64,000 bases of DNA from Sphingobacteriales bacterium (lineage in GTDB: Bacteria; Bacteroidota; Bacteroidia; Chitinophagales; CAIOSU01). Where the stretch lies: assembly GCA_027483645.1 (NCBI GenBank), contig JAIXUD010000009.1, forward strand, positions 242,814 to 306,813, written 5' to 3'. The position numbers and the translations under genes were made by a program. A model generated the notes under the pieces. It saw nothing but the letters and a program-made list of their open reading frames with translations, was not told the origin of the DNA and did no database searches. This document shows positions 1 through 64,000 of the stretch, in pieces; the stretch's first letter is position 1, and every line of letters begins with the position of its first letter.

Positions 1-3000
1 ATATCCATAAGGCAAGGTGCCACCCGCTGGTATCAAATCCACCGCTCCCGTGGCTGCGCCGAAGCACGCCACTTGCGTAAGGTTGGTATCGAGGGTGAGT
101 GCGGCTGTGGGTTGGGTGATAGTGGCAGTGGCGGTTTCGGTACAACCGTTTGCATCGGTTACCGTCAAAGTATAGCTGCCCGCTATTGCACCGCTCAAGT
201 TCTGGGTGGTAGCCGCATTGCTCCACAGATAACCGTAACTGGTGGTTCCACCAGCAACGGTGCTGGTAATGGCACCCGTGCTTTGCCCAAAGCAGTTGAC
301 GTTGGTAGGCGTAAGGTTTAGGGTTAAATCAGCCGGTTGGGTAATAGTGGCCGTGTGTGTGATGGAGCAGTTTGATGCATCGGTAATGGTAACCGTGTAA
401 GTGCCTGCTATAACGTTGGTCAAATCCTCGCTTGTAGCAGTATTGCTCCATGCAAAAGTATAAGGCACAGTGCCGCCAACAGGAGATAAGTCAATATCTC
501 CGTCATTACCACCAAAGCATAAAGTATTGGTAACTGCCGAAGTAGCCGACAGACCACTGGCGGGCTGGGTTAAGGTAGCGGAAAGTACGGCGGTGCAACT
601 GTTCGCATCCGTTGTAGTTACCGTGTACAAACCCGCAACCACATTACTAAGGTCTTGGGTGATGGCAGCATTGCTCCAAGCATAGCTGTAAGGAGTGGTG
701 CCACCCGCTGGTATCAAATCAATAGCTCCTGTGGCTGCTCCGAAGCACGCTACTTGGGTAAGGTTGGTGTCGAGGGTAAGTGCGGCGGTGGGTTGGGTAA
801 TGGTAATCGAAATAGTGGTATCGCACAGTTGGGCATCCGTAACCGTTAGTGTGTATGTACCGGCTATCAAAGTGCTCACATCCTGCGTCGTTGGGCCGTG
901 GCTCCAAGCATACGCAAGTGGTGCTTGGCCGCCTACTACACTTACATTAATGCTACCCGTATTCGCCCCAAAACAATTCACATTTACATGCGTTTCCGTA
1001 AGGCCTATAAGCGGTATGGCAACCACGGTTTCGCTAGCGGTGGCGGTGCAGCCGTTACCAGGGTCCGTAGCGGTCACGGTATAAGTGCCAGCCGCGTTCA
1101 CGGTTCGGGTATTGGTATTGTTTCCGCCGCCCCAAGCATAGGTAGTGCCTGTGGTGGTGCTAGATGCCATCAAGTTTACCGTTGAGGTGTTGCAATTAAT
1201 AACCGCTGGCGGGGCTATGCTTGCATTAGGCGGGGCAATATTCTGTGCAACTACAATAGTAGTGCTGGTGTCGCAATTGTTAATAGGCTCAGTAACGGTA
1301 ACCACATAGTTGCCCGGTGCAAATACCGAATAGGTAGGATTGGTATTCGACCCGCCCCAGTTGTAGGTAGCGCCCGGCGCAGTAGAAGAGGCCGTAAGCA
1401 CCACCGAGGTTCGGTTGCACTTCAACGTATCGGGCACCAAAACCGCAAGATTGGGCGTAGTGGCTGAATCATCAAAAAACACCGGAACCGAAGGCTTGGT
1501 TAACCCACACGGGCGGGTGCCCGCCACACTATAGTTGCCGCTTGTGGTGGCTACGTAGGTTTGGTTGGTTGCGCCCGGAATGGCCACTTCATCCAAATAC
1601 CATTGGTACGGGTTGTATCCTGGCTCGGCAGTTAACAGCGCCTCTTGGCATCGCCCATTGGGTGCCAAAGTGGGCGGATCTAATATCTCATTAAACGAAG
1701 AAAAGAAGGCCGACATCGAAAATCCACCACCCTGTTGCACGATGGATATATTCATGCGCACACTGCTGTTAATGAGGATATTGAGCGGAGAGCCAATCTG
1801 CACCTCATTAAACCGAATCATGTAATAGCCCGTAGTACCTATCTGGAAACGGGGGGCGGTAATGGTTTCCAAGTTGGTGCCGTTCAAGAAAACAAGCGCC
1901 GTGGGGTCTTCAATCAGCACATAGCCATTATAGGGTAACAGTGTGTTCAGGTAACTTTTGAAATTAGTAGTCTCTACCCTAAACGAACCGGCACAGGGCC
2001 CCACCGGCGGCACAAACGACATATCTACCTCGCAACTTACCGCGCTGCCCGCATATACCGCAATCGGCTTACTGGAAACAATATGTGATGAAGAGTATTG
2101 TGTAGCGGCATCGCCATGGTGAAAACTCACAAAAGCGCCAGCAGTGGCCAGCGTATAGTTATTGGTGCCAATTAATCCGCCCGTGGCATTGTAGTGGTTT
2201 ACCACCACCGTTGTGGCGGGGCGGGTGGCCACAATGGTGGTCTGCTCTGGGTAATTGGTAGCATTGCCAACAGTACCAAGTCCTCGTACCACAAAGTAAG
2301 CCGTATCCAGCACCGAGTTGGGGGCCACTTGGTCTACCACGCCATCTCCGCAACCGTTCGGCGAGTCTACATATGCACCGCTGTTTACTACAATCGGTTT
2401 AGTAGCTTCCACCAAAGTGCCCAATGGGGCTAAGAATATATAGCTTTGCCCGGCATTGAGGGTAGCTATTACAGCGCCATTCAACAACAAGTCAGTGCCA
2501 TTGGCAGTAGCCATGGCACAGGTAACCACCGGGTAGGCATAGCAATAGCCCACGCCGTTTAGATCAGACCGGTAATACCCCGGCTGGAAACTGATGCCCA
2601 AGCCCTCGTTGCCAAAGCTGGTAAGCGAGGAGTTTCCCTTGCTATCAATACAATTGCCCACGGCCACTTGATCGCTGGTAATGTTTCGTACGTTTACGGC
2701 AATAGGCTGGCTACCTGTAATGATAACGCCCACATCGTTCAACACGGTGTTGATGGGGTGGTTGAGGACACCAGCGGGGTTGCCCGTAAACCTGAAAGCG
2801 TTAGGGTTGCCTTGGCTTACTGTTGTGGTGAGCAAAGGCGTACCGTCGCTTTTAGTCACGGTAACGTTTACCGTACCAGCAAACTCAGTAGACAGCACAA
2901 ACTCGTAGGCACCGGTAAAGTACACCCAAGGCGACGGTGCAATGTAATGCTTATCAGCATATTGTGCGGACAAGTTACCAATGCTAAAGCAAAAGCAACA

Positions 3001-3033
3001 CAAAAAACATGCAAAGAGGTGGTACATTCTCAT
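1..3033 (-). CDS. Large secreted protein with SprB-type repeats (partial, 3' end outside window)
   Basis: An open frame of 1011 codons runs from ATG at 3033 off the left edge with no stop. It starts with a signal peptide (MRMYHLFACFLCCFCFSIG, cut near LSAQ). The next ~450 residues resemble the IgGFc-binding-type N-terminal domain of Bacteroidota surface proteins, followed by PKD/Ig-like segments. From about residue 670 come tandem ~75-residue SprB-like repeats (pattern: N-C-F-G..G-x-I, then GGT.PY.Y.WSN, then AG.YT.TVTDA..C). SprB-repeat proteins are usually very large cell-surface adhesins exported by T9SS; the sorting domain would lie outside the window. Two repeats are nearly identical. 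An alternative ATG is at 3027. Confidence 0.9.
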   Translation of the reverse strand, partial: MRMYHLFACFLCCFCFSIGNLSAQYADKHYIAPSPWVYFTGAYEFVLSTEFAGTVNVTVTKSDGTPLLTTTVSQGNPNAFRFTGNPAGVLNHPINTVLNDVGVIITGSQPIAVNVRNITSDQVAVGNCIDSKGNSSLTSFGNEGLGISFQPGYYRSDLNGVGYCYAYPVVTCAMATANGTDLLLNGAVIATLNAGQSYIFLAPLGTLVEATKPIVVNSGAYVDSPNGCGDGVVDQVAPNSVLDTAYFVVRGLGTVGNATNYPEQTTIVATRPATTVVVNHYNATGGLIGTNNYTLATAGAFVSFHHGDAATQYSSSHIVSSKPIAVYAGSAVSCEVDMSFVPPVGPCAGSFRVETTNFKSYLNTLLPYNGYVLIEDPTALVFLNGTNLETITAPRFQIGTTGYYMIRFNEVQIGSPLNILINSSVRMNISIVQQGGGFSMSAFFSSFNEILDPPTLAPNGRCQEALLTAEPGYNPYQWYLDEVAIPGATNQTYVATTSGNYSVAGTRPCGLTKPSVPVFFDDSATTPNLAVLVPDTLKCNRTSVVLTASSTAPGATYNWGGSNTNPTYSVFAPGNYVVTVTEPINNCDTSTTIVVAQNIAPPNASIAPPAVINCNTSTVNLMASSTTTGTTYAWGGGNNTNTRTVNAAGTYTVTATDPGNGCTATASETVVAIPLIGLTETHVNVNCFGANTGSINVSVVGGQAPLAYAWSHGPTTQDVSTLIAGTYTLTVTDAQLCDTTISITITQPTAALTLDTNLTQVACFGAATGAIDLIPAGGTTPYSYAWSNAAITQDLSNVVAGLYTVTTTDANSCTAVLSATLTQPASGLSATSAVTNTLCFGGNDGDIDLSPVGGTVPYTFAWSNTATSEDLTNVIAGTYTVTITDASNCSITHTATITQPADLTLNLTPTNVNCFGQSTGAITSTVAGGTTSYGYLWSNAATTQNLSGAIAGSYTLTVTDANGCTETATATITQPTAALTLDTNLTQVACFGAATGAVDLIPAGGTLPYGY

Positions 3034-3127
3034 TAAGGTGGCAATATGCCTGCAAATATCAGTTAAATTGACCTTAATTTATAATTTATCTCATTAGTAG
3101 CACTGATTGTGGATCTAGAGACAAAAA

Positions 3128-3949
3128 TTACACACTCACCCCATACTCCCTAAGCGCGCCGTTCAGGCTAGTTTTTTTGTCGGTGCTTTCTTTACGGGTA
3201 CCGATGATGAGGGCACACGGTACTTGGTAATCGCCCGCTGGGAACTTCTTGGTGTAGCTGCCCGGTATCACTACACTACGTTCGGGTACTTCGCCCTTGT
3301 ATTCAATAGGCTCTGGGCCAGTCACGTCAATTATTTTGGTGCTGCCAGTAAGCACTACGTTGGCGCCCAGTACGGCTTCTTTCCGTACCCTTATACCTTC
3401 CACCACTATGCAGCGGGAGCCTATAAAGCAGTTGTCTTCAATAATTACCGGGGCGGCCTGCACTGGCTCTAGCACCCCGCCAATGCCCACACCGCCACTG
3501 AGGTGTACGTTTTGGCCTATCTGCGCACATGAGCCTACAGTTGCCCAAGTATCCACCATGGTACCAGCACCCACGTAAGCACCAATGTTTACATAGCTGG
3601 GCATCAGTATCACTCCCTTCTCTAAATAGGCACCGTGGCGGGCAATGGCATGGGGCACTACGCGCACACCTTGCTCAGCATAACCTTTCTTAAGCGGTAT
3701 TTTATCATGAAATTCGAATGGGCCCACTTCAATGGTTTCCATTTGCGTAATGGGGAAGTAAAGTATTACCGCTTTTTTCACCCAATCATTCACTACCCAA
3801 TCGCCGCCTACGGGTTCTGCAACGCGTAAACGGCCTTTATCCAACGCCTCAATCACTGCATGTATGGCATCCTTTACTTCTTCTTGTTGCAACATTTCGC
3901 GGTTGTCCCAAGTTTTTTCTATCAGCTCTCTATACTGTAGCACGTACAT
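3128..3949 (-). CDS. dapD: 2,3,4,5-tetrahydropyridine-2,6-dicarboxylate N-succinyltransferase
   Basis: This cytoplasmic enzyme transfers succinyl from succinyl-CoA to tetrahydrodipicolinate in the succinylase branch of lysine/diaminopimelate synthesis. At 273 residues it has the normal family length. An N-terminal helical domain (about 1-100) is followed by a left-handed beta-helix of hexapeptide repeats (about 105-235), including stretches such as GVGIGGVLEP and NCFIGSRCIVVEG. The C-terminal tail VPCALIIGTRK is typical of DapD. It is a single gene, transcribed away from the lipoprotein gene that starts about 65 bp upstream on the other strand. The start MYVLQYRELIEKTW fits the family N-terminus. 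Confidence 0.95.
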   Translation of the reverse strand: MYVLQYRELIEKTWDNREMLQQEEVKDAIHAVIEALDKGRLRVAEPVGGDWVVNDWVKKAVILYFPITQMETIEVGPFEFHDKIPLKKGYAEQGVRVVPHAIARHGAYLEKGVILMPSYVNIGAYVGAGTMVDTWATVGSCAQIGQNVHLSGGVGIGGVLEPVQAAPVIIEDNCFIGSRCIVVEGIRVRKEAVLGANVVLTGSTKIIDVTGPEPIEYKGEVPERSVVIPGSYTKKFPAGDYQVPCALIIGTRKESTDKKTSLNGALREYGVSV

Positions 3950-4015
3950 ATTCGTTAATTTAGTTGTTGCAAAGCATTATCATTGCAAAACTCCCTAAAA
4001 AAATTGACAAGCACT

Positions 4016-4714
4016 ATGAGGTATTTATTATTGATGACGGTTTGCGCAACCCTATTGTTTTCGTGCGGCGAAAAAGCCAATTCGGTTAAGACGTATTACG
4101 ATGCCGACCAAAAGGTACTGAAAGAGGAATTCAGCATAAAAGGAGACCCTGCAGAAACCGGCCCACAAATACGCCACGGCAAATACAAGCTATACGACGA
4201 AAGCGGAAAGGTGAAAGAAGAAAAGAATTATGCAGATGGTGAGCTTGATGGCAAAAGGGTACTATACTTTAGCGATGGCCAAGTGGATATTGAGGAAAAC
4301 TACAAAGCGGGCAAGTTTGAGGGCAATTACAAAGCCTATTACCCTAGCGGGAAGGTAAAAGAAGAAGGCCAATATATAGCGAGCGAAATGACTGGCCCAT
4401 GGAAATACTACTACGAAAGCGGCCAAGTAAAGGAAGAAGTGACCTTTGCGAAAAATTTGGAGAACGGCCCTTATAAAATGTACCACGAAAATGGCCAATT
4501 GGCAGCCGAGGGCCAATACGAAGCCGAGGCACAAGTAGGCCAGTGGAAACACTACCACCCTAACGGTGCCTTGCAAGAGGAGGTAACCTACAAAGACGGT
4601 AAAGAAGAAGGCTGGGTGTATGTGCTAAGTGAAAGCGGCGATACCCTGAAATGGATACAGTACCAAGCGGGCCGCCCGATTAACTTTAGGGAGAAGAAAC
4701 AGGAGGAGCTGTGA
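4016..4714 (+). CDS. MORN-type repeat lipoprotein
   Basis: The ATG at 4016 is preferred over the upstream in-frame ATG at 3983 because it gives a compact lipoprotein signal, MRYLLLMTVCATLLFSCGEK, with the lipobox LFSC. The mature protein (about 215 residues) is built of ~23-residue repeats of the form G.(Y/W)K.YY.SG.VKEE..Y, the MORN_2 pattern seen in Bacteroidota 'toxin-antitoxin system YwqK family antitoxin' annotations. The protein is probably anchored in the outer membrane or periplasm. The function is unknown and the YwqK name has no functional support here. It stands alone. Confidence 0.8.
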   Translation: MRYLLLMTVCATLLFSCGEKANSVKTYYDADQKVLKEEFSIKGDPAETGPQIRHGKYKLYDESGKVKEEKNYADGELDGKRVLYFSDGQVDIEENYKAGKFEGNYKAYYPSGKVKEEGQYIASEMTGPWKYYYESGQVKEEVTFAKNLENGPYKMYHENGQLAAEGQYEAEAQVGQWKHYHPNGALQEEVTYKDGKEEGWVYVLSESGDTLKWIQYQAGRPINFREKKQEEL

Positions 4715-4717
4715 TTT

Positions 4718-4848
4718 GGTCCACGGACGACAGTCCATGGTCGACGGATGCTGCAAAAAAATTTAACCACGGAGAACACTGAAAAAGGCACGGAAAAATT
4801 GCTTCGTGACTCAACCATGGTCCATCGTCCATGGTCTATCGTCTATTG
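4718..4848. repeat. Paired intergenic repeats with CCATGG core
   Basis: Two related blocks, GGTCCACGGACGACAGTCCA... (from 4718) and one ending near 4848 rich in CCATGGTC/CCATCGTC, lie in inverse orientation around an AT-rich centre containing ACCACGGAGAACACTGAAAA. Related blocks occur at 8258-8290 and 18026-18062. They look like dispersed noncoding repeats placed just after genes. Confidence 0.6.
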
Positions 4849-5604
4849 AAGCACCAGCCCATCATAAGCTAAAAACACATTCTCGGGCAGCTCTTTGCTT
4901 ACGTCTTCGTGCTTGCCCATTTGATGGCTGAGGTGGATGAGGTAAGCGCGCTCGGGTTGCAGTTCTTTTATTAGGTCAAGGGCTTGCTGAAGGGTGTAGT
5001 GGCTGATGTGTGGCTCGCGGCGAAGGGCGTTCAGTATTAATATTCGGCTCCCCTTTATCTTCTCTAATTCCTCTGGCGCGATGTAGTTGGCATCAGTAAT
5101 GTAGGTAATATCGCCAAACCTAAAACCCAATATCGGCATTTGGTGGTGCATGGCTTTAATGGGCGTTACGGGCACACCCTCGGCTTCGAAAGGGGTTTCG
5201 CCACTGATGCTCATAATCTTTACCCTTGGTATGCCTGGATAAGGGTTCGGGCTGAAAATATAAGAGTATTGGTCGCGTATTTCGCTTTCAGTAAAAGCAT
5301 CCAAATACAACGGCATATCTCGCTTTAGGGCAAAGTTGTAGGCTCTTATATCATCGAGCCCGGCGGTATGGTCTTTGTGCGGATGGGTGAAGATAATGCC
5401 ATCCACACGCGTTACGTTTTCGCGTAGCATCTGTTGTCGGAAATCGGGCCCACAGTCTACCAATAGCGTTTTGCCGTCGGCCTCTATCATCACAGAGCTT
5501 CGCAGGCGCTTGTCTTTAGCATCGGTACTGGTACATACTGGGCAGGTACAGGCTATCATAGGGATGCCACTTGAAGTACCGGTACCTAGAAACGTGAGCC
5601 TCAC
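4843..5604 (-). CDS. MBL-fold metallohydrolase (PhnP/RNase Z-like)
   Basis: A 253-residue metallo-beta-lactamase-fold enzyme. It begins MRLTFLGTGTSSGIP and has the metal-binding motif H74-x-H76-x-D78-H79 in THPHKDHTAG, followed later by LIHLSH. The CTCPVC segment at 19-24 is typical of the phosphoribosyl cyclic phosphate phosphodiesterase-like (PhnP-type) subgroup common in Bacteroidota. The exact substrate cannot be read from sequence; a phosphodiester is most likely. Its start overlaps the stop of the gene at 5601-5873 by 4 bp, so the two are translationally coupled with that gene first. Confidence 0.85.
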   Translation of the reverse strand: MRLTFLGTGTSSGIPMIACTCPVCTSTDAKDKRLRSSVMIEADGKTLLVDCGPDFRQQMLRENVTRVDGIIFTHPHKDHTAGLDDIRAYNFALKRDMPLYLDAFTESEIRDQYSYIFSPNPYPGIPRVKIMSISGETPFEAEGVPVTPIKAMHHQMPILGFRFGDITYITDANYIAPEELEKIKGSRILILNALRREPHISHYTLQQALDLIKELQPERAYLIHLSHQMGKHEDVSKELPENVFLAYDGLVLQ

Positions 5605-5873
5605 TTAGCGGGGGTTTGTTGTTTTATTTTTTGATAAACGGATTGCGAAACTTCGCTTAGCGCTTCAGGGTCTATGTTAAGTTTGCCGATAATATCCACT
5701 AGGCAATTTACGCGCGCCTCCAAGGTATAATATTGATTTACCACAATTACCCGCCTGTCTTCCAGCACACAATGGCCTGCATTAAAGCTGCCTTTTTCGT
5801 ACCGCAGCTCGAAGGCAGCCTCTTTACAGAGGTCCTCCAATTTTTTTAGGGTGCTTGTCGTATATTTGAACAT
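5601..5873 (-). CDS. Conserved hypothetical protein, 90 aa
   Basis: A small soluble protein with no recognised catalytic motif. It reads like a conserved Bacteroidota family: a charged N-terminus (KKLEDLCKEAAFELRYEKG), then CVLEDRRVIVVNQYYTLEARV and a helical C-terminus. It overlaps the start of the MBL-fold hydrolase by 4 bp on the same strand, which supports it as a real gene and suggests a partner role with that enzyme. No function is assigned. Confidence 0.7.
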   Translation of the reverse strand: MFKYTTSTLKKLEDLCKEAAFELRYEKGSFNAGHCVLEDRRVIVVNQYYTLEARVNCLVDIIGKLNIDPEALSEVSQSVYQKIKQQTPAK

Positions 5874-5915
5874 GACTCTTGAACGTTATTAACGAAATTA
5901 ACATTCCCTTTATTA

Positions 5916-6557
5916 ATGAGACCATTCCTTCCTATATTTTTTGCATTGTTTTTTGCCTTGCCTCTTTTGGCACAAAACGACGACCCTAATGAGGAGAAGC
6001 CATTCATACGTGCTGCAATAATTGCAGGTATGAACGTGAGCCAAGTGGATGGCGACGGCATTGCGGGTTTCCGTAAGTTCGGGGCTAATGGAGGTGGAGC
6101 TGCCTATATCAATTTGCCCAAAAGCTTTATGGCCAGCTTTGAGATACTGTATAGTATGCGCGGTGCCAAAAGCTCTAATAACGAAACCTTTAGAGATGGG
6201 CGGAAGTTGAGACTCGATCTCGATTATATTGAAGTACCATTTATGGTGCACTACAACGATAGAGACCGTGCCATCTTTGGTTTGGGCCTAGTATGGAACA
6301 CGTTGGTACGCTCTAAAGTTGACCCCGCCATTTTATCAGACGATGTGGTATTCAGACGGGCTAGCCTCGATTTTGTGGGCGGTGTTACCTTCCTCATCAA
6401 AAAACGATATGGCATCAACCTACGCTACACTTACTCGCTAACACCAGCTGGCATTGCGGCGGATGGGGCACCCGGGCAAAATGGTTTTCGCACCACGCTC
6501 GATGGTAAATTAAAGAATAACGTTATTGGGGTTAGGTTTATGTACTTTTTGAATTGA
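5916..6557 (+). CDS. PorT-like outer-membrane beta-barrel protein
   Basis: The 213-residue protein has a signal peptide (MRPFLPIFFALFFALPLLAQ) and a mature part of alternating amphipathic strands ending in an aromatic residue (VIGVRFMYFLN), as expected for a small outer-membrane barrel. The segment AAIIAGMNVSQVDGDGIAGF resembles the start of PorT/outer_membrane_beta-barrel domain proteins of Bacteroidota. Members are poorly characterised; PorT itself supports T9SS, but this protein need not. It is divergent from the MBL-hydrolase pair. Confidence 0.75.
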   Translation: MRPFLPIFFALFFALPLLAQNDDPNEEKPFIRAAIIAGMNVSQVDGDGIAGFRKFGANGGGAAYINLPKSFMASFEILYSMRGAKSSNNETFRDGRKLRLDLDYIEVPFMVHYNDRDRAIFGLGLVWNTLVRSKVDPAILSDDVVFRRASLDFVGGVTFLIKKRYGINLRYTYSLTPAGIAADGAPGQNGFRTTLDGKLKNNVIGVRFMYFLN

Positions 6558-6589
6558 GGAGATTTGCGTTTTTGCACTGGATTTACAAT

Positions 6590-6714
6590 GTGTCATGGTG
6601 AGCGGAGCCGAACCATCCATAATGTAGGTGGCACAATGCCCTTTTAAAATACGTGATACTTGACTGTGTTTCGTGACTGTGTTGCGGATGGTTCGGCTCC
6701 GCTCACCATGACAC
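6590..6714. repeat. Perfect 29-bp inverted repeat with 67-nt spacer
   Basis: The left arm 6590-6618 (begins GTGTCATGGTGAGCGG) is the exact reverse complement of the right arm 6686-6714 (ends CCGCTCACCATGACAC). The arms are GC-rich against an AT-rich gap. Related TGTCATGGTGAGCGGAG-type elements are common noncoding repeats in Bacteroidota genomes, to my recollection. It could fold as a long hairpin in RNA after the barrel-protein gene. Confidence 0.85.
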
Positions 6715-6871
6715 TCTGCGACATCATCACGAATTGCAAAGTTTAACTTAACGGCGTTGCCCCCCCAAAAAAATCTTCCCCACCCCTTGCAACGCTGCCA
6801 CTAGTGTTTGCATCTTCTCGGCATAGCTGTTATTTTACGTCATGTTAAGATAACCGTAATATTCATTTGCT

Positions 6872-6879
6872 TAACTTTG
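6872..6879 (+). promoter_or_regulatory. Bacteroidota -7 promoter element (TAnnTTTG)
   Basis: TAACTTTG matches the -7 consensus exactly. A start of transcription near 6886 would give a short leader to the ATG at 6905 and argues against the upstream TTG at 6896. A clear -33 TTTG is not visible. Confidence 0.5.
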
Positions 6880-6904
6880 CCGCTCCTCAAACCCCTTGAT
6901 TTAC

Positions 6905-8251
6905 ATGAGATTGCTATTTTTTGTTTTCGCTTTCCTTTTGGCTAGCTTGCCCAACCTATTTGCGGGTGGCTCATTAGCATCAGGCCCCATGCAAGGCCAC
7001 ACCACACCTACCGCAACCAAAATTTGGATCATGGTGAAAGGTGCCGAATCGGCTTCCATTACCTTGACTGATACTGCTACCAATGACATGCATATAAGCA
7101 AAATATTTACGGAAGGTAAAGCAGCTTATGAAGATTATGTTGCACTGGTGTTCGACTTCAACAACCTAATTGCAGGCAAGGTGTATAAAATGGTGGTAAT
7201 GGTGGATTCGCAGGAATATAAAATAGACCGCCTGTACCGCACTGCCCGAACCAACATGGCCGATACTTATCGTTTTTTGGTTACTTCGTGCGCCTTGCAC
7301 GTGCCGGTTGGCTTGCGTTGGTTGCACCCTGGCATTGAAGACCGTGTGTACAAACATGCTGTAAAAACCGAGGCAGACTTTAACCTTTGGATTGGCGATT
7401 ACTTATACTACTTTCCTAAAAACTACAATACGGAAGCCCGCATGGAGAAAATTTGGGTAAAAACCCGCCTCCGCCGTAAGATTGGCAACTATACGGAAAA
7501 CATACCACAATACAGCATTTGGGACGACCATGAATATGGCTCTAACGATGCTATTGGTAGCTTCCCGTATAAAAAGAAGTCGCTGGAATTATTTACCAAG
7601 TACTGGCCAAACCCTGCTTACGGTACACCAGAGACGCCGGGTTGTTTCTTTAAGTTTGATTACTTGGATTCGGAGTTTTTTATGCTAGACGACCGCTACC
7701 ACCGCACCATGCCGACCGATAGCAACCCAACTATGTTGGGCGAAGGTCAATTGGCTTGGTTTAAAGAAGGGCTGAAGCAGTCGAAAGCGGTTTTCAAGTT
7801 TGTGGCTATTGGTAGCCAAGTGTTCAACCAAGTATCCACGCACGAGTGCTACTGGCAGTATACCAAGGAGCTGGGCGAACTGATGCAGTTCATCAAAAAC
7901 GAGAAGATTAGCGGCGTGGTGTTCCTTACTGGCGACCGCCACCATAGCGAGTTGATGAAAACCGACCTAGAAGTGGGCTATCCTATCTATGAATTTACCA
8001 GCTCGGGCATCACCAGTTTTCGCCGCCGGACCCGCCGCACTGCTGAATCAGTAAACCCAAGTCGCGTGCAAGGCACCCTTGCCGATTTCCAAAATTATGG
8101 CCGCGTAACCATCACCGGTACAGCAGGCGAAAGGGTTTGCATACTGGAAATATTCAACAAACGAGGCAAAAAAGTTTGGGAATACAGCATCAACCAAAAC
8201 GAGCTACAGCACAAGTCGGTAGGCATTGGCGTGCCAGTGAAGCTGGATTAG
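6905..8251 (+). CDS. PhoD-like alkaline phosphatase/phosphodiesterase family protein
   Basis: The ATG at 6905 gives the signal peptide MRLLFFVFAFLLASLPNLFAGG; an in-frame TTG at 6896 is less likely. The 448-residue product has an N-terminal Fn3-like strand domain (about 25-115) and a metallophosphatase domain with IGDYLYYF, SIWDDHEYG, MLDDRYHR and LTGDRHHSEL, the metal-ligand motifs of PhoD-like enzymes that use Fe/Ca and cleave phosphate mono- or diesters. It is presumably periplasmic or surface-exposed. No T9SS sorting domain is visible at its end. Substrate unknown. Confidence 0.88.
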   Translation: MRLLFFVFAFLLASLPNLFAGGSLASGPMQGHTTPTATKIWIMVKGAESASITLTDTATNDMHISKIFTEGKAAYEDYVALVFDFNNLIAGKVYKMVVMVDSQEYKIDRLYRTARTNMADTYRFLVTSCALHVPVGLRWLHPGIEDRVYKHAVKTEADFNLWIGDYLYYFPKNYNTEARMEKIWVKTRLRRKIGNYTENIPQYSIWDDHEYGSNDAIGSFPYKKKSLELFTKYWPNPAYGTPETPGCFFKFDYLDSEFFMLDDRYHRTMPTDSNPTMLGEGQLAWFKEGLKQSKAVFKFVAIGSQVFNQVSTHECYWQYTKELGELMQFIKNEKISGVVFLTGDRHHSELMKTDLEVGYPIYEFTSSGITSFRRRTRRTAESVNPSRVQGTLADFQNYGRVTITGTAGERVCILEIFNKRGKKVWEYSINQNELQHKSVGIGVPVKLD

Positions 8252-8570
8252 TTTAGGGACGATGGACCATGGACGAAGGACCATGGTTTTGCTTGCAAAA
8301 AATTAACAATGCCACATAACGACCGTCATTGCGAAGGCCTACCTGATGTCGCGGTCTGTAGTGAGCTTCAATGGCCTGTGGCAATCCCCTGCCCTAGGAA
8401 GTGAATTAAGCATACCGATAATGTAACCGTATTATGTACTTGGAGCATTGGTAAGGGAACATCATTCTCCGCAGCAGGGGATTGCTTCAGGCCGCTATAC
8501 GGCATCAGGATTTGCAAGAGTATGCAGGCCTTCGCAATGACGACCACTTTGGAGGCATTTGAAATCAATT
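8252..8570. other. Gap filled by two noncoding repeats
   Basis: No gene is supported here. It holds the CCATGG-type repeat at 8258-8290 and the long CGTCATTGCGA palindrome at 8323-8543. Confidence 0.6.
8323..8543. repeat. Long imperfect palindrome with CGTCATTGCGAAGGCCT ends
   Basis: The terminal 17-bp arms CGTCATTGCGAAGGCCT (8323-8339) and its exact complement (8527-8543) enclose further matching blocks, such as GCAATCCCCTGC against GCAGGGGATTGC. The CGTCATTGCGA...GCAATCCCC motif is a widespread dispersed repeat in bacterial genomes. It may be a nonautonomous MITE-like element. Confidence 0.75.
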
Positions 8571-9692
8571 TCACTCCTTCCTCACGCTCAACCGTACCCC
8601 TCTTTCCTCTAAATATTGTAACACAAAATCCAAGCAGCCCGGCCATGCGCCAATGAGCTCGGGGGGATAGATGCCGGGGCGGTTGAACTGGCCACTCAAT
8701 ACCAAGTTGGCGGCTGCTGTGCAGGTATAGCCGGTGGTGCGGGCCATACTGCTGGTGTTGGTTGCGGGGTCGTACTCGTCGTATAGGTCGTAAGTGTAGC
8801 GCACTTGCTTCTTTTCCTCCTCCCCTTCTACTATCACTTTCAATAGGGTAAACTCCCGCTCCTGTGGCTCCAGTTTCCAAAAGGGGAACAGCAGTTTGCT
8901 GGTAAGGTCAATCGGGCGGATGGATACCCCTTTTACATCTATCGCTTCCTTATTGAAAAAGCCCGTTTCGCGCAACACTTCCATTAGGCGAATATGGCCG
9001 GGGTAGCGCAGGGTCTTCTCCTTCATGTGCTTAATATCCACGGTGCGGAGGAGGGTACGTAAACCGTCGCTATTGAAAGCTTCCAAACGCCCAATGGGGG
9101 GGAAGTCCATCAGTTCTACATCGCTCAGGGCGGGTTTGGTAACTACCTTTCCGCCTGCTATCATACGGGCGGGTCGGGTATATTCCTCCAGCACATCGAT
9201 GGGCGAAAAGGGTGCTTTATACTCGTAGGGCCATTGGCGCTTGTGCGGCAGCCCGCCCACGTAATACTCAAAGTTGGCAATGCGCATGTTTTGGTGGTGG
9301 TGTCCAACCAATAGGTTGGGCAAGCCCGGTGCCACGCCGCAATCAACAATAGCCGTTACGCCGCGTTCTTGGGCCAATTTATTCAACTCAAAAGGGTCTT
9401 CCTCAAAGAAGGAAATATCCACCAAGTTCACCCCAGCTTCAATTACGGCCTTCGCCATGGCAAAACCTAAAAAACCAGGCACCGCGCCTATAACCAAATC
9501 ATAACCTTTTACCAGCTTAGTGATGTGGCTGGGTTGTGAAAGGTCGGCAATGATGGTGTTAATGCCCTGTTCGGCCAAGGGCAAGAGCGCCGTTGCACTA
9601 ATGTCGGCACTGGTAACGGTGTGTTGCTTAGCCAAGTCGAGGGCCATTGCCCCACCCACCATACCAGCCCCAAGAACGAGAATATTTGCCAT
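8571..9692 (-). CDS. Saccharopine dehydrogenase family protein
   Basis: A 373-residue NAD(P)-dependent oxidoreductase. The Rossmann motif GAGMVGGAMA lies at residues 8-17, followed by ADLSQPSHI and by VDCGVAPGLPNLLVG, the substrate-region signature of the LYS9/saccharopine dehydrogenase family. The C-terminal domain includes RTTGYTCTAAANLV. In Bacteroidota such proteins are often annotated as saccharopine dehydrogenase, yet lysine is made by the DapD route encoded nearby, so this is probably a lysine-catabolic or carboxynorspermidine-like enzyme. The precise reaction is undetermined. It is separated from the next gene by 59 bp. Confidence 0.85.
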   Translation of the reverse strand: MANILVLGAGMVGGAMALDLAKQHTVTSADISATALLPLAEQGINTIIADLSQPSHITKLVKGYDLVIGAVPGFLGFAMAKAVIEAGVNLVDISFFEEDPFELNKLAQERGVTAIVDCGVAPGLPNLLVGHHHQNMRIANFEYYVGGLPHKRQWPYEYKAPFSPIDVLEEYTRPARMIAGGKVVTKPALSDVELMDFPPIGRLEAFNSDGLRTLLRTVDIKHMKEKTLRYPGHIRLMEVLRETGFFNKEAIDVKGVSIRPIDLTSKLLFPFWKLEPQEREFTLLKVIVEGEEEKKQVRYTYDLYDEYDPATNTSSMARTTGYTCTAAANLVLSGQFNRPGIYPPELIGAWPGCLDFVLQYLEERGVRLSVRKE

Positions 9693-9751
9693 GGGGCTAA
9701 AATACGGAAAAGTGCAGGAAATGGTAATGCACGAAAAATCCCTCTACCCAT

Positions 9752-12289
9752 TTATCGGCTAATCGTAATCTTATACACCAGTGTCTCACTACCCAACTGT
9801 ATGCGCAAAACATACAATCCGTTCTGCAGTGTGCTTATATCCATGGTAGTATTGCCAGTAGCTTCGCTTTGCAACAGCTTGCGTCCATCCAAACCATAAA
9901 GCGATAGCGTTGCGGCCTTCCCATTGGGTAGGTGTACGTTTAGCTTATCATGCGCAGGGTTGGGGTAAATGCTGATGTTGAGCGTTTCCACGTTGTTTTC
10001 CACTGATGAAGGCAGCCGGTCGTAGCCAGTCATTACATTTACGGTTGCAGGATTGCCGCCTAACACGGTGTTGCTATAGTTGGCATCTTTAGCAGTGATG
10101 TTCAATATATCCATAAACGTAGTAAGCGTCATGGAGTCCTTGGCCAGTATATCGTCATTGATTACCACAATGATGGTACCGATTTGCCCGCTACCGCTTA
10201 GTTGCACGCCATTGGTGCGGCTCAGGGCGATGTCGTACCTGCTGGCGCTGGGTACCTCTTTGAAGAAAGAAATCAAATCTACCGAATCCTGCCCCAGCCA
10301 AGTGCTATCGAACCGCATACTAGCGGAGCCTGGAGTAATAAAAGCAGCATCGTAAGTAACGCTAAACGACAAACCATACATACCTGTAACTGGCTGTAGG
10401 TTGGTGCCGAGCATTACCTTCACTTCTACCGTATCGCCCTCAAAAATGCTGTCGCTTGGGAACTGTAGCCAAAGCCCATCGCCAAATTGTTGTTTCTGTA
10501 TAGTATGGGTAAGGCCGTAGTTTTGGTAGATAGCATCCACATCAGGGTAGGCTATGGTGCCGTCGCCATCACAATCCACGTGCTTGGCGTTGCGGGTATT
10601 GGGAAAGGTAATCGCCCAAGGGTCAGCATGTTGACCTACCCAAGCCAGCGATGCGCCAGCACGCACGGGGCCGGTCTCGCCAAAGAAATACCCGATAGGC
10701 AATAAATCGCTATTGTCGCACAGGCCATCGTAGTTGGCATCGCCGGGGTAAACGGAATCGGTGGCCGGAATAGTAGTTCCCCTTGCTTGCAGAACCCATG
10801 GGTTAGAACAACCACCATAGCGAGCACCTCGGTCAGAGCGGCTTCCATCTAAGTCGAGAATGTTGGGGTCTCCATTATCGAGGTAAAGTCCTGTAGAATC
10901 AGCAATAGGCCTTAACCACAATGAATCATTCCATATGGATCGATAATTGTCGTACATATTACCATAAATATCTACAGTATCAAATTGGCCTGAGCTAGCG
11001 ACAGTTCCAATTACGCCAAATGGAAATACGGGGCCAGGAGGAATATAAGTGGTATTAAACGAATAAGTCACTAGATTATAGCTAAAAGTATCTACCGTTA
11101 CAAGTGTTGGGTTCGTACCATTGAAGATTCTCACGCCAAGGTTATTAACGAAATTCAATTTTATATTATCACTTAACGATAAAGGGCAATAATAAAATGA
11201 ATTATTTTTAAAGGAATAATAGGAAGTATCTTGAGCCAAATTGTTCCTTAAAACAAAACCCCCATACAATATGGAATTCTCTATTATCACACTATCGATG
11301 CCGTTGAAGATAAACTGCTGAGAGCCACTATTATAAACCCTCAAGGTAGAGTTATTTGCTTTTAGTACAGCGTTAGAGCTAAGGTTCCAACCGGTTGATG
11401 CATCCACATAGCTACAATTAATGTCCATATAGGAAAAAGTAGTTGCCTCAATGTAAGCACCGATAGAAGTTTCGTTCATATAGATACTACCCTCGTCCAA
11501 GAAAATACCTGGCCTATTAAAAATATCTCCTGTATTGACAGTATCAATTGTATTGTAAAAATCCGCTTGGCTTGAGGTTTCATTTAAGTAAACCGCTCCA
11601 CGGAAAATTCTAAATTCCAAACCACCATATATCTTAGCTTTCTCCATGTAAAGAGTTCCACCATTTCTAACGTTCACTTTGGTATATTCATCAAAGTAAT
11701 TGACGGCAAAGTAGCCAAAGGACCAAGGTGTGCTAATTAAAGACACTAGCGCTGCCGGGAAGGAATCAGTACCAAGTATCTCTAAATGGCCTTCCACATT
11801 AATCGTACTACCTGAGGGAATGTCAAGCCATGAGCCTTCAGGAATCCGTAATGTATCACCGGCTAGTATGGTTATGCTATTATTAACAATATAATGATAA
11901 AAAGGCTGCAACATACCCGATACTGGACCTGACAAGGTATCCAAGGGCAACAACTTATACAATCTGTCAGGTGGTAGATTGAAATTTGGTGTTAGTATTA
12001 ACGGCAAAGACCCTTTAGGATAACTTTTTGATCCATAATTAGATTTTTTATAAGCTGCAGCGTATTGACCTGTAACCAAAGTGATGGAAAAATCGCCATT
12101 TACATCGGTATAAGCAGTATCTGCCACTGCCCCGCCAGACCTTGGCTCAAACGCAATCATGATACCACTATGGTCTGCTTCTAAGTTATTGTAAATATCA
12201 ACAAGTTTTACGTTACCAGTAATTTGTGCGCTTGCCAATTGGCTCACTATCAGTGCTATCAGCAGCAAAAAAATGTTCTTGTTCAGCAT
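9752..12289 (-). CDS. T9SS-sorted surface protein with dockerin-like and cohesin-like domains
   Basis: The 845-residue protein has a signal peptide (MLNKNIFLLLIALIVSQLASA), a carboxypeptidase-regulatory-like fold (about 20-85), a right-handed beta-helix-like stretch rich in N and S (about 130-480), a pair of dockerin-like Ca loops (GDANYDGLCDNSDL near 520 and VDCDGDGTIAYPD near 580), a cohesin-like segment (about 620-740) and a type A T9SS sorting domain starting IYPNPAHDKLNV and ending VYKITISR. It is therefore exported across the outer membrane and anchored or released by the PorU machinery. The ligand is unknown. A TATATTTG element upstream marks a probable promoter. Confidence 0.85.
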   Translation of the reverse strand: MLNKNIFLLLIALIVSQLASAQITGNVKLVDIYNNLEADHSGIMIAFEPRSGGAVADTAYTDVNGDFSITLVTGQYAAAYKKSNYGSKSYPKGSLPLILTPNFNLPPDRLYKLLPLDTLSGPVSGMLQPFYHYIVNNSITILAGDTLRIPEGSWLDIPSGSTINVEGHLEILGTDSFPAALVSLISTPWSFGYFAVNYFDEYTKVNVRNGGTLYMEKAKIYGGLEFRIFRGAVYLNETSSQADFYNTIDTVNTGDIFNRPGIFLDEGSIYMNETSIGAYIEATTFSYMDINCSYVDASTGWNLSSNAVLKANNSTLRVYNSGSQQFIFNGIDSVIIENSILYGGFVLRNNLAQDTSYYSFKNNSFYYCPLSLSDNIKLNFVNNLGVRIFNGTNPTLVTVDTFSYNLVTYSFNTTYIPPGPVFPFGVIGTVASSGQFDTVDIYGNMYDNYRSIWNDSLWLRPIADSTGLYLDNGDPNILDLDGSRSDRGARYGGCSNPWVLQARGTTIPATDSVYPGDANYDGLCDNSDLLPIGYFFGETGPVRAGASLAWVGQHADPWAITFPNTRNAKHVDCDGDGTIAYPDVDAIYQNYGLTHTIQKQQFGDGLWLQFPSDSIFEGDTVEVKVMLGTNLQPVTGMYGLSFSVTYDAAFITPGSASMRFDSTWLGQDSVDLISFFKEVPSASRYDIALSRTNGVQLSGSGQIGTIIVVINDDILAKDSMTLTTFMDILNITAKDANYSNTVLGGNPATVNVMTGYDRLPSSVENNVETLNISIYPNPAHDKLNVHLPNGKAATLSLYGLDGRKLLQSEATGNTTMDISTLQNGLYVLRIQLGSETLVYKITISR

Positions 12290-12318
12290 AGGTTCTAGGT
12301 TTAGCCTTTTTTACTGAT

Positions 12319-12326
12319 ACAAATAT
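12319..12326 (-). promoter_or_regulatory. -7 promoter element for the T9SS protein
   Basis: TATATTTG on the minus strand, 30 bp before the ATG at 12289, matches TAnnTTTG exactly. No convincing -33 element is seen. Confidence 0.45.
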
Positions 12327-12448
12327 ATCCTTTGCCAAGTCGATATTTTTGTACAATTTTAGGCTACTGTAGCAGGCTATACGCGCTAATTAAATAACTA
12401 ATCATTTAATAATCAACATTTTAGATTAAACAAACAACCCGTTTTGTA

Positions 12449-13903
12449 GTGAAAAACTCCAGTCTTATCGAATTATTAACCTGCCTTACCGAAACCGAAT
12501 GGCAATTGCTGGAAGGAAAGTTGGCGAGCTCATCCATTGCGGCGGCAGTGCGTGAGCTGTACGGTTACCTTTTGGCTAGTAGGCCAATAGATGATAACAA
12601 GAGCTTAGATAAAACCACCGTTTACAAAGCCATCTTCAAAAACCAGCCTTACAACGACCAAAGATTGCGCGATGCCATGAGTGCGCTGGCCGCGCTAGCC
12701 AAGGACGTGATTACTGAAGCCGAGCTGTCGGCGCACCCCTACCAGCTGCAACTACTACAAGTAAAAGCATTGCGTAAGCGCGGTCTGAGCCAAAGTTACG
12801 AGCGTGCGTTCAATAAAACGGTAAAGGAAAGCTCGCTTGAATCCGCCAATACCGAAGATGCCCTGCTATATCAATACCAATTGGCTCAAGAGCGGGAGGA
12901 ATATTTTGCCCTACAACAAGACCGACAGCCCGACCAAGCCCTGCAAGACCGTATGGATGCGCTGGACCGTTTTTACATACTAGCCAAACTGAAGCTCACC
13001 TGCGAACAGCTTAACCGTATGCACATACTGCAAGCCGAGTACCAACCGGTAATGCTGCGCGAAATAATGGCCCTGCTGGATGCTAACCTTATTTACTTGC
13101 TGCACTCTGGTATACTCGTCTACTTTAGGGTGTTGCAAATGCTTAGTAAGCCCACCGAGCCATACCATTACCACCAACTGGTGCAAGACCTTACCAACCA
13201 CGAGTATCAACTAGAGAAGGAAGAAGCACGCAACCTATACCGCTATGCGCAGAATTACTGTATACGGATGATAAACCAAGGCAGCGCTGGCTACTTCCGC
13301 CAGTTGCTTGATCTGTACCAAAAGCAACTTAACAATAAACTGCTGCTACCTGATGGCGTGCTAGACCATACCGACTATAAGAATATCGTAACCGTAGGGC
13401 TTAGGCTAAAGGATTACCAATGGACCGGCAACTTTATAGCCCAATATAAAGATTGCCTGCCCGACTCCGTTCGAGAGGCGGCATGGCTATACAACCAAGC
13501 TAACTACCTGTACGAAATTGGCAAACTTACCGAAGCCGGCAACATGCTGGTGAAACAAAACTTCGCCGACTTCTACTATAACCTGAGCGCACGCCACCTG
13601 CTGCTAAAGATATTTTATGATGAACAAGAAACCGATGCGCTGACCTATCAAATAGAATCGTTCAGGTTGTACCTGCTGCGCAACAAAACCATTTCGACAG
13701 CCAACCGCACCAGCAACCTCAACTTTTTAAAAGTGATGAAGAACTTGGCCACCCTCAAGCAACGGCAGGAGTATGCACCCGAGGCGCAGTTGAAGGCCAA
13801 ACTAGGTAAAATAGAACATGCCATAGGCCATTACCAGCCACTTGCCAACAAAAATTGGTTGCTGGAGCAGGTAAACAGCATTAAAGCAGTGGTTTTGAAG
13901 TAA
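12449..13903 (+). CDS. Conserved hypothetical helical (TPR-like) protein
   Basis: A 484-residue, almost entirely helical cytoplasmic protein with no signal peptide and no catalytic motif that I recognise. Repeating amphipathic helices through about residues 120-460 suggest an alpha-solenoid. It starts with GTG at 12449 (MKNSSLIELLTCLTETEWQLL); no upstream in-frame start is available. Large helical proteins of this type beginning with a 'L..L...E...L..yL.S' helix pair occur widely in Bacteroidota, but a role is unknown to me. The next small gene follows after 9 bp and is probably cotranscribed. Confidence 0.75.
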   Translation: MKNSSLIELLTCLTETEWQLLEGKLASSSIAAAVRELYGYLLASRPIDDNKSLDKTTVYKAIFKNQPYNDQRLRDAMSALAALAKDVITEAELSAHPYQLQLLQVKALRKRGLSQSYERAFNKTVKESSLESANTEDALLYQYQLAQEREEYFALQQDRQPDQALQDRMDALDRFYILAKLKLTCEQLNRMHILQAEYQPVMLREIMALLDANLIYLLHSGILVYFRVLQMLSKPTEPYHYHQLVQDLTNHEYQLEKEEARNLYRYAQNYCIRMINQGSAGYFRQLLDLYQKQLNNKLLLPDGVLDHTDYKNIVTVGLRLKDYQWTGNFIAQYKDCLPDSVREAAWLYNQANYLYEIGKLTEAGNMLVKQNFADFYYNLSARHLLLKIFYDEQETDALTYQIESFRLYLLRNKTISTANRTSNLNFLKVMKNLATLKQRQEYAPEAQLKAKLGKIEHAIGHYQPLANKNWLLEQVNSIKAVVLK

Positions 13904-13912
13904 CTTTGAGGC

Positions 13913-14218
13913 ATGAAGCCCAACCAGTTGCGCAATATAATGATAGGGGTATTTTTTGCCTCAATGCTAATATTGGTAATAGCATCGTACGCCTTAAAAA
14001 ACACCCCTAGGCAGGGCGGCTTTGTAAACAGTGGCCCGAACGGCGCTGGCCAAAAAACAAAAATAGAGTACTACCCTACTGGCGAACTACGTGCAGAAGG
14101 CCTAATGGATGGCTACTACAAAGAAGGTAAGTGGACCTATTACTACAAAGATGGCACCATACAGCTAGAGGAGTATTATAATAAAGGCATAGCGGTGGAT
14201 GCGCCTATTGAAGAGTAA
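13913..14218 (+). CDS. Small membrane-anchored MORN-type protein
   Basis: 101 residues: one transmembrane segment near the N-terminus (IMIGVFFASMLILVIASYAL, about 9-28) and then two MORN_2-type repeats (KIEYYPTGELRAEG; GKWTYYYKDGTIQLEE). It shares that repeat with the lipoprotein at 4016-4714 but is shorter. It follows the helical protein gene by 9 bp, so the two probably form an operon. Function unknown. Confidence 0.7.
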   Translation: MKPNQLRNIMIGVFFASMLILVIASYALKNTPRQGGFVNSGPNGAGQKTKIEYYPTGELRAEGLMDGYYKEGKWTYYYKDGTIQLEEYYNKGIAVDAPIEE

Positions 14219-14221
14219 ACC

Positions 14222-14611
14222 TTAATCGTAACCCGGTGCTGTGGTGCTGGTATCGATAGTTGGCAAGTCATTATAGAAGTTCATCAGTACATACAACTCT
14301 TCATCAATCAAGATGTCCTCCACCGCCATTTCACGGTTATTTACTTCTATGGTCATCTCAAACACTCCTTCCGGTTGTTGGATGATGATTGCTTCGGCTA
14401 AACCTATCAATGGGCTGGTAGTTACCACGTCATTAAATACCCTATTGCCGTCAATATATAGTTTCACACTGTCGTTATCGAAGCCCGCTTCTAGATGCAG
14501 ATGCAATGGATAGATAACACCGCTGCCCTTCTCATCTTTTTTGCAAGAAGATAGTACGATGGCAATGAAAATGAAAATCGGCAGTAATATCTTAAAGCGC
14601 ATCGCGGTCAT
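14222..14611 (-). CDS. Small lipoprotein of unknown function
   Basis: 129 residues (or 126 if the second ATG at 14602 is used) with the lipoprotein signal MRFKILLPIFIFIAIVLSSC and lipobox LSSC followed by KKDEKG. The mature domain of about 100 residues is strand-rich (LHLEAGFDNDSVKLYIDGN) and may be a small beta-sandwich. It is convergent with the MORN-type gene, with 3 bp between the stops. No family is recognised. Confidence 0.7.
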   Translation of the reverse strand: MTAMRFKILLPIFIFIAIVLSSCKKDEKGSGVIYPLHLHLEAGFDNDSVKLYIDGNRVFNDVVTTSPLIGLAEAIIIQQPEGVFEMTIEVNNREMAVEDILIDEELYVLMNFYNDLPTIDTSTTAPGYD

Positions 14612-14654
14612 AGTTTCTTTTTGTTGTAACGGCGTATTTCCTGTATCAGTTGCC

Positions 14655-14762
14655 TCAAGGTTTGGCCCGCCAGTATTTTATCAATTCAACCCCTATCAGG
14701 CGGTAGCCATTATAGGTATAGTGCGCTTCATCGGGCATCAGCGTTATGGGGTCGTGGCTATT
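14655..14762 (-). pseudogene. Remnant of an SGNH/GDSL-hydrolase-like C-terminus
   Basis: In the gap between two lipoprotein genes, one minus-strand frame reads a 35-residue tail containing LMPDEAHYTYNGYRLIG and LIKYWRAKP then a stop. The D-x-x-H-x-x-x-x-G-Y arrangement matches the catalytic Asp-His block at the end of SGNH-type esterases. No start or upstream body is present, so this looks like the leftover 3' end of a deleted gene. Confidence 0.45.
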
Positions 14763-15211
14763 GGTTTTTCCTGATGAGTATAATTAACCTCTATAGAATC
14801 ATACACGGTTTCCAACTTTAGCAGTATCGTGCTATCGGCAGGTAAGCGCTTGTAAAAAATCACATCGATGCGGTTGGCGGTTGGCATTCTCAACTCCCAT
14901 ATGCTAGTGCTATCGGTAGTGGCAAATACGTTGCATTTTTTGTGATTATCAATGGCCTCACCTGGTGCAAACAATATTATCTCCCAAGTAACTAGACCAC
15001 CTTGCTTACAGGTGCGTTTGCCCTGCACCACTTTGTGTTTCCCTCCCATAAGGTTGTTGATGGATTGTATCTGGAAGCTACAATCAGGTATTGGAATCGG
15101 GTCTTCCGCTATTATGGTAGGTTTATCAACTTCACCTACCGTTTCGGGTTCTGGGTCGGCGCAAGCAGCCCAAAGCAATAGCATAAGAATAGCAAAGGCA
15201 AATGGTTTCAT
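14744..15211 (-). CDS. Small lipoprotein of unknown function
   Basis: 155 residues with lipoprotein signal MKPFAFAILMLLLWAACADP (lipobox WAAC). A Pro/Glu-rich linker precedes a compact domain with two cysteines (PIPDCSFQIQS and GKRTCKQGGLVTWE). Its 3' end overlaps the start of the SGNH-like remnant in another frame, so the last few residues (EKPIATTP) may be derived from junction DNA rather than from the original gene. No known family. Confidence 0.7.
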   Translation of the reverse strand: MKPFAFAILMLLLWAACADPEPETVGEVDKPTIIAEDPIPIPDCSFQIQSINNLMGGKHKVVQGKRTCKQGGLVTWEIILFAPGEAIDNHKKCNVFATTDSTSIWELRMPTANRIDVIFYKRLPADSTILLKLETVYDSIEVNYTHQEKPIATTP

Positions 15212-15343
15212 AGTAATTGTATCATGCTAAAACAAGGTTTTGCCACGTAAGAATGCCGGTACAAACCGCAACAATCAAATATTCTGTTGGCCATACTTCT
15301 ATTAGCACCTCCAATTTACATAACTTCGCATAAAATTACCACC

Positions 15344-15856
15344 ATGAACCAAATGCTATCCCTAATGCTAGTTGCTTGTTTGGCTTTTGCGGCCACATCG
15401 TGTGGCGGAAGTGATGCTGAAGAGTGCACCGATGAGCTAGTAGCGGCACCGCAACCAGCTTGGGCGATGACGGCATTGGTAGATAGCGTGGATTGGAAGG
15501 CTACCGATGTAACCACCTACCGAGAGCAAGGCACGTTGTACATTAAGGGAGTTGCAGCAGATAGCAGCCAGGTGATATTGGAGTTTGGCGATAGGCCGGT
15601 CATTGGTATCTTCCCTATACGCCGCGGTACTTTTCAAGCTGCTGTATATGTAAACCAAAGGGGCAGCAAATACTATGCACCTTATGGGGGCACTACTGGG
15701 GTTATCAATATTACCAGCTACGCCAAAGACAGCTTGATTTCGGGCGAATTTAGCTTTGGCGCCACCAATACTATGGACCTACATGTAATTAGCGCTGGGA
15801 ACTTCCTAGCACCTGTGCAAAAAAAGGATACTTCGGCCACGGCACCTGCCCTATAA
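15344..15856 (+). CDS. Small lipoprotein, hypothetical
   Basis: The ATG at 15344 gives MNQMLSLMLVACLAFAATSC with lipobox ATSC; the longer frame from 15287 is rejected because it lacks a signal. The mature ~150 residues are strand-rich (TLYIKGVAADSSQVILEFG, GVINITSYAKDSLISGEFSFGA), resembling the DUF6252-type lipoproteins of Bacteroidota, where a beta-barrel-like small domain ends in 'G.F.F'. That assignment is from pattern memory only. It is probably cell-envelope located. Confidence 0.7.
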   Translation: MNQMLSLMLVACLAFAATSCGGSDAEECTDELVAAPQPAWAMTALVDSVDWKATDVTTYREQGTLYIKGVAADSSQVILEFGDRPVIGIFPIRRGTFQAAVYVNQRGSKYYAPYGGTTGVINITSYAKDSLISGEFSFGATNTMDLHVISAGNFLAPVQKKDTSATAPAL

Positions 15857-15907
15857 TGTGGTGCGTTATGTACCTCACCCACGAGCCGAAGGCGAGGCGT
15901 ACAGATC

Positions 15908-15926
15908 CCTCTCCCTCAGGGAGAGG
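15908..15926. repeat. Palindrome CCTCTCCCT/AGGGAGAGG in intergenic DNA
   Basis: A near-perfect hairpin, CCTCTCCCTCAGGGAGAGG, sits after the lipoprotein gene within GC-rich text unlike its neighbours (15870-15935). This motif is a common intergenic repeat and could also act as a weak terminator. Confidence 0.5.
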
Positions 15927-16138
15927 CTAGGTAAGGGAATCGTAACATGTACTTTTACTATTCATCTTGAACGACCAATTTAGAAGAGCAAAATAAACTA
16001 TCACGCCATACCCAATGGATATCGGCTCCTAATGCTCATTTCATTAAAACCCCGCAAAACCGTACATTTATAGAAACCTGTTACCGAGGCGTGTTGTTAT
16101 ATCTACAAACGATTCAACAACCACTTAAACCAAGTACC

Positions 16139-16825
16139 ATGAAAATAACGGGCATTTTAGCATTGTTGTTGCTGGGCGCACAAATGGCGTTCGCACAAAA
16201 CGGGGAGATTAACGGACGTGTACTGGATGCCACTACGGGAGAGGCCGTAATTGGTGCATATGTTTTTTTGGAGGTTGATAGTACCAACATCATTTATAGA
16301 GGTGTTACCGATTATGATGGTTACTACGTAATTAAGCCGGTTGCCAGTGGCACCTATGATATAAGGGTAAGTTCAGTTACTTTTTCTCAGCAGCTGTTAA
16401 GAGATATTTCTGTTTCTGAAGGACAAATTAGGAAACTGGACTTTAACCTTTCTGTTAACGAGTTGAAAGGAGTAATAATTGAAAGTTACGTAGGCATGGT
16501 TGAGACCGGTTACACGGGTACCATTAGCATTATTACCCACAAAGAGATAGAAAACAGCGCCACCTCAACTCCCATTAATTTCATATCGGTTATTACACCT
16601 GGTTCATTTCAAGAAGATGAGGATTCACCTATTCAATTTCGGGGTGCGCGTGAGGATGCTACCCTTTATATAGTAGATGGGGTAAAAATTATGGGCGAGC
16701 CCGTAATCATTCGCAATTCAGTTCAAGATATGCTAGTATACACTGGCGGTATACCTGCCCGATATGGCGATGCCACTGGTGGAATCATCGTTATCACCAC
16801 CAAGAGCTATAATAAGATACGGTAG
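16139..16825 (+). CDS. TonB plug-domain protein without a beta-barrel
   Basis: The ATG at 16139 gives the signal peptide MKITGILALLLLGAQMAFAQ; the GTG at 16091 lies outside it. Residues 22-105 form a carboxypeptidase-regulatory-like domain (EINGRVLDATTGEAVIGAYV). Residues 120-228 form a TonB-receptor plug domain (FISVITPGSFQEDEDSPIQF, RGAREDATLYIVDG, GGIPARYGDATGGIIVITTK). The frame ends right after the plug where a barrel of ~500+ residues would normally follow, and a terminator follows directly. It may be a stand-alone partner of another transporter or a stable truncated receptor. Confidence 0.85.
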   Translation: MKITGILALLLLGAQMAFAQNGEINGRVLDATTGEAVIGAYVFLEVDSTNIIYRGVTDYDGYYVIKPVASGTYDIRVSSVTFSQQLLRDISVSEGQIRKLDFNLSVNELKGVIIESYVGMVETGYTGTISIITHKEIENSATSTPINFISVITPGSFQEDEDSPIQFRGAREDATLYIVDGVKIMGEPVIIRNSVQDMLVYTGGIPARYGDATGGIIVITTKSYNKIR

Positions 16826-16862
16826 CACCTACCGGCATATAATTTTGATTTTCAGAGAGAGA

Positions 16863-16898
16863 AGAGACTGGCCATGCTGAGGCCGGTCTCTTTTTTTT
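16863..16898 (+). terminator. Intrinsic terminator after the plug protein
   Basis: The arms AGAGACTGGCC and GGCCGGTCTCT around ATGCTGA form a strong stem followed by a run of T. It lies between the plug gene and the PTPS/QueD gene and shows that the upstream in-frame codons of the latter are noncoding. Confidence 0.8.
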
Positions 16899-16956
16899 GT
16901 TTTCTCTTCATTTCCTATTTCTCATTTCATATTTCATCTTCCAGCCAACAACTTCG

Positions 16957-16964
16957 TATCTTTG
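16957..16964 (+). promoter_or_regulatory. Promoter for the PTPS/QueD-folE operon
   Basis: TATCTTTG matches the -7 element, with TTTC (16932-16935) at a suitable distance for -33. It lies 20 bp before the GTG at 16985 and decides that start. Confidence 0.6.
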
Positions 16965-16984
16965 CCGAAATTTCAAAGAACACC

Positions 16985-17398
16985 GTGGTTTACCTTACCC
17001 GAAAAGAACATTTTAACGCGGCGCACAAGCTATACAACGATAGCTGGAGCGAGGAGCGCAACCGAGAAGTATTTGGCAAGTGCGCCAATGCCAACTGGCA
17101 TGGCCACAATTATAACTTGTACGTAACAGTAAAGGGCACTCCCGACCCAGATACTGGCTTTATAATGAACGTGAAAGAGCTTAGCTCGATAGTAAAAAGT
17201 GAAGTGGTAGACCAACTAGACCATAAGAACCTGAACCTAGATGTGCCCTTTTTGAAAGGAAAAATGGCTACAACCGAAAACTTGACGGTGGTAATTTGGC
17301 AACGGTTGGAACTGCATATTGCCAAACATGGTTGTGCTTTACATTGCATTAAACTATACGAAACCGAAAACATCTACGCTGAGTACTTCGGGCAATAA
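16985..17398 (+). CDS. 6-carboxytetrahydropterin synthase / 6-pyruvoyltetrahydropterin synthase family
   Basis: A GTG at 16985 gives a 137-residue protein of normal family length, starting just after a terminator and a promoter; the longer frame from 16874 would translate the terminator. Zinc ligands are H14, H39 and H41 in FNAAH and WHGHNY, and the catalytic cysteine is C33. The C-x5-HGH spacing is the PTPS-like one, though bacterial homologues are usually annotated QueD (queuosine pathway, from 7,8-dihydroneopterin triphosphate). The next gene, 9 bp downstream, encodes GTP cyclohydrolase I, which makes that substrate, so the pair works in one pathway. Confidence 0.88.
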   Translation: MVYLTRKEHFNAAHKLYNDSWSEERNREVFGKCANANWHGHNYNLYVTVKGTPDPDTGFIMNVKELSSIVKSEVVDQLDHKNLNLDVPFLKGKMATTENLTVVIWQRLELHIAKHGCALHCIKLYETENIYAEYFGQ

Positions 17399-17407
17399 CC
17401 ACTACCT

Positions 17408-18025
17408 ATGCACCACGACGACGACGAACCGCACTACAAGCACCAGGATAGCTATAGCCCAGAAACCACTGCTTACATTTCAGAGCGCATTGGCAACATC
17501 ATTACCTCCTTGGGCGAAGACGTGGGCCGCGAAGGGTTGCTAAAAACCCCTGAGCGTGTGGCCAAGGCCTACCAGTTTCTAACCCATGGCTATGATATTG
17601 ATGCCAAGCAAGTATTGGAGCAAGCCATATTTGATGAGCACCATAGCGAAATGATAATTGTAAAGGACATTGAGCTGTACTCCCTTTGTGAGCACCACAT
17701 GCTACCTTTTTTCGGCAGGGCACATGTAGCCTACATACCCAATGGCAAAATTGTGGGCCTGAGCAAAATACCCCGCGTGGTGGACATTTTTGCCCGCCGC
17801 TTACAAGTGCAAGAGCGCCTTACCGTTCAAATCCGTGATTGCATTAACGAGGCGCTACAGCCCCTTGGCGTGGCCGTAGTAATAGAGGCCAAGCACCTTT
17901 GCATGATGATGCGAGGTGTAGAAAAACAGAACAGCGTAACCACCACCTCCGCCTTCGTTGGCGAATTTGAAAAACCAGCTACTAGGCAGGAGTTTATCAA
18001 TTTGCTGTCGGCAAAGCTTAGCTAA
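17408..18025 (+). CDS. folE: GTP cyclohydrolase I
   Basis: A 205-residue enzyme that converts GTP to 7,8-dihydroneopterin triphosphate, the entry to folate, tetrahydropterin and queuosine synthesis. Zinc ligands C94, H97 and C165 lie in [11 protein letters not shown] and HLCMMMRGV. The core (about 25-200) is intact and the N-terminus is a His/Asp-rich extension. It is coupled with the PTPS/QueD gene upstream and followed by a CCATGG-type intergenic repeat. Confidence 0.95.
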
Positions 18026-18062
18026 GTTGGTCGATGGTCGACAGTCCACGGTCCACAGTCTA
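18026..18062. repeat. Intergenic CGATGGTCGACAGTCCACGG-type repeat
   Basis: This block is related to the blocks at 4718-4848 and 8258-8290, placed again directly after a gene stop. It is part of a dispersed family in the host chromosome and none is seen inside the island. Confidence 0.55.
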
Positions 18063-18129
18063 TAGATAAGTGTTAATTGGTTTGTTTATAACAGGTAGTA
18101 ACAAACTACCTCATGGTTTGAGCAACAAA

Positions 18130-20520
18130 TCACCGCTCATCCCTCGCCGTTACCTCAAACCTCTGGCTCACGCTATACCCCCCGCCATCAACCAGTGTAA
18201 TGGTATGCGGCCCGGGCGGCGGATTGAGGGTAAGCTGGTGCACTTGCTTGGTAACACCCACAAACTGCTCATCCAAGTGCCAATACACCACGGCATCTGC
18301 TTGGCGGTGAGCAGCTTCAAACACTACTCTACCCACTTGGCCATCCAGCTCAATGGGGATATACACCTTCGTAAAGTGCTTGGGGTAGATAAGCTCCATA
18401 GGCGCATTGCTAGCAGTGCTTTGGCAACCCGCCATCCAGTTTGGTAGCGTGGCATAGGTAGGGTCTTTGCGCTTAAAGTACCACTCCTCGGTGGGTGGCA
18501 GCACAAACCATGGGCGGTGTTGCATGGCATTTACGGTAACGCAAGCATCGGTTACGCGGTACTGCCCGCTGGCATCTAAATGGATGAGTTGGTGGTACGG
18601 GCAAGCATCGCTTACCAAGCCCGTAAGGGGTATCCAAGCCGAATCAACTGGTTCGCAATACATACCCGCGCGGTGGCCGCTGCGCCTGCAAACGGGCACC
18701 TTGGCCATATCATCGTAAGGCTGGCTGAACCACTGATTGCGCGGCAACTGGTCGAACATATCGAACAACACCGGCGCGGCACTGCCTAGCCCGGTTAAGT
18801 CTGGCCGGCCCTCCCCGCCTGCGTTACCAGCCCATACACCCACCACATAGCGCGGCGTAATGCCAATGGCCCATGCATCGCGCCCACCAAAACTGGTACC
18901 GGTTTTCCAAGCAATGCGCCCCGAACCAAACAACCGCCAAGAAGCCTCTTCATCTGGCCGGTTCACTTCCACCATCGCCTCAAACATATTATATAGCACA
19001 CTTGCTGACAAGGATGCGTTCTCAATTTCATCACCCAAGCTGTTGGTGCTGTTCTTTAGCTCTAGGGTAGGTTCGCGCAAATCGTTGCTGAAGTATTGAC
19101 TGCTGTTGGCGGTGTAGTGGTTGAGGGTGCGGGCGAGGCTGGCATACATGCCGCACAGGTCCCATAGGGTGGCCTCTCCCCCACCCAATATCAACGACAA
19201 CCCATAGTGCCGCGCCGATTCGGAGAACGTCTTTAAGCCCAGCTTATGCAACAATTGAAGAAAACGCTCCACCTTATAATCCATCAACATCCGCACCGCG
19301 GGTACGTTCAATGAGCGCGAAAGCGCCCTACGCGCAGGCACCATACCATCGAAAGTGCCATCATAGTTCTTCGGTACATAGCCAAAGTAATAACTCGGCA
19401 CATCGGGTATCAGCGTGCTGGGCAATATCTCGCCATCTTGCAACATACCTGCAAACAGTAGCGGTTTCAATATACTGCCTGTACTGCGCGGTGCGGTTAT
19501 CACATCCACATACAAGCCCTTGGCATTCTGCTTTGGGTTGGGATCGTTGCCTACGTAGGCCAACACATCGCCCGTTTCCACATCCATTACCAGCATAGCC
19601 AGGCTGTGTATCTCGCTAGCGCGAAGGTTCTCCAAATGTTTGCTGGCAATGTAGTTGGCGCGGTTCTGCAAACGGCTATCAATAGTAGTTCGCACCTGGG
19701 TGCCCGGCTTTTGTAAATAAAACCGTGACAGCAAATGCGGGGCTATTTGTGGGATGGCAATGGGCTTATCCGGCAAAGGTTCAAACAATGCAAGTTCGTA
19801 CTCCTCTTGGGTAATGATTTTGCCCTCCAGCATACGGGCCAACAATCTATCGCGCTTCTCTATCAACAACTTACGGTTTCGGCCCGGGTGTATGAGCGCA
19901 GGGGCATTCGGCAACACAGCCAAGGTAGCGCTCTCTGCCCACGAGAGCTCTTCTGGCGAACGGCCGAAATACCGCCATGCCGCGGCTTCCAAACCCACCA
20001 CGTTGCCCCCAAACGGCGCATGCGAGGCGTACAGGGCAAGTATATTCTCTTTACTGTTTGATAGCTCTAAACGGGTAGCCAGTATCATTTCAACTCCCTT
20101 CTCCCACACCGTGCGGTCTTGGCCCTTGCGAGACAAGCGGATAACTTGCATAGTAAGCGTGCTGCCCCCACTCACTACCCTACCAGTTTTAAAATTCTGC
20201 ACCATGGCCCTACCCATGGCCAATGGGTTTACACCCAAGTGCTCATAAAAATACTGGTCTTCAAAACAGGTGATAGCTAGCGCAAACTTGCTGGGCACCG
20301 AATCAATCTGTGGGAAACGCCATTGCCCATCGGCAGCTATGCGGCCGCCAATAAGCTTACCATCGCGGTCTTCAATTACGGTGCTGGTAGGGTCTTTAAA
20401 TAACGGGCGAGGCAAAAAAAAGATAAACCAAACCAACAGCACCACCGCCAATGCCAACTTTCCCCTGTGCCTGGTGGCAAAGCGGCGAAAACGATAGCGA
20501 TAATAGGGGAAAGGTAACAT
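18130..20520 (-). CDS. pbpC: Penicillin-binding protein 1C
   Basis: A bifunctional peptidoglycan synthase of 796 residues from the ATG at 20520 (MLPFPYYRYRFRR); the frame extends upstream but without a likely start. A cationic N-terminus and one transmembrane segment (about 22-40) anchor it. The GT51 glycosyltransferase follows (FEDQYFYEHLGVNP, GGSTLTMQV), then the transpeptidase with STGSILKP (SxxK), SRSLNVPA (SxN) and KTGTS. The C-terminus is a BiPBP_C domain (about 700-796). A single gene on the strand opposite to folE. Confidence 0.93.
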   Translation of the reverse strand: MLPFPYYRYRFRRFATRHRGKLALAVVLLVWFIFFLPRPLFKDPTSTVIEDRDGKLIGGRIAADGQWRFPQIDSVPSKFALAITCFEDQYFYEHLGVNPLAMGRAMVQNFKTGRVVSGGSTLTMQVIRLSRKGQDRTVWEKGVEMILATRLELSNSKENILALYASHAPFGGNVVGLEAAAWRYFGRSPEELSWAESATLAVLPNAPALIHPGRNRKLLIEKRDRLLARMLEGKIITQEEYELALFEPLPDKPIAIPQIAPHLLSRFYLQKPGTQVRTTIDSRLQNRANYIASKHLENLRASEIHSLAMLVMDVETGDVLAYVGNDPNPKQNAKGLYVDVITAPRSTGSILKPLLFAGMLQDGEILPSTLIPDVPSYYFGYVPKNYDGTFDGMVPARRALSRSLNVPAVRMLMDYKVERFLQLLHKLGLKTFSESARHYGLSLILGGGEATLWDLCGMYASLARTLNHYTANSSQYFSNDLREPTLELKNSTNSLGDEIENASLSASVLYNMFEAMVEVNRPDEEASWRLFGSGRIAWKTGTSFGGRDAWAIGITPRYVVGVWAGNAGGEGRPDLTGLGSAAPVLFDMFDQLPRNQWFSQPYDDMAKVPVCRRSGHRAGMYCEPVDSAWIPLTGLVSDACPYHQLIHLDASGQYRVTDACVTVNAMQHRPWFVLPPTEEWYFKRKDPTYATLPNWMAGCQSTASNAPMELIYPKHFTKVYIPIELDGQVGRVVFEAAHRQADAVVYWHLDEQFVGVTKQVHQLTLNPPPGPHTITLVDGGGYSVSQRFEVTARDER

Positions 20521-20739
20521 AGGTGCTGGTGGAACGAAGTTAGCGATAGAATTGGTATTTATGGGAGAGCATTTTTGCAAATAAATTCCCACAAACTTAG
20601 CTGGCTTAATTAGGCTACACCTCCAGCAAACACCATGATTATGAAACCATTAAAAATGGTCAATTAATTGGCTTTCGAACAATCGAAAAAATAATTGTGT
20701 TTTTCTTAGAGAAATGTTGGAAAATGGAAAGAAACGCTC

Positions 20740-20747
20740 TACATTTG
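20740..20747 (+). promoter_or_regulatory. tRNA-Val promoter -7 element
   Basis: TACATTTG fits the TAnnTTTG consensus, with GTTG (20716-20719) about 20 bp upstream as a -33-like element, and lies about 33 bp before the tRNA 5' end. Confidence 0.6.
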
Positions 20748-20779
20748 CTGACCCAAACAACGATATACAGTTGTCAAAC

Positions 20780-20854
20780 GGGCGCTTAGCTCAGCTGGTT
20801 CAGAGCATCTGCCTTACAAGCAGAGGGTCGTAGGTTCGAATCCTACAGTGCCCA
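20780..20854 (+). tRNA. tRNA-Val (anticodon TAC)
   Basis: A full cloverleaf can be drawn: acceptor GGGCGCT with AGTGCCC (one G-T pair), D-arm GCTC/GAGC, anticodon stem TCTGC/GCAGA around loop CTTACAA, and T-arm GTAGG/CCTAC with TTCGAAT. The anticodon TAC reads GUA valine codons. Its 3' half is the integration site of the island, which restores the gene exactly. Confidence 0.95.
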
Positions 20855-20855
20855 C
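20811..20855. repeat. attL: 45-bp direct repeat in tRNA-Val 3' half
   Basis: 45 bases from the anticodon arm through the acceptor end are repeated exactly at 61748-61792 in the same orientation. The identity stops at both edges, as expected for att core sites made by a tyrosine integrase. Confidence 0.9.
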
Positions 20856-20890
20856 AAGGGTTTCAAGCCAAAAGCTTGGAACCCTTTTTT
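20856..20890 (+). terminator. Intrinsic terminator after tRNA-Val
   Basis: Arms AAGGGTTTCAAGC and GCTTGGAACCCTT (one mismatch) with a CAAAA-type loop and T-run, directly after the tRNA. It lies inside the island, so the element brings its own terminator for the restored tRNA. Confidence 0.8.
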
Positions 20891-20893
20891 GTT

Positions 20894-20916
20894 TTTGCAG
20901 AAAATTTGCAGATTTT
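20894..20916. repeat. Arm-type repeats near attL
   Basis: Two copies of TTGCAGA in TTGCAGAAAATTTGCAGA, about 40 bp inside attL. The same spaced pair occurs at 61605-61622 inside attR. These are probable integrase arm-binding sites. Confidence 0.6.
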
Positions 20917-21139
20917 TCAACTGACAACCTCGAAGAGAGTTCTTTAAATCTTCAATATCATTTAATAAGTTGGTCATGATTTTTTTCTTGAAATATTAGG
21001 TGATATATGGTAATACATAAAGCCTGTAGGGTTTATCCACAGGTTTTTAGTAATTGTCAAGTCAGGACATGCTAAACTATTATTAGATAACTGCAAGAGA
21101 CAAATCAGGTTGGCTGGGCTAGCCTGAACAATAGTTATT

Positions 21140-22087
21140 ATGTTATTTGAAACAGCATTGGCACGTTACATTATCGTTAAACGTGCTGAAAATCTAGCAG
21201 AAAAAACCTGTTATACATACGAGCGCGATGTGCGACAGCTCTTTGAGTACTTAAAAAGGGAGGAAGTAGCAAGCGTTAGCAATGAGAATATTGAAAACTA
21301 TTTTATAGCCATATCCGCAACCCATAGTCCAAAGAGCAGACAGAACAAGGCAAACAGTTTGCGAGGGTTCTTCAAATATTGGTACGCAAAAAGGGAAGTG
21401 GAGGTGGCTTACGAACTAATAACCGGGCCACGGAAGATACCTGAACCGCAGCCCAATGTGATTAGCCATGAGCAGTTTGACTTGATTGATGATTACTTGG
21501 ACGAAGATGAGTATTACCAACTCACGCAAAAGCTTATCTTCAATCTGCTTTGGAATACCGGTATGAGAATTGGCGAATTGCTGTCTATTGACGTAACGGA
21601 CATTAACCTCCAGGAAAGACACTTAATGATAAGGTCGCTAAAGAGTAGAAGATTACGGATAGTAGTATGGAATGATGCTTGCCATAAACTATTGATAAAG
21701 TACCTAGGAGTAAGGATTTGCCTTAATCAGGCACCAGAGTTGTTCCAAACGCCGATAGGAGTTAGAAACCACCGCCGGACACGGTTAACCAGTCGAACCG
21801 TTCAGCGCTGGTGTAAGTTTCTAGCCTCAGAACTCGGATTTCCAATTAATCCCCATGCCTTTAGACATGGGCGTGGCCACTACATTTTACAAAATGGTGG
21901 CAGCAGAGAAAACATCCAAATCGCACTTGGCCATGTATCTATGGAATCCACCCATCATTACACACGCTTGAATACCCAAGAGCAAATTCGGCTACAAAGG
22001 CCATTTCTTCCAACCACTCGGAAGTTGGGCAAATCTCGAAGAGTTTCAACAACATTCAAACGTATAAAAGAAAAGAGCTTGCAATAA
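21140..22087 (+). CDS. Tyrosine recombinase, XerC/D-like
   Basis: A 315-residue recombinase with an N-terminal SAM-like core-binding domain (about 1-95) and a complete catalytic domain: Arg in NTGMRIGELL, Lys in RSLKSRR, H-x-x-R in HAFRHG, His in LGHVS and the nucleophile Tyr in HHYTRL. It lacks an arm-binding domain, unlike the integrase at the other end. It sits about 285 bp inside attL. It may resolve multimers, act on a second site or be left from an older element. The C-terminus is a basic tail (TFKRIKEKSLQ). Confidence 0.88.
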   Translation: MLFETALARYIIVKRAENLAEKTCYTYERDVRQLFEYLKREEVASVSNENIENYFIAISATHSPKSRQNKANSLRGFFKYWYAKREVEVAYELITGPRKIPEPQPNVISHEQFDLIDDYLDEDEYYQLTQKLIFNLLWNTGMRIGELLSIDVTDINLQERHLMIRSLKSRRLRIVVWNDACHKLLIKYLGVRICLNQAPELFQTPIGVRNHRRTRLTSRTVQRWCKFLASELGFPINPHAFRHGRGHYILQNGGSRENIQIALGHVSMESTHHYTRLNTQEQIRLQRPFLPTTRKLGKSRRVSTTFKRIKEKSLQ

Positions 22088-22240
22088 AAAACAAAACGGT
22101 TATACTATGCAGGCTTGGAAACAGGATTAGTTATTAATCCATAAGTCTCAAAGCAGTTATCGCTGTTACGGCACAGGAGTAGCAAAGGCTACTCCCTGAA
22201 TGCCATAGTTAGAGTCGCAAAACATATAACACGCGAAAAC

Positions 22241-22522
22241 GTGTCGCAACAAAACCCGCAACAGTCTAGTATTGTCGAAATACAAAAGACCTGTTTCCAA
22301 GCCTTTATTAACCATTACCAAGAAGAAGTCATGATAATGTTCAATGTGCTAAGCAAACAAGAGTTTATTAAAGATGGGGAATCCAAAAAGCTGTTCCATA
22401 AAGTAGGTATTATAAAGATAACCCAAACAGGCAAGATGTATTTGCAGCTCTTTCAGTTTCCGAATATTACGTTTTATGTAGTGGAGCCAGCAATTGATTC
22501 CAAAATAACAAATGTAATTTAA
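22241..22522 (+). CDS. Hypothetical protein, 93 aa
   Basis: A small frame from GTG at 22241; an ATG start at 22331 would give a 63-residue product. No motif is recognised. The content (KTCFQAFINHYQEEVMIMF, KMYLQLFQFPNITFYVV) suggests a folded helical/strand protein. It sits between the XerC-like gene and the DUF4145-like gene on the same strand. Only the open frame and its orientation support it. Confidence 0.4.
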   Translation: MSQQNPQQSSIVEIQKTCFQAFINHYQEEVMIMFNVLSKQEFIKDGESKKLFHKVGIIKITQTGKMYLQLFQFPNITFYVVEPAIDSKITNVI

Positions 22523-22574
22523 CCAAGTAAGTGCTTATTTTAGGTAAATATTTTATGGAAAAAAGATTTGGCTA

Positions 22575-23255
22575 ATGACATCGACTTATTTGGGGAATAT
22601 ATCTGATTATGAACGGGCTATTATTGATCACTATATATTTTTTCATTCTGAAGGAATCCCCATACTATATAGACACATTACAGCAAGAATTATTGTAGAA
22701 GCTTTATTGAAAGAATTATTTAGAAAATATAAGTTGAATTATTATAAAGGTTTGAACACACAGTATGAACGGGTAACGTTATTAATAAATGAGAAAATAC
22801 TAGACCAAAAATATCAAGAAGACCTTGAAATAGTTATAAAAGCTGGTAACGCAGCAGTTCACTTAGAGTTTCCAGTTAGTAGTATATTTAAAGTAAGGAC
22901 AGTGTTGCATGAATTTTTGTCATGGTACTTTTTAACTCATTACAATTTCATGTTTGATATATTAGTTGAGTCCATTAAATACATGAACTCAACTATTTAT
23001 TCAACTGATGAATATGGACTTAATGCTAAGGACCTACACATTCAATTGAAGGATATTCAGGCAGTAATATGGAAAGAAAGGGCTTATATTCTAGAGTTTC
23101 GTTTTAATGGGCGCATTCGACTTAATACTGATGAAATTAATATGAGATACATTAAACTTAGTAGAGAAGAGTTTATTGCATATTTCCGTGCCAAAGAAAT
23201 ACATAGCGCTAAAAAAAAATGTGGCACAGGATGTATTATCAATGAAAAAATATGA
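22575..23255 (+). CDS. HEPN/DUF4145-like protein
   Basis: A 226-residue soluble protein. Residues about 30-110 show the DUF4145-like layout: an early helix with R..VEALLKELFRKY, then LIN.K.L, and GNAAVHLEF, the GN-x-x-x-H block typical of this HEPN-related family often linked to restriction and other conflict systems. The C-terminal half is unassigned. The next gene starts 14 bp before this one ends, which implies joint expression. I cannot say whether it is an RNase; the usual R-x4-6-H motif is not obvious. Confidence 0.6.
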   Translation: MTSTYLGNISDYERAIIDHYIFFHSEGIPILYRHITARIIVEALLKELFRKYKLNYYKGLNTQYERVTLLINEKILDQKYQEDLEIVIKAGNAAVHLEFPVSSIFKVRTVLHEFLSWYFLTHYNFMFDILVESIKYMNSTIYSTDEYGLNAKDLHIQLKDIQAVIWKERAYILEFRFNGRIRLNTDEINMRYIKLSREEFIAYFRAKEIHSAKKKCGTGCIINEKI

Positions 23256-23811
23256 CTGTTTTATTATGGCCAATAAATTTCTAATTATAATGTATGTGCG
23301 CCATGACTTAGTTATATATTATAAGTTGTTCAAAAAAGATAAAGATGCTACAGAATTGTCTGGTAGTTTTGATTTTTGTTTAAGAGTTGACCTTTTAACT
23401 GAATTTAATAGTAGTTCATCATACAATGGTAAGATGAACTCATTTAATCACTTGGAAGAGAGTACCCTTTTATCAGTTCTTAATGCCATTGAAAATACAT
23501 TAAAAATGAAAAATTTGCTAAAACACCCTGGATTTTATGACGTTTTGTCTTGGGGATACGGAAAAGGTGTTAGTGAATCTGATATGGAACAATTATCACA
23601 ATACATATATGACAGTCTACACGAAAAAAGAGACAAATCATATGTGTGGAGGATTTTTATTATTAGGGAACTACTCGCATGGGGTCGAAATTCAAAACCT
23701 AAGGAAAGCAATATAATTTGTTTAATACAAGGGTTAAAAGAAGCTGTTATATGGTTAGTTGTTATTACCACTATTATTGTTATCATTTCTTGGATTCAAA
23801 CACGCATATAA
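23242..23811 (+). CDS. Hypothetical C-tail-anchored membrane protein
   Basis: The ATG at 23242 (MKKYDCFIMANKFLIIMYV) overlaps the DUF4145-like gene by 14 bp and is preferred to the longer frame from 23176. The 189-residue protein has a soluble body and one C-terminal transmembrane helix (LVVITTIIVIISW) with a short cationic tail. It probably works with the upstream gene as a two-gene unit. No family is recognised. Confidence 0.65.
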   Translation: MKKYDCFIMANKFLIIMYVRHDLVIYYKLFKKDKDATELSGSFDFCLRVDLLTEFNSSSSYNGKMNSFNHLEESTLLSVLNAIENTLKMKNLLKHPGFYDVLSWGYGKGVSESDMEQLSQYIYDSLHEKRDKSYVWRIFIIRELLAWGRNSKPKESNIICLIQGLKEAVIWLVVITTIIVIISWIQTRI

Positions 23812-23816
23812 TAAAT

Positions 23817-23848
23817 TACACCCGTTATTAAACAACGGGTGTATATTT
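23817..23848. terminator. Bidirectional terminator-like hairpin
   Basis: A perfect stem ACACCCGTT/AACGGGTGT (23818-23826 and 23834-23842, plus one flanking pair) lies between convergent genes, with A- and T-rich flanks. The same CACCCGT/ACGGGTG arms frame the repeated element at 31319. Confidence 0.65.
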
Positions 23849-24089
23849 ATACAAAATTGAGCTTAACTTTTAGTAAGCACTTAGTTAATTCACAAAGTAG
23901 GGCCTCAAACATCACATTGCTTGAATCAGGTATATTACACCGAATTCTCCAATATGCTTCCTTGATACCTCCACTTACTTGAATGCCAATATCTTTTAAC
24001 TTTTCAATTAAAAGGCAGAATTCCGTAAGCTTATCATCAAGGATGTACTCTACGCTTACAAAAATGGATTCTATATTTGGAATGTTCAT
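23847..24089 (-). CDS. Hypothetical protein, 80 aa
   Basis: A small soluble protein (MNIPNIESIFVSVEYILDD...) 50 bp downstream of the CARF-like regulator on the same strand, so likely cotranscribed. It contains strand-helix-strand-like segments and no recognised motif. The genomic position suggests an accessory to the regulator or its ligand pathway, but that is inference only. Confidence 0.5.
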   Translation of the reverse strand: MNIPNIESIFVSVEYILDDKLTEFCLLIEKLKDIGIQVSGGIKEAYWRIRCNIPDSSNVMFEALLCELTKCLLKVKLNFV

Positions 24090-24139
24090 GAATACAGGTT
24101 TTGATCCACAAACATTATATCATATTAATATATTATTTG

Positions 24140-25570
24140 TCAAGGTGCTTTCTTGTCTCTATACTTCTTAAGTGTGTTCGGGCTTACATCAAGGATTTTA
24201 GAGGCTTTAGACACATTGCCATCACATAAGTACAGTACATGTATAATATGATTTTGTACCGCTTCTTCTAGCTTAAGTGTTTGACCATGCTGGGAATTCT
24301 TTAATATTCTGGATGGAAGCACATCTATTCCTACAATATTGCCGTTGGAATAAACATACATTGCCTCAATCATATTCTCCATTTCACGCAGATTCCCTGG
24401 GTAATGGTAACTTGTTAGGATGTCAAGCAATTCGTTCTTTAGGGTTATCGCTGTCCTAGAAAACTCATTTGCCTTTTTGTCGATGAAGTAATCAACATAA
24501 GCTCTCTTCTGTATAATTGTGAAATTCTTAACAGAAGGCAATTCAATTTCGGCAACAGCTAAGCGATAGTATAAATCAAATCGAAATTCATTATTAGAAG
24601 CCAGTGCCAGCAAATCCCTATGGGTGGCTGCGATCACCCTAACATCAACTTTCCGTTTCTCTGTAGAACCCACGCGCATGACCTGCTTATCCTCTAAAAC
24701 TTCCAAAATCGTACTTTGCATCTTCCTCGAAATATCGCCAATCTCATCTAAAAAGATAGTGCCACCATTAGCAGCACTAAAGTAACCATCTGTTCGGGTA
24801 GTCGCCCCAGTAAACGCGCCTTTTTCATGTCCGAAAAGCTGACTAGCTAACAATTCATCATTAAGGCCGGCACAGTTAACTTTAAAGAATGGCATTTTTT
24901 CCCTTGCAGATTTGATATGTATGTGTCTAGCTAGCATACCTTTTCCTGTTCCAGTTTCTCCAGTAATCAATACAGAAGAATTATGGGATAAGGCGATTTT
25001 ACTAGCTAAGTTGAACACTTTGATATTTGGCTCAAAAATTACATAGTCAAGCTGATTATTGCTTTGTTTTTTGCTTTTTTCATTATGCTCCTTGAATAAA
25101 AGGCCTGTTGTTACCGAATTGCTCTCCACATCCACATACCGAATCTCATGCTTTTCTGTTGACGTATGTTTTGGTTCTGCGATTTGAAATAACGTGATAC
25201 GTGCGCTCTGGTTTAGCTTTATAAGGTACCATGCAACTTGCATTGTCGGAGTGCCGGGAGAAATGAAGACCTCTAATTCATAATCTCTTTTAGAAATTAA
25301 AAACTCTAGAGTAGTATAATATACCTCTTTAATATCGGTAACATTTTGTATTGCCAAATGGACGTGCTCAATGGAATGGCCTGTATCAGTTTGCAATGAT
25401 TGTATTAATGTGCGGGTCTTAGCATCGGATTTTGGTGACGTGGTAGTAAGCAAAAAGTGCTTTTGATATTTGTAAAAGTGCCTATGAAGATTGTGGTTGG
25501 GGCCTTCAGTATTGACTTGACCATTTCGATAATCATTTACCGTCGCTATCCATGAAATTACTGCTTTCAT
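24140..25570 (-). CDS. Sigma-54-dependent activator with CARF-like sensor domain
   Basis: A 476-residue bacterial enhancer-binding protein. Residues 1-150 form a Rossmann-like domain with [12 protein letters not shown] (103-114), the pattern of CARF domains such as that of RtcR, which bind cyclic oligonucleotides or related nucleotide ligands. The AAA+ core has Walker A GETGTGKG (204-211), the sigma-54 contact loop GAFTGA (251-256) and Walker B TIFLDE (271-276). A Fis-type HTH ends the protein (about 445-472). No rtcA or rtcB lies nearby. It is divergent from the mobilization operon, with a strong palindrome between them, so that operon is its likely target. Confidence 0.85.
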
Positions 25571-25574
25571 CTGT

Positions 25575-25603
25575 CAATTTTTGATTAAAATAATCAAAAA
25601 TTG
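25575..25603. promoter_or_regulatory. 13-bp perfect palindrome: candidate activator-binding site (UAS)
   Basis: CAATTTTTGATTA and its exact complement TAATCAAAAATTG flank an AAA spacer. It lies 5 bp before the regulator ATG and about 85 bp before the expected transcription start of the divergent operon, the usual distance for a sigma-54 activator site. It could also mediate autorepression. Confidence 0.7.
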
Positions 25604-25648
25604 GCAATATTCAATTATCGTAATCCGCATAAACATTACACTTTCAAT

Positions 25649-25665
25649 TTGGTATGCCTTTGGGA
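25649..25665 (+). promoter_or_regulatory. Weak sigma-54-like promoter
   Basis: TTGGTATGCCTTTGGGA has the -24 GG (25651-25652) and a G at the -12 position with 12-bp phasing, but GG replaces the usual GC. Transcription would start near 25676, just before the ATG at 25689. Context, more than sequence match, supports it. Confidence 0.4.
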
Positions 25666-25688
25666 CAAATCAATACCAAAATCAAATC

Positions 25689-25874
25689 ATGGCCTTACTT
25701 ACTAATGCTGGCGACAATCCCATTCTGGAATATGAGTATATCGCTGTCAGCTATAAGAGACATTTAAGCATAGGCAAACTGCTTAAAGAACACTTCTGCA
25801 CTGAATCAGATATACTTTCCGATGAAGTATCAAAAATTTCTGAAAACCAATTACCAATAACCTCTGAAAAGTAA
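25689..25874 (+). CDS. Small protein opening the mobilization operon, 61 aa
   Basis: The ATG at 25689 (MALLTNAGDNPILEYEYIAV) is preferred over a TTG at 25581 that lies in the regulatory palindrome. The product is a small acidic soluble protein without a known motif. It is the first gene of a tightly packed run of seven same-strand genes ending with the relaxase (2 bp to the next gene). Confidence 0.55.
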   Translation: MALLTNAGDNPILEYEYIAVSYKRHLSIGKLLKEHFCTESDILSDEVSKISENQLPITSEK

Positions 25875-25876
25875 CT

Positions 25877-26884
25877 ATGAAAAACCAAACAAACTCGAGC
25901 ATCTCGTTTCTAGAACTTGAAGCCCAAATCGACAAAAAGCTCAAAGAGCTTCGAGCATCGGCCATGCATAATATTAGTATGGCTGCGGAAAAAGGCATGA
26001 ATCCAAATATCGTATTGGCTCAAACCGATGCCGATATCGAAGACTTAAAGGCCCTAGCTCTGCAATGGTTTCAGCCCCAGAGTAACCAGCTCAAAATTTT
26101 TCTTGAGCAAAGGCGATTGGAAAATACTCGTGTAGCCATTCAACAAAATCTCAAACCTGTTTTGGCCAGCCTTGATGGATTAAAAATAGAGATACAGCGT
26201 ATAACCCGTAACCACCCACAAAAATCATACTGGCAAGCAAAGGCAGTCATTTTATGTGCGGTAGGGTTAGATGCTATTTTCTCCTACAGAGCAATGCAGG
26301 TTGTGGCACCGAACATGATCGCCTCTTTTATTACTACCGCTGCCGCTGTCGGCGTTCTTGCGGGAGCTGCACATTTAATTGGAAGAAAAATGCGGTCATC
26401 GAGAAATCGCAGAGAAAAATTACTGTGGTTTTTTGCCGGATTCACTGGCGGTGCGATCGTGTTTATGGCACTGTCAATTTTCCGCCAAATTTTCTTTGGC
26501 GGGGGTAACGCGGTGGTCAACGTTGTGCTGTGGACACTTACCAACTTGTTTTTCTTCACCATTGCGCTGCTTACCTCTGCATATGCTTTGCCGAGCAAAG
26601 AGGAAGAAGAAATCTCCAACCAGCTTACAGGCTTGCAGAAAGAAGAAGAAAAACTGCTTCAAGCGAAACGGAATGAGGAGCAAACCCTCTCTCAAGCTGA
26701 AAACGAGCATAATAGCATTATGCAGCAAATGGGACAACTTAAATCCCAGGAGATAAATATGATGCACAAATTAGAAAAGCACAAGTTGTCGCTACACGCC
26801 GCCTTACTCTTGGAATTTGAACTAAAAGGCGGTAGTCGCAATAGCAAAGCCGACGGTTACAATATTAGCTCACCTCTTAATTAA
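25877..26884 (+). CDS. Polytopic membrane protein with coiled coils
   Basis: A 335-residue protein: an N-terminal helical region (1-115), about four transmembrane helices (near 120-245, e.g. ASFITTAAAVGVLAGAAHLI and ALSIFRQIFF...) and a C-terminal coiled coil rich in E/K/Q (about 255-315, EEEISNQLTGLQKEEEKLLQ). No family is recognised. Its place between the regulator and the coupling protein suggests a membrane accessory of mobilization. Confidence 0.75.
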   Translation: MKNQTNSSISFLELEAQIDKKLKELRASAMHNISMAAEKGMNPNIVLAQTDADIEDLKALALQWFQPQSNQLKIFLEQRRLENTRVAIQQNLKPVLASLDGLKIEIQRITRNHPQKSYWQAKAVILCAVGLDAIFSYRAMQVVAPNMIASFITTAAAVGVLAGAAHLIGRKMRSSRNRREKLLWFFAGFTGGAIVFMALSIFRQIFFGGGNAVVNVVLWTLTNLFFFTIALLTSAYALPSKEEEEISNQLTGLQKEEEKLLQAKRNEEQTLSQAENEHNSIMQQMGQLKSQEINMMHKLEKHKLSLHAALLLEFELKGGSRNSKADGYNISSPLN

Positions 26885-26890
26885 AACCCT

Positions 26891-27625
26891 ATGAAAACGA
26901 AAACCCTTCTCATTATACTGGCCATAGTGGTAAGTATGGTAGGCTTCGCCTCTTGCACTACCGAGTATCAAATAGAAGATACAGTAGGTTTAATAGATGT
27001 AACCGAACCGGATTTTATCCATGTGTCCTCAGCTTCGCTTAAAAAAAGCAACTCACTTGAAAAGAACCCTAACAACGGAACGCGTACTCAATTGTCTGCT
27101 TTAACGGAAATGGCCTTTAACCCAATACAAGTGGTCTACATAACGTCAGTAACACATGCATGGTTAGAAAATGAGTACGAGCGAAAGCAGGATGTTAAGA
27201 ACTATTATTCAGAATTGGATAGCATTCTTATGCATATGGACACAAGTCGAAAAGAACGTACCGGCTCTGTTATTTACCAAGTAGTTGCCCGAGAACTGAA
27301 TGCCCAAGCATCAAGAGATGCCGATGTGAAAACTATGATCATCAATAGCGATTTGCGGGAGAAAAGCGACCTTGCGGACTTTTATGATTCTACGCTACTC
27401 AACGCAATTGCAAGGGATTTTGATTCCACTGTCAATTCCATTATTGAAAAGTTCGAGAAAGCTTATCCTTTAAGTGATTTGCGAGGCATCACGGTACACC
27501 TCATTTATGAGCCAAAGACCGCCTTGGAGAGCCAGCGTTTCAACTTTACCTCAACACTCTATAAAAGAATTTTGGAGGCTAATGGGGCTGAAGTGATTAT
27601 TGGTGCTAATCTCCTCACCGAATAA
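26891..27625 (+). CDS. Lipoprotein of the mobilization operon
   Basis: 244 residues with signal MKTKTLLIILAIVVSMVGFASC (lipobox FASC). The mature part is mostly helical and charged and ends with an alpha/beta portion (LRGITVHLIYEPKTALES). It starts 6 bp after the membrane-protein gene. No known family; the envelope location and operon suggest a role linked to transfer or to a signal sensed by the CARF-like regulator. Confidence 0.75.
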   Translation: MKTKTLLIILAIVVSMVGFASCTTEYQIEDTVGLIDVTEPDFIHVSSASLKKSNSLEKNPNNGTRTQLSALTEMAFNPIQVVYITSVTHAWLENEYERKQDVKNYYSELDSILMHMDTSRKERTGSVIYQVVARELNAQASRDADVKTMIINSDLREKSDLADFYDSTLLNAIARDFDSTVNSIIEKFEKAYPLSDLRGITVHLIYEPKTALESQRFNFTSTLYKRILEANGAEVIIGANLLTE

Positions 27626-27626
27626 A

Positions 27627-27633
27627 AAGGAGG
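27627..27633 (+). promoter_or_regulatory. Strong Shine-Dalgarno (AAGGAGG)
   Basis: AAGGAGG lies 5 bases before the ATG at 27639, just after the lipoprotein stop codon. Such sites are rare in Bacteroidota genes and it fixes the start of the small membrane protein. Confidence 0.6.
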
Positions 27634-27638
27634 TTGAG

Positions 27639-27797
27639 ATGAAATGGTTGTTTCTCATTGGTAAGCTGCTTTGGGCACTCCTAAAGCTCTTCATGTATAT
27701 CGGCGGGTACTCCTTGTATGCTTCCGCCCGTCTTTCCGCAGTGTTACTAGAAGCACTTAGCGAAATATTAAAAATCCTATTAACAAAACGGTTATGA
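27639..27797 (+). CDS. Small membrane protein, 52 aa
   Basis: The ATG at 27639 follows a clear AAGGAGG. The product (MKWLFLIGKLLWALLKLFMY...) is a single hydrophobic helix followed by an amphipathic helix. It overlaps the coupling-protein start by 4 bp, so it is translated together with it and may be a small membrane partner. Confidence 0.65.
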   Translation: MKWLFLIGKLLWALLKLFMYIGGYSLYASARLSAVLLEALSEILKILLTKRL

Positions 27798-29296
27798 TAA
27801 CAGCACTCATTGATGCCTTGGTTGGTATCTTAAAGGCCTTGTTTTCTATAATGGGCGAGTTTGGCCAACTCCTGTATGACCTCATCTCTCAAAATACCAA
27901 ACCTGGCTATCACGATGTGATGGCCAGTTCTTGGAGCTTTCTTTCAAGATGGAATAAAGGCTTTAGTGTTAATGGAAGTCACACGGGAAAAATTACCGAA
28001 CAGATATCAAATAGGCATTTGGCAATTATAGGCCCTTCGGGTGCTGGAAAAACAACAACGACAATACTTGCCAGCATATTCCTCTTTATCAATCGTGGTC
28101 TAGGTATTGTCGTTAACGATATATCGGGGGAAATTCATGAGAAGACTTCGGGCTTTGCGAATCAAATGGGAATAAAGATCTTGGTATTTGATACCGAACA
28201 TCCTGAAACATCGGACTACTTTAATCCCTTAGCTTATGCCAATAACTCGGCACAGATAAGCCACATTGCGCACCTATTGATAAAGAGTAGTCTTGCAGGA
28301 AGCGGAAGCCCTAATGATGTCTTCTGGAATGAAAGTGCCTCAATGTTATTGTATATCATTATTAGTATGCAAAAGGAATTGCCAGAACGTTTTCAGAACC
28401 TTTACAATACTCGCTACCTCCTTAATCAAATTACGGTCGGCGGAAAAGATGCGACCATACTTGACCACCTATTTAGTCGCACAAAAAACCAAGCGCTGTA
28501 TGAAGAATATAAGGCGTTAGTCTATGGCTCTGACACGAAACTTCTTGCTAACGTGGTAAGCACCTGTAAAGCATCACTACGAGTGCTAAGTGATGAAAAC
28601 GTTGCTATCCTTACGAGCAAAAACACCATTGACTTTAACGAACTAAGAAAAGGGAATACTATAATATATCTCAAAGTGCCGGGATTGGCTGCTGAACGGC
28701 TTCGGCCAATTACCTCGCTGTTGATTGAAACATGCTTCGGCACCTTAATGTCCCGTTTACCAAATCCTCAAACTGATAAACCAGTGGCTTTCATACTTGA
28801 CGAGGTATCCAGCATGACACTTTCGCTTGAAAGTATTTTGGCCACCAGCCGAAAGTATATGCTCTGGGTTCTTTACGCCTTGCAACACCCCTCACAGCTT
28901 GATATGAACTATGGAAAGCATCAAGCAAAGAGCATCTTGCAGAATACTTATACAAAGTTGTATTTGCCGGGCCAGGAACAAGATGTGGCGCAACATCTTC
29001 AAGCGTCGCTAGGCCACAGGGATTTTATCGACCCTGATAATAAGAGCAAAAGGACGATGCCTCTTCGTACTGCTAGACAACTTCAAAAAATGCCCAAAAA
29101 TCAAGCTTTGGTCTTTGTCGGAAACGATGCCTTTGAAACCAAGCTTCGCCCATACTACAAACAGAGAAAGTTCAGGCAATACTCCGAGATAACCGAAGCA
29201 CATAGAGAACCGCAGGCTGTAAGTTTGCCACCATTAATCACGCTAAATGACCTTGAAGAATATGAGCAATCCGGAACAACAAAAGAAATGGCGTGA
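27794..29296 (+). CDS. Type IV coupling protein (VirD4/TraG family)
   Basis: A 500-residue DNA-pumping ATPase that brings the relaxase-DNA complex to a conjugation channel. A short hydrophobic N-terminus (1-35) precedes Walker A GPSGAGKTT (80-88) and ISGEIHEKTSGF; Walker B is VAFILDEVSS (about 330-340). FNPLAY (about 143-148) and LATSRKYMLWVLYALQ are typical of TraG/VirD4 proteins. No VirB4 homologue is encoded in the element, so it must use a channel made elsewhere. The 3' end overlaps the MobC-like gene by 35 bp. Confidence 0.92.
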   Translation: MITALIDALVGILKALFSIMGEFGQLLYDLISQNTKPGYHDVMASSWSFLSRWNKGFSVNGSHTGKITEQISNRHLAIIGPSGAGKTTTTILASIFLFINRGLGIVVNDISGEIHEKTSGFANQMGIKILVFDTEHPETSDYFNPLAYANNSAQISHIAHLLIKSSLAGSGSPNDVFWNESASMLLYIIISMQKELPERFQNLYNTRYLLNQITVGGKDATILDHLFSRTKNQALYEEYKALVYGSDTKLLANVVSTCKASLRVLSDENVAILTSKNTIDFNELRKGNTIIYLKVPGLAAERLRPITSLLIETCFGTLMSRLPNPQTDKPVAFILDEVSSMTLSLESILATSRKYMLWVLYALQHPSQLDMNYGKHQAKSILQNTYTKLYLPGQEQDVAQHLQASLGHRDFIDPDNKSKRTMPLRTARQLQKMPKNQALVFVGNDAFETKLRPYYKQRKFRQYSEITEAHREPQAVSLPPLITLNDLEEYEQSGTTKEMA

Positions 29297-29729
29297 GATG
29301 AAAAGAGCATATCGCAACCGACATAAAGCGGTTTGCGTGAGTTTTACCCAAGAACGCGGTAAAGAACTGCAAGAAATGGCCACCCTGCACAAGCTGCCGC
29401 TTGCGGACTTCGTAAAAGCTCTTGTCGAAGCCCACATTAAAGGCAATGGCTACGTTGTGCCGGATCATGGCCATATCGATCGACTTTCTTTTCTTTTGAG
29501 GAATGTAGCGACAAATATTAATCAGTTAGTAAGGTATGCCCATATTGAACAAGGTGTCAATTTTAGCGACATTCAAAAATTGCAACAGCAACTTGCAATT
29601 ATGGAGAGCCATATCAAACATACCTTATCCATTCCTCCACATATTGAAACAGTACTTACTGAATTTCTTAACCAATACCCAACCAAGCGTGAAAAGCTCA
29701 TACAGTTCTTAATTGCTTTCGAGCCATGA
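29262..29729 (+). CDS. MobC-like relaxosome accessory protein
   Basis: The ATG at 29262 (MSNPEQQKKWREMKR) overlaps the coupling-protein gene. The 155-residue product is basic at the N-terminus, has a ribbon-helix-helix-like segment (KAVCVSFTQERGKELQEMA) and the FLLRNVATNINQLVRYAH helix typical of MobC-family mobilization proteins. MobC-type proteins help the relaxase open oriT. The relaxase gene overlaps by 4 bp. Confidence 0.85.
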   Translation: MSNPEQQKKWREMKRAYRNRHKAVCVSFTQERGKELQEMATLHKLPLADFVKALVEAHIKGNGYVVPDHGHIDRLSFLLRNVATNINQLVRYAHIEQGVNFSDIQKLQQQLAIMESHIKHTLSIPPHIETVLTEFLNQYPTKREKLIQFLIAFEP

Positions 29730-30709
29730 TTATTAAACATGTGCCGGTAAAGAGAGGTACTGGCACAGTTGGTAGGGTAATTAACTATGTGGCCAAAGAC
29801 AAAGGTCGCATAGAAGATTACAGAAACCAAGGAGTATTCCATAACCTCCTTTCAACGGACCTTGAATCTATTGAAAAAGAGTTTGAACAAAATTATGAGG
29901 AATATGCTGTTAAGAGGTCTAATGGAAACAAAGCCATTCACTGCATTCTTTCCCTAAACCCCTTGGATAGGAAACATGCCTCAATAAGCATGATGGACGA
30001 TTTAGTGAGAACGTACCTTGATAGAGCATTTCCCAAAGCCCTTGCTTTTGCCACTCACCATATGGAACAAGAACACTGGCACTCCCATGTACTGGTTTCT
30101 GCAAATAAAGTAATGTCCAAAGAGGGTACACGGCTTTCTAAACAAGACTTGAAGGACATCCACCAGTACATGCTTGATTACATGCAGCAAAAGTATCCGC
30201 AACTAACCCAAGGGGTGGATATGGCAAGCTGGGGCAAAAGGCTCAAAAGTGAAAAGGCGTATTATCAGCGAAAGCGACATCCTGAAACTACTCTAACTAA
30301 AGATATTCTTGCCGAGAATGTACAACGGGTATTTCGGGCAAGCCAATCCTCCAAGGATTTCCACCAGCGACTTGCTGAAGCCGGCTACCGTACCTACCTC
30401 CACAAAGGGGAAGTAAAAGGTGTTTTTTGGCAGCATGAAGATGCCCAAAAGAAAATGCGTTTTAGCCGACTTGGCATAGATGATAATGCGCGCTCGGCAC
30501 TAGACAAACAAAATGTAAGGCTTCAAGAATTGGAGACATTACGTTCAAATCAATCTTCCGCTCGTGTTCACGAGCCAAGGCAGATGCCAAACCTTAAACC
30601 AGGTCAAAATGCACAAGAAAAGGGTGCAGAGGATATTGCAAAAGATCAGCCGAATCAGGCAAATGCTCTTCAACAACATCATTTACAAAATCCTAACTTT
30701 GACCGATAG
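29726..30709 (+). CDS. MOBP-type relaxase (MobA/VirD2 family)
   Basis: A 327-residue relaxase, the nickase that starts transfer at oriT. Y21 in INYVAKDKG is the likely nucleophile; the three-histidine metal site is in HHMEQEHWHSHV (111-122); IHCILSLNP (71-79) is the preceding motif. The C-terminal third is a Gln/Asn-rich tail without a helicase or primase. It ends the operon with the coupling and MobC-like genes upstream. Confidence 0.92.
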   Translation: MIIKHVPVKRGTGTVGRVINYVAKDKGRIEDYRNQGVFHNLLSTDLESIEKEFEQNYEEYAVKRSNGNKAIHCILSLNPLDRKHASISMMDDLVRTYLDRAFPKALAFATHHMEQEHWHSHVLVSANKVMSKEGTRLSKQDLKDIHQYMLDYMQQKYPQLTQGVDMASWGKRLKSEKAYYQRKRHPETTLTKDILAENVQRVFRASQSSKDFHQRLAEAGYRTYLHKGEVKGVFWQHEDAQKKMRFSRLGIDDNARSALDKQNVRLQELETLRSNQSSARVHEPRQMPNLKPGQNAQEKGAEDIAKDQPNQANALQQHHLQNPNFDR

Positions 30710-30732
30710 ACAGTCCGCAAGGACTTGCTATC
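30705..30732. repeat. Hairpin at the end of the relaxase gene
   Basis: GATAGACAGTCC and GGACTTGCTATC pair at 10 of 12 positions around GCAA. There is no T-run, so it may be an mRNA-end stabiliser or a part of oriT rather than a simple terminator. Confidence 0.5.
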
Positions 30733-30938
30733 TATCCTAAATCTAAAAAGGGTGCAGGTGCTCCTGCCAAGATCGCTTTCGGTTTGGGAACAAAGTGGAC
30801 TTTCCGAAAGCTATCTTGCTCCTCAAACCACCGGAAGCGGACGGTCCAGTGAAGTAGCTCGAACCATATACAAAGGGAAGCAAGAAAATTCCCTAAGAGG
30901 GGATTCCAAGCTGAAGAGAAGGTTGATAAGCGGTTTCT

Positions 30939-31268
30939 TCAAAGGCAAACAAGCGGGGGAATTTTAAGGTCGCCATGTAAAGAAATGGAGATACCGATAG
31001 CTTCTTCATAAGACTGACGAAGATTTTCAATTTCAACGTAATGTTCATCAAAGAAGCGATAGGTATCGCTGTAGTAAATGAGCGAACTTACCTTACCCGA
31101 AATGCATCCATGTTCTTGAAGATCGGTACAGAAGCCTGCCACTTCTTTATCAGAAGTGGCACTATTTAGTACCTCTAATGCAACGGCTCGAATAAGCTGA
31201 CTTTCGGAAGTCTCTGCGATAAGGTTAAGATTGGTAAAAAATGCTGTTTTTGTTGTTTCCATAGGCAT
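30939..31268 (-). CDS. Conserved mobile-element protein (DUF7222-like)
   Basis: A 109-residue soluble protein, started at ATG 31268 or 31262 (METTKTAFFTNLNL). The body SGKVSSLIYYSDTYRFFDEHYVEI resembles the small protein called DUF7222 that recurs in Bacteroidota plasmids and conjugative elements; I give this match from memory. It is preceded by a structured repeat shared with another backbone gene (45881-45911), which suggests common control. Confidence 0.55.
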   Translation of the reverse strand: MPMETTKTAFFTNLNLIAETSESQLIRAVALEVLNSATSDKEVAGFCTDLQEHGCISGKVSSLIYYSDTYRFFDEHYVEIENLRQSYEEAIGISISLHGDLKIPPLVCL

Positions 31269-31318
31269 TATGGATTAGTGATAATGCCAGCCGTAAACAC
31301 CCGTTAAAAAGAAGTTCT

Positions 31319-31349
31319 GCAAGTAGGAATCCGAAGGAGCATTGCTTGC
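31319..31349 (-). repeat. Copy A of a 31-bp structured element
   Basis: On the plus strand it reads GCAAGTAGGAATCC...GCATTGCTTGC and is identical at 30 of 31 positions to 45881-45911. It is framed by ACACCCGT (from 31297) and ACGGGTGT (about 31361). Both copies lie 50-90 bp upstream of small minus-strand backbone genes, so it may be a 5' leader element. Confidence 0.65.
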
Positions 31350-31481
31350 GGGTTTTCTAGACGGGTGTAGGTTTTGGGAATTAGCACATCCATTGCCTGC
31401 ATCCCACAAACATTTCACCAATCGAACCGAGCGAGGTTCGAAAAGTATTAAGTTGCGGGAATAATAAATAGTAAGATCTGG

Positions 31482-31736
31482 CTACTTCTTCTGAGGGCTT
31501 TGCTCATCAAAGCCCTCCGCGAAAAATTCTGGAATAGTAATACCGAAGGCTTGGGATAACCTCACGAGGGTAAGAAAGCGAATATCCTCCCCCTTTTCAT
31601 AACGCGCTATTTGGGAACGTGAAAAGTTGTGAGTATAGGCAAACTGTTCGTAATTCTTATAACCCTTGGCTAACCTTAAACTCTTAATTCGTTTGGCCAA
31701 CTTAACCTTGTATTCTTCTTTGTCGGCTTCCTCCAT
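31482..31736 (-). CDS. XRE-family HTH regulator
   Basis: An 84-residue Cro/C1-type regulator: the HTH is in residues about 12-66 (IKSLRLAKGYKNYEQFAY, FSRSQIARYEKGEDIR, LVRLSQAFGI). It is divergent from the secreted-protein gene at 31846, and a palindrome between them (31782-31811) is its probable operator. Such regulators are common in the backbone of Bacteroidota elements. Confidence 0.88.
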   Translation of the reverse strand: MEEADKEEYKVKLAKRIKSLRLAKGYKNYEQFAYTHNFSRSQIARYEKGEDIRFLTLVRLSQAFGITIPEFFAEGFDEQSPQKK

Positions 31737-31781
31737 GGGGTGAATTAAGCATCAAAGAAACCAAAAGGAAAAAAAAATAAC

Positions 31782-31811
31782 ATCCCGAATTAGGTACACC
31801 GTATTTGGGAT
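31782..31811. promoter_or_regulatory. Palindromic operator candidate for the XRE regulator
   Basis: ATCCCGAA (31782-31789) and TTTGGGAT (31804-31811) form an inverted repeat with one G-T step around a 14-bp centre (TTAGGTACACCGTA). It lies between the divergent regulator and secreted-protein genes. Confidence 0.55.
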
Positions 31812-31845
31812 TTTTGCTATTTTTATATCTCACAAAAACTCAAAC

Positions 31846-32385
31846 ATGAAAACGCTACTCATCGCTATGCTCTTCGGGCTGTTCGCATTAAGCAAAATTC
31901 CCGAACCTGAATTCACTGAACGCCCATATGTTCTAAATGACGACAACACTCTGAGCAATTTGGAAAGGGCAGATGCATCCATTGACATCAAGGTTAAAGG
32001 TGCAGGTTATGGGGGCTCTGAAACCTATTACTCGGCTTTCGGCAAAGCATCGACCGTGAGATTTAACACTACCAAATTACCAAGGATGGTGGTAAAGGTT
32101 GAACCGAGTACCGACCCCGCTGAACTGTTCATTATCTCAAAGGCGGATGTAAAGTCAGACCGGAGACGCTTTTTACTTACCAGCAGGAGTTTGGGCGGCA
32201 AAGTTCGCGATACTGGCCAAACGGAAATTGCCCTTGAATACAGAAAAATAAGGGATGGCCTATATGAGATTACTTTCCCAAATGGCATACCTGCTGGTGA
32301 ATACGCCTTTCTGCCTTTGTCCAGTGATGCAAATCCTTTTCAAATGGGCCACAAGGTAAAAATATCCTGCTTCGGCATTGATTGA
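31846..32385 (+). CDS. Secreted hypothetical protein, 179 aa
   Basis: The N-terminus MKTLLIAMLFGLFALSKIPE looks like a signal or membrane anchor. The rest is strand-rich (YYSAFGKASTVRFNTTKLPRMVVKVE; AGEYAFLPLSS), typical of a small beta-sandwich protein. It is separated from the T9SS protein gene by 26 bp and is probably cotranscribed with it from the promoter beside the XRE operator. No function is recognised. Confidence 0.65.
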   Translation: MKTLLIAMLFGLFALSKIPEPEFTERPYVLNDDNTLSNLERADASIDIKVKGAGYGGSETYYSAFGKASTVRFNTTKLPRMVVKVEPSTDPAELFIISKADVKSDRRRFLLTSRSLGGKVRDTGQTEIALEYRKIRDGLYEITFPNGIPAGEYAFLPLSSDANPFQMGHKVKISCFGID

Positions 32386-32411
32386 TTCTTCAAAACAAAA
32401 ACCATAAAACA

Positions 32412-33236
32412 ATGAAAACACTAATTGCTACTTGGCTATTGAGCCTTACCGTTTGCATGGCTTATAGCCAAATTGTCCAAGCCCCTTATATTAATAACTT
32501 TACAGGAACGACATTACCAACAGGCTGGACAACCACTGGGGATGAAGTTATATGGGAACTGACTACCAACGATTTTCTTAAAGCCAACTACAACGGCACT
32601 TTGGCAGGTGTGGGTTGCGGACTTCAAACTTTTCCCATAGATATAAGTGGGCTGACGAACCCTGCTTTTAAGATCCGGTTTGCCATAGCTGAAAACCCAG
32701 GGCAAGGTTGCTTCCCCGATTTCACTTTTAGCTTCAACTCTTTACTGGGAAGCTCAAATACTTTTCAAGTTAACAAGATATTCAGAACGACAAACGATGT
32801 TTGTAGCGGCAATAGAGATCTTTCAATTAGCCCCAACGTTTACCATGAGTTTGTCTATGATTTTCAAAGTCCCGATATCCTGTCTGATACCTTTACTATA
32901 TTCTTACGTGCTGGCTTTTTAGGAAGTGCGAAGGGTACTGTCCTCATTGATTACATCGAAATTGGTGAGAAAGGCACACTTACTAGTATTGATGATAGTG
33001 AAGAAAACCTAAATCAGATAAAAATATTCCCAAATCCCACATCCGACCAGATTATAGTAAATTCAGCAAAGCCAATCTCACAATATCGGATCTATTCTAT
33101 GGTAGGAAAAACGATAGCGGAAGGTGCGCTGGAAAATGGCAGAGTTGATGTATCAGGTCTCATTACGGGCCTTTACATTATCAGCCTGACCGACACAAAT
33201 GGCATTACATATAGTCAGCAATTTTTAAAGGATTAG
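32412..33236 (+). CDS. T9SS-sorted secreted protein
   Basis: The ATG at 32412 gives signal MKTLIATWLLSLTVCMAYSQ (274 residues in all). Residues about 25-190 form a jelly-roll-like domain (NFTGTTLPTGWTTTGDEVIW, IRFAIAENPGQGC, FLRAGFLG) as found in adhesion or carbohydrate-binding modules. The C-terminus is a type A T9SS sorting domain (IFPNPTSDQIIVN... LYIISLTDTNG). It is followed after 12 bp by repeat copy A, and a broken T9SS gene precedes copy B. Confidence 0.82.
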   Translation: MKTLIATWLLSLTVCMAYSQIVQAPYINNFTGTTLPTGWTTTGDEVIWELTTNDFLKANYNGTLAGVGCGLQTFPIDISGLTNPAFKIRFAIAENPGQGCFPDFTFSFNSLLGSSNTFQVNKIFRTTNDVCSGNRDLSISPNVYHEFVYDFQSPDILSDTFTIFLRAGFLGSAKGTVLIDYIEIGEKGTLTSIDDSEENLNQIKIFPNPTSDQIIVNSAKPISQYRIYSMVGKTIAEGALENGRVDVSGLITGLYIISLTDTNGITYSQQFLKD

Positions 33237-33248
33237 AGCCTAGGGGAA

Positions 33249-33358
33249 AAAGGGTTGTCAAAACTGAAGCCTTAGCTGAATTTTGTAAAACTCTTTCTAG
33301 TGCCAGCGAACGGGTCTTGGATTTCTTCAAAGGAAGAAATTCAAGACTTGTGAGCGTG
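33249..33358. repeat. Direct-repeat copy A flanking the lanthipeptide module
   Basis: Shared blocks with 44200-44319, in order: AAAGGGTTGYCAAAACTGA, GAATTTTGTAAAA, TCTTTC, CCAGCGAACGGGTCTTGGAT and AAGACTTGTGAGCGTG. The copies differ mainly by a small hairpin spacer. Both follow a T9SS gene end. Confidence 0.75.
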
Positions 33359-33475
33359 CTTAACATAGTTAATTTCTAGAGTGGAAGATCAATACCTTGC
33401 AATTTTTATTTGTAAATACAAATTATATATTAAAATTTATTGTGTTTTAATCCAAACTGCTGCTTATGAGAATAA

Positions 33476-33643
33476 GTGCTCCTCGGGGGTATACTATGCT
33501 TATGCGCATATATAGTTCACGGTCAATCTCTCCCAAGTATTGCTTCCGCAACCAATGAAACCATTGCCCATGTGGGCGACAGCCCCAACAGCAGCACCTA
33601 TGAAAAAGTGAAGGTGCCAACTGTGAGCGGGGTTAAGAAGTGA
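33476..33643 (+). CDS. Possible small secreted peptide or gene fragment, 55 aa
   Basis: A GTG-started frame reads a hydrophobic start (LLGGILCLCAYIVHGQS) and a polar tail ending VSGVKK. Its base composition is richer in G and C than the surrounding DNA, like a foreign or host gene fragment. It could be a relict of a larger secreted protein or a small cargo peptide. Confidence 0.3.
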   Translation: MLLGGILCLCAYIVHGQSLPSIASATNETIAHVGDSPNSSTYEKVKVPTVSGVKK

Positions 33644-33878
33644 TATAAAAGCAATTTTTCTGCATTTTGAGCCAGAGAGATGACTAGACCTTTTTATACT
33701 TTCGGCACCATTTTAATAATTTACACAAAGCGATATGTGAGCTTAAATTATTTATTTAGCTACTTTAAAAGAAATGAACCTTCTAGTTAATAAAATTTTA
33801 AAGCCATAAACAGAAATGTATGAAAACATTTTGCTACCTTCATTATGCTTCAGTCTTTATTAATTAAAAGCATCATCT

Positions 33879-35417
33879 ATGGCTAACAAATATTTACAAT
33901 ATGCAAATCGTGACATGCCTTTGCTTGAATCGGCATCAGCACTCAACATAACTGATAACCTAATTTTATCACAAGGTATTGGTATTGAAAATGTAAAAAA
34001 GATAAGTTTAGAAGGACTTCAAAGCTTCATAGCTACAAATTGGATTGTACGTACGTATTCACAAGTCCAAACTTTAATTGCCAATAATGGATTACTCACA
34101 GGAGCCTTTTACTTTTTATCTGACAGAAATATCGGAGTTCAAGCCTCATCTATTAACAATCTGTCAATAGCCGCTATCCATACTAGAGAAATTAGGGCTG
34201 TTGGTTGGATTCAAATCAATTCTGGTGATTCTGGCTCCGTAAATAGTATAACCGTGAATGGAGTGGAAATATTGAGTGGCAGTGTTTCTTTTAATACAGA
34301 TATAAGTGTGACAATTGCCGATGTGGTTAATAATATAAATACATATACTTCATCTCCAGACTATACCGCTTTGTATGCTGGAGCTCGGGCAATAATTTTC
34401 CCTGCTAATGGTTTAGGTTCTTCAGTGAATAGTTATACAGTTTCTGTTTCTTTGACGGGATTATCTGGCACTTCAGGTAATATGACAGGCGGGCAAGACA
34501 TAGGAATTAATTGGTTTAACGTCATATATGATTTTGAAAATGATCTAATCACTCGCATGGAAGATAATAAAGGAAATATTGTTGTGACTAGTCTTAATGG
34601 CAATGAAATACTTGAGGATAATCCAATTGATATTTTCCCATGGGGCCAAGACAATATATTCAATAATATAGTTAATATTTCTTATCTTACTGCCTATACT
34701 TCAACAGGCATAATCGCCGGTAACACAGTAACTGGAGGTTCGGCAATAATCGCAAATGGATATGAGGGAGAAATGATTGGTGCTAATAACGTTGATGGGT
34801 CAAACATTTATGCTACATTATCTTCTAAACGAGTTGAGAATAATGTATTGAACGACAGTACAATTGGTGTCAGTTTTACATTTTCTGGTACTGCAATAAG
34901 AGGATGTAGCCTGCTGCAATCGACTTTACAAGCAAGCACATATGCGGGAGACTTTGAAGGTAATAGTCTTACTGGAGCTATATTAAATCTTTCAAATTCG
35001 GCTGTGGAAGTTAAGTATTCAAGGATTTTCCTTGGAAACGAAATCGAACTTACATTCGATACAAATCAGGTTATGCTAGACATCAATTTTAGTTCTAGCA
35101 ATTATTCAGTTAGCATAACGATATCCTCAAATACAGTTGACTTAGATTTAGATGGCTTACGTTTTGCTGGCGTTCTCGAAATTAACTCATCAGCCACTTT
35201 GAATACCATAAATGGCTTAAGTGCTCTACCTACATCCTTTATCCTTAAGCCTACCTTGGGAAATACTGTAATTATTGATTCTAGTACTGCTACCAATATA
35301 ACTTTACCAGCAAGTGTTTCTACCATTACCATCAATGGTACAAATGAAGATTTCGTTATAGCAAAAAAGAATGCTGCAGGCACGGGAGTGCTCATAACCC
35401 AAATTAATAGGTACTAA
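33879..35417 (+). CDS. Beta-helix-like structural/adhesin protein, 512 aa
   Basis: No signal peptide is present. The N-terminus (TYSQVQTLIANNGLLTGAFYFLSDRN) resembles the 'L...L..G.FY.ISD' opening of phage tail-fibre or structural proteins in Bacteroidota, and the remainder is a repeat of short N-, S-, T- and I-rich strands, as in a right-handed beta-helix (about 240-480). It lies in the module between the direct repeats and is convergent with the lanthipeptide operon. Function unknown; a tail-fibre-like or adhesin origin is only a suggestion. Confidence 0.65.
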   Translation: MANKYLQYANRDMPLLESASALNITDNLILSQGIGIENVKKISLEGLQSFIATNWIVRTYSQVQTLIANNGLLTGAFYFLSDRNIGVQASSINNLSIAAIHTREIRAVGWIQINSGDSGSVNSITVNGVEILSGSVSFNTDISVTIADVVNNINTYTSSPDYTALYAGARAIIFPANGLGSSVNSYTVSVSLTGLSGTSGNMTGGQDIGINWFNVIYDFENDLITRMEDNKGNIVVTSLNGNEILEDNPIDIFPWGQDNIFNNIVNISYLTAYTSTGIIAGNTVTGGSAIIANGYEGEMIGANNVDGSNIYATLSSKRVENNVLNDSTIGVSFTFSGTAIRGCSLLQSTLQASTYAGDFEGNSLTGAILNLSNSAVEVKYSRIFLGNEIELTFDTNQVMLDINFSSSNYSVSITISSNTVDLDLDGLRFAGVLEINSSATLNTINGLSALPTSFILKPTLGNTVIIDSSTATNITLPASVSTITINGTNEDFVIAKKNAAGTGVLITQINRY

Positions 35418-35465
35418 TCTAGATGTTGCTGTATTGCTTATTCTCGGTTACAAAGAGTAATAACA

Positions 35466-37220
35466 TTACAATTTCATTTTTAAGATTTCGAGCGCCTCAA
35501 GAAATACTATATCTTCCTGTTTGATAACATTTTGAATTTTAGTACGACTAAATACATCTGGGGTTATTCCTATTCCGTAAAATACAGACCCATCATTCCA
35601 TCGAACGTCTAATGCCGTATATCTTACTGTATAGCTATTGGGCAACTCAATAAAATTGACAACCCCATCAGTTCCTGCAGTGTTGTCGCCAACGATCGTC
35701 CCAAGGTTGTATTTTTTTATTAGGCCAATTATGGTTTCGGCATAGCTTTGGGCACCGGAGCCCGTCATGCAAACCATGGGACAAGAAAAAGTTGGCGATT
35801 TTGGTGAAAAGCTCCAAGTGAAATTAACTGTGCTCGTATCAGGAACATATCCTAAGAATCTCGGCCCATAATATATCGGCAGTATTCTTTTAGTGCTTAT
35901 TAGTTCTTTCCCAGTGAAGTGCCTTAATACGGCCAAGGCCGTGTATGGTTCTTTCGGATAACACCTTAAATCTAGTAAGATACCTTTGGCCGCAGCAAGC
36001 TTTGAAATCATTGGTTCGAAATCTGCCTTTGTTAGTGCGCAGAGGTTAATATAAAACATATTCGATTCAAGTTCGTAAACGCTTCCCTTTGATGGTTTTC
36101 TGACAGGAAAGTTTATCGGTGGAGAAGAAGTTCGTTTCAAAGTAAGGGAATATTCGTTACCATTTGGTTTTCTAATGTCAAGCTTTATGAAGGAACCCTC
36201 ACGTCCGCTTAAGCAATAGTAAGAAGCAAACCTTTTACGAGCGGTTGGGGTCGCAACGGCTAGAATGTATTGCCCTACGCTGTCTATGTATGCTCCAGCG
36301 TCAACGCCGTCTATCTTGATTATTGCATCGCCTAGTCGAATATCTAATGACGAATCGAATGCGGTAACCACAAGCTGGTTTTCTATCCATAATGCTGTAA
36401 GGGGAGGTATAGCAGCTATTGATTGAATGGGCGTATTGCGTTCATAGATTGCGCCATGCGCATCACCGAGCTGTGATACCATTCTTATCAGCGCATTTTG
36501 ATAGCCGTCACCATCAAACAAAACACTTAAACTACCCCTTAAATTTTCCGTCCATAAATCTAGGGGGCTAATATAGGGGTGAAAATGCAACAGTTCATTC
36601 CAGCAAATTATCAGTGATGCTACTTGCCGAGTAATGCTGTCTGCCTTATCTGGAAATGGAGAATTTTGCGAAATTGGATTAGGCCCCTTTGCTGCTAAGA
36701 CAATTGGAAAAGAAGCCCATCCACTAGTGCCTAAGGGGACAGTCACAATCTCCTTTCCTGTCAGATAATGAGGCAGCTTAGAGAGTGGTTTCTTTACTAT
36801 GTTACTGGAAAACATTTTAGCAGCGTCAGGATTCGCACTGAGTCCTTTATATCCAGCATGTTTCCAAAAAATTACTTTCTGTTTGTTGCTGTATACGAGA
36901 GGTGACACCGCAACCGGTTTTCTATCTCGTGTGAATTGCATTTCAGGAATCATCTGGAATGCTTTTCTTAAGCTGTCCACTAACTCTTCATCCGTTTGAG
37001 CATTAATAACTTTGCTGATACCTGCCATAGCAAATTGCTGCCAGTAAAGCTCGCCCTGCTTGATGCCTGGATAAAAGTATTTTATGCAACCGTAAAGTTT
37101 CGAAAAAACGACTATATTCTCAACACGTCTATCCTTTGCTTGGTTGCTAGCGAGGGTTAAGCTGGGACGTGCTAGCAGTAATAATAAAAGCAAAGGTAGT
37201 ATGAAAGACAGATTCTTCAT
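35466..37220 (-). CDS. S41-family peptidase in the lanthipeptide operon
   Basis: A 584-residue protein with signal peptide (MKNLSFILPLLLLLLLARPS), a helical N-terminal domain, a PDZ-like part (about 285-365) and an S41 protease domain: the serine lies in GSGAQSYAETI and the lysine region in IVGDNTAGTDG. S41 peptidases occur in some Bacteroidota lanthipeptide loci, where a leader-cleaving role is possible. It is the last gene of the operon and its start meets the LanB stop at one base. It acts outside the cytoplasm. Confidence 0.85.
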   Translation of the reverse strand: MKNLSFILPLLLLLLLARPSLTLASNQAKDRRVENIVVFSKLYGCIKYFYPGIKQGELYWQQFAMAGISKVINAQTDEELVDSLRKAFQMIPEMQFTRDRKPVAVSPLVYSNKQKVIFWKHAGYKGLSANPDAAKMFSSNIVKKPLSKLPHYLTGKEIVTVPLGTSGWASFPIVLAAKGPNPISQNSPFPDKADSITRQVASLIICWNELLHFHPYISPLDLWTENLRGSLSVLFDGDGYQNALIRMVSQLGDAHGAIYERNTPIQSIAAIPPLTALWIENQLVVTAFDSSLDIRLGDAIIKIDGVDAGAYIDSVGQYILAVATPTARKRFASYYCLSGREGSFIKLDIRKPNGNEYSLTLKRTSSPPINFPVRKPSKGSVYELESNMFYINLCALTKADFEPMISKLAAAKGILLDLRCYPKEPYTALAVLRHFTGKELISTKRILPIYYGPRFLGYVPDTSTVNFTWSFSPKSPTFSCPMVCMTGSGAQSYAETIIGLIKKYNLGTIVGDNTAGTDGVVNFIELPNSYTVRYTALDVRWNDGSVFYGIGITPDVFSRTKIQNVIKQEDIVFLEALEILKMKL

Positions 37221-40200
37221 TATTGCATATTTTTATTATTGATAGCTATCCACGAACCGTATGCCAAAGAAACCAAATCATATGCGAGAGTTTCCTTCTG
37301 GTTCGTTCTATTCGTGAACAGCCTATTTAGGCTCATGTGTATCAAAGATATGACAATATCCTTCTTAGCGTCGCCATCTACACGTTCTAAAAGTTGCTTT
37401 ACAATGGCCTGGTTTGCCACATGCCGTTCCCTCATAACCCGAATGGCATCAATTACCATGGAATCGTCGAATGGCTGATGCAGCAGAAATTTCAACACCA
37501 TCTTCTTTAACTCCTTGTTTCCATCATTCTCCAATTTCATCGCGATATTGCCCATGCCAATTTTTGCGGCTAAGGCATTTTTCGTCAATTCAAGCATGTC
37601 CTTCCCTTCAGAAATATTTAAACCAAATTCTTCCAGTATGAAGTGAATATTGAATAGTGCTGCGGTAAAGAAAATCTTTTCAGAATCCTCCTGGCCATTA
37701 AACTGCCGTATGATTTCATACATGCATACAGAGTCATGGTAAAAGTATGTCTCAATATCTAGCATGTTCTCTACTCCATACCTTAAATATTCTTTGTGGT
37801 ATATATCCGTCTGCACTTTGTGGATGAGCTTACTAGAAAGCTTCCTACTTGCCATTTCCATAAAAACAGCCAGGCACTCCGCTTTCTTGCCGTCCATTGG
37901 CTCAAGCCTTATCCTCAGGTGAAACTCCTCGTCAAAATACTTTACAAAAAACCACTTTTTAATTAATTTTTTCTTCTGGAGATGTTCAATTATTTCTGGA
38001 ACGGCCACTAAGAGAATCGAATCAAGCACGTTAGGGTTAGCATATACTTTTACATATACCCATTCATTGCCAAAGAAGACATCATTTTCTCGCTCCGTAT
38101 CCTCTCCATAGTAGGTCGGGTTACCAATCTTCGGAGTATCCTTGAAGAATGACACTATGACTTCATTGGTATACGTTTCCCCATCACTGCATTTTACTAG
38201 GAAATTCTCATCGTGAAGATGTTCTGAAACGTGCACCACATGCCCTTTTATTACTTCATTTAAGAACATCTCACAGCTTAGGTGGCTGTCAAAATCAACA
38301 AGCAATTTCTGATCGCCGTTGTTTATCGTAACAAGTCTTGGCAACTTATACTTCGAGCGTACATATTTGGCTAGCTTAAGGGAATCGGGCTCCGATTTCA
38401 TCATCTGGATGTCATCTGGGAAGAATTGCCAACTGGCAGGAGCCAGAACAACGTTACGGAAAGTTACCCTTGGCATAAAGCATGCATGATGCTTTATGCT
38501 GCCCCAATCGAAGTTAAGCCCTTGAAATGTGTTTTGAGTCTGCAAGTCACTCAGGAATTGATAGAGTGACAGGTCGTCTGTGGGATAGTTATGCGCATTG
38601 CTCAATTTCGGTAGAATGTACCTGTTCAACGCCTTAGAACGCAAGCGGACATCATTGTTGGCTACGCTCACCATTAGGTCGCCAAGGGAAATTTGTTTCG
38701 CAGAGTTAAGCGCAAAGTTACTGAATACTGTGATTTCATACTCCCGGAAAGAGAGTCTACCAGTAATGTTACCAAGGGATGCTTGCGATAAGTTGTTTAT
38801 CTCCGCTATGAGGTAGGAATCTCGGTTATCCTTTTCCTTGGCACATATAGCCTGTATCAGGCTGCTCATTTCCGCATTAATATGGCCAAATCTCCCGAGC
38901 ATAGACGCTGCTGTTGCTCCGCTTGCCATTATGAACTCTATCTTATCGCTTCCCACATCTTTGTCCTGCCCATAAATTCTAAATAAAATGGAGAAAGTAT
39001 CAGAGAGCATTTGGGCGCTTCCTGCATCTTCAGATAGGTCACTCTCATTTATGGTTATTTCATACTCTCCATTCATTAACGCGGACAGGTATCTTTTCGC
39101 CAAGAACCCAGCGAATTGGTTTTTTCCAACTGAATGGTCTAAATTTAAGTCAGGATATTTGTAGTTGTTAAGGTTGGCATATCTGATACCAATTTCTGGA
39201 TCAAGCACTTCTAGTAGGGGAACCTCTTTTTCGCCGTACCGCTTGATAAACTGCGACTTGAATTTATCCAGTGTCGGGTTTACAGATAGGCCATTCTCGT
39301 TTCCCGGTTCCAATATGGGAAGGCATTTGGCCAACGTGTCGATAGTTTCTTGAGATATGATGGCCACACTAGCTTGCTTGTACAAAACGGAATGTAACAC
39401 GTTATGACTGCTTAACCCTAAATCCACTTTCAGAGTCTCCAATGAGGATATTACTTCCTCACTTTGGCCAATTGCCGTTTTCCTAATATCTTCAAGTGCC
39501 TTCTGTACCGCTGGAAAATGTATGCTGATATATTCCGGAGTGTCTTCCTCAAATGGATTTTGGGATTCTATGCTTCCCAGAGAAGCGTCGCTAAGCAATA
39601 CTTTTGACTCAATTGCTTTACCAATATACTCCTCTGAGTCAACCTTTGTATAGCCGAGTGAAGTTAGTGCCTTTATAAGATCGTCGTAGCCATAGTATTT
39701 GGGCGATGACTTTATTAGTGCATGTAGTAGTGGAGAATAGGGTATCTCCGCAAGCTCATACTTACAACGTAACCCTTTCTCCGTAAATCCTAAATACCGT
39801 ATACACTCTCCGTTAAGCCAAGCTGTTGGATTTACAGCATATTTCTGAAGAGGGTACAAGCTCGAATCTCCAGCCAGGCGATTGAGCAACGCGCTTAGGA
39901 AAGACGAGTCAATCTTGAATTTTCTATCATACTCCTGTATGCGCGATAAAGTAACTAGCGAGTTTTCTTTCCCGATGTGAGCAACGGATAGGCCAGCATT
40001 TAATCCGAACGGTGTACACCGCGTTGACATTCGGGTTAAGTACTTAACTAATGATATTATTACTGACCTCCTCTCCTTAGTAGGGAGAGTGCAATCAATG
40101 AGTTTCTTACAGTGCTTATATAGTGCTGGGCTCGATAGGTAGAGTGCCTCTAAAAAAATAGGGTTACTTATCGTTTGCAAGAAGCTACTTTCACTTTCCA

Positions 40201-40276
40201 AAGCCATCTTCAAAGAGGAGAAAGGAAACAGAGGAGTTCGAACAACCGCCACTTTGAAATTATCGTATGATCCCAT
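37220..40276 (-). CDS. Full-length class I lanthipeptide dehydratase (LanB)
   Basis: A 1018-residue LanB-type enzyme that dehydrates Ser/Thr of a precursor using glutamyl-tRNA. The N-terminal glutamylation domain starts KVAVVRTPLFPFS and has LVKYLTRMSTRCTPFGLNAG, the RxTPFG signature. The C-terminal SpaB_C-type elimination domain (about 730-1000) contains WVYVKVYANP, IEHL and HLRIRLEP. Both halves are joined in one chain, as in Firmicutes NisB-type enzymes. It is 9 bp after the LanC gene. Confidence 0.9.
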   Translation of the reverse strand: MGSYDNFKVAVVRTPLFPFSSLKMALESESSFLQTISNPIFLEALYLSSPALYKHCKKLIDCTLPTKERRSVIISLVKYLTRMSTRCTPFGLNAGLSVAHIGKENSLVTLSRIQEYDRKFKIDSSFLSALLNRLAGDSSLYPLQKYAVNPTAWLNGECIRYLGFTEKGLRCKYELAEIPYSPLLHALIKSSPKYYGYDDLIKALTSLGYTKVDSEEYIGKAIESKVLLSDASLGSIESQNPFEEDTPEYISIHFPAVQKALEDIRKTAIGQSEEVISSLETLKVDLGLSSHNVLHSVLYKQASVAIISQETIDTLAKCLPILEPGNENGLSVNPTLDKFKSQFIKRYGEKEVPLLEVLDPEIGIRYANLNNYKYPDLNLDHSVGKNQFAGFLAKRYLSALMNGEYEITINESDLSEDAGSAQMLSDTFSILFRIYGQDKDVGSDKIEFIMASGATAASMLGRFGHINAEMSSLIQAICAKEKDNRDSYLIAEINNLSQASLGNITGRLSFREYEITVFSNFALNSAKQISLGDLMVSVANNDVRLRSKALNRYILPKLSNAHNYPTDDLSLYQFLSDLQTQNTFQGLNFDWGSIKHHACFMPRVTFRNVVLAPASWQFFPDDIQMMKSEPDSLKLAKYVRSKYKLPRLVTINNGDQKLLVDFDSHLSCEMFLNEVIKGHVVHVSEHLHDENFLVKCSDGETYTNEVIVSFFKDTPKIGNPTYYGEDTERENDVFFGNEWVYVKVYANPNVLDSILLVAVPEIIEHLQKKKLIKKWFFVKYFDEEFHLRIRLEPMDGKKAECLAVFMEMASRKLSSKLIHKVQTDIYHKEYLRYGVENMLDIETYFYHDSVCMYEIIRQFNGQEDSEKIFFTAALFNIHFILEEFGLNISEGKDMLELTKNALAAKIGMGNIAMKLENDGNKELKKMVLKFLLHQPFDDSMVIDAIRVMRERHVANQAIVKQLLERVDGDAKKDIVISLIHMSLNRLFTNRTNQKETLAYDLVSLAYGSWIAINNKNMQ

Positions 40277-40285
40277 GAATACGTA

Positions 40286-41521
40286 TTATGAAAGCAATAG
40301 GATTCTATCCCAGTCAGGAGAAGTATCGTCAACGTATGCTATCAATGAAAGTCCAATTCCTGATATGCCATTAAGAAAGCTGTTCGAAGGAACCCAAATA
40401 AGCTCATCATTGTCATCATACTCCTTTTTTAAGAAGGTACGCTCCTTCGCATCGGGATGGCGGCCATGGGTAAGCAAATACCTAAAGCCCAATAATGACG
40501 CGTCCCTATACTCGCTCACTCCGGTGTGTTGGTACAACCGGTTAAACAAGTGAGCCGCCCCTGAGGTACCATGACACAAGCATCCCTCATAGCTGTAAAT
40601 TCGGGGATCAAGATTTCTAACGCAGTGGACTGCTATGTGCTGGGCTTTCTCCAACATCAGATTATTCCGAAAATTTTTTCCTGCTAAATACAATGAATTC
40701 GCAATACCTAAATCTCCATAGCACCATGAGAGACGGGAGAGTTGCTTATGACCATCCTCGTATATCTTACCAGGATACATGCAAACGCTATCCTGAAGCT
40801 CTTGTGTTATCAGCCAATCATAGGTCCCGTTTGCTAATGATAATACGTGCCTGTCAGCGTCAAGGCTCTCGTACATTTTAGAAAGCATCACTATTATACT
40901 AGGCATGCCATGAGCCAAGCCTAGATTCACTCCTACGGATGGATAGGAGTCGTATATCTGCTTTTCATTCCAGTAGATACCTGAGGCTTGTATTATTGCG
41001 GAATCGGAAAGTATTTCTACAGTAGTCCTCATAGCTTTCTCCTTTATGGGACTATCTTCGCTTTCCAAAAAATAATTGGTAATTCCCAGCAGCCCGTGCA
41101 GAGTGTCGTAGTCGCCGTCGGAGCCCATTTCAAGCAAGCATTCATACATCTGTCTTTGTATGCTTTCGATATCTAGTCGAAAGAACCGTAATGGCAATCC
41201 TTTGGCTTTTAGATGCTCATGCATCCAGAGGATTCCAGCAATCCCATTACTAAACGTTGGGGGAAGTATACCCTCATAGAGCGAGTTGATGCTGGTTTTA
41301 TAATAGTACTCGCACAACTCTTTATGTAAAGAGTTATGCGAGTATGAGTATAGGTATGCATAGAATAGTGCAGTTCCCGCCGTTCCATTTAAAAGGCTAG
41401 GTGGTTCTTTCCATGTCTCTTCACTAGGCATCAATGCTTGAGCTAAGCTATCGAGAGTTTCATTAACGAAAGAATTCTCATCTGGCGGACAAATCCTTTG
41501 CCAATCTTCATGAAGGACCAT
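40286..41521 (-). CDS. LanC-like lanthionine cyclase
   Basis: A 411-residue (alpha/alpha)6-barrel protein. Zinc ligands are C267 (LSWCYGDLG), C316 and H317 (CLCHGTSG), and the catalytic histidine is H204 in GLAHGMPS. LNGTAGTALF and SNGIAGILW are two of the GG motifs. It adds Cys thiols to dehydrated residues to form lanthionine rings, working after the LanB gene product. It is 6 bp after the next unknown gene. Confidence 0.9.
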   Translation of the reverse strand: MVLHEDWQRICPPDENSFVNETLDSLAQALMPSEETWKEPPSLLNGTAGTALFYAYLYSYSHNSLHKELCEYYYKTSINSLYEGILPPTFSNGIAGILWMHEHLKAKGLPLRFFRLDIESIQRQMYECLLEMGSDGDYDTLHGLLGITNYFLESEDSPIKEKAMRTTVEILSDSAIIQASGIYWNEKQIYDSYPSVGVNLGLAHGMPSIIVMLSKMYESLDADRHVLSLANGTYDWLITQELQDSVCMYPGKIYEDGHKQLSRLSWCYGDLGIANSLYLAGKNFRNNLMLEKAQHIAVHCVRNLDPRIYSYEGCLCHGTSGAAHLFNRLYQHTGVSEYRDASLLGFRYLLTHGRHPDAKERTFLKKEYDDNDELIWVPSNSFLNGISGIGLSLIAYVDDTSPDWDRILLLS

Positions 41522-41527
41522 GTATAT

Positions 41528-42469
41528 CTATCTTTGCAATGTCGTCGTGCGAGTTGGACCTACCGCTATGCCCGGTCCTGAATCTGGACAGTCTGGCCTT
41601 CCAATAATGTTACAGGTATTGGGCCATCCAGTTCCTGGAGTGCCTTCGCAGCATTTTCTTCTAGGGTTGGTACCAAATCTGGAAACGAATGGCACACCCG
41701 TCGGATCCCACCCGCCCCCATCGCCGCTATATCCTATGTTTACACCAGCTATCGACCGCCTTTCAAAATTAAGGGTTGGTGGGTAGTTTGCCCAGTTGAG
41801 CCAGATAGTGCCAAAGGTGGCAGCTAATGCGCCTGCAACAATGGTGACATAGTTGCTGCCTGACACATCAGTACAACCTTTGCTAGAGGGAATAACAGAC
41901 GATAACGTTTCGCCGATGATAGCACCTTTTGCGCCAACTCCAATCCAATAAGGCAGCTGTAATTGATTCACGCCTTCTATTGAAGACAAAACACTGGTCC
42001 AATCTCCCGGAGAGCCTATGATTTCGTTAAAGTAAGTACGATTTGCTTCAGCAATAGCCACACCCATTAACACAGAAGCTTTTGCCTCGGTGCTTAACTC
42101 TTGCTGCATGGTAGAATCCCCTACAAAATTTATGTAATCCCCAATAGTGTTAAGTGGAATTTTCTTTACACCTACCGTTAACTGGTTTATTAATGCAATC
42201 TGATTCTCTGAAAAAACTTCCGCGAATGCGCATTCTGGATCGACATACGCATTGTAGAAGCTTCCTAGATACGATTTGATTTGCAATTGCTGTTGGATTG
42301 TAACAGGATCGGAATAATACGTGGTAGAAATAAAATCATAAAGAGCATTGCCTAATGCTTCCTCATCGGGCGTAGGCGCTGCTGCCATTACCGCGGCGAT
42401 GGAGTTCAAGCCGGTTTGATACGTCTCTATCAATGCTTGATAACTGTTGATAAAAGTTCTTTGTGCCAT
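41528..42469 (-). CDS. Unknown protein with Cys-rich tail: candidate lanthipeptide substrate
   Basis: A 313-residue protein with no signal peptide. Residues about 1-190 are helical and share a block (LQLPYWIGVGAKGAIIGE) with the neighbouring 42502-43611 protein (RLPYWVCAAIYGALAQ). A hydrophobic Gly/Ala part follows (about 195-225). The last 60 residues are Gly/Pro-rich with four cysteines and many Ser/Thr (RRKCCEGTPGTGWPNTC, then GRPDCPDSG, TRTTT). Being 6 bp before LanC and having a modifiable tail, it may be an unusually large precursor. No canonical short precursor is seen. Confidence 0.6.
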   Translation of the reverse strand: MAQRTFINSYQALIETYQTGLNSIAAVMAAAPTPDEEALGNALYDFISTTYYSDPVTIQQQLQIKSYLGSFYNAYVDPECAFAEVFSENQIALINQLTVGVKKIPLNTIGDYINFVGDSTMQQELSTEAKASVLMGVAIAEANRTYFNEIIGSPGDWTSVLSSIEGVNQLQLPYWIGVGAKGAIIGETLSSVIPSSKGCTDVSGSNYVTIVAGALAATFGTIWLNWANYPPTLNFERRSIAGVNIGYSGDGGGWDPTGVPFVSRFGTNPRRKCCEGTPGTGWPNTCNIIGRPDCPDSGPGIAVGPTRTTTLQR

Positions 42470-42501
42470 GATATGAAGTTGGTTTAGTTATGAATTACTA
42501 T

Positions 42502-43611
42502 CTAAGCTCGCGTATAGAAGGAAGGTAATAGGGTGTGGTATGGAATAAGGTGAATGATTTTTGCATTGCTAACCCCAAGGCCACCCAATAGCGAGGCGAC
42601 CATCTGGTTGCTGGTTGAGCATTGATCGGGCTGCGCTAACGCTCCATATATTGCAGCGCATACCCAGTAAGGGAGACGAGCCATGTTTTCAGATGCATCA
42701 GGGGCGAAGTAACCTGACGAGTACCAGTTATTGCTAGGTACATCAATTGCTGCTAATAGGTATTCATAGCAGCTTAAGCCCTCTTGTAGCGCAATTAACA
42801 GAGGAAATTTCTGTTTGTCAGAAAGATTAAATTGATTAATATTATTTATGATGCCCTTAATAGTATTATCGATTGAATTTACAGGATTGCCAAGTACTGC
42901 CTTGAATACTGAGTTGATTAAACAATATTGGTTAGTATCGTACAATGGCACATAACCACGGATATAGTTATTTACAGCCATTTCTACGGTGGAAGTATAC
43001 TCAATATGCGCTACTGGCAGCATAGAGGCATTTTCAAAATATATAGTGATGTTATCAAAGCTTCCTTCGTCTCCAGGCACAGCTCTTGTTGGTTCTCCTG
43101 ATGCCATGGTCTGTTCATAATATCCATTACCTAGATCTGCCAATCCATTTGGATTCATAAACTGTGCTACTTCAATGCGGCCAATCTCTATCCATTCGAT
43201 GGTTGACAAAAGATACGCGAATATCGAGCCGTTAGGTAAAATTTTCAGTGCAGTAGTGTCTGGTGGAAATGTATATCCCTGATGAAGTACATAACCTTCA
43301 TCGGAGGTAACAATTTTTCCTTCCACATCTAAAATAAAATCTTTCCCTGTTGTATATATTATTGAGCCAAGAGGACTTTCGATTTGAAAGAATGTAAGTG
43401 GCAAGCCCTGTACGCTAAGTCTTAATAATACTTCTTCAAAGGTAGTAAAACTTAAATAGTAGCCTATTTCGGGACAAAAAACTCTCTGTACATATTGACT
43501 TACAAGCGCAGCTAGTTGTTTTTCGTCAATGGGGTTTGTGAGGTTTTGCTCAATAAAGGACATCCCACCATTAAAGATTCCAGCTACTGAGATGTCTTGC
43601 AATGGTATCAT
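42502..43611 (-). CDS. Unknown operon-leader protein sharing a domain with its neighbour
   Basis: A 369-residue protein, first in the lanthipeptide operon. The N-terminal half (about 1-200) is strand-rich (LGSIIYTTGKDFILDVEGK). The C-terminal half is helical and repeats the layout of the next protein, with WYSSGYF... ENMARLPYWVCAAIYGALAQ (about 300-330) and a closing LLGGLGVSNAK. It has few cysteines, so it seems less likely to be a substrate. The seven-copy 10-bp repeat lies just upstream. Confidence 0.6.
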   Translation of the reverse strand: MIPLQDISVAGIFNGGMSFIEQNLTNPIDEKQLAALVSQYVQRVFCPEIGYYLSFTTFEEVLLRLSVQGLPLTFFQIESPLGSIIYTTGKDFILDVEGKIVTSDEGYVLHQGYTFPPDTTALKILPNGSIFAYLLSTIEWIEIGRIEVAQFMNPNGLADLGNGYYEQTMASGEPTRAVPGDEGSFDNITIYFENASMLPVAHIEYTSTVEMAVNNYIRGYVPLYDTNQYCLINSVFKAVLGNPVNSIDNTIKGIINNINQFNLSDKQKFPLLIALQEGLSCYEYLLAAIDVPSNNWYSSGYFAPDASENMARLPYWVCAAIYGALAQPDQCSTSNQMVASLLGGLGVSNAKIIHLIPYHTLLPSFYTRA

Positions 43612-43634
43612 AATGCCCTCTTCTATTGTTTACG

Positions 43635-43704
43635 AACTATTTCCAACTATTTCCAACTATTTCCAACTATTTCCAACTATTTCCAACTATTTCCAACTAT
43701 TTCC
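43635..43704. repeat. Seven-copy 10-bp tandem repeat before the lanthipeptide operon
   Basis: The unit AACTATTTCC repeats perfectly for 70 bp, ending 24 bp upstream of the first gene of the operon (start 43611). One unit equals about one helical turn, so repeated half-sites face the same side of the DNA. It suggests either a binding array or a length-variable promoter spacer. Confidence 0.9.
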
Positions 43705-43814
43705 TAAATTACATCTTTTATTTTAATTTGCAACTAGCTAATACAAAATATCAGATAGTTAGTTAGTAATAATATTGTTATTTTACGTTTACAACACGAA
43801 TTTTGAGCTTGGTG

Positions 43815-44172
43815 CTCCATTGAGCAGTTAACAGCTTTAGGCAATGATACCAAAATGTTTTATGTCCATCCTAGAGAATTTCTGTGCTATTCAGAATTGC
43901 GGGTTGCAGAAAAGAAAGCTTTTACTTCTGTTGAGGAGATAGCGTTAATAAATGTAAAGGTTTCTCCCAACCCAAATGTACGTAAGTATAAAAAATAATT
44001 ACCCTCTAGCTAATATGGAGAAGTTTTTGTTTTTGACTTATCTGGACGCATCACTTTCTCAACATTAAGCTTTATAGAAAGTATTGATATAGAGGTACCA
44101 AGCTCTGGAATTTATATTTCCCAAACTCGTGTTGACGAAATTGTAGTATACAAAAAGGTCATCGTACAGTAA
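43815..44172 (+). pseudogene. Broken T9SS-sorted protein gene (C-terminal remnant)
   Basis: One frame reads to ALINVKVSPNPN and stops. Another frame further on reads VFDLSGRITFSTLSF and ends with SGIYISQTRVDEIVVYKKVIVQ plus TAA, the full pattern of a T9SS type A sorting domain (PNP ... L.G ... G.Y ... KK.V). A frameshift or small deletion near 43995-44010 separates them and no intact start is seen. It precedes direct-repeat copy B, just as the intact T9SS gene precedes copy A. Confidence 0.7.
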
Positions 44173-44199
44173 CAGCACTGCACTTAGCGGGTCCCAGCG

Positions 44200-44319
44200 A
44201 AAGGGTTGCCAAAACTGACGTCTCGCTATAGGGAGACGGAATTTTGTAAAATTCTTTCAAGCTCCAGCGAACGGGTCTTGGATATCTTTGCAGAAGAAAA
44301 TTTAAGACTTGTGAGCGTG
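44200..44319. repeat. Direct-repeat copy B flanking the lanthipeptide module
   Basis: The same ordered blocks as 33249-33358, with a longer spacer hairpin (CGTCTC...GAGACG). The 120 bp lie 27 bp after the T9SS relic, and an ~13-bp stem (CTTCTTTTTCTGG) about 15 bp further may end transcription. Confidence 0.75.
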
Positions 44320-44439
44320 GCCTTACCGTCGTTCTTTTTGCTTCTTTTTCTGGCGGCGTTACCCAGAAAAAGAAGGACGCTCAGCACAACGCCATGCCCT
44401 CGGTTCAAGGACATGGCGCTGAATAGCGCGGAATAGCAT

Positions 44440-45342
44440 TTACCTAAACCTAAAAAGATAGTCCGCTGCCTTTCCCGCTGCCCACGACGCGGAAAGGAAA
44501 GCCGTCCTGTTCTCCTTTAAAAGTTCATAATAATGCAAAAGGTACACGGCAGAGTTTTGGAAAAGCTCGGCAGTTTGGTAGCCCAAGTCTTGTGATAGAA
44601 ACACACTTGCCAGTTCTGCAATTAGTTCTTCATAGGCATATTGGCTAGGCTTCTTACGCAAAGAAAAGTTTAGCCCACGATTAAGCCTTGAGGCATGACC
44701 AGTCCAATGGGATAACTCATGGAACAAAGTAGCGTAGTAACCGTCCGAGCCTTGGAACTGCTCCAACAACGGCAATACAATTTTATCCATCGTCGGATTG
44801 TAATAAGCTCTGTCCTGGGTAATACGCTCGATGTTTGCACCTGTGTTCCGCACCATCTGCTCCAGTTCCTCCACAGTAGCAAATTTAACGGTCGGCTTTT
44901 CCTGTTCGGTGGGTGCAATGTTCAACCCATCCACCTGTGCGAAGTTGAAAACAACATAATAGCGCAAAAGGCTCTTGGTCTCTGTTACCGCCTCGCCTGT
45001 GTCCGGGTCGTCCTTTTCATCCTTGGTCTTTTTGAAATAGACAATGGGCGTGCCTTTTTCGCCCTTGCGCACATGCCCGCCAAACTGCTGCACCTGCTTA
45101 AAGGTAAGCCATGCGTTGTGCTCGTAGCTCTTTAGCATCAATTGCATTTGCAATATCAGGAAATTGGAGCGGGAATAAGGGCGGTTCGTGCCGAGGTTGT
45201 ACGGTGCCCCTATTTTGCTATCCACCGCCCAAGGACGGTGCCACTTCGTTTGGTTGCCTTGTTCAATCAAGGCTTCAATCGTCTCGAATATTTGCGAGGA
45301 AACAATGTCCCGCACGTTCATTTTAGTTGCTGTCGATGCCAT
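44440..45342 (-). CDS. ArdC-like antirestriction/ssDNA-binding protein with metallopeptidase domain
   Basis: A 300-residue protein. The N-terminal ArdC domain (about 8-140) includes NFLILQMQ, HVRKGEKGTPIVYFKK and YYVVFNFAQVDGL. The C-terminal zincin-like domain has HELSH (208-212) with a downstream H216 as zinc ligands. ArdC proteins protect incoming single-stranded DNA from host restriction during conjugation, so it fits the backbone of a transmissible element. It lies about 50 bp downstream of the next gene on the same strand. Confidence 0.88.
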   Translation of the reverse strand: MASTATKMNVRDIVSSQIFETIEALIEQGNQTKWHRPWAVDSKIGAPYNLGTNRPYSRSNFLILQMQLMLKSYEHNAWLTFKQVQQFGGHVRKGEKGTPIVYFKKTKDEKDDPDTGEAVTETKSLLRYYVVFNFAQVDGLNIAPTEQEKPTVKFATVEELEQMVRNTGANIERITQDRAYYNPTMDKIVLPLLEQFQGSDGYYATLFHELSHWTGHASRLNRGLNFSLRKKPSQYAYEELIAELASVFLSQDLGYQTAELFQNSAVYLLHYYELLKENRTAFLSASWAAGKAADYLFRFR

Positions 45343-45391
45343 GACAAAAAAATTTGGGGGCGGTTATCCCGCCCCCTGTGAGGAAAATAGG

Positions 45392-45790
45392 TTAAAACTG
45401 GAAATCGCCCAATTGACGGTAGGCAAGCGCAAGTTTTTCTTTGATACTTACCCCAATTGCTTCAAGAGCCACGGACACGGTGTCCTGACGGCTCGTCTTG
45501 AAACGGTTGCTACCGCCACACTGGATAATTACGGTAACCTCTCCAAAGGATTGGATAGAGTCGAACTCCTTTACTGCCTCTTCCAATTGGTCGATGTCCT
45601 CGTAAAGCGTATCAAGCTTTACTTTTTTGGCTAGTCTTTCCTTGGCCAGCACCTCCGGCGATGTTTCGGGCTTAACCGAAACCACCTCCACGGTCGGGGT
45701 CTGTGGCATAGGTGTGCCGTTCACAACTTTTTTCTCGTCCGCTTTTGCGGGGGTGGCTACCTTGTGGGTGCCGTTCTGATTTTCTTTCAT
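45392..45790 (-). CDS. Conserved mobile-element hypothetical protein, 132 aa
   Basis: A Pro/Val/Lys-rich disordered N-terminus (1-60) is followed by helices with a small conserved block (IQSFGEVTVIIQCGGSNRFKTS). Proteins of this shape recur next to ArdC genes in Bacteroidota elements. It is cotranscribed with ArdC. Its 5' region carries copy B of the 31-bp structured element. Function unknown. Confidence 0.65.
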   Translation of the reverse strand: MKENQNGTHKVATPAKADEKKVVNGTPMPQTPTVEVVSVKPETSPEVLAKERLAKKVKLDTLYEDIDQLEEAVKEFDSIQSFGEVTVIIQCGGSNRFKTSRQDTVSVALEAIGVSIKEKLALAYRQLGDFQF

Positions 45791-46252
45791 AACGAAAGGG
45801 TTTTGGTGATTAAAAAAAGAGCATGCGCTAAAGCGCTTATGCCCTGTGTAGGCACCAAAAAGTTAGTTGGGAGCGGGTGTGCAAGTAGGAATCCAAAGGA
45901 GCATTGCTTGCACATTCATTTCACCCGTGAGCAACAAAATAACTTTGTGACTCACTGGGCATGGGCGGAACAGACAAACAGAAGACCTATTGAGCAGGGC
46001 TCTTTGGGGATTGGCAATAAAAGCGTGGCCAGCCAAGCAAAGGCAAGGAAAGTGAGTAAGGGAATTGCAGCTTGCGGAATGACCGTCGAGCTTGTCTTGC
46101 GCGCGGTGGCGAGGCGGGTGAAATGAATGCAGCCTGCGGAAAGAATGAACCTACCGCAGCCACAATGCCGGAGCGAGGTTTTGGCTTAGGGATAGTAGCG
46201 GAAATCCTTCAAGGAAGATTGGAGTGGATAGCCCGACCTGAAAGGGAAGCGT
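45791..46252. other. Long GC-richer gap with structured repeat, no supported gene
   Basis: It contains copy B of the 31-bp element (45881-45911). Toward 46160-46240 lies a purine-rich tract with two related blocks on the minus strand (CTATCCACTCCAATC and TTTCCGCTACTATC). Frames here lack codon signal. It could be an untranslated leader, a noncoding RNA or a conserved noncoding part of the element backbone. Confidence 0.5.
45881..45911 (-). repeat. Copy B of the 31-bp structured element
   Basis: It differs from 31319-31349 at one base (CCAAAGG instead of CCGAAGG). Framing GCGGGTG and CACCCGT arms are present again, giving a conserved outer stem. It lies about 90 bp upstream of the start at 45790. 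Confidence 0.65.
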
Positions 46253-47182
46253 TTATGGCAACTCTACTACATAATGCCAAGTATTCTTAATACCGGAAGC
46301 AGTTTTTGTAGCATAATTACCGCTATATGGATAAAGTAGATTAACCCGTTTATTTGTACCTTCCCATAAATAATAGATAATAAATCCTAATACTTGTGGC
46401 TTAGTAGAAAGAGGACTAAGATATATGTTTTTCGAATGAGTATTTGAGTCAATAATTTCCTTTAATAGTTGAGCTGTAACAAAAGGATCTACAGCAGGTG
46501 CAAACTTTGTCACAACATCCTTTCCGAGAGATTCAGCCGCATTGTTAGCCTTTAATCTGCTCTCTTGATACATATCGGGCTGGAGAGAAGGGAAGCCAAA
46601 AATTTGATATTTACGTTTACAGTGACGTTTATCTTGAGCAACTTTTACAATTAGCTTATCATCATATCCCACAGCAAGTATTAATAAGTCATTTTGAGTA
46701 TCAGAATTGAATTCCGTAGAACCACATCCTGGTATCAATTTAACCTCATCAACAAATCCAGAAAATAATGTTTCTTCTGATTTTTTGTATCTAATTGGTT
46801 CTGTATAGAAGGCATGCATTTTCTTTACTCCCATATTCGACAGAATGCGTAACATAAAAATCAAATGTGGTCGTATAAATCCGGTTATGTCTATCCCTAT
46901 GTTTAGGTTTTTCGGTTGTATGTTTATCTCTTCAAGGTACCTTATTATGTAGTCGTCTTCATTAGCTAATGCATAGTCGAAATATTTTCCTTGCGGATAG
47001 TCGCTTTGTTTTATCTTATACTGAGGGAATATTAACCAGTGCTTTTCTGTGGCAGATACAGATTTATAAACTCTTGCAACACGGTCGGTATTGTCATACG
47101 CTGAGATAAACAAGTCGAAATTAAATTCCGCAAGTGCCTTTTCCTCAATTTCATTTTTGTAAAAAATAGTATAGTCCTTCAT
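46253..47182 (-). CDS. Unknown Rossmann-like protein, last gene of the ThyA/PRTase operon
   Basis: A 309-residue soluble protein. NLNIGIDITGFIRPHLIFML (about 93-112) and the strand-turn DLLILAVGYDDKLIVKVAQ recall Rossmann folds of the nucleotide-sensor/effector type, but no known family is certain. Its start overlaps the ATPase stop by 4 bp, so it is made together with that protein and probably acts as the third component of the system. A CARF-like or phosphatase-like role is only speculation. Confidence 0.65.
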   Translation of the reverse strand: MKDYTIFYKNEIEEKALAEFNFDLFISAYDNTDRVARVYKSVSATEKHWLIFPQYKIKQSDYPQGKYFDYALANEDDYIIRYLEEINIQPKNLNIGIDITGFIRPHLIFMLRILSNMGVKKMHAFYTEPIRYKKSEETLFSGFVDEVKLIPGCGSTEFNSDTQNDLLILAVGYDDKLIVKVAQDKRHCKRKYQIFGFPSLQPDMYQESRLKANNAAESLGKDVVTKFAPAVDPFVTAQLLKEIIDSNTHSKNIYLSPLSTKPQVLGFIIYYLWEGTNKRVNLLYPYSGNYATKTASGIKNTWHYVVELP

Positions 47183-49200
47183 GCCTCATTGGGTTGAAAA
47201 AAAATCCCACCATCATTAGCGGCGTTAAAATCGAGAACGGTCATAGATGATATTGTGTTCTTATACACCTCTTTAAACACTTCATGTTTGTTATGGTCAA
47301 AGATGGCTTCCGCTTCGTCTTTCTGTAATGGTCTTACTCCTCTACGAAAAATAGGTAGGTTCCATCTTGGAGCAAGCATTCTGTTAATCTGAAAAGAAGA
47401 ATCAACAATATTCATATTCTTATCTACCCTACCTCCTTTTAAATCAATTAGAAAAGAATGGGAAACGGCTAAATCAATTGTATCCAATGCCTCTTTAGAA
47501 ATTTTTGAATTATTAATACTAAAAGATGACAAAGAGATTTCTGAGGGCTTATCAGAAAACCGAATTCCTTCCATAAATTCAGCTAAATTTTTAATACTCG
47601 TATACAAGTACTTACCTTGTTCTCCCGTAACTTCTGCATCTTGGTAAAACCACAAGGAAGCTTCAAACACACCTTTATTTTGAGCTTGTATGGAAATCTT
47701 ACTTTCAGGTTGGAAAGGCTTTTCATTAAAAAAAGTAGACCATTGATACATTTTCTTAAGAATAATTAAGAATGAGCGGGGATTTCCCCACGAGATCTTT
47801 ATAAAATCTTGAATTCCCCTATAGAGATATCTGCTATTTTTAGTTTCCACTAATAATTGAGCGAGTAAGTCTCCCTTATACTTGTCCTCAATGTTATTAA
47901 ATTTAGACTCTTCTTTACTTATCCAATTCGCATACTCATTTTGAACTGTAGAGACAGCATTGGCTAGAGAGTTTCTCCTAGATAGCAACTGATACAAGTA
48001 ATATGTTTTGTATTTTTGAATCAATGGATTCTCATCGTACATTGCACCAAGTATTTGAGCGATGCTCTGATCCGAAGAAAGCTGTAACTTGTTAGCGGAT
48101 TGGGCAGCAATGAGCTTTTTCTTTAGGTGTACTATTGACGGCAATTCTTTATCTTGATACTGCTTTGATATACTATTTAAAATTTCATTTTCAGTAATTT
48201 CCTCAAAATATTCATTAATGTTACGTTCCTTGCATCCATCTTTCTTAAGCCTATTTATTACAAGTTTAGTAGCGAATTCAGCATATGCTTTTTCATCATT
48301 TCGCATTATCTCATCTAAGGAGATTACCTCATATTCGGAACCCAATCTTAATTCTTCACTTACTTTAGTTTTTCTCGTAGTGTAACCATAATAGCGAGCC
48401 CCTATCCAAAATGTACATGGATATTTTTTATCCCAAATTAGCGTATTGATGTATATTTTTTGATATAGAGACAGTTTTTCCAATTCATCCAGTATATATA
48501 TTATTTTTACGTTTTTTAATATTGGTGTATTTTTCTGAAGGATTTCAGGAATACCAAATAATAAATCTCCCGAGGAGAAACAAATTGCTATTGCTTCGAA
48601 ATTTAGTTTTCGAGTAAAAGCAGAATTATTGACTTCAAAATCTATCTTTCGTTTATACTCATTTATTACACTTAATACTTCACTTATTGTCTTTGCCTCA
48701 CGAGCTTGTTCAGAACTTATGGAAAGTTTGGTTATGATGGCCTTTACAATTTTCTGCTCGGTTTCCTTTTCAATATTAATGCATTCAAAAATATCTATGG
48801 TCGTTTCAAGTAATTTTGATGACAGGTAGAGTTCAAGATAGAATTCAAATATTGCTTCCCATTGATCGCTTGCTATACCTTTACCGGAGAATCTTGAGGA
48901 GTTTAGACCGCCAAATACTGCGTAAATTCCAAAATAGGAATCATTTTTTATAATGTTGAATACATCGTTGTTGGCACGTATTTTTTGCAGTGGGTATGAG
49001 TAGTAACGCAAAAGGTGGGTTTTACCACAACCCTTACTACCTAAAATATACTTAGCTTGTAATTCCTTTGGCTGTAATAAATTAAAAAGATATTCTTCTG
49101 CACCATTGACAGTAAAATCAACCCAATATTCACTAATTTCCTTATCACTAAATTCTGTTGCTTTGGTAACGCTAAAAGGATTTTCATAGCTACTCTCCAT
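47179..49200 (-). CDS. ORC/CDC6-type AAA ATPase of a conflict system
   Basis: The ATG at 49200 (MESSYENPFSVTKATEF) gives 673 residues, with an 11-bp overlap with the PRTase gene; a longer start at 49320 lies entirely inside that gene. Walker A is GSKGCGKTH (54-62) and Walker B is IIYILDELEKL (about 250). Residues before the P-loop bind a target loop (VNGAEEYLFNLLQPKELQAKYI). ATPases of the ORC-CDC6-like group are partners of PRTase-like proteins in proposed bacterial conflict systems. The rest is helical and unassigned. Confidence 0.78.
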   Translation of the reverse strand: MESSYENPFSVTKATEFSDKEISEYWVDFTVNGAEEYLFNLLQPKELQAKYILGSKGCGKTHLLRYYSYPLQKIRANNDVFNIIKNDSYFGIYAVFGGLNSSRFSGKGIASDQWEAIFEFYLELYLSSKLLETTIDIFECINIEKETEQKIVKAIITKLSISSEQAREAKTISEVLSVINEYKRKIDFEVNNSAFTRKLNFEAIAICFSSGDLLFGIPEILQKNTPILKNVKIIYILDELEKLSLYQKIYINTLIWDKKYPCTFWIGARYYGYTTRKTKVSEELRLGSEYEVISLDEIMRNDEKAYAEFATKLVINRLKKDGCKERNINEYFEEITENEILNSISKQYQDKELPSIVHLKKKLIAAQSANKLQLSSDQSIAQILGAMYDENPLIQKYKTYYLYQLLSRRNSLANAVSTVQNEYANWISKEESKFNNIEDKYKGDLLAQLLVETKNSRYLYRGIQDFIKISWGNPRSFLIILKKMYQWSTFFNEKPFQPESKISIQAQNKGVFEASLWFYQDAEVTGEQGKYLYTSIKNLAEFMEGIRFSDKPSEISLSSFSINNSKISKEALDTIDLAVSHSFLIDLKGGRVDKNMNIVDSSFQINRMLAPRWNLPIFRRGVRPLQKDEAEAIFDHNKHEVFKEVYKNTISSMTVLDFNAANDGGIFFQPNEA

Positions 49201-50143
49201 AAGAAAATTTATTATATCTTTTAAAAACAAAAATCCAATCATTTGTTTCGCTCCAAAAAATAGGCAGGCTGTTATCTGGGGTGTTATGGGCAAAACCCAA
49301 GAGAAGTTGGCAATTCCCAAAACCTAAAGGGTGAGAAGGGTATAATTTTTGCCCATATTTTCGGCAAAAATCCTCCGTGAATTTTAAGTCTAGTTCATTG
49401 TGGTCATCTTGAAAGTATCGCGATTCGCCTGAGAAGCACTTAAACGAGCTATCCAACTCAAAAATAGTCGCTACTTCATTAAAATTCGTATTACTTCTAA
49501 CCGCTTGAAGTCCTTCTTTTGTACCCATAAGTGTCAAATAACTTATGTTGACTTCATTATTATTTTTATTAATTTCTTCTAAAATATTTTTTGAATACTC
49601 TTTTGCCTGTTTGCCACTTCCACAAAAGTCATCAATGAATATATAATTTCGTATAGTCTTGTCTTTTAGTCTCCTTTTTCCATCAACGTTTTCAAACAGT
49701 TCGTCTGAAGAAGACACAAAGTTGTTTGTAGCCAATTCACTGTTCACCTGTCGAAATAAATAAAGCAAAAAGCTTCCGCTCTCAGAAGCTGTGCCTAGGC
49801 CAATAAAGATAGTTTTGCGAAGCTCATACTCATATTCTTTTTCAATAAAGTCAACATCTGTAGTGTTTAAGTATGTCTTTCTTATTTTGTGAATTATTTT
49901 GCACTTAAATTTATCCCTATATAGGGATTTGAGTAATTCCCTTGTTTCATTTGTACCAAAATACATGAATTTTGACAGTAAATACAAAGCATTAAGTTTC
50001 TCACTAAATTCATTATCATCTATATGGTTAAAATTATTTAGCCAAGCTTCTAGGGGGCTATCGCTATTTCTTTCACGCCAAACAGTTTCAGAAAAAACTT
50101 TTATTTTATTGAGAAGCTTATTATACATTTCGGTATTTTCCAT
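49190..50143 (-). CDS. PRTase-like protein of a conflict system (PRTase-CE type)
   Basis: A 317-residue protein. YIFIDDFCGSGKQAKEY (167-183) is a PRPP-binding loop of phosphoribosyltransferases (two acidic residues then a GSGK-type turn). NTPDNSLPIFW near the C-terminus is characteristic of the stand-alone PRTase-like family seen next to AAA ATPases. It may act on a nucleobase or nucleotide to halt growth on attack, but this is inferred from the family's context. It is between a DNA methyltransferase (3 bp) and the ATPase (overlap). Confidence 0.78.
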   Translation of the reverse strand: MENTEMYNKLLNKIKVFSETVWRERNSDSPLEAWLNNFNHIDDNEFSEKLNALYLLSKFMYFGTNETRELLKSLYRDKFKCKIIHKIRKTYLNTTDVDFIEKEYEYELRKTIFIGLGTASESGSFLLYLFRQVNSELATNNFVSSSDELFENVDGKRRLKDKTIRNYIFIDDFCGSGKQAKEYSKNILEEINKNNNEVNISYLTLMGTKEGLQAVRSNTNFNEVATIFELDSSFKCFSGESRYFQDDHNELDLKFTEDFCRKYGQKLYPSHPLGFGNCQLLLGFAHNTPDNSLPIFWSETNDWIFVFKRYNKFSYGE

Positions 50144-50146
50144 TCA

Positions 50147-51508
50147 TCACTTTTTAAAAACAAGGATCCATTCTTGAGATATTCGATTTGCAGTTTTATT
50201 TCTTTTTGTCATTAAACCATAGGACTTGATACTGTCTATCAATTTAAAAAGTACCTTAGCACCCTGTGCTTCTAGATATTGACATAAATAATCTTGGGTA
50301 TGGAATTCACGGTTACATACCATATTATTCCCTATAACCAATACCAAATATCCATCATTTTTTAATACCCTCAAACATTCGTTGAGTATTTCAAACAATT
50401 CGATCAAATAAGTGGCAACTAGATGTGCTCGTGTGGGATTTATTTTAAGAATTTCTTGAATCAGGATATCGGCATTTGGAATACCTGTGCTGGGGAGATT
50501 TTTTAACATGTTTTTAGTAAAATTCTCTCTCCCGACAGTCATAGCATCTAAATCTTTTAAATCACTAATCTTAGCAAGTTGAGTCCAATTTAAATTAAGG
50601 CTAGACGCTCTAATGTATTTTTGAGCACCAGCATAAGGTGGCGATGTTAAGATTAAGTCAATAGATTCATTCTGCAATAGCTCCTGGCTAATTATGGATT
50701 GAGTAATTTTTTTTGAGTTATGGGAAATAATTGAAGCAGTAGTATGTCTATTTAAGAGATACAAACTTCCCATCCTCTTTATATTCTCGTTGGTTATCGA
50801 AATGAACTTTTCAATAACCATTTCAGTAGATAAAGTTTTTAGTAACTTTTCAGCATGTAACCTTCGTTTACTCCCTTGTTCATACCTTGATGGATTTATT
50901 TTAACAGGTACTGAAATGTTTGGATCAGCGAAACTTACTTTTCGGACAAGATTTGAATAGCATATTGTAAAAAAGTTACGCACTGCATTGTCTTCTATCT
51001 TCTCAATCTCAGTAATTAATTTCGCTAAAACTATCTGAATTGAAGGATCAAACCAATAATCAATATTTATAACCTCTGGCTTTTTAAATGCCAAGCAATG
51101 CTGTGCTCTACTGATAAGCATTTTTAATTCTGATTCTAAAACTTGAGGTTTTATTTTTGTAGTTTTAACTTGCGATATTAGCCGTGCCAAAGGGTTAATA
51201 TCTGAGCCATAAGCATTGCGATTAGCTAAAATGGCTTCTAACAAAACAGTGCCAGTGCCACAAAAAGGATCCAGCACACAAGAGCCCTCCTTTGAAAATG
51301 TTTTATTGTTTATAAAAAAATAGGGAATATGTGCCAATAACTTCGCAGGGTATGGGTGAATCAGATGTGTAAACCGATCAATCTTATTTAGTTCTGGAAC
51401 TAAAGACCGAAACTGTACTTCGATAGGTATTTTATCTTGAGCATAAGATGTAATGTATTGACGAATTATTGCATCATGTTCCAACTGTACTTCATCTTCT
51501 AATTTCAT
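50147..51508 (-). CDS. DNA methyltransferase (SPPY type)
   Basis: A 453-residue methylase. Motif I DPFCGTGT is at 80-87, after HPYPAKLLAHIPYF, and motif IV TSPPY is at 288-292, with a long segment between that may hold target recognition. The SPPY form is usual for N4-cytosine or N6-adenine methylation. It is in an operon with thyA upstream and PRTase/ATPase genes downstream, and no restriction endonuclease is evident. Either it protects the host DNA in that system or it is a solitary methylase. Confidence 0.85.
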   Translation of the reverse strand: MKLEDEVQLEHDAIIRQYITSYAQDKIPIEVQFRSLVPELNKIDRFTHLIHPYPAKLLAHIPYFFINNKTFSKEGSCVLDPFCGTGTVLLEAILANRNAYGSDINPLARLISQVKTTKIKPQVLESELKMLISRAQHCLAFKKPEVINIDYWFDPSIQIVLAKLITEIEKIEDNAVRNFFTICYSNLVRKVSFADPNISVPVKINPSRYEQGSKRRLHAEKLLKTLSTEMVIEKFISITNENIKRMGSLYLLNRHTTASIISHNSKKITQSIISQELLQNESIDLILTSPPYAGAQKYIRASSLNLNWTQLAKISDLKDLDAMTVGRENFTKNMLKNLPSTGIPNADILIQEILKINPTRAHLVATYLIELFEILNECLRVLKNDGYLVLVIGNNMVCNREFHTQDYLCQYLEAQGAKVLFKLIDSIKSYGLMTKRNKTANRISQEWILVFKK

Positions 51509-51509
51509 A

Positions 51510-52304
51510 CTATACTGCTACCGGAGCTTTTATAGGGGGGTGCGGGTTATATCCTTCAAGTTTAAAATCTTCGTACTTAAAGTCAAAAATGGAAGTTACT
51601 TTAGGATTTATCAACATTTTAGGGTAAGGTTGGGGTTCTCTGCTTAACTGTAGTTCGACTTGATTAATATGATTGAGGTAAATATGGGTATCAGCTAAGC
51701 TATGTATAAATTCTCCTGGTTCATATCCACACACTTGTGCAAACATCATAGTCAATAATGCATATGATGCTATATTAAATGGAACGCCTAAAAACATATC
51801 CGCACTGCGTTGAAACATCATGCACGACAATCTTCCATTTGCAACATAGAATTGAAACAATACATGGCAAGCTGGTAAAGACATGTCTTCAATATCTGCA
51901 ACGTTCCATGCACTTACTATAATTCTACGAGAATTCGGGTTTTTCTTCAGAGCTTCAACGGCTTGACTTATCTGGTCAATGTTTTTTCCTCCAGGTGTTG
52001 GCCATGAACGCCATTGATATCCATAAATTGGACCTAAATCGCCGCCGGGTCTAGCCCACTCATCCCAAATGGTCACACCATGTTGATGTAGATAGTTTAT
52101 ATTCCTTTCTCCTCGTAGGAACCAAAGCAATTCATAAATTATTGATTTAAGATGTATTTTCTTTGTCGTAATCAGAGGGAACCCCTTCTGTAAATCAAAA
52201 CGCATTTGTTGTCCGAACACGCTTAATGTTCCGACACCAGTTCTATCTGTTTTTTTTACTCCATTTTCTAAAACAAAACGAAGGAGATCCTCATATTGAT
52301 TCAT
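51510..52304 (-). CDS. thyA: Thymidylate synthase (mobile copy)
   Basis: A canonical 264-residue ThyA, the same length as the Escherichia coli enzyme: catalytic C146 in LPACHVLF, R126-R127, [20 protein letters not shown] for substrate binding and the C-terminal KAPVAV. It makes dTMP from dUMP with methylene-tetrahydrofolate. A full housekeeping gene opening a mobile operon is odd: the next gene follows after 1 bp. It may raise dTMP, replace a host copy or serve the modification or defence chemistry downstream. Confidence 0.95.
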
Positions 52305-52431
52305 AAAAGTTCTAAAGTTTAACTGTCCAAGATAACCATAAATGTACTCAAGCCCAATTTTTTAAAGAGAATTCTAGAGCTTGTCCTATTGATTACTATG
52401 GAACTATCAACAATGAAATGGAATTGTTCAA

Positions 52432-52464
52432 TTTGACTATGACACTCTAAATGTTGTATCTTTA
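52432..52464 (+). promoter_or_regulatory. Promoter of the toxin-antitoxin operon
   Basis: TTTG (52432-52435) and TATCTTTA (52457-52464) are spaced by 21 bp, matching the Bacteroidota -33/-7 layout with one -7 mismatch. The ATG follows 4 bp later, so the mRNA is almost leaderless. Confidence 0.55.
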
Positions 52465-52468
52465 AAGT

Positions 52469-52705
52469 ATGACGGTAAAAGATATCAAAAAGCAAATAGC
52501 CCCGTATAGCACTACCGAGTTGCATCTTTGGGAATTGGCAATTTACCAAGAGCTTGAAGAACGTGGGGAAATGCCTGTGTTTCAAGATGACCCTAAGGTT
52601 ATGCGAAGCATGAAAACTTTGGATGAGGGAATTGATGCCGGTACGGTTAAGACCATAAGCGTGGACGAATTTAAGAACCGGATGGCAAAACGCCGCGCTA
52701 GCTAA
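52469..52705 (+). CDS. Antitoxin of a RelE/ParE-type pair
   Basis: A 78-residue protein, small and acidic with a C-terminal basic tail (KNRMAKRRAS), beginning MTVKDIKKQIAPYSTTELHLWE. It lies one base before a RelE/ParE-like toxin gene, the usual antitoxin-first order. It resembles short addiction-module components with a helical N-terminus. The DNA-binding part is not clear from sequence. Confidence 0.75.
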   Translation: MTVKDIKKQIAPYSTTELHLWELAIYQELEERGEMPVFQDDPKVMRSMKTLDEGIDAGTVKTISVDEFKNRMAKRRAS

Positions 52706-52706
52706 T

Positions 52707-53006
52707 ATGGCCCAATACGAAGTTTTATTGACAGATGAAGCCTCTGATTATGCCATGGCCGCCTATGATTGGTACGAAGAGCAACTGGTAGGATTAGGAG
52801 ACGATTTTTATGAGCATCTATTGGTAGCTTTTGACCAACTCTCACAGCAACCAAATTCCGGTCGACACATTGAATTGGGCATTCGCAAAACTCTAGTTTT
52901 CACTTTTCCATATGCTGTTTATTATTCCGTAAAAGGCGAGGCAGTGCGTGTTTTGCGTGTGATGTACCAAGGAAGACATCCTGACGAATGGAAGAAATCC
53001 AAGTGA
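52707..53006 (+). CDS. RelE/ParE-family toxin
   Basis: A 99-residue protein with the ParE-like pattern: LLTDEASDYAMAAYDWYEEQ at the start, GRHIELGIRKTLVFTFPYAVYY in the centre and RVMYQGRHPDEW at the end. Such toxins inhibit gyrase or cut mRNA at the ribosome; the ParE/RelE type cannot be separated here. It is stabilising cargo between thyA and the dynamin-like gene. Confidence 0.85.
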   Translation: MAQYEVLLTDEASDYAMAAYDWYEEQLVGLGDDFYEHLLVAFDQLSQQPNSGRHIELGIRKTLVFTFPYAVYYSVKGEAVRVLRVMYQGRHPDEWKKSK

Positions 53007-53101
53007 TATGGGATTAAAACGTGAATAAAACGGAATTAAAGTTTGCACAAACATGCCAACGGAACAGATAACTTAAGCCTTGTTATCAAAGAGAATTCAA
53101 A

Positions 53102-55456
53102 TTAACTCGATACTTTTTTAAGTAAATCTATCTGGGCAGCATCGGTATAGTCTTTCAAATGGAGGACGTTGCTTTGAATGAGACTTTCTATTTCTTCAAG
53201 TTCAGTTAAAAATGAATTGTAATTTTCTATTTCTTCTTCAGTAAAAGAACTTACGTCCAGGCCATTAAGTTGATTAGTTAACTCGCCTAGATATACTCCC
53301 GTTCTATCTAATGATTTCTCCTGTATTTTTTCACAAGCCGTGTTTAGGGAATAACTTAAATTATTTAAAAATTGCCCAGTTATTTTGCTATAAACACTAT
53401 CAGCTTTCTTGATTATTTTATTAATGCTTCGACGTCTAATGTTTGCCTTAGATGTAACCACTTGGTCGATAAAATCTAAGAAGAGGCCAAACAACTCTCC
53501 GATTCCAGCAAACATATTTTCTAAAACACCAAAAACTTTTGTATTTCTGTCTTGAAACAAATAATCTACTTGAGAAGTAAAATAGCCTATTTCAGGCATT
53601 TTAAATTGCTGTGAAAAATGCGGTTCCTCAATAGGAGCGTCAACTTGTTTCAGTTTGGTTGAAATCCAAAATTTTATTTCAGAACTAAGGTCACGTAACT
53701 CTTGGTCAGCTTGAGAATAGGCATCGGAAATTATCTGATTTGCATTTTGTTTAAGCCAGTTTACAATTTGGCTACTTTCGGGCAATTGCATTTCCATTGG
53801 CATATATGATAACTCTTGCTCCAAATACACTGTTATGTTCTTAAAGCTAGATTGCAAATGATTTGAAGTTTTTTGCTGAATGTTTTGTTTTGCCCAACTA
53901 ATTTTTTGACGGATAGTCAGTAATTCTTCTTTTACTTCACTGATGTCATTTAGTATTTTTTTACGATCTTGAGAGTTAGCAAGCTTAGCTCGAATTAGGT
54001 TCTGAAGCTTCTTAGATATGTCCATGCTATCGGACATTATACCTAAAATGTTATGCAAACCTGATTTACTTTCTTTCAACAAGAAAGTCCAAACTACCTT
54101 TTCTAGTTCAGCTACGGGATCTGGTTCAGCTTTATTGTTAATGCGATAGTCATACGATTTTTGTGCACTAAGAAACAGTGGAGGGGAAGGTAAGTACTTA
54201 TCTATCTCATACTTTGAAATTGCACTGTCAACATAATCCTTGAACTGGTTAAACAGTTGGTGGTCCTCAATAAAGGCATCAACTTTATTGAAAACCAAAA
54301 AAATTCTACCTATTCTACCTCCCAAATCTTGCAAATCCTTAATTATATGTTGATTCATCGAAAAACCTCCAAATTTCATGGAAGAGGAATCAATGAGATA
54401 GATAATTGCATTTACATTATAGAGAGCGGTGGTAGTAATATTGCGTACTTCTTTGTCAGGATCGTCAAGACCAGGCATATCACATAATGCAAAACCCCTT
54501 TCAAGTGTGGAGTTCACTAAATTAACGGAAACCAGCTTGACATTTTTCTTATTATCTGGATTCTTACTTTGAGAGGTATAATCCTCCAAAAACTGTGAGG
54601 TTGCTTCTCCTTTAATACTTGTTCCATTTTTTAAAACAACTTCTACGTAATCCTTGTCCTTTGGAAAAATTGTGATGGGGATACTTGTCGTAGGCAATAC
54701 TCCCACTGGTGAGATATTCTTATACAGCAAACTATTAATTAAAGTGCTTTTTCCTGCTTTGGTTGGCCCAACAATGGCAATAGTATAAATTGCTTGACGC
54801 AAGTTCTTAGATAAATCTTCTATTTCCTTTGACACAAAAGGGATACCATAATCATTAATCTTAGATATTAGCTTGTTTGCCAATAGCTTTGCCTCTTCGT
54901 AGTTTCTAAAAAAGTCTCCTGGAGATAAAATCGCAGATAAGGGTCGGCGAAAATTCAGGATGTATTGTTCAATGGTATGAAGATGGTTTGTCTTTATGCA
55001 ATGGCACTCTTTGAAGTACACAGTTACTGTTTCATTCGCTAACCATTTTTCATTCTCGTTGAATAACTCTTTTACAAAATCTTCATTTACCCAACGCAAA
55101 AATACATTTGATGAAACCAAGTCAATATAAATTAGGGCAAAAGGCTCAATAGAACTATACCAATAAGTTACCTTATTCCTAGGAATTGAAAGAGTATAAA
55201 CACCATTTTTTTCTTGTGCTGTTGTAGTCGATTTTAGTTGAGCAGAAAACCTTTTTCCACTCATTCTCAAATCATTAGTTGCGATATTTGATCTTGTAAT
55301 TTCAACTGTTGTATCAACCCCATAATCAACTTCGTCCCATTTTCTCACCAACCATGGGGAAATAATTTTTTCAAATACCTTACGAGAGTTACTCTCTTTG
55401 ATATGTGTACTAGATCTAATCGGGAAAGGTTCGTGAGACTTATTGCTTTTTGCCAT
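53102..55456 (-). CDS. DUF4365 nuclease-like domain fused to a dynamin-like GTPase
   Basis: A 784-residue two-part protein. The N-terminal DUF4365 domain (about 1-170) has the PD-(D/E)xK-like residues D48, E52 and Q73-x-K75 in DYGVDTTVEI and RFSAQLKST. The dynamin-type GTPase (about 215-480) has G1 GPTKAGKST (230-238), DMPGLDDP (G3) and NKVD (G4). A long helical stalk with a hydrophobic turn (about 650-680, LENMFAGIGELFGLFLDF) completes it. DUF4365 domains join other signalling or effector modules in predicted defence proteins. It is alone on its strand and convergent with the toxin-antitoxin genes. Confidence 0.85.
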   Translation of the reverse strand: MAKSNKSHEPFPIRSSTHIKESNSRKVFEKIISPWLVRKWDEVDYGVDTTVEITRSNIATNDLRMSGKRFSAQLKSTTTAQEKNGVYTLSIPRNKVTYWYSSIEPFALIYIDLVSSNVFLRWVNEDFVKELFNENEKWLANETVTVYFKECHCIKTNHLHTIEQYILNFRRPLSAILSPGDFFRNYEEAKLLANKLISKINDYGIPFVSKEIEDLSKNLRQAIYTIAIVGPTKAGKSTLINSLLYKNISPVGVLPTTSIPITIFPKDKDYVEVVLKNGTSIKGEATSQFLEDYTSQSKNPDNKKNVKLVSVNLVNSTLERGFALCDMPGLDDPDKEVRNITTTALYNVNAIIYLIDSSSMKFGGFSMNQHIIKDLQDLGGRIGRIFLVFNKVDAFIEDHQLFNQFKDYVDSAISKYEIDKYLPSPPLFLSAQKSYDYRINNKAEPDPVAELEKVVWTFLLKESKSGLHNILGIMSDSMDISKKLQNLIRAKLANSQDRKKILNDISEVKEELLTIRQKISWAKQNIQQKTSNHLQSSFKNITVYLEQELSYMPMEMQLPESSQIVNWLKQNANQIISDAYSQADQELRDLSSEIKFWISTKLKQVDAPIEEPHFSQQFKMPEIGYFTSQVDYLFQDRNTKVFGVLENMFAGIGELFGLFLDFIDQVVTSKANIRRRSINKIIKKADSVYSKITGQFLNNLSYSLNTACEKIQEKSLDRTGVYLGELTNQLNGLDVSSFTEEEIENYNSFLTELEEIESLIQSNVLHLKDYTDAAQIDLLKKVSS

Positions 55457-55610
55457 CTATCTAAAGTGTCTTTATTTGCTATGCCTAAATTTAAAATAAA
55501 ACAATTGATAAAATTGGTTTCACTTTTACTTGAGGCAGTCAAGTGCCTTAGGATAGAAAAATTAAAACTATGTTAAAGGTAGTTTAAGGAGGGCAATTTG
55601 AAGTTTAAAC

Positions 55611-55820
55611 TCATCGCTCTCGATTCTGTGTCCTGTCTTTCAACCTCGCCAACTCCAACTCCCGTTTCTCCCGCTCATGCTCCTTGCCACCAGCTTGCAC
55701 TCCGGCAATATATCCTGATTCAGAACGCACAGCGTTAACAATACCCATTAGGGCAGGGAGGTGCTTGCCTATGAGGTAGCCGTGATTAAAGCCGAGTATG
55801 TAATTTTCTTCCGTGCTCAT
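55611..55820 (-). CDS. Small conserved element protein, 69 aa
   Basis: A 69-residue protein (MSTEENYILGFNHGYLIGKH) with a Gly/Tyr-rich helix pair and a charged C-terminal tail (HEREKRELELARLKDR). It overlaps the HTH gene by 4 bp and is translated with it. Similar small proteins occur next to excisionase-type genes in Bacteroidota elements. Function unknown. Confidence 0.65.
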   Translation of the reverse strand: MSTEENYILGFNHGYLIGKHLPALMGIVNAVRSESGYIAGVQAGGKEHEREKRELELARLKDRTQNRER

Positions 55821-56092
55821 GGCATTGGGTCTATGGCGTTTCGGCTTAAAAATTCTTCGATGGATTCGCGGTCGTAAAGGATTACTTTCTTGTCAGGTTG
55901 GGTAAAGCGTATTCGGCGTTCGTCGCGGTATCGCTGGAGGGTAGTCGGGCTGGTTACACCTAACAGTGCCATGGCATCTTCTTTACTTACCCATTTAGAA
56001 TTACGGATGCCTTGCTTCTCAATAAGCTGTTGTGCGACGGTTTTCACGAGGCGTTCAAAGGCTGGGGTTTCAAGGCAAATCATTTCCTCCAT
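55817..56092 (-). CDS. Excisionase-like HTH protein
   Basis: A 91-residue protein with a MerR/excisionase-type winged HTH: WVSKEDAMALLGVTSPTTLQRYRDERRIRF then KKVILYDRESIEEFL (text split here by the length rule: see residues 33-80). Such proteins bend DNA for element excision or act as small regulators. It is about 5.5 kb from the integrase gene, inside the right half of the island. Confidence 0.8.
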   Translation of the reverse strand: MEEMICLETPAFERLVKTVAQQLIEKQGIRNSKWVSKEDAMALLGVTSPTTLQRYRDERRIRFTQPDKKVILYDRESIEEFLSRNAIDPMP

Positions 56093-56194
56093 AGGGAAAT
56101 ATTTATGTATAAATGTAAATTATTTATAAATATTGGGACTCACAATTAAATTCTTGCAAAAACGCATTAAACATGATATGTTTAATAAAAATTT

Positions 56195-56437
56195 ATGATA
56201 ACAATCATCAATAGACCTGATTCAATAACAATTGATTGCAAAAAGAAAAAATTATTAATAGCAGTTAAGCGCTCTTTAAAATCGATAGGGTTAAAATCTT
56301 GTAAAATAAGGTATAATCAAAATAATATTATAGTGCTTAAACGAACAACGACACCCACCATTTCCGCTTATTCAATTATGGGTCGACTGATTCAGATTAA
56401 CAACATCAATCGCATCCAATTACAGCATTATTTCTGA
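56195..56437 (+). CDS. Hypothetical basic protein, 80 aa
   Basis: An AT-rich frame (MITIINRPDSITIDCKKKKL) with a basic N-terminal half and a hydrophobic C-terminal strand. No family is recognised. It ends 36 bp before the histidine-kinase gene on the same strand and could be its leader peptide or first operon gene. Support is only the open frame, so this is uncertain. Confidence 0.35.
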   Translation: MITIINRPDSITIDCKKKKLLIAVKRSLKSIGLKSCKIRYNQNNIIVLKRTTTPTISAYSIMGRLIQINNINRIQLQHYF

Positions 56438-56473
56438 AATATTTGCGTATTTTTAAAAAAAAACATTAAGGTA

Positions 56474-58672
56474 ATGACCACTCAACGTAGCTTAAGCTTA
56501 ATGCCAGACGTCAATTACCAATCCCTTATTCTTCATATTTTCAGCAGTCAATTACCGCCAAGTCTTATAAACGACTTGGCGTGTTATTTTATACAGAAGT
56601 TTACAGATGCAGCTTCAGTTTCCATCCTAATATATAGCGGAGAAAAAGATAAGTTATTATTCAAAGGTGGAAACCTAAGTAAAGAACTAGCCGGTATAGA
56701 GGAAGTTAATAGTGGAAATGGGGCCTGTTACCTTGAAATTTTTGATAATATGGCTGTTTATGCATTAATATATCATGTAAAAAACAATACCTCATTAAAC
56801 TATCGTGATGCATTGGAGGAATACAAGTTCTACTTTTCAGATTTATCTGATATTTTATCTTTTAAAACTATATGGAGTTCTTATAAAAAATGGGCTGATG
56901 CTTTTAAAGAAATTCACAATGCAATGTTTTCAGAAGAAATAGACATTGCTCCAACAACACTAACAGGCAATTTTTATCAGCAATTTTTAACGTCTGGATA
57001 TGACCAATGTAAAACAGAATTGTTAGACCTTCACTCTAAGGATTATTGTAACTTCAGAATGAGTTGCATAGAAGCTATCGAAAATAATTTACCGGTTAAA
57101 ATTAGACGTAATCGCCATTATCTAGCTTTTCCACTGATGGCTAGAGATAGAGTTTTTGGAATTTTGCGGATTATTTTTAGTTCAAAGTCTAACCTAGAGG
57201 AAGTGTTGGACGATGCTTTGGAGAAAAATATTGTGTTGCTTAGACAAATTATTTCCATGCACCTTGAGAATTTATATTACAGAAGAGGGTTGGAATTAAC
57301 CAATGCAATATTTGCTAAACGAGTATTAACGAAATCTGAAAACCTACAGCATAGATTAAATGATATATGTACATATTTGCAAAAAATAATAAACAGTAAA
57401 GGAGCCGTAATTACTTTGCGGGAAAAGGGTAGTAATCGTTCTGTAGTACAGGGGTACTCCAAATCTCTTAATAATTATATACAAGGTCTATACGACATGC
57501 AGACATCTAGTTTAGAAATAGTTTCACCAGGCCTTAGTACTGCAATTTCCGATAAATTTGGCGACAATCCCAAAATAAAAGCCCTAATAATAAATGATCT
57601 TAATAAGCAAAGTGATTTTATTTGCTATGAACACGAAGATAACTCAGACACTTTCTCTGATGATTTATCTGAACCCACTTTCCAACTTATTGATAATGTG
57701 AACGACTGGGATGTAAAAGCGCTTAAGGAACGGCGATTAGTTGATTTACTAGAAACTCACGGCGTTACTAAGTTCTTAATAATTAGAATACCGAAAGAAA
57801 AAAATGGATTCATCGTATTTGTGAATTCTGAAAATAGAAGGTTCACTAAATCGGATATTGAAATGGTGTATTCGGGTATTCAACGAATCGGAATTGAGCT
57901 AGAAATTTTTAGAGATTATGACTTAGAAAAAAATGATAATTGGAAATATGTCCTACATCAATTTCTTGCCCCAATAAATGTTATGCAATCTACCGCTAGG
58001 CAACTTTTAAAGAAGCAGTCCGATTCTCCTCGAGTAAAAAGGGTTTTAGAGCACATTATTACAACTGGAACTGCAGCAATCAGTAATATTGACACATTGC
58101 AGATGTTGTTAGAAATAGGTACTAGCAATTTTAGACCATTAATGAAAATTAATACCCAATTTGAAGCATTTCTGCATGCAAATGTTATGGAGTACAAAGA
58201 CTATTTATTAGGCAGAAAATTGAATATACGAATTGAAAAACCGCTCGGAGTGTCCAAATCAATTGTAATAAACATGGATAGTGGGTTAATAAAGCAAGTT
58301 TTCTCCACGCTAGTAAATAATGCATATAAGTATAGTTTTAAAGGTAGCGATTATTACACTTATCATTTGTCTCGCTTTGAAGGATATCAAGTAAGACCTG
58401 GCGAGTTACATATTTTTTATGAGGAGAAAGAAGATTCTGTTGTCATAAAATTTTCAAGTTGGGGACACGAAATTGATGAAGCAGAGCGAGAGAAAATTTT
58501 CGATAAATACTATCGTGGAAATAATGTGAGAAAAAGCATCCCTGTTGGTTTTGGAATAGGATTATTCCTATGTAAAAAAATTATTCAAGCACACAAAGGA
58601 ACTATCGAGGTTGAACCATCGCAACACAAGTATTTAAATGTTTTTAAAATAAACCTTCCAAAAAATATGTAA
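56474..58672 (+). CDS. Cytoplasmic histidine kinase with GAF-like sensor domains
   Basis: A 732-residue protein with no transmembrane helices. Two GAF-like regions (about 180-270 and 290-475) come before a dimerisation helix with H495 in VLHQFLAPINVMQ and an ATPase domain with VNNAYKYS (N box) and GFGIGLFLCKKI (G2 box). The response-regulator gene follows after 2 bp and two membrane proteins close the unit. The kinase must sense a soluble signal, unusual for cargo in a mobile element. Its target could be the membrane partners. Confidence 0.82.
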   Translation: MTTQRSLSLMPDVNYQSLILHIFSSQLPPSLINDLACYFIQKFTDAASVSILIYSGEKDKLLFKGGNLSKELAGIEEVNSGNGACYLEIFDNMAVYALIYHVKNNTSLNYRDALEEYKFYFSDLSDILSFKTIWSSYKKWADAFKEIHNAMFSEEIDIAPTTLTGNFYQQFLTSGYDQCKTELLDLHSKDYCNFRMSCIEAIENNLPVKIRRNRHYLAFPLMARDRVFGILRIIFSSKSNLEEVLDDALEKNIVLLRQIISMHLENLYYRRGLELTNAIFAKRVLTKSENLQHRLNDICTYLQKIINSKGAVITLREKGSNRSVVQGYSKSLNNYIQGLYDMQTSSLEIVSPGLSTAISDKFGDNPKIKALIINDLNKQSDFICYEHEDNSDTFSDDLSEPTFQLIDNVNDWDVKALKERRLVDLLETHGVTKFLIIRIPKEKNGFIVFVNSENRRFTKSDIEMVYSGIQRIGIELEIFRDYDLEKNDNWKYVLHQFLAPINVMQSTARQLLKKQSDSPRVKRVLEHIITTGTAAISNIDTLQMLLEIGTSNFRPLMKINTQFEAFLHANVMEYKDYLLGRKLNIRIEKPLGVSKSIVINMDSGLIKQVFSTLVNNAYKYSFKGSDYYTYHLSRFEGYQVRPGELHIFYEEKEDSVVIKFSSWGHEIDEAEREKIFDKYYRGNNVRKSIPVGFGIGLFLCKKIIQAHKGTIEVEPSQHKYLNVFKINLPKNM

Positions 58673-58674
58673 CA

Positions 58675-59070
58675 ATGAGAAAAATATTAATTGTTGATGA
58701 AGATGAATGGTACTTCTTTCCGGTTACGCTTGCCTTAGAAGATGAGTATTCCTTTGAGATCGCAACAACCGTATCGGAAGGATACAATAAATTTCAGTCG
58801 GAAGATTACCATTTGTTGATACTAGACTTATGGTTGCCAATAGGTCCTAATATAGAGCATGATAGCGAGAGATATCCTTACGAAGGCATGCAACTTTTTC
58901 ATATAATAAAGAAAGAACATCCAGATTTTCCTATTATATGTTTTACCCACATAAGGGAAGATTCCGTTTTAGAGTGGCAGCAAAAGAATAATGTTCCACT
59001 TGTATTTAAGGTATATACTGATAGCGTAGAACAACTCATTGAAAAAATTTCAGAATATAGTGATGAGTAA
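58675..59070 (+). CDS. Single-domain response regulator
   Basis: A 131-residue REC protein: acidic pocket VDEDE (7-11), phosphoacceptor D51 in LLILDLWLP, the switch Thr in CFTHIRE and the Lys in VFKVYTD. It has no output domain. It begins 2 bp after the kinase gene, so the pair is a two-component system whose output goes by protein contact, possibly to the membrane proteins downstream. Confidence 0.88.
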   Translation: MRKILIVDEDEWYFFPVTLALEDEYSFEIATTVSEGYNKFQSEDYHLLILDLWLPIGPNIEHDSERYPYEGMQLFHIIKKEHPDFPIICFTHIREDSVLEWQQKNNVPLVFKVYTDSVEQLIEKISEYSDE

Positions 59071-59105
59071 TTTGCATGATATTTTAAATAGTTTAATTTT
59101 GTCCA

Positions 59106-59504
59106 ATGGTTTGGAAAATACTTTTTACCTTATTAACGCCTTGTACTATTATGCTAATTAAAAAATTGGCATCGAATCAAGCATGGAAAATAGTACTTGA
59201 CGATTTCGCAGTAGGATTAAATTTATTAATTGTTTCTATGTTCACGTTAGTAGGAGCAATAGTAATACTTAATGATTTGGGAGGAGAGCCGAAATTTGTT
59301 TTTATTGCTTCTTCAGCGGCCATATTAATTTTTGTTTCGACAATATCTTTAGCATTAATTCAAAGATACTATGGATATGCTGTTGTCATAAAGGGCACCA
59401 CGGAAACTTTCAAATTGAGGAAGCGCACAATATTTTTTCAGTTGGCATGTGGTATTGTTGCAACTGTTGTTGCAAACTATTTTGGTATTGTTTTTGTTAG
59501 TTAA
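59106..59504 (+). CDS. Small polytopic membrane protein
   Basis: A 132-residue protein with about four hydrophobic segments (LLTPCTIMLIKKL; LLIVSMFTLVGAIVIL; FVFIASSAAILIFVSTISLA; LACGIVATVVANYFGIVFV). No catalytic motif is recognised. It follows the REC gene by 35 bp and precedes a TPR-membrane gene by 2 bp. It is a likely component or effector of the kinase-regulator locus. Confidence 0.7.
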   Translation: MVWKILFTLLTPCTIMLIKKLASNQAWKIVLDDFAVGLNLLIVSMFTLVGAIVILNDLGGEPKFVFIASSAAILIFVSTISLALIQRYYGYAVVIKGTTETFKLRKRTIFFQLACGIVATVVANYFGIVFVS

Positions 59505-59506
59505 GC

Positions 59507-60208
59507 ATGAAAAGTAAGGCACATTTTTTTTTGGTGATTACGGTATTGTCAACCCTATTGGGTGCGGTGGTTTTATCTGTTTATGCATTGTATTCATATG
59601 GGCGCTTAACATGGATTAACATTTTTTTACCCTTGGTTTCTTCAATAATTGGAATTGCTTTGCCAATTGGCTACATATGCCATAGAGAAAACGAAAGACT
59701 AAAAACTCTTCAAAAGAATGAAATACTGCGTATTTACGAAATAGCAAAGAAAGATCCCGAGCAATTTAAAAGTGGAGTTTTGGTTGAAGAGGTGTATCAA
59801 AAAGGTGTAGCTTGCATGAGTGTAAAAGACTATAAAGGCGCAGAACAGTACTTTAAGGTTGGAATTGAGTATGAGAACCACCAACGGCCCGTATACCTTA
59901 TACAGCTAGCTTTTTTATATAATAATTATTTTAGCAAATCAGAGATGGCGCTCGAGATGATTGAGCGAGCTTTAGAAGTAATTGAGAAAGATGAAAGGTA
60001 TGAGGATTTTAAGTACTTAAATTCATCGTACAATCTAAATATATTTAAATGCAAAATAATACTTGACAATTTTGTAAAAGAAAATCCCCATAGTAATTTC
60101 CATAACAATCCCATTATTTACAAACAACTTGAAGCCAATTTGGAACCGATGCCAGATGAGCGAAAGCACCAAATAATAAAGAGCTTACAGAAAAGCATGC
60201 TAAATTAA
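59507..60208 (+). CDS. Membrane-anchored TPR-like protein
   Basis: A 233-residue protein: two N-terminal hydrophobic helices (about 8-30 and 38-58, e.g. VLSTLLGAVVLSVYALYSYG and IFLPLVSSIIGIALPIGYI), a cytoplasmic helix and then TPR-like helices (YQKGVACMSVKDYKGAEQYF, MALEMIERALEVIEKDE). It closes the kinase operon. TPR domains usually bind partners, so it may connect the signalling proteins to the membrane. Confidence 0.7.
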   Translation: MKSKAHFFLVITVLSTLLGAVVLSVYALYSYGRLTWINIFLPLVSSIIGIALPIGYICHRENERLKTLQKNEILRIYEIAKKDPEQFKSGVLVEEVYQKGVACMSVKDYKGAEQYFKVGIEYENHQRPVYLIQLAFLYNNYFSKSEMALEMIERALEVIEKDERYEDFKYLNSSYNLNIFKCKIILDNFVKENPHSNFHNNPIIYKQLEANLEPMPDERKHQIIKSLQKSMLN

Positions 60209-60215
60209 AATAAGC

Positions 60216-61574
60216 CTATCGGCTCGTAATGGCGTGGTTAATCTCATCCATGCGGTTCAAGGTAAGGTCTTTTGCATATACCTTGGTAACTTTCGGGTCG
60301 CTGGCGTGGCCGAGGCCCTGACCGATGGCATCAATGGACTCGAACATGGAAAAGCCAATACTGGCCCAACTGTGGCGGGCAACATACGAAGTTAGCTTGT
60401 CCTCCACCTTGGCAACCTTTGCAAGCTCTCGCAGCCATTTGTTGTGGTTGCCGATGCGGTTACGGTAGGTGGCATACACATACTCTGAGCCGTGGGTGCT
60501 ATAAATGTCTTTAATAAAAGGAAAGACCAGCTCTTCCGGCTTCATTTTTTTGTAGCCGTAGGCATTCAGAATCTCCATGGATTCCTCGGTTAAGGAAATG
60601 GAAAAGGTCGCTTTGCCACGGGTCTTGATACGGCTGTATACTAGTTTACTGCCTTCTATTTGATTGCGTTTTAGGTTAGCAAGGTCAATCAGGTTCATGC
60701 CTTGGTTGTTAAACATAAACAGCCAGTAGTTCCGGTGGTGCCATAGCTGACTGTTCGGCTCCAAGTGTACATTCCGAATCTTGCTTACCGCATCTTTGTC
60801 GATGGCTCTTTTGAGGGTCTTGTTGGCAGGGAGCTTGTAACCAGTGAAAGGGTAGTGCTCTTGGGTCATTACGTCTTTAGGGTCTTGGATAGCCCTGTTG
60901 ATGATGTGCCGGAGGCAACGAAGGTGTACGGAAATGGAATTTGGCTTCATGCCTTGTCCACCGCCACGCTTATCGCTCTTGCAATACTGTTCGAATCCTT
61001 TAAGAAAATTGAGATCGATTTCGGTAAGCAGTATGTCGTTAGTCTTGTGCACCGCTTCTAAATAGTCATTCCAAACCGCCAAGGCATCTACATATACCTT
61101 ACGATTGCCCCAGTCGCCGCCAAGCTCCGCCTCTTTAATCTTTGCGTCAAAGCCCTCCTTAAGGCCCGTATGCCGTTTCCCCAGGCTTTTCATCTCTACG
61201 CCCGGCGTGGCGAACTTCTGTGCTATAAGGTCTCTGAAAGCATCGATAGAGACAGGGCGAGGTTGCGAGAGCACGTAATCCGCAACTTCTTCGGCTTGGT
61301 CAATGCACCTCCGCACGTCGTTATTGAAACGGCGGGAGTTATGGAGTTGGACGGATGCATAACGTATCTCGCCCTTGGACATAGCCTTGCTAAATTCCTC
61401 GTTTTTACTGTCACCGAATATCCAAAAATCGGCAGGGCAGGCGAGTCCGGTAGGGACCAAACGCTCCTTGCCCTGATGGTAAATACGCACTTTTATGGGA
61501 TTTGAGCCGTCAATTTTTGCAGAACGCGTGTCGAAATAAAGGGTTATTTTCGTCTGAGAGCTACTGTTTTTCAT
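60216..61574 (-). CDS. Tyrosine integrase of the island (arm-type)
   Basis: The ATG at 61574 (MKNSSSQTKITLYFDTRSAK) gives 452 residues; an upstream start at 61670 would include the arm repeats. An arm-binding domain (about 1-95) precedes a SAM-like core-binding domain (about 115-225) and the catalytic domain: Arg in MFNNQGMNLIDLANLKR is the less usual form of this Bacteroidota group, then Lys in KTRGKATFSIS, H-x-x-R in ARHSWAS, LGHASDP and the nucleophile Tyr in KVYAKDL. It lies next to attR in the expected orientation and is the enzyme for tRNA-Val integration. Confidence 0.88.
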   Translation of the reverse strand: MKNSSSQTKITLYFDTRSAKIDGSNPIKVRIYHQGKERLVPTGLACPADFWIFGDSKNEEFSKAMSKGEIRYASVQLHNSRRFNNDVRRCIDQAEEVADYVLSQPRPVSIDAFRDLIAQKFATPGVEMKSLGKRHTGLKEGFDAKIKEAELGGDWGNRKVYVDALAVWNDYLEAVHKTNDILLTEIDLNFLKGFEQYCKSDKRGGGQGMKPNSISVHLRCLRHIINRAIQDPKDVMTQEHYPFTGYKLPANKTLKRAIDKDAVSKIRNVHLEPNSQLWHHRNYWLFMFNNQGMNLIDLANLKRNQIEGSKLVYSRIKTRGKATFSISLTEESMEILNAYGYKKMKPEELVFPFIKDIYSTHGSEYVYATYRNRIGNHNKWLRELAKVAKVEDKLTSYVARHSWASIGFSMFESIDAIGQGLGHASDPKVTKVYAKDLTLNRMDEINHAITSR

Positions 61575-61594
61575 ACTCTTAAGATACGAAACAC

Positions 61595-61626
61595 TTGCAG
61601 AAATTTGCAGAAAATTTGCAGAAATT
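61595..61626. repeat. Three TTGCAGAAA arm-type repeats near attR
   Basis: TTGCAGAAAT, TTGCAGAAAAT and TTGCAGAAAT occur in tandem 20-50 bp before the integrase gene and match the pair near attL (20896-20912). They could bind the integrase arm domain and also control its own promoter. Confidence 0.6.
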
Positions 61627-61747
61627 TTTGGGTTTATTATGAAATAACGTGGATTAATTTGAAAGAGCAAAAATCGTTATTAACTGATAACCAAAACAAT
61701 AGGTATGATGTGAATTGATATGGTGTGATAAAAAAGCGATTTAAACA

Positions 61748-62076
<329 letters not shown>

Positions 62077-62084
62077 AAATTCCC

Positions 62085-62162
62085 AGCGCTTAGTTCAGCT
62101 GGTTCAGCGCATCCCGACCAATAAGTCGGGAGGGTCGTAGGTTCGAATCCTACAGTGCCCAC
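62085..62162 (+). pseudogene. Degenerate tRNA-Val copy with palindromic anticodon arm
   Basis: GCGCTTAGTTCAGCTGGTTC matches the true tRNA (one C-to-T change), and the last 32 bases are identical to 20824-20855. The D-stem is broken (GTTC with GCGC). The anticodon arm is replaced by a 7-bp stem TCCCGAC/GTCGGGA around CAATAA, three bases longer than normal, so it cannot decode. It is a relic or part of a mobile unit. Confidence 0.8.
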
Positions 62163-62172
62163 ACCCACCACC

Positions 62173-62204
62173 AAAGCCTTTCAGGAAACTGAAAGGCTTT
62201 TTGT
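62173..62204 (+). terminator. Terminator after the degenerate tRNA copy
   Basis: A perfect 12-bp stem AAAGCCTTTCAG/CTGAAAGGCTTT with a GAAA tetraloop and T-run. It is probably the oldest tRNA terminator of this locus. Its loop region (CTTTCAGGAAACTGAA) recurs at 62345-62360. Confidence 0.8.
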
Positions 62205-62454
62205 TTTAGAGAATGTTAGGGAAGGACCTGTTGAAAAATCATACGGTGCCCGCAAGGATTCCAAACTTTCGGCTGGAGACTCTTGCGAGTTTTTGCACAT
62301 TATCTCTGTACGTGGCAAAGCAATGACATTTACAATCGAAAAAAACTTTCAGGAAACTGAATAGGTATTACTTGGACACTTTAAGAATTAGCAAGTAAGA
62401 GATACTTCCTATTCAAAACGATTCATAAAGTAACGCCTTTTTGAAATCAATACA

Positions 62455-63075
62455 TCACTCCTTATTCGGTAACCTATAGGTAAACCCTAAACGAAACTCG
62501 GGGTTGGTGGTGAAGTTCGTACCACTATTGAGTACACTGAACATGATGCCAATGTAATAACCAAAACCATTTTCAAAGCCATCATGGAAACCACCGCCAA
62601 GCAGCAATGAGTTGTTACGAAGCGTAAAATCGGCGTTGAAAGTTGGGTCATTGATTGAACCTAGCAAATTAGAAATTTGGTATTCTGCTTGTCCATAAAG
62701 GCCTTTCCAAATGTATCCACGCAGGTATGGACTACCGGCTATAAGATGCAATTTTTGTGAAGAGTTGTTACCATAGCGATAGTTGCTGAAAATATAAGAA
62801 GTACGAACCCCTACCGATACACGCTCATGTACAAAATAGCCAGCTTCGGCGGAGATACCGGCGGAAATGGATAACCCAGCATTGCCGCCGCCGATACCAA
62901 ATACAGGGAAACCGCCGAAATAAAAGTTATTCCATTTCCATGCCTTATCCTCATAATCGCGGCTAGGCCGTTCCTTTGGTTGCGGTTCTTCTTCTGTTAC
63001 TATTTGCGCATGGGCTGTGTTGCCTAATAGCAACAGCGCAAGCGAGAAAAGGATAAGAAGTTTATAAATTTTCAT
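62455..63075 (-). CDS. Outer-membrane beta-barrel protein
   Basis: A 206-residue protein with signal peptide MKIYKLLILFSLALLLLGNTAHA, a charged Pro-rich linker (TEEEPQPKERPSRDYEDK) and eight or so amphipathic strands ending in FRLGFTYRLPNKE. It fits the small outer_membrane_beta-barrel family of Bacteroidota. It is downstream of and on the same strand as the GlcD-type gene. Function unknown. Confidence 0.75.
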   Translation of the reverse strand: MKIYKLLILFSLALLLLGNTAHAQIVTEEEPQPKERPSRDYEDKAWKWNNFYFGGFPVFGIGGGNAGLSISAGISAEAGYFVHERVSVGVRTSYIFSNYRYGNNSSQKLHLIAGSPYLRGYIWKGLYGQAEYQISNLLGSINDPTFNADFTLRNNSLLLGGGFHDGFENGFGYYIGIMFSVLNSGTNFTTNPEFRLGFTYRLPNKE

Positions 63076-63154
63076 CGTCTGAATCAGAATTTGCAGAATT
63101 TAAGAATTATAGAATTCAAAAATTCATTGTAAAATAACAAATTAACCAATCAAC

Positions 63155-64000
63155 CTAAAAAATCTTCCCAGGGTTTAATATGCTATTGGGGTCAAACACC
63201 TTTTTTATGCCGCGCATCAAATCTAGTTGTACTTCATTAAAGGCAATATCCATATACGGCTTCTGTACATATCCTATGCCGTGTTCGCCGCTAAGGGTAC
63301 CCCCTAATGATACAACGAGTTGAAACAGCTTTCGGATGCCTTGTGGCAATCTTTCGTCCCATTCTTGGTCGCTAAGGTCGCCTTTTACGATATTCACGTG
63401 CAGGTTTCCATCACCCGCATGGCCGTAACAGATGCTCTTAAAGCCATACTCGCGCCCCAGTTCTTTTATCCCACGCAATAGCACCGCCAACTCTGCACGG
63501 GGCACTACAGTATCTTCTTCTTTATAGATGGAAGTTGCCCTTACACCGTGGGCTACATTGCGGCGCAGCATCCACAGTTCCTTCTTTTGTTGCTCGGCAT
63601 CGGCAAAGAGAATGTCACCGGCCTCAAACTGCTCTACTACTTCGGTTATCTTCTCGCAATCCTGCATCATCACATCCAGGTTATTGCCATCCACTTCTAT
63701 TAGCAGGTGGGCGTTATCATCATCGGCTACCGGCACGGTTACCTGGTCTCCCAAATAACTCAAGGCCAAATCAATGGCATCGCGCTCCATAAACTCCAAA
63801 GCCGATGGCGTGATACCGCTGCGGAAAATGGCCGAAACCGCTTCACAAGCCTTCTCTGGCGAACGGAAAGGTACCAGCATTACCAAATTATACTGAGGAT
63901 AAGGTATCAACTTCAGCACTATTTTAGTTACAATGCCGAGGGTGCCCTCGCTGCCAACCAACAATTGCGTAAGGTTGTAACCAGTTGAATTCTTTAGTAC
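63155..64000 (-). CDS. GlcD-type FAD-linked oxidase (partial, 5' end outside window)
   Basis: 281 codons of a flavin oxidase of the glycolate oxidase GlcD / D-lactate dehydrogenase family, open through the right edge of the window. GYNLTQLLVGSEGTLGIVTK is the FAD-binding signature. The C-terminal cap (FAD-oxidase_C) has CYGHAGDGNLHVN and SGEHGIGYVQKP, with metal/substrate His residues, and ends in FDPNSILNPGKIF. It oxidises a 2-hydroxy acid, probably glycolate or D-lactate. The N-terminal half is not in view. Confidence 0.92.
   Translation of the reverse strand, partial: VLKNSTGYNLTQLLVGSEGTLGIVTKIVLKLIPYPQYNLVMLVPFRSPEKACEAVSAIFRSGITPSALEFMERDAIDLALSYLGDQVTVPVADDDNAHLLIEVDGNNLDVMMQDCEKITEVVEQFEAGDILFADAEQQKKELWMLRRNVAHGVRATSIYKEEDTVVPRAELAVLLRGIKELGREYGFKSICYGHAGDGNLHVNIVKGDLSDQEWDERLPQGIRKLFQLVVSLGGTLSGEHGIGYVQKPYMDIAFNEVQLDLMRGIKKVFDPNSILNPGKIF

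Follow-up and report, generated by a model that had tools for sequence, protein, structure and literature searches.

A CARF-domain sigma-54 activator that appears to control the mobilization operon of an integrative element in Bacteroidota

CARF sensors are known to pick up alarm signals, both in defence and in the repair of RNA. RtcR, a CARF-AAA+-HTH sigma-54 activator with a divergent target operon, switches on the rtcBA RNA-repair operon (PMC7790460). RtcR-like CARF-AAA-HTH regulators also adjoin restriction-modification (R-M) systems (Makarova et al. 2014, PMC4012209) and occur at CoCoNuT defence superoperons, where they are proposed to switch on the cluster upon RNA fragments with cyclic ends (PMC11090510). 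Control of transfer by regulators carried on the element itself is known from Bacteroides CTnDOT, whose RteA/RteB/RteC cascade includes a two-component system, RteA/RteB, with tetracycline exposure as its signal (PMC1976400). The regulator family, the type of transfer genes described below and element-borne transfer regulators are thus already known singly. We found no description of a CARF-sigma-54 sensor coupled to mobilization genes in the literature searched, which had the 2020 CARF classification outside it.

We analysed a window of 64,000 nucleotides (the whole stretch of DNA under study) in contig C10 of a 4.27-Mb Sphingobacteriales genome and compared it with loci of the same phylum, Bacteroidota. 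A first-pass annotation had proposed that a CARF-type sigma-54 activator in this window controls a mobilization operon. The regulator shares with RtcR the CARF-AAA+-HTH architecture and the divergent operon, but it stays under the RtcR equivalog cut-off (270 vs 650 bits) and has no rtcA or rtcB nearby. It is closer to the RtcR_PspF2--CARF_AAA_HTH group (PDLC01995; PMC4012209) in its architecture, its full-length profile match and the operator pair upstream of its gene; those relatives adjoin defence operons, whereas this sublineage adjoins a mobilization operon. The CoCoNuT regulators are likewise CARF sigma-54 proteins next to a gene cluster, but what they target are restriction systems, which almost always run in the regulator's own direction, while here a mobilization operon is divergent. 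CTnDOT offers a parallel in that element-borne regulators turn on excision and transfer genes upon a signal; unlike the present case, it relies on a tetracycline-responsive two-component system and has no CARF domain.

The regulator and its relatives

The regulator gene (24140-25570, minus strand) encodes an intact protein of 476 residues, which PADLOC, Pfam and a structural model identify as a CARF-AAA+-Fis HTH sigma-54 activator of the RtcR_PspF2 family. The PADLOC profile PDLC01995 (RtcR_PspF2--CARF_AAA_HTH) matches residues 2-473, that is, the full length, with E=1.9e-112, compared with a much worse 1e-53 for the PADLOC RtcR profile, and the score against the NCBIfam RtcR equivalog (269.7 bits) falls short of its cut-off. 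Pfam recognizes Sigma54_activat and HTH_8. The GAFTGA loop and Fis HTH reported at first pass are both there: the AAA+ motifs are intact, including the GAFTGA sigma-54 contact loop and the Walker motifs, and the Fis HTH lies at the C-terminus. rpoN is encoded in the host genome. The reported lack of rtcA and rtcB nearby also holds, as the neighbours of the regulator are a recombinase, hypothetical genes and the mobilization operon; the host has one RtcB-like gene, on another contig.

We used structure prediction to assess the N-terminus, which had been called CARF-like from its sequence. Residues 1-165 were modelled with AlphaFold2 from an alignment of five family members, and the best model reached a mean pLDDT of 84.9 (70 to 76 in the other four). 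All 33 Foldseek matches of this model at E<=0.001 were CARF proteins, the first being Csm6 in complex with a cyclic hexa-adenylate analogue. VIA-align returned a Z score of 15.0 to Cdn1 (138 residues, 2.7 A) and of 14.5 to Csm6 (149 residues, 3.3 A). The modelled domain resembles CARF receptors of cyclic oligoadenylates (Csm6, Can2, Cdn1 and Card1), and a CARF fold for the regulator N-terminus is therefore supported by the model.

Relatives of the regulator occur in approximately 1-3% of sampled genomes, with 3 strong matches in 395 genomes, 10 in 395 and 12 in 398 in separate searches; viral contigs held none, and only one marginal match to the coupling protein of the operon. Type I R-M operons adjoin relatives at five loci (L006, L009, L041, L042 and L047), and type III-B CRISPR is directly divergent from a relative on an Aureispira plasmid and in genome G1100. 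By sequence inspection, type III genes or cas1 adjoin relatives in L090, L091 and L092. Putative reverse transcriptases do so in L089 and L135, and one relative adjoins a helicase beside BREX. The first-pass view, which tied the known CARF-type sigma-54 regulators to RNA repair, was accordingly too narrow, given R-M systems (PMC4012209), CoCoNuTs (PMC11090510) and the type III CRISPR loci found here. Against this background, the mobilization operon is a departure from the usual defence-operon neighbourhood of the family. Type III-B CRISPR (cmr) operons are directly divergent from the relatives at L045 8995-10443 and L140 7575-9020 (reverse complement), a layout that suggests that cyclic oligoadenylate or infection feeds back on the transcription of CRISPR.

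The mobilization operon and its element

Seven packed genes (25689-30709, plus strand) diverge from the regulator and end in coupling protein, MobC-like protein and relaxase, all as originally described. The first gene (25689-25874) encodes 61 residues with no assigned function. It is followed by a coiled-coil membrane protein of 335 residues (25877-26884), a putative lipoprotein of 244 residues (26891-27625) and a small hydrophobic ORF of 52 residues (27639-27797). The last three genes encode a VirD4-type coupling protein (T4CP; 27794-29296; Pfam T4SS-DNA_transf, 2.7e-44), a MobC-like accessory protein (29247-29729; Pfam MobC, 1.6e-4, at 22.5 bits just under the cut-off of 23.2) and the relaxase (29726-30709; Pfam Relaxase, 7e-9), a relative of which was absent from a plasmid search. 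A five-gene module spanning 25877-30709 recurs in approximately 20 loci (L070-L076, L101-L115, L133 and L134) in the order coiled-coil membrane protein, putative lipoprotein, T4CP, MobC-like protein, relaxase. Its first two proteins, kept across the module loci, are without Pfam or PDB match; a profile of the lipoprotein likewise gave nothing useful in either database, and its single-sequence fold reached a pLDDT of only 33.

The operon lies in an element of approximately 41 kb flanked by 45-bp repeats of a tRNA-Val gene. The left repeat (20811-20855, plus strand) is the 3' part of an intact tRNA-Val(TAC) gene (20780-20855), and the right repeat (61748-61792, plus strand) is identical to it. 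One tyrosine recombinase lies near each end: an XerC/D-type enzyme by the tRNA-Val gene (21140-22087, plus strand) and a second one close to the right end (60216-61670, minus strand). Attachment repeats and a site-specific recombinase, by which an integrative mobilizable element is recognized, are thus both present. The element has a relaxase and a T4CP, and Pfam recognized no conjugation pore genes in its larger ORFs; on these sequence grounds it is best read as mobilizable. A same-genus genome yielded no clean empty site, as its tRNA-Val carries the 45-bp core with no further match on the right. Just past the right attachment repeat, at 62084-62162, is a degenerate tRNA-like copy with the tRNA-Val 3' end, which may be left over from an earlier insertion or a tandem one.

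Operators, promoter and recurrence of the pairing

The perfect 13-bp palindrome noted at first pass between regulator and operon is present at 25575-25603 as CAATTTTTGATTA-AAA-TAATCAAAAATTG, and just one further inverted repeat in the 64 kb has arms of at least 13 and a spacer of at most 10. We dropped the reading of this palindrome as a single site in favour of two tandem 11-bp predicted operator sites, TCAATTTTTGA (25574-25584) and TCAAAAATTGG (25594-25604), which follow a family motif, TCAW-N3-WTGA, lie 20 bp apart and together form the palindrome. The motif, drawn partly from the 18 first-round loci themselves, occurs in 9 of them at no more than 110 nt from the regulator start, vs 0.43 expected. 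Among loci fetched after the motif was fixed, 5/9 carry it, vs 0.29 expected, and none of 1000 shuffles reached 5; in this held-out set, L137 apparently duplicates the first-round record L045 and L139 and L142 are near-duplicates, which leaves an independent count of 4/7. Pairs at exactly 20 bp are found in 12 of 24 non-duplicate loci (0.65 in shuffles, with a maximum of 3), while other distances, from 11 to 44 bp, are each found in 1 to 9 loci. The pair would serve as a family-wide operator. It provides a concrete prediction for the whole family of defence regulators (the motif twice, 20 bp apart) that applies to R-M, CRISPR and mobilization loci alike.

We then asked how often regulator and module occur together. 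The module had first been reached via relaxase relatives. Of 22 module loci inspected, four have a divergent CARF-sigma-54 gene upstream: the window (G000), L075 (G403), L133 (G735) and L134 (G777), the last with two small genes between regulator and module. The L133 and L134 regulators surfaced in an unselected CARF-domain search of 398 genomes of the order. The other 18 copies are without the regulator, which is therefore not needed for mobilization in general. The operator pair scores 15 or 16 of 16 in all four mobilization-linked loci; in 17 modules without regulator, none scores above 14. Since four diverged elements have the divergent arrangement in common, the pairing is, judged by sequence comparison, not a chance one. 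Each of the two recombinases in the window's element has a homologue near the G403 pair (52% for 21140-22087, in L146 15701-16486, and 26% for the second), and a tRNA-Val(TAC) gene (L134 3449-3524), the same type of site as that of the window's element, lies approximately 2 kb from the G777 pair.

The closest relative of the window regulator that we found is the L133 regulator (44%), and the L075 and L134 regulators are sisters at 100/99. When the four were forced together, the likelihood rose above that of the free tree (p-AU 0.67), and they may form one clade. A first tree, with only two pairs, had left the window regulator unplaced, with a p-AU of 0.24 for one clade. A single clade was rejected for the four relaxases (p-AU 1e-18, four state changes), as it had been with two pairs (p-AU 0.015); the sister of the L075 relaxase is the one at L071, a locus without the regulator. 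Because the regulators are possibly one clade and the relaxases are not, the regulator would have been combined anew with differing versions of the module. The simplest reading of these trees is that one mobilization-specific regulator lineage was passed among them, although independent recruitment is possible.

These comparisons bear on whether a regulator of the defence type could have come to lie beside the operon by an accident of element assembly, with targets elsewhere and only self-regulation at this locus. The relatives do adjoin R-M, CRISPR and other defence operons, and the operators almost touch the regulator's own start codon, the nearer site ending 3 bp before its ATG. We nevertheless regard such an accident as unlikely, since the divergent arrangement is the same in four separate elements whose relaxases are not a clade, and all four have the operator pair at the common promoter region.

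A weak -24/-12 site had also been reported between the two transcription units, and we recovered it in the expected place: a candidate sigma-54 promoter, TTGGTATGCCTTTGGGA, at 25649-25665 (plus strand). Its -24 half is good, its -12 half is poor, with GG in place of GC, and taken alone it is borderline (shuffle p=0.05). Its place is conserved in relatives. The centre of the operator pair is approximately 87 bp upstream of the predicted transcription start. The -24 element HTGGYAY, directed away from the regulator and 60-110 nt distant, is found in 6 of 18 loci vs 0.79 expected and in 4 of 9 later loci vs 0.31 expected. L042 and L138 have full consensus sigma-54 promoters. L133 lacks HTGGYAY in the 200 nt next to the regulator start, and L075 has it only at approximately 190 nt from the regulator.

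The intergenic operators and the weak -12 half in the window would also suit a repressor or roadblock, whose binding between the genes silences a housekeeping promoter until a ligand relieves it. However, GAFTGA and Walker motifs serve sigma-54 activation, and the AAA+ domain retains both. The housekeeping promoter TAnnTTTG, named at first pass as the rival start, is absent from 25561-25900 on both strands, and across the family -24 elements show enrichment at a single distance, with perfect promoters at L042 and L138, so that we consider repression quite improbable. Least probable, and in our view very unlikely, is that CARF control is exerted on a defence effector made up of the membrane protein and the lipoprotein, with the transfer genes carried along downstream: defence operons are the usual targets of the family and the 335-residue protein has a very weak SLATT-like score (Pfam, E=0.044), but both genes are joined to T4CP, MobC-like protein and relaxase in approximately 20 loci, mostly without the regulator, which favours a role in transfer.

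Proposed switch, its ligand and other cargo of the element

The proposal that the CARF sigma-54 activator controls the mobilization operon is strongly supported by the recurrence in four elements, the family-wide operator and the enriched -24 element, and is weakened by the poor -12 half of the window's own promoter. We consider it probable that the element carries a ligand-responsive CARF-sigma-54 switch for its own mobilization operon. Regulator dimers would bind the two tandem sites at 25574-25604, between the regulator gene and the operon. Binding of a nucleotide-type ligand by the CARF domain would cause the AAA+ domain to form an oligomer, and this oligomer would open sigma-54 polymerase at the predicted promoter near 25649. 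Membrane protein, lipoprotein, coupling protein, MobC-like protein and relaxase would then be turned on and, as no conjugation pore was recognized, the element would ride on the type IV system of another element. The regulator probably limits its own synthesis as well, because the operator overlaps its own leader.

Ligand-driven oligomerization has been shown for RtcR (PMC7790460), and by analogy RNA ends with cyclic phosphate are a plausible ligand here. A cyclic oligoadenylate made by the host is doubtful: no Cas10 palm domain was detected there, which makes supply from a resident type III system unlikely. Such a molecule could come from a co-resident element or be met in another host. More tentatively, and at somewhat under even odds, mobilizable elements may have adopted a distinct CARF-sigma-54 sublineage as an escape switch, with transfer starting upon a nucleotide alarm signal or RNA cut during infection or stress. 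The recurrence in four elements suggests that some mobile DNA senses the cell's alarm molecules before moving; if the sublineage controls mobilization in several elements, mobile DNA would read the same alarms to time its leaving.

The window contains further genes of note. A lanthipeptide-type cluster (35466-43611) comprises a split LanB-like dehydratase protein, a LanC-like cyclase and an S41 peptidase, and an ArdC-like antirestriction protein with a metallopeptidase domain is encoded at 44440-45342. Genes for an ORC-CDC6-like ATPase, PRTase-CE, a DNA methylase and a thymidylate synthase are clustered at 47179-52304, which looks like an element-borne conflict or DNA-modification system. At 53102-55456, a DUF4365 domain is fused to a dynamin-like GTPase.
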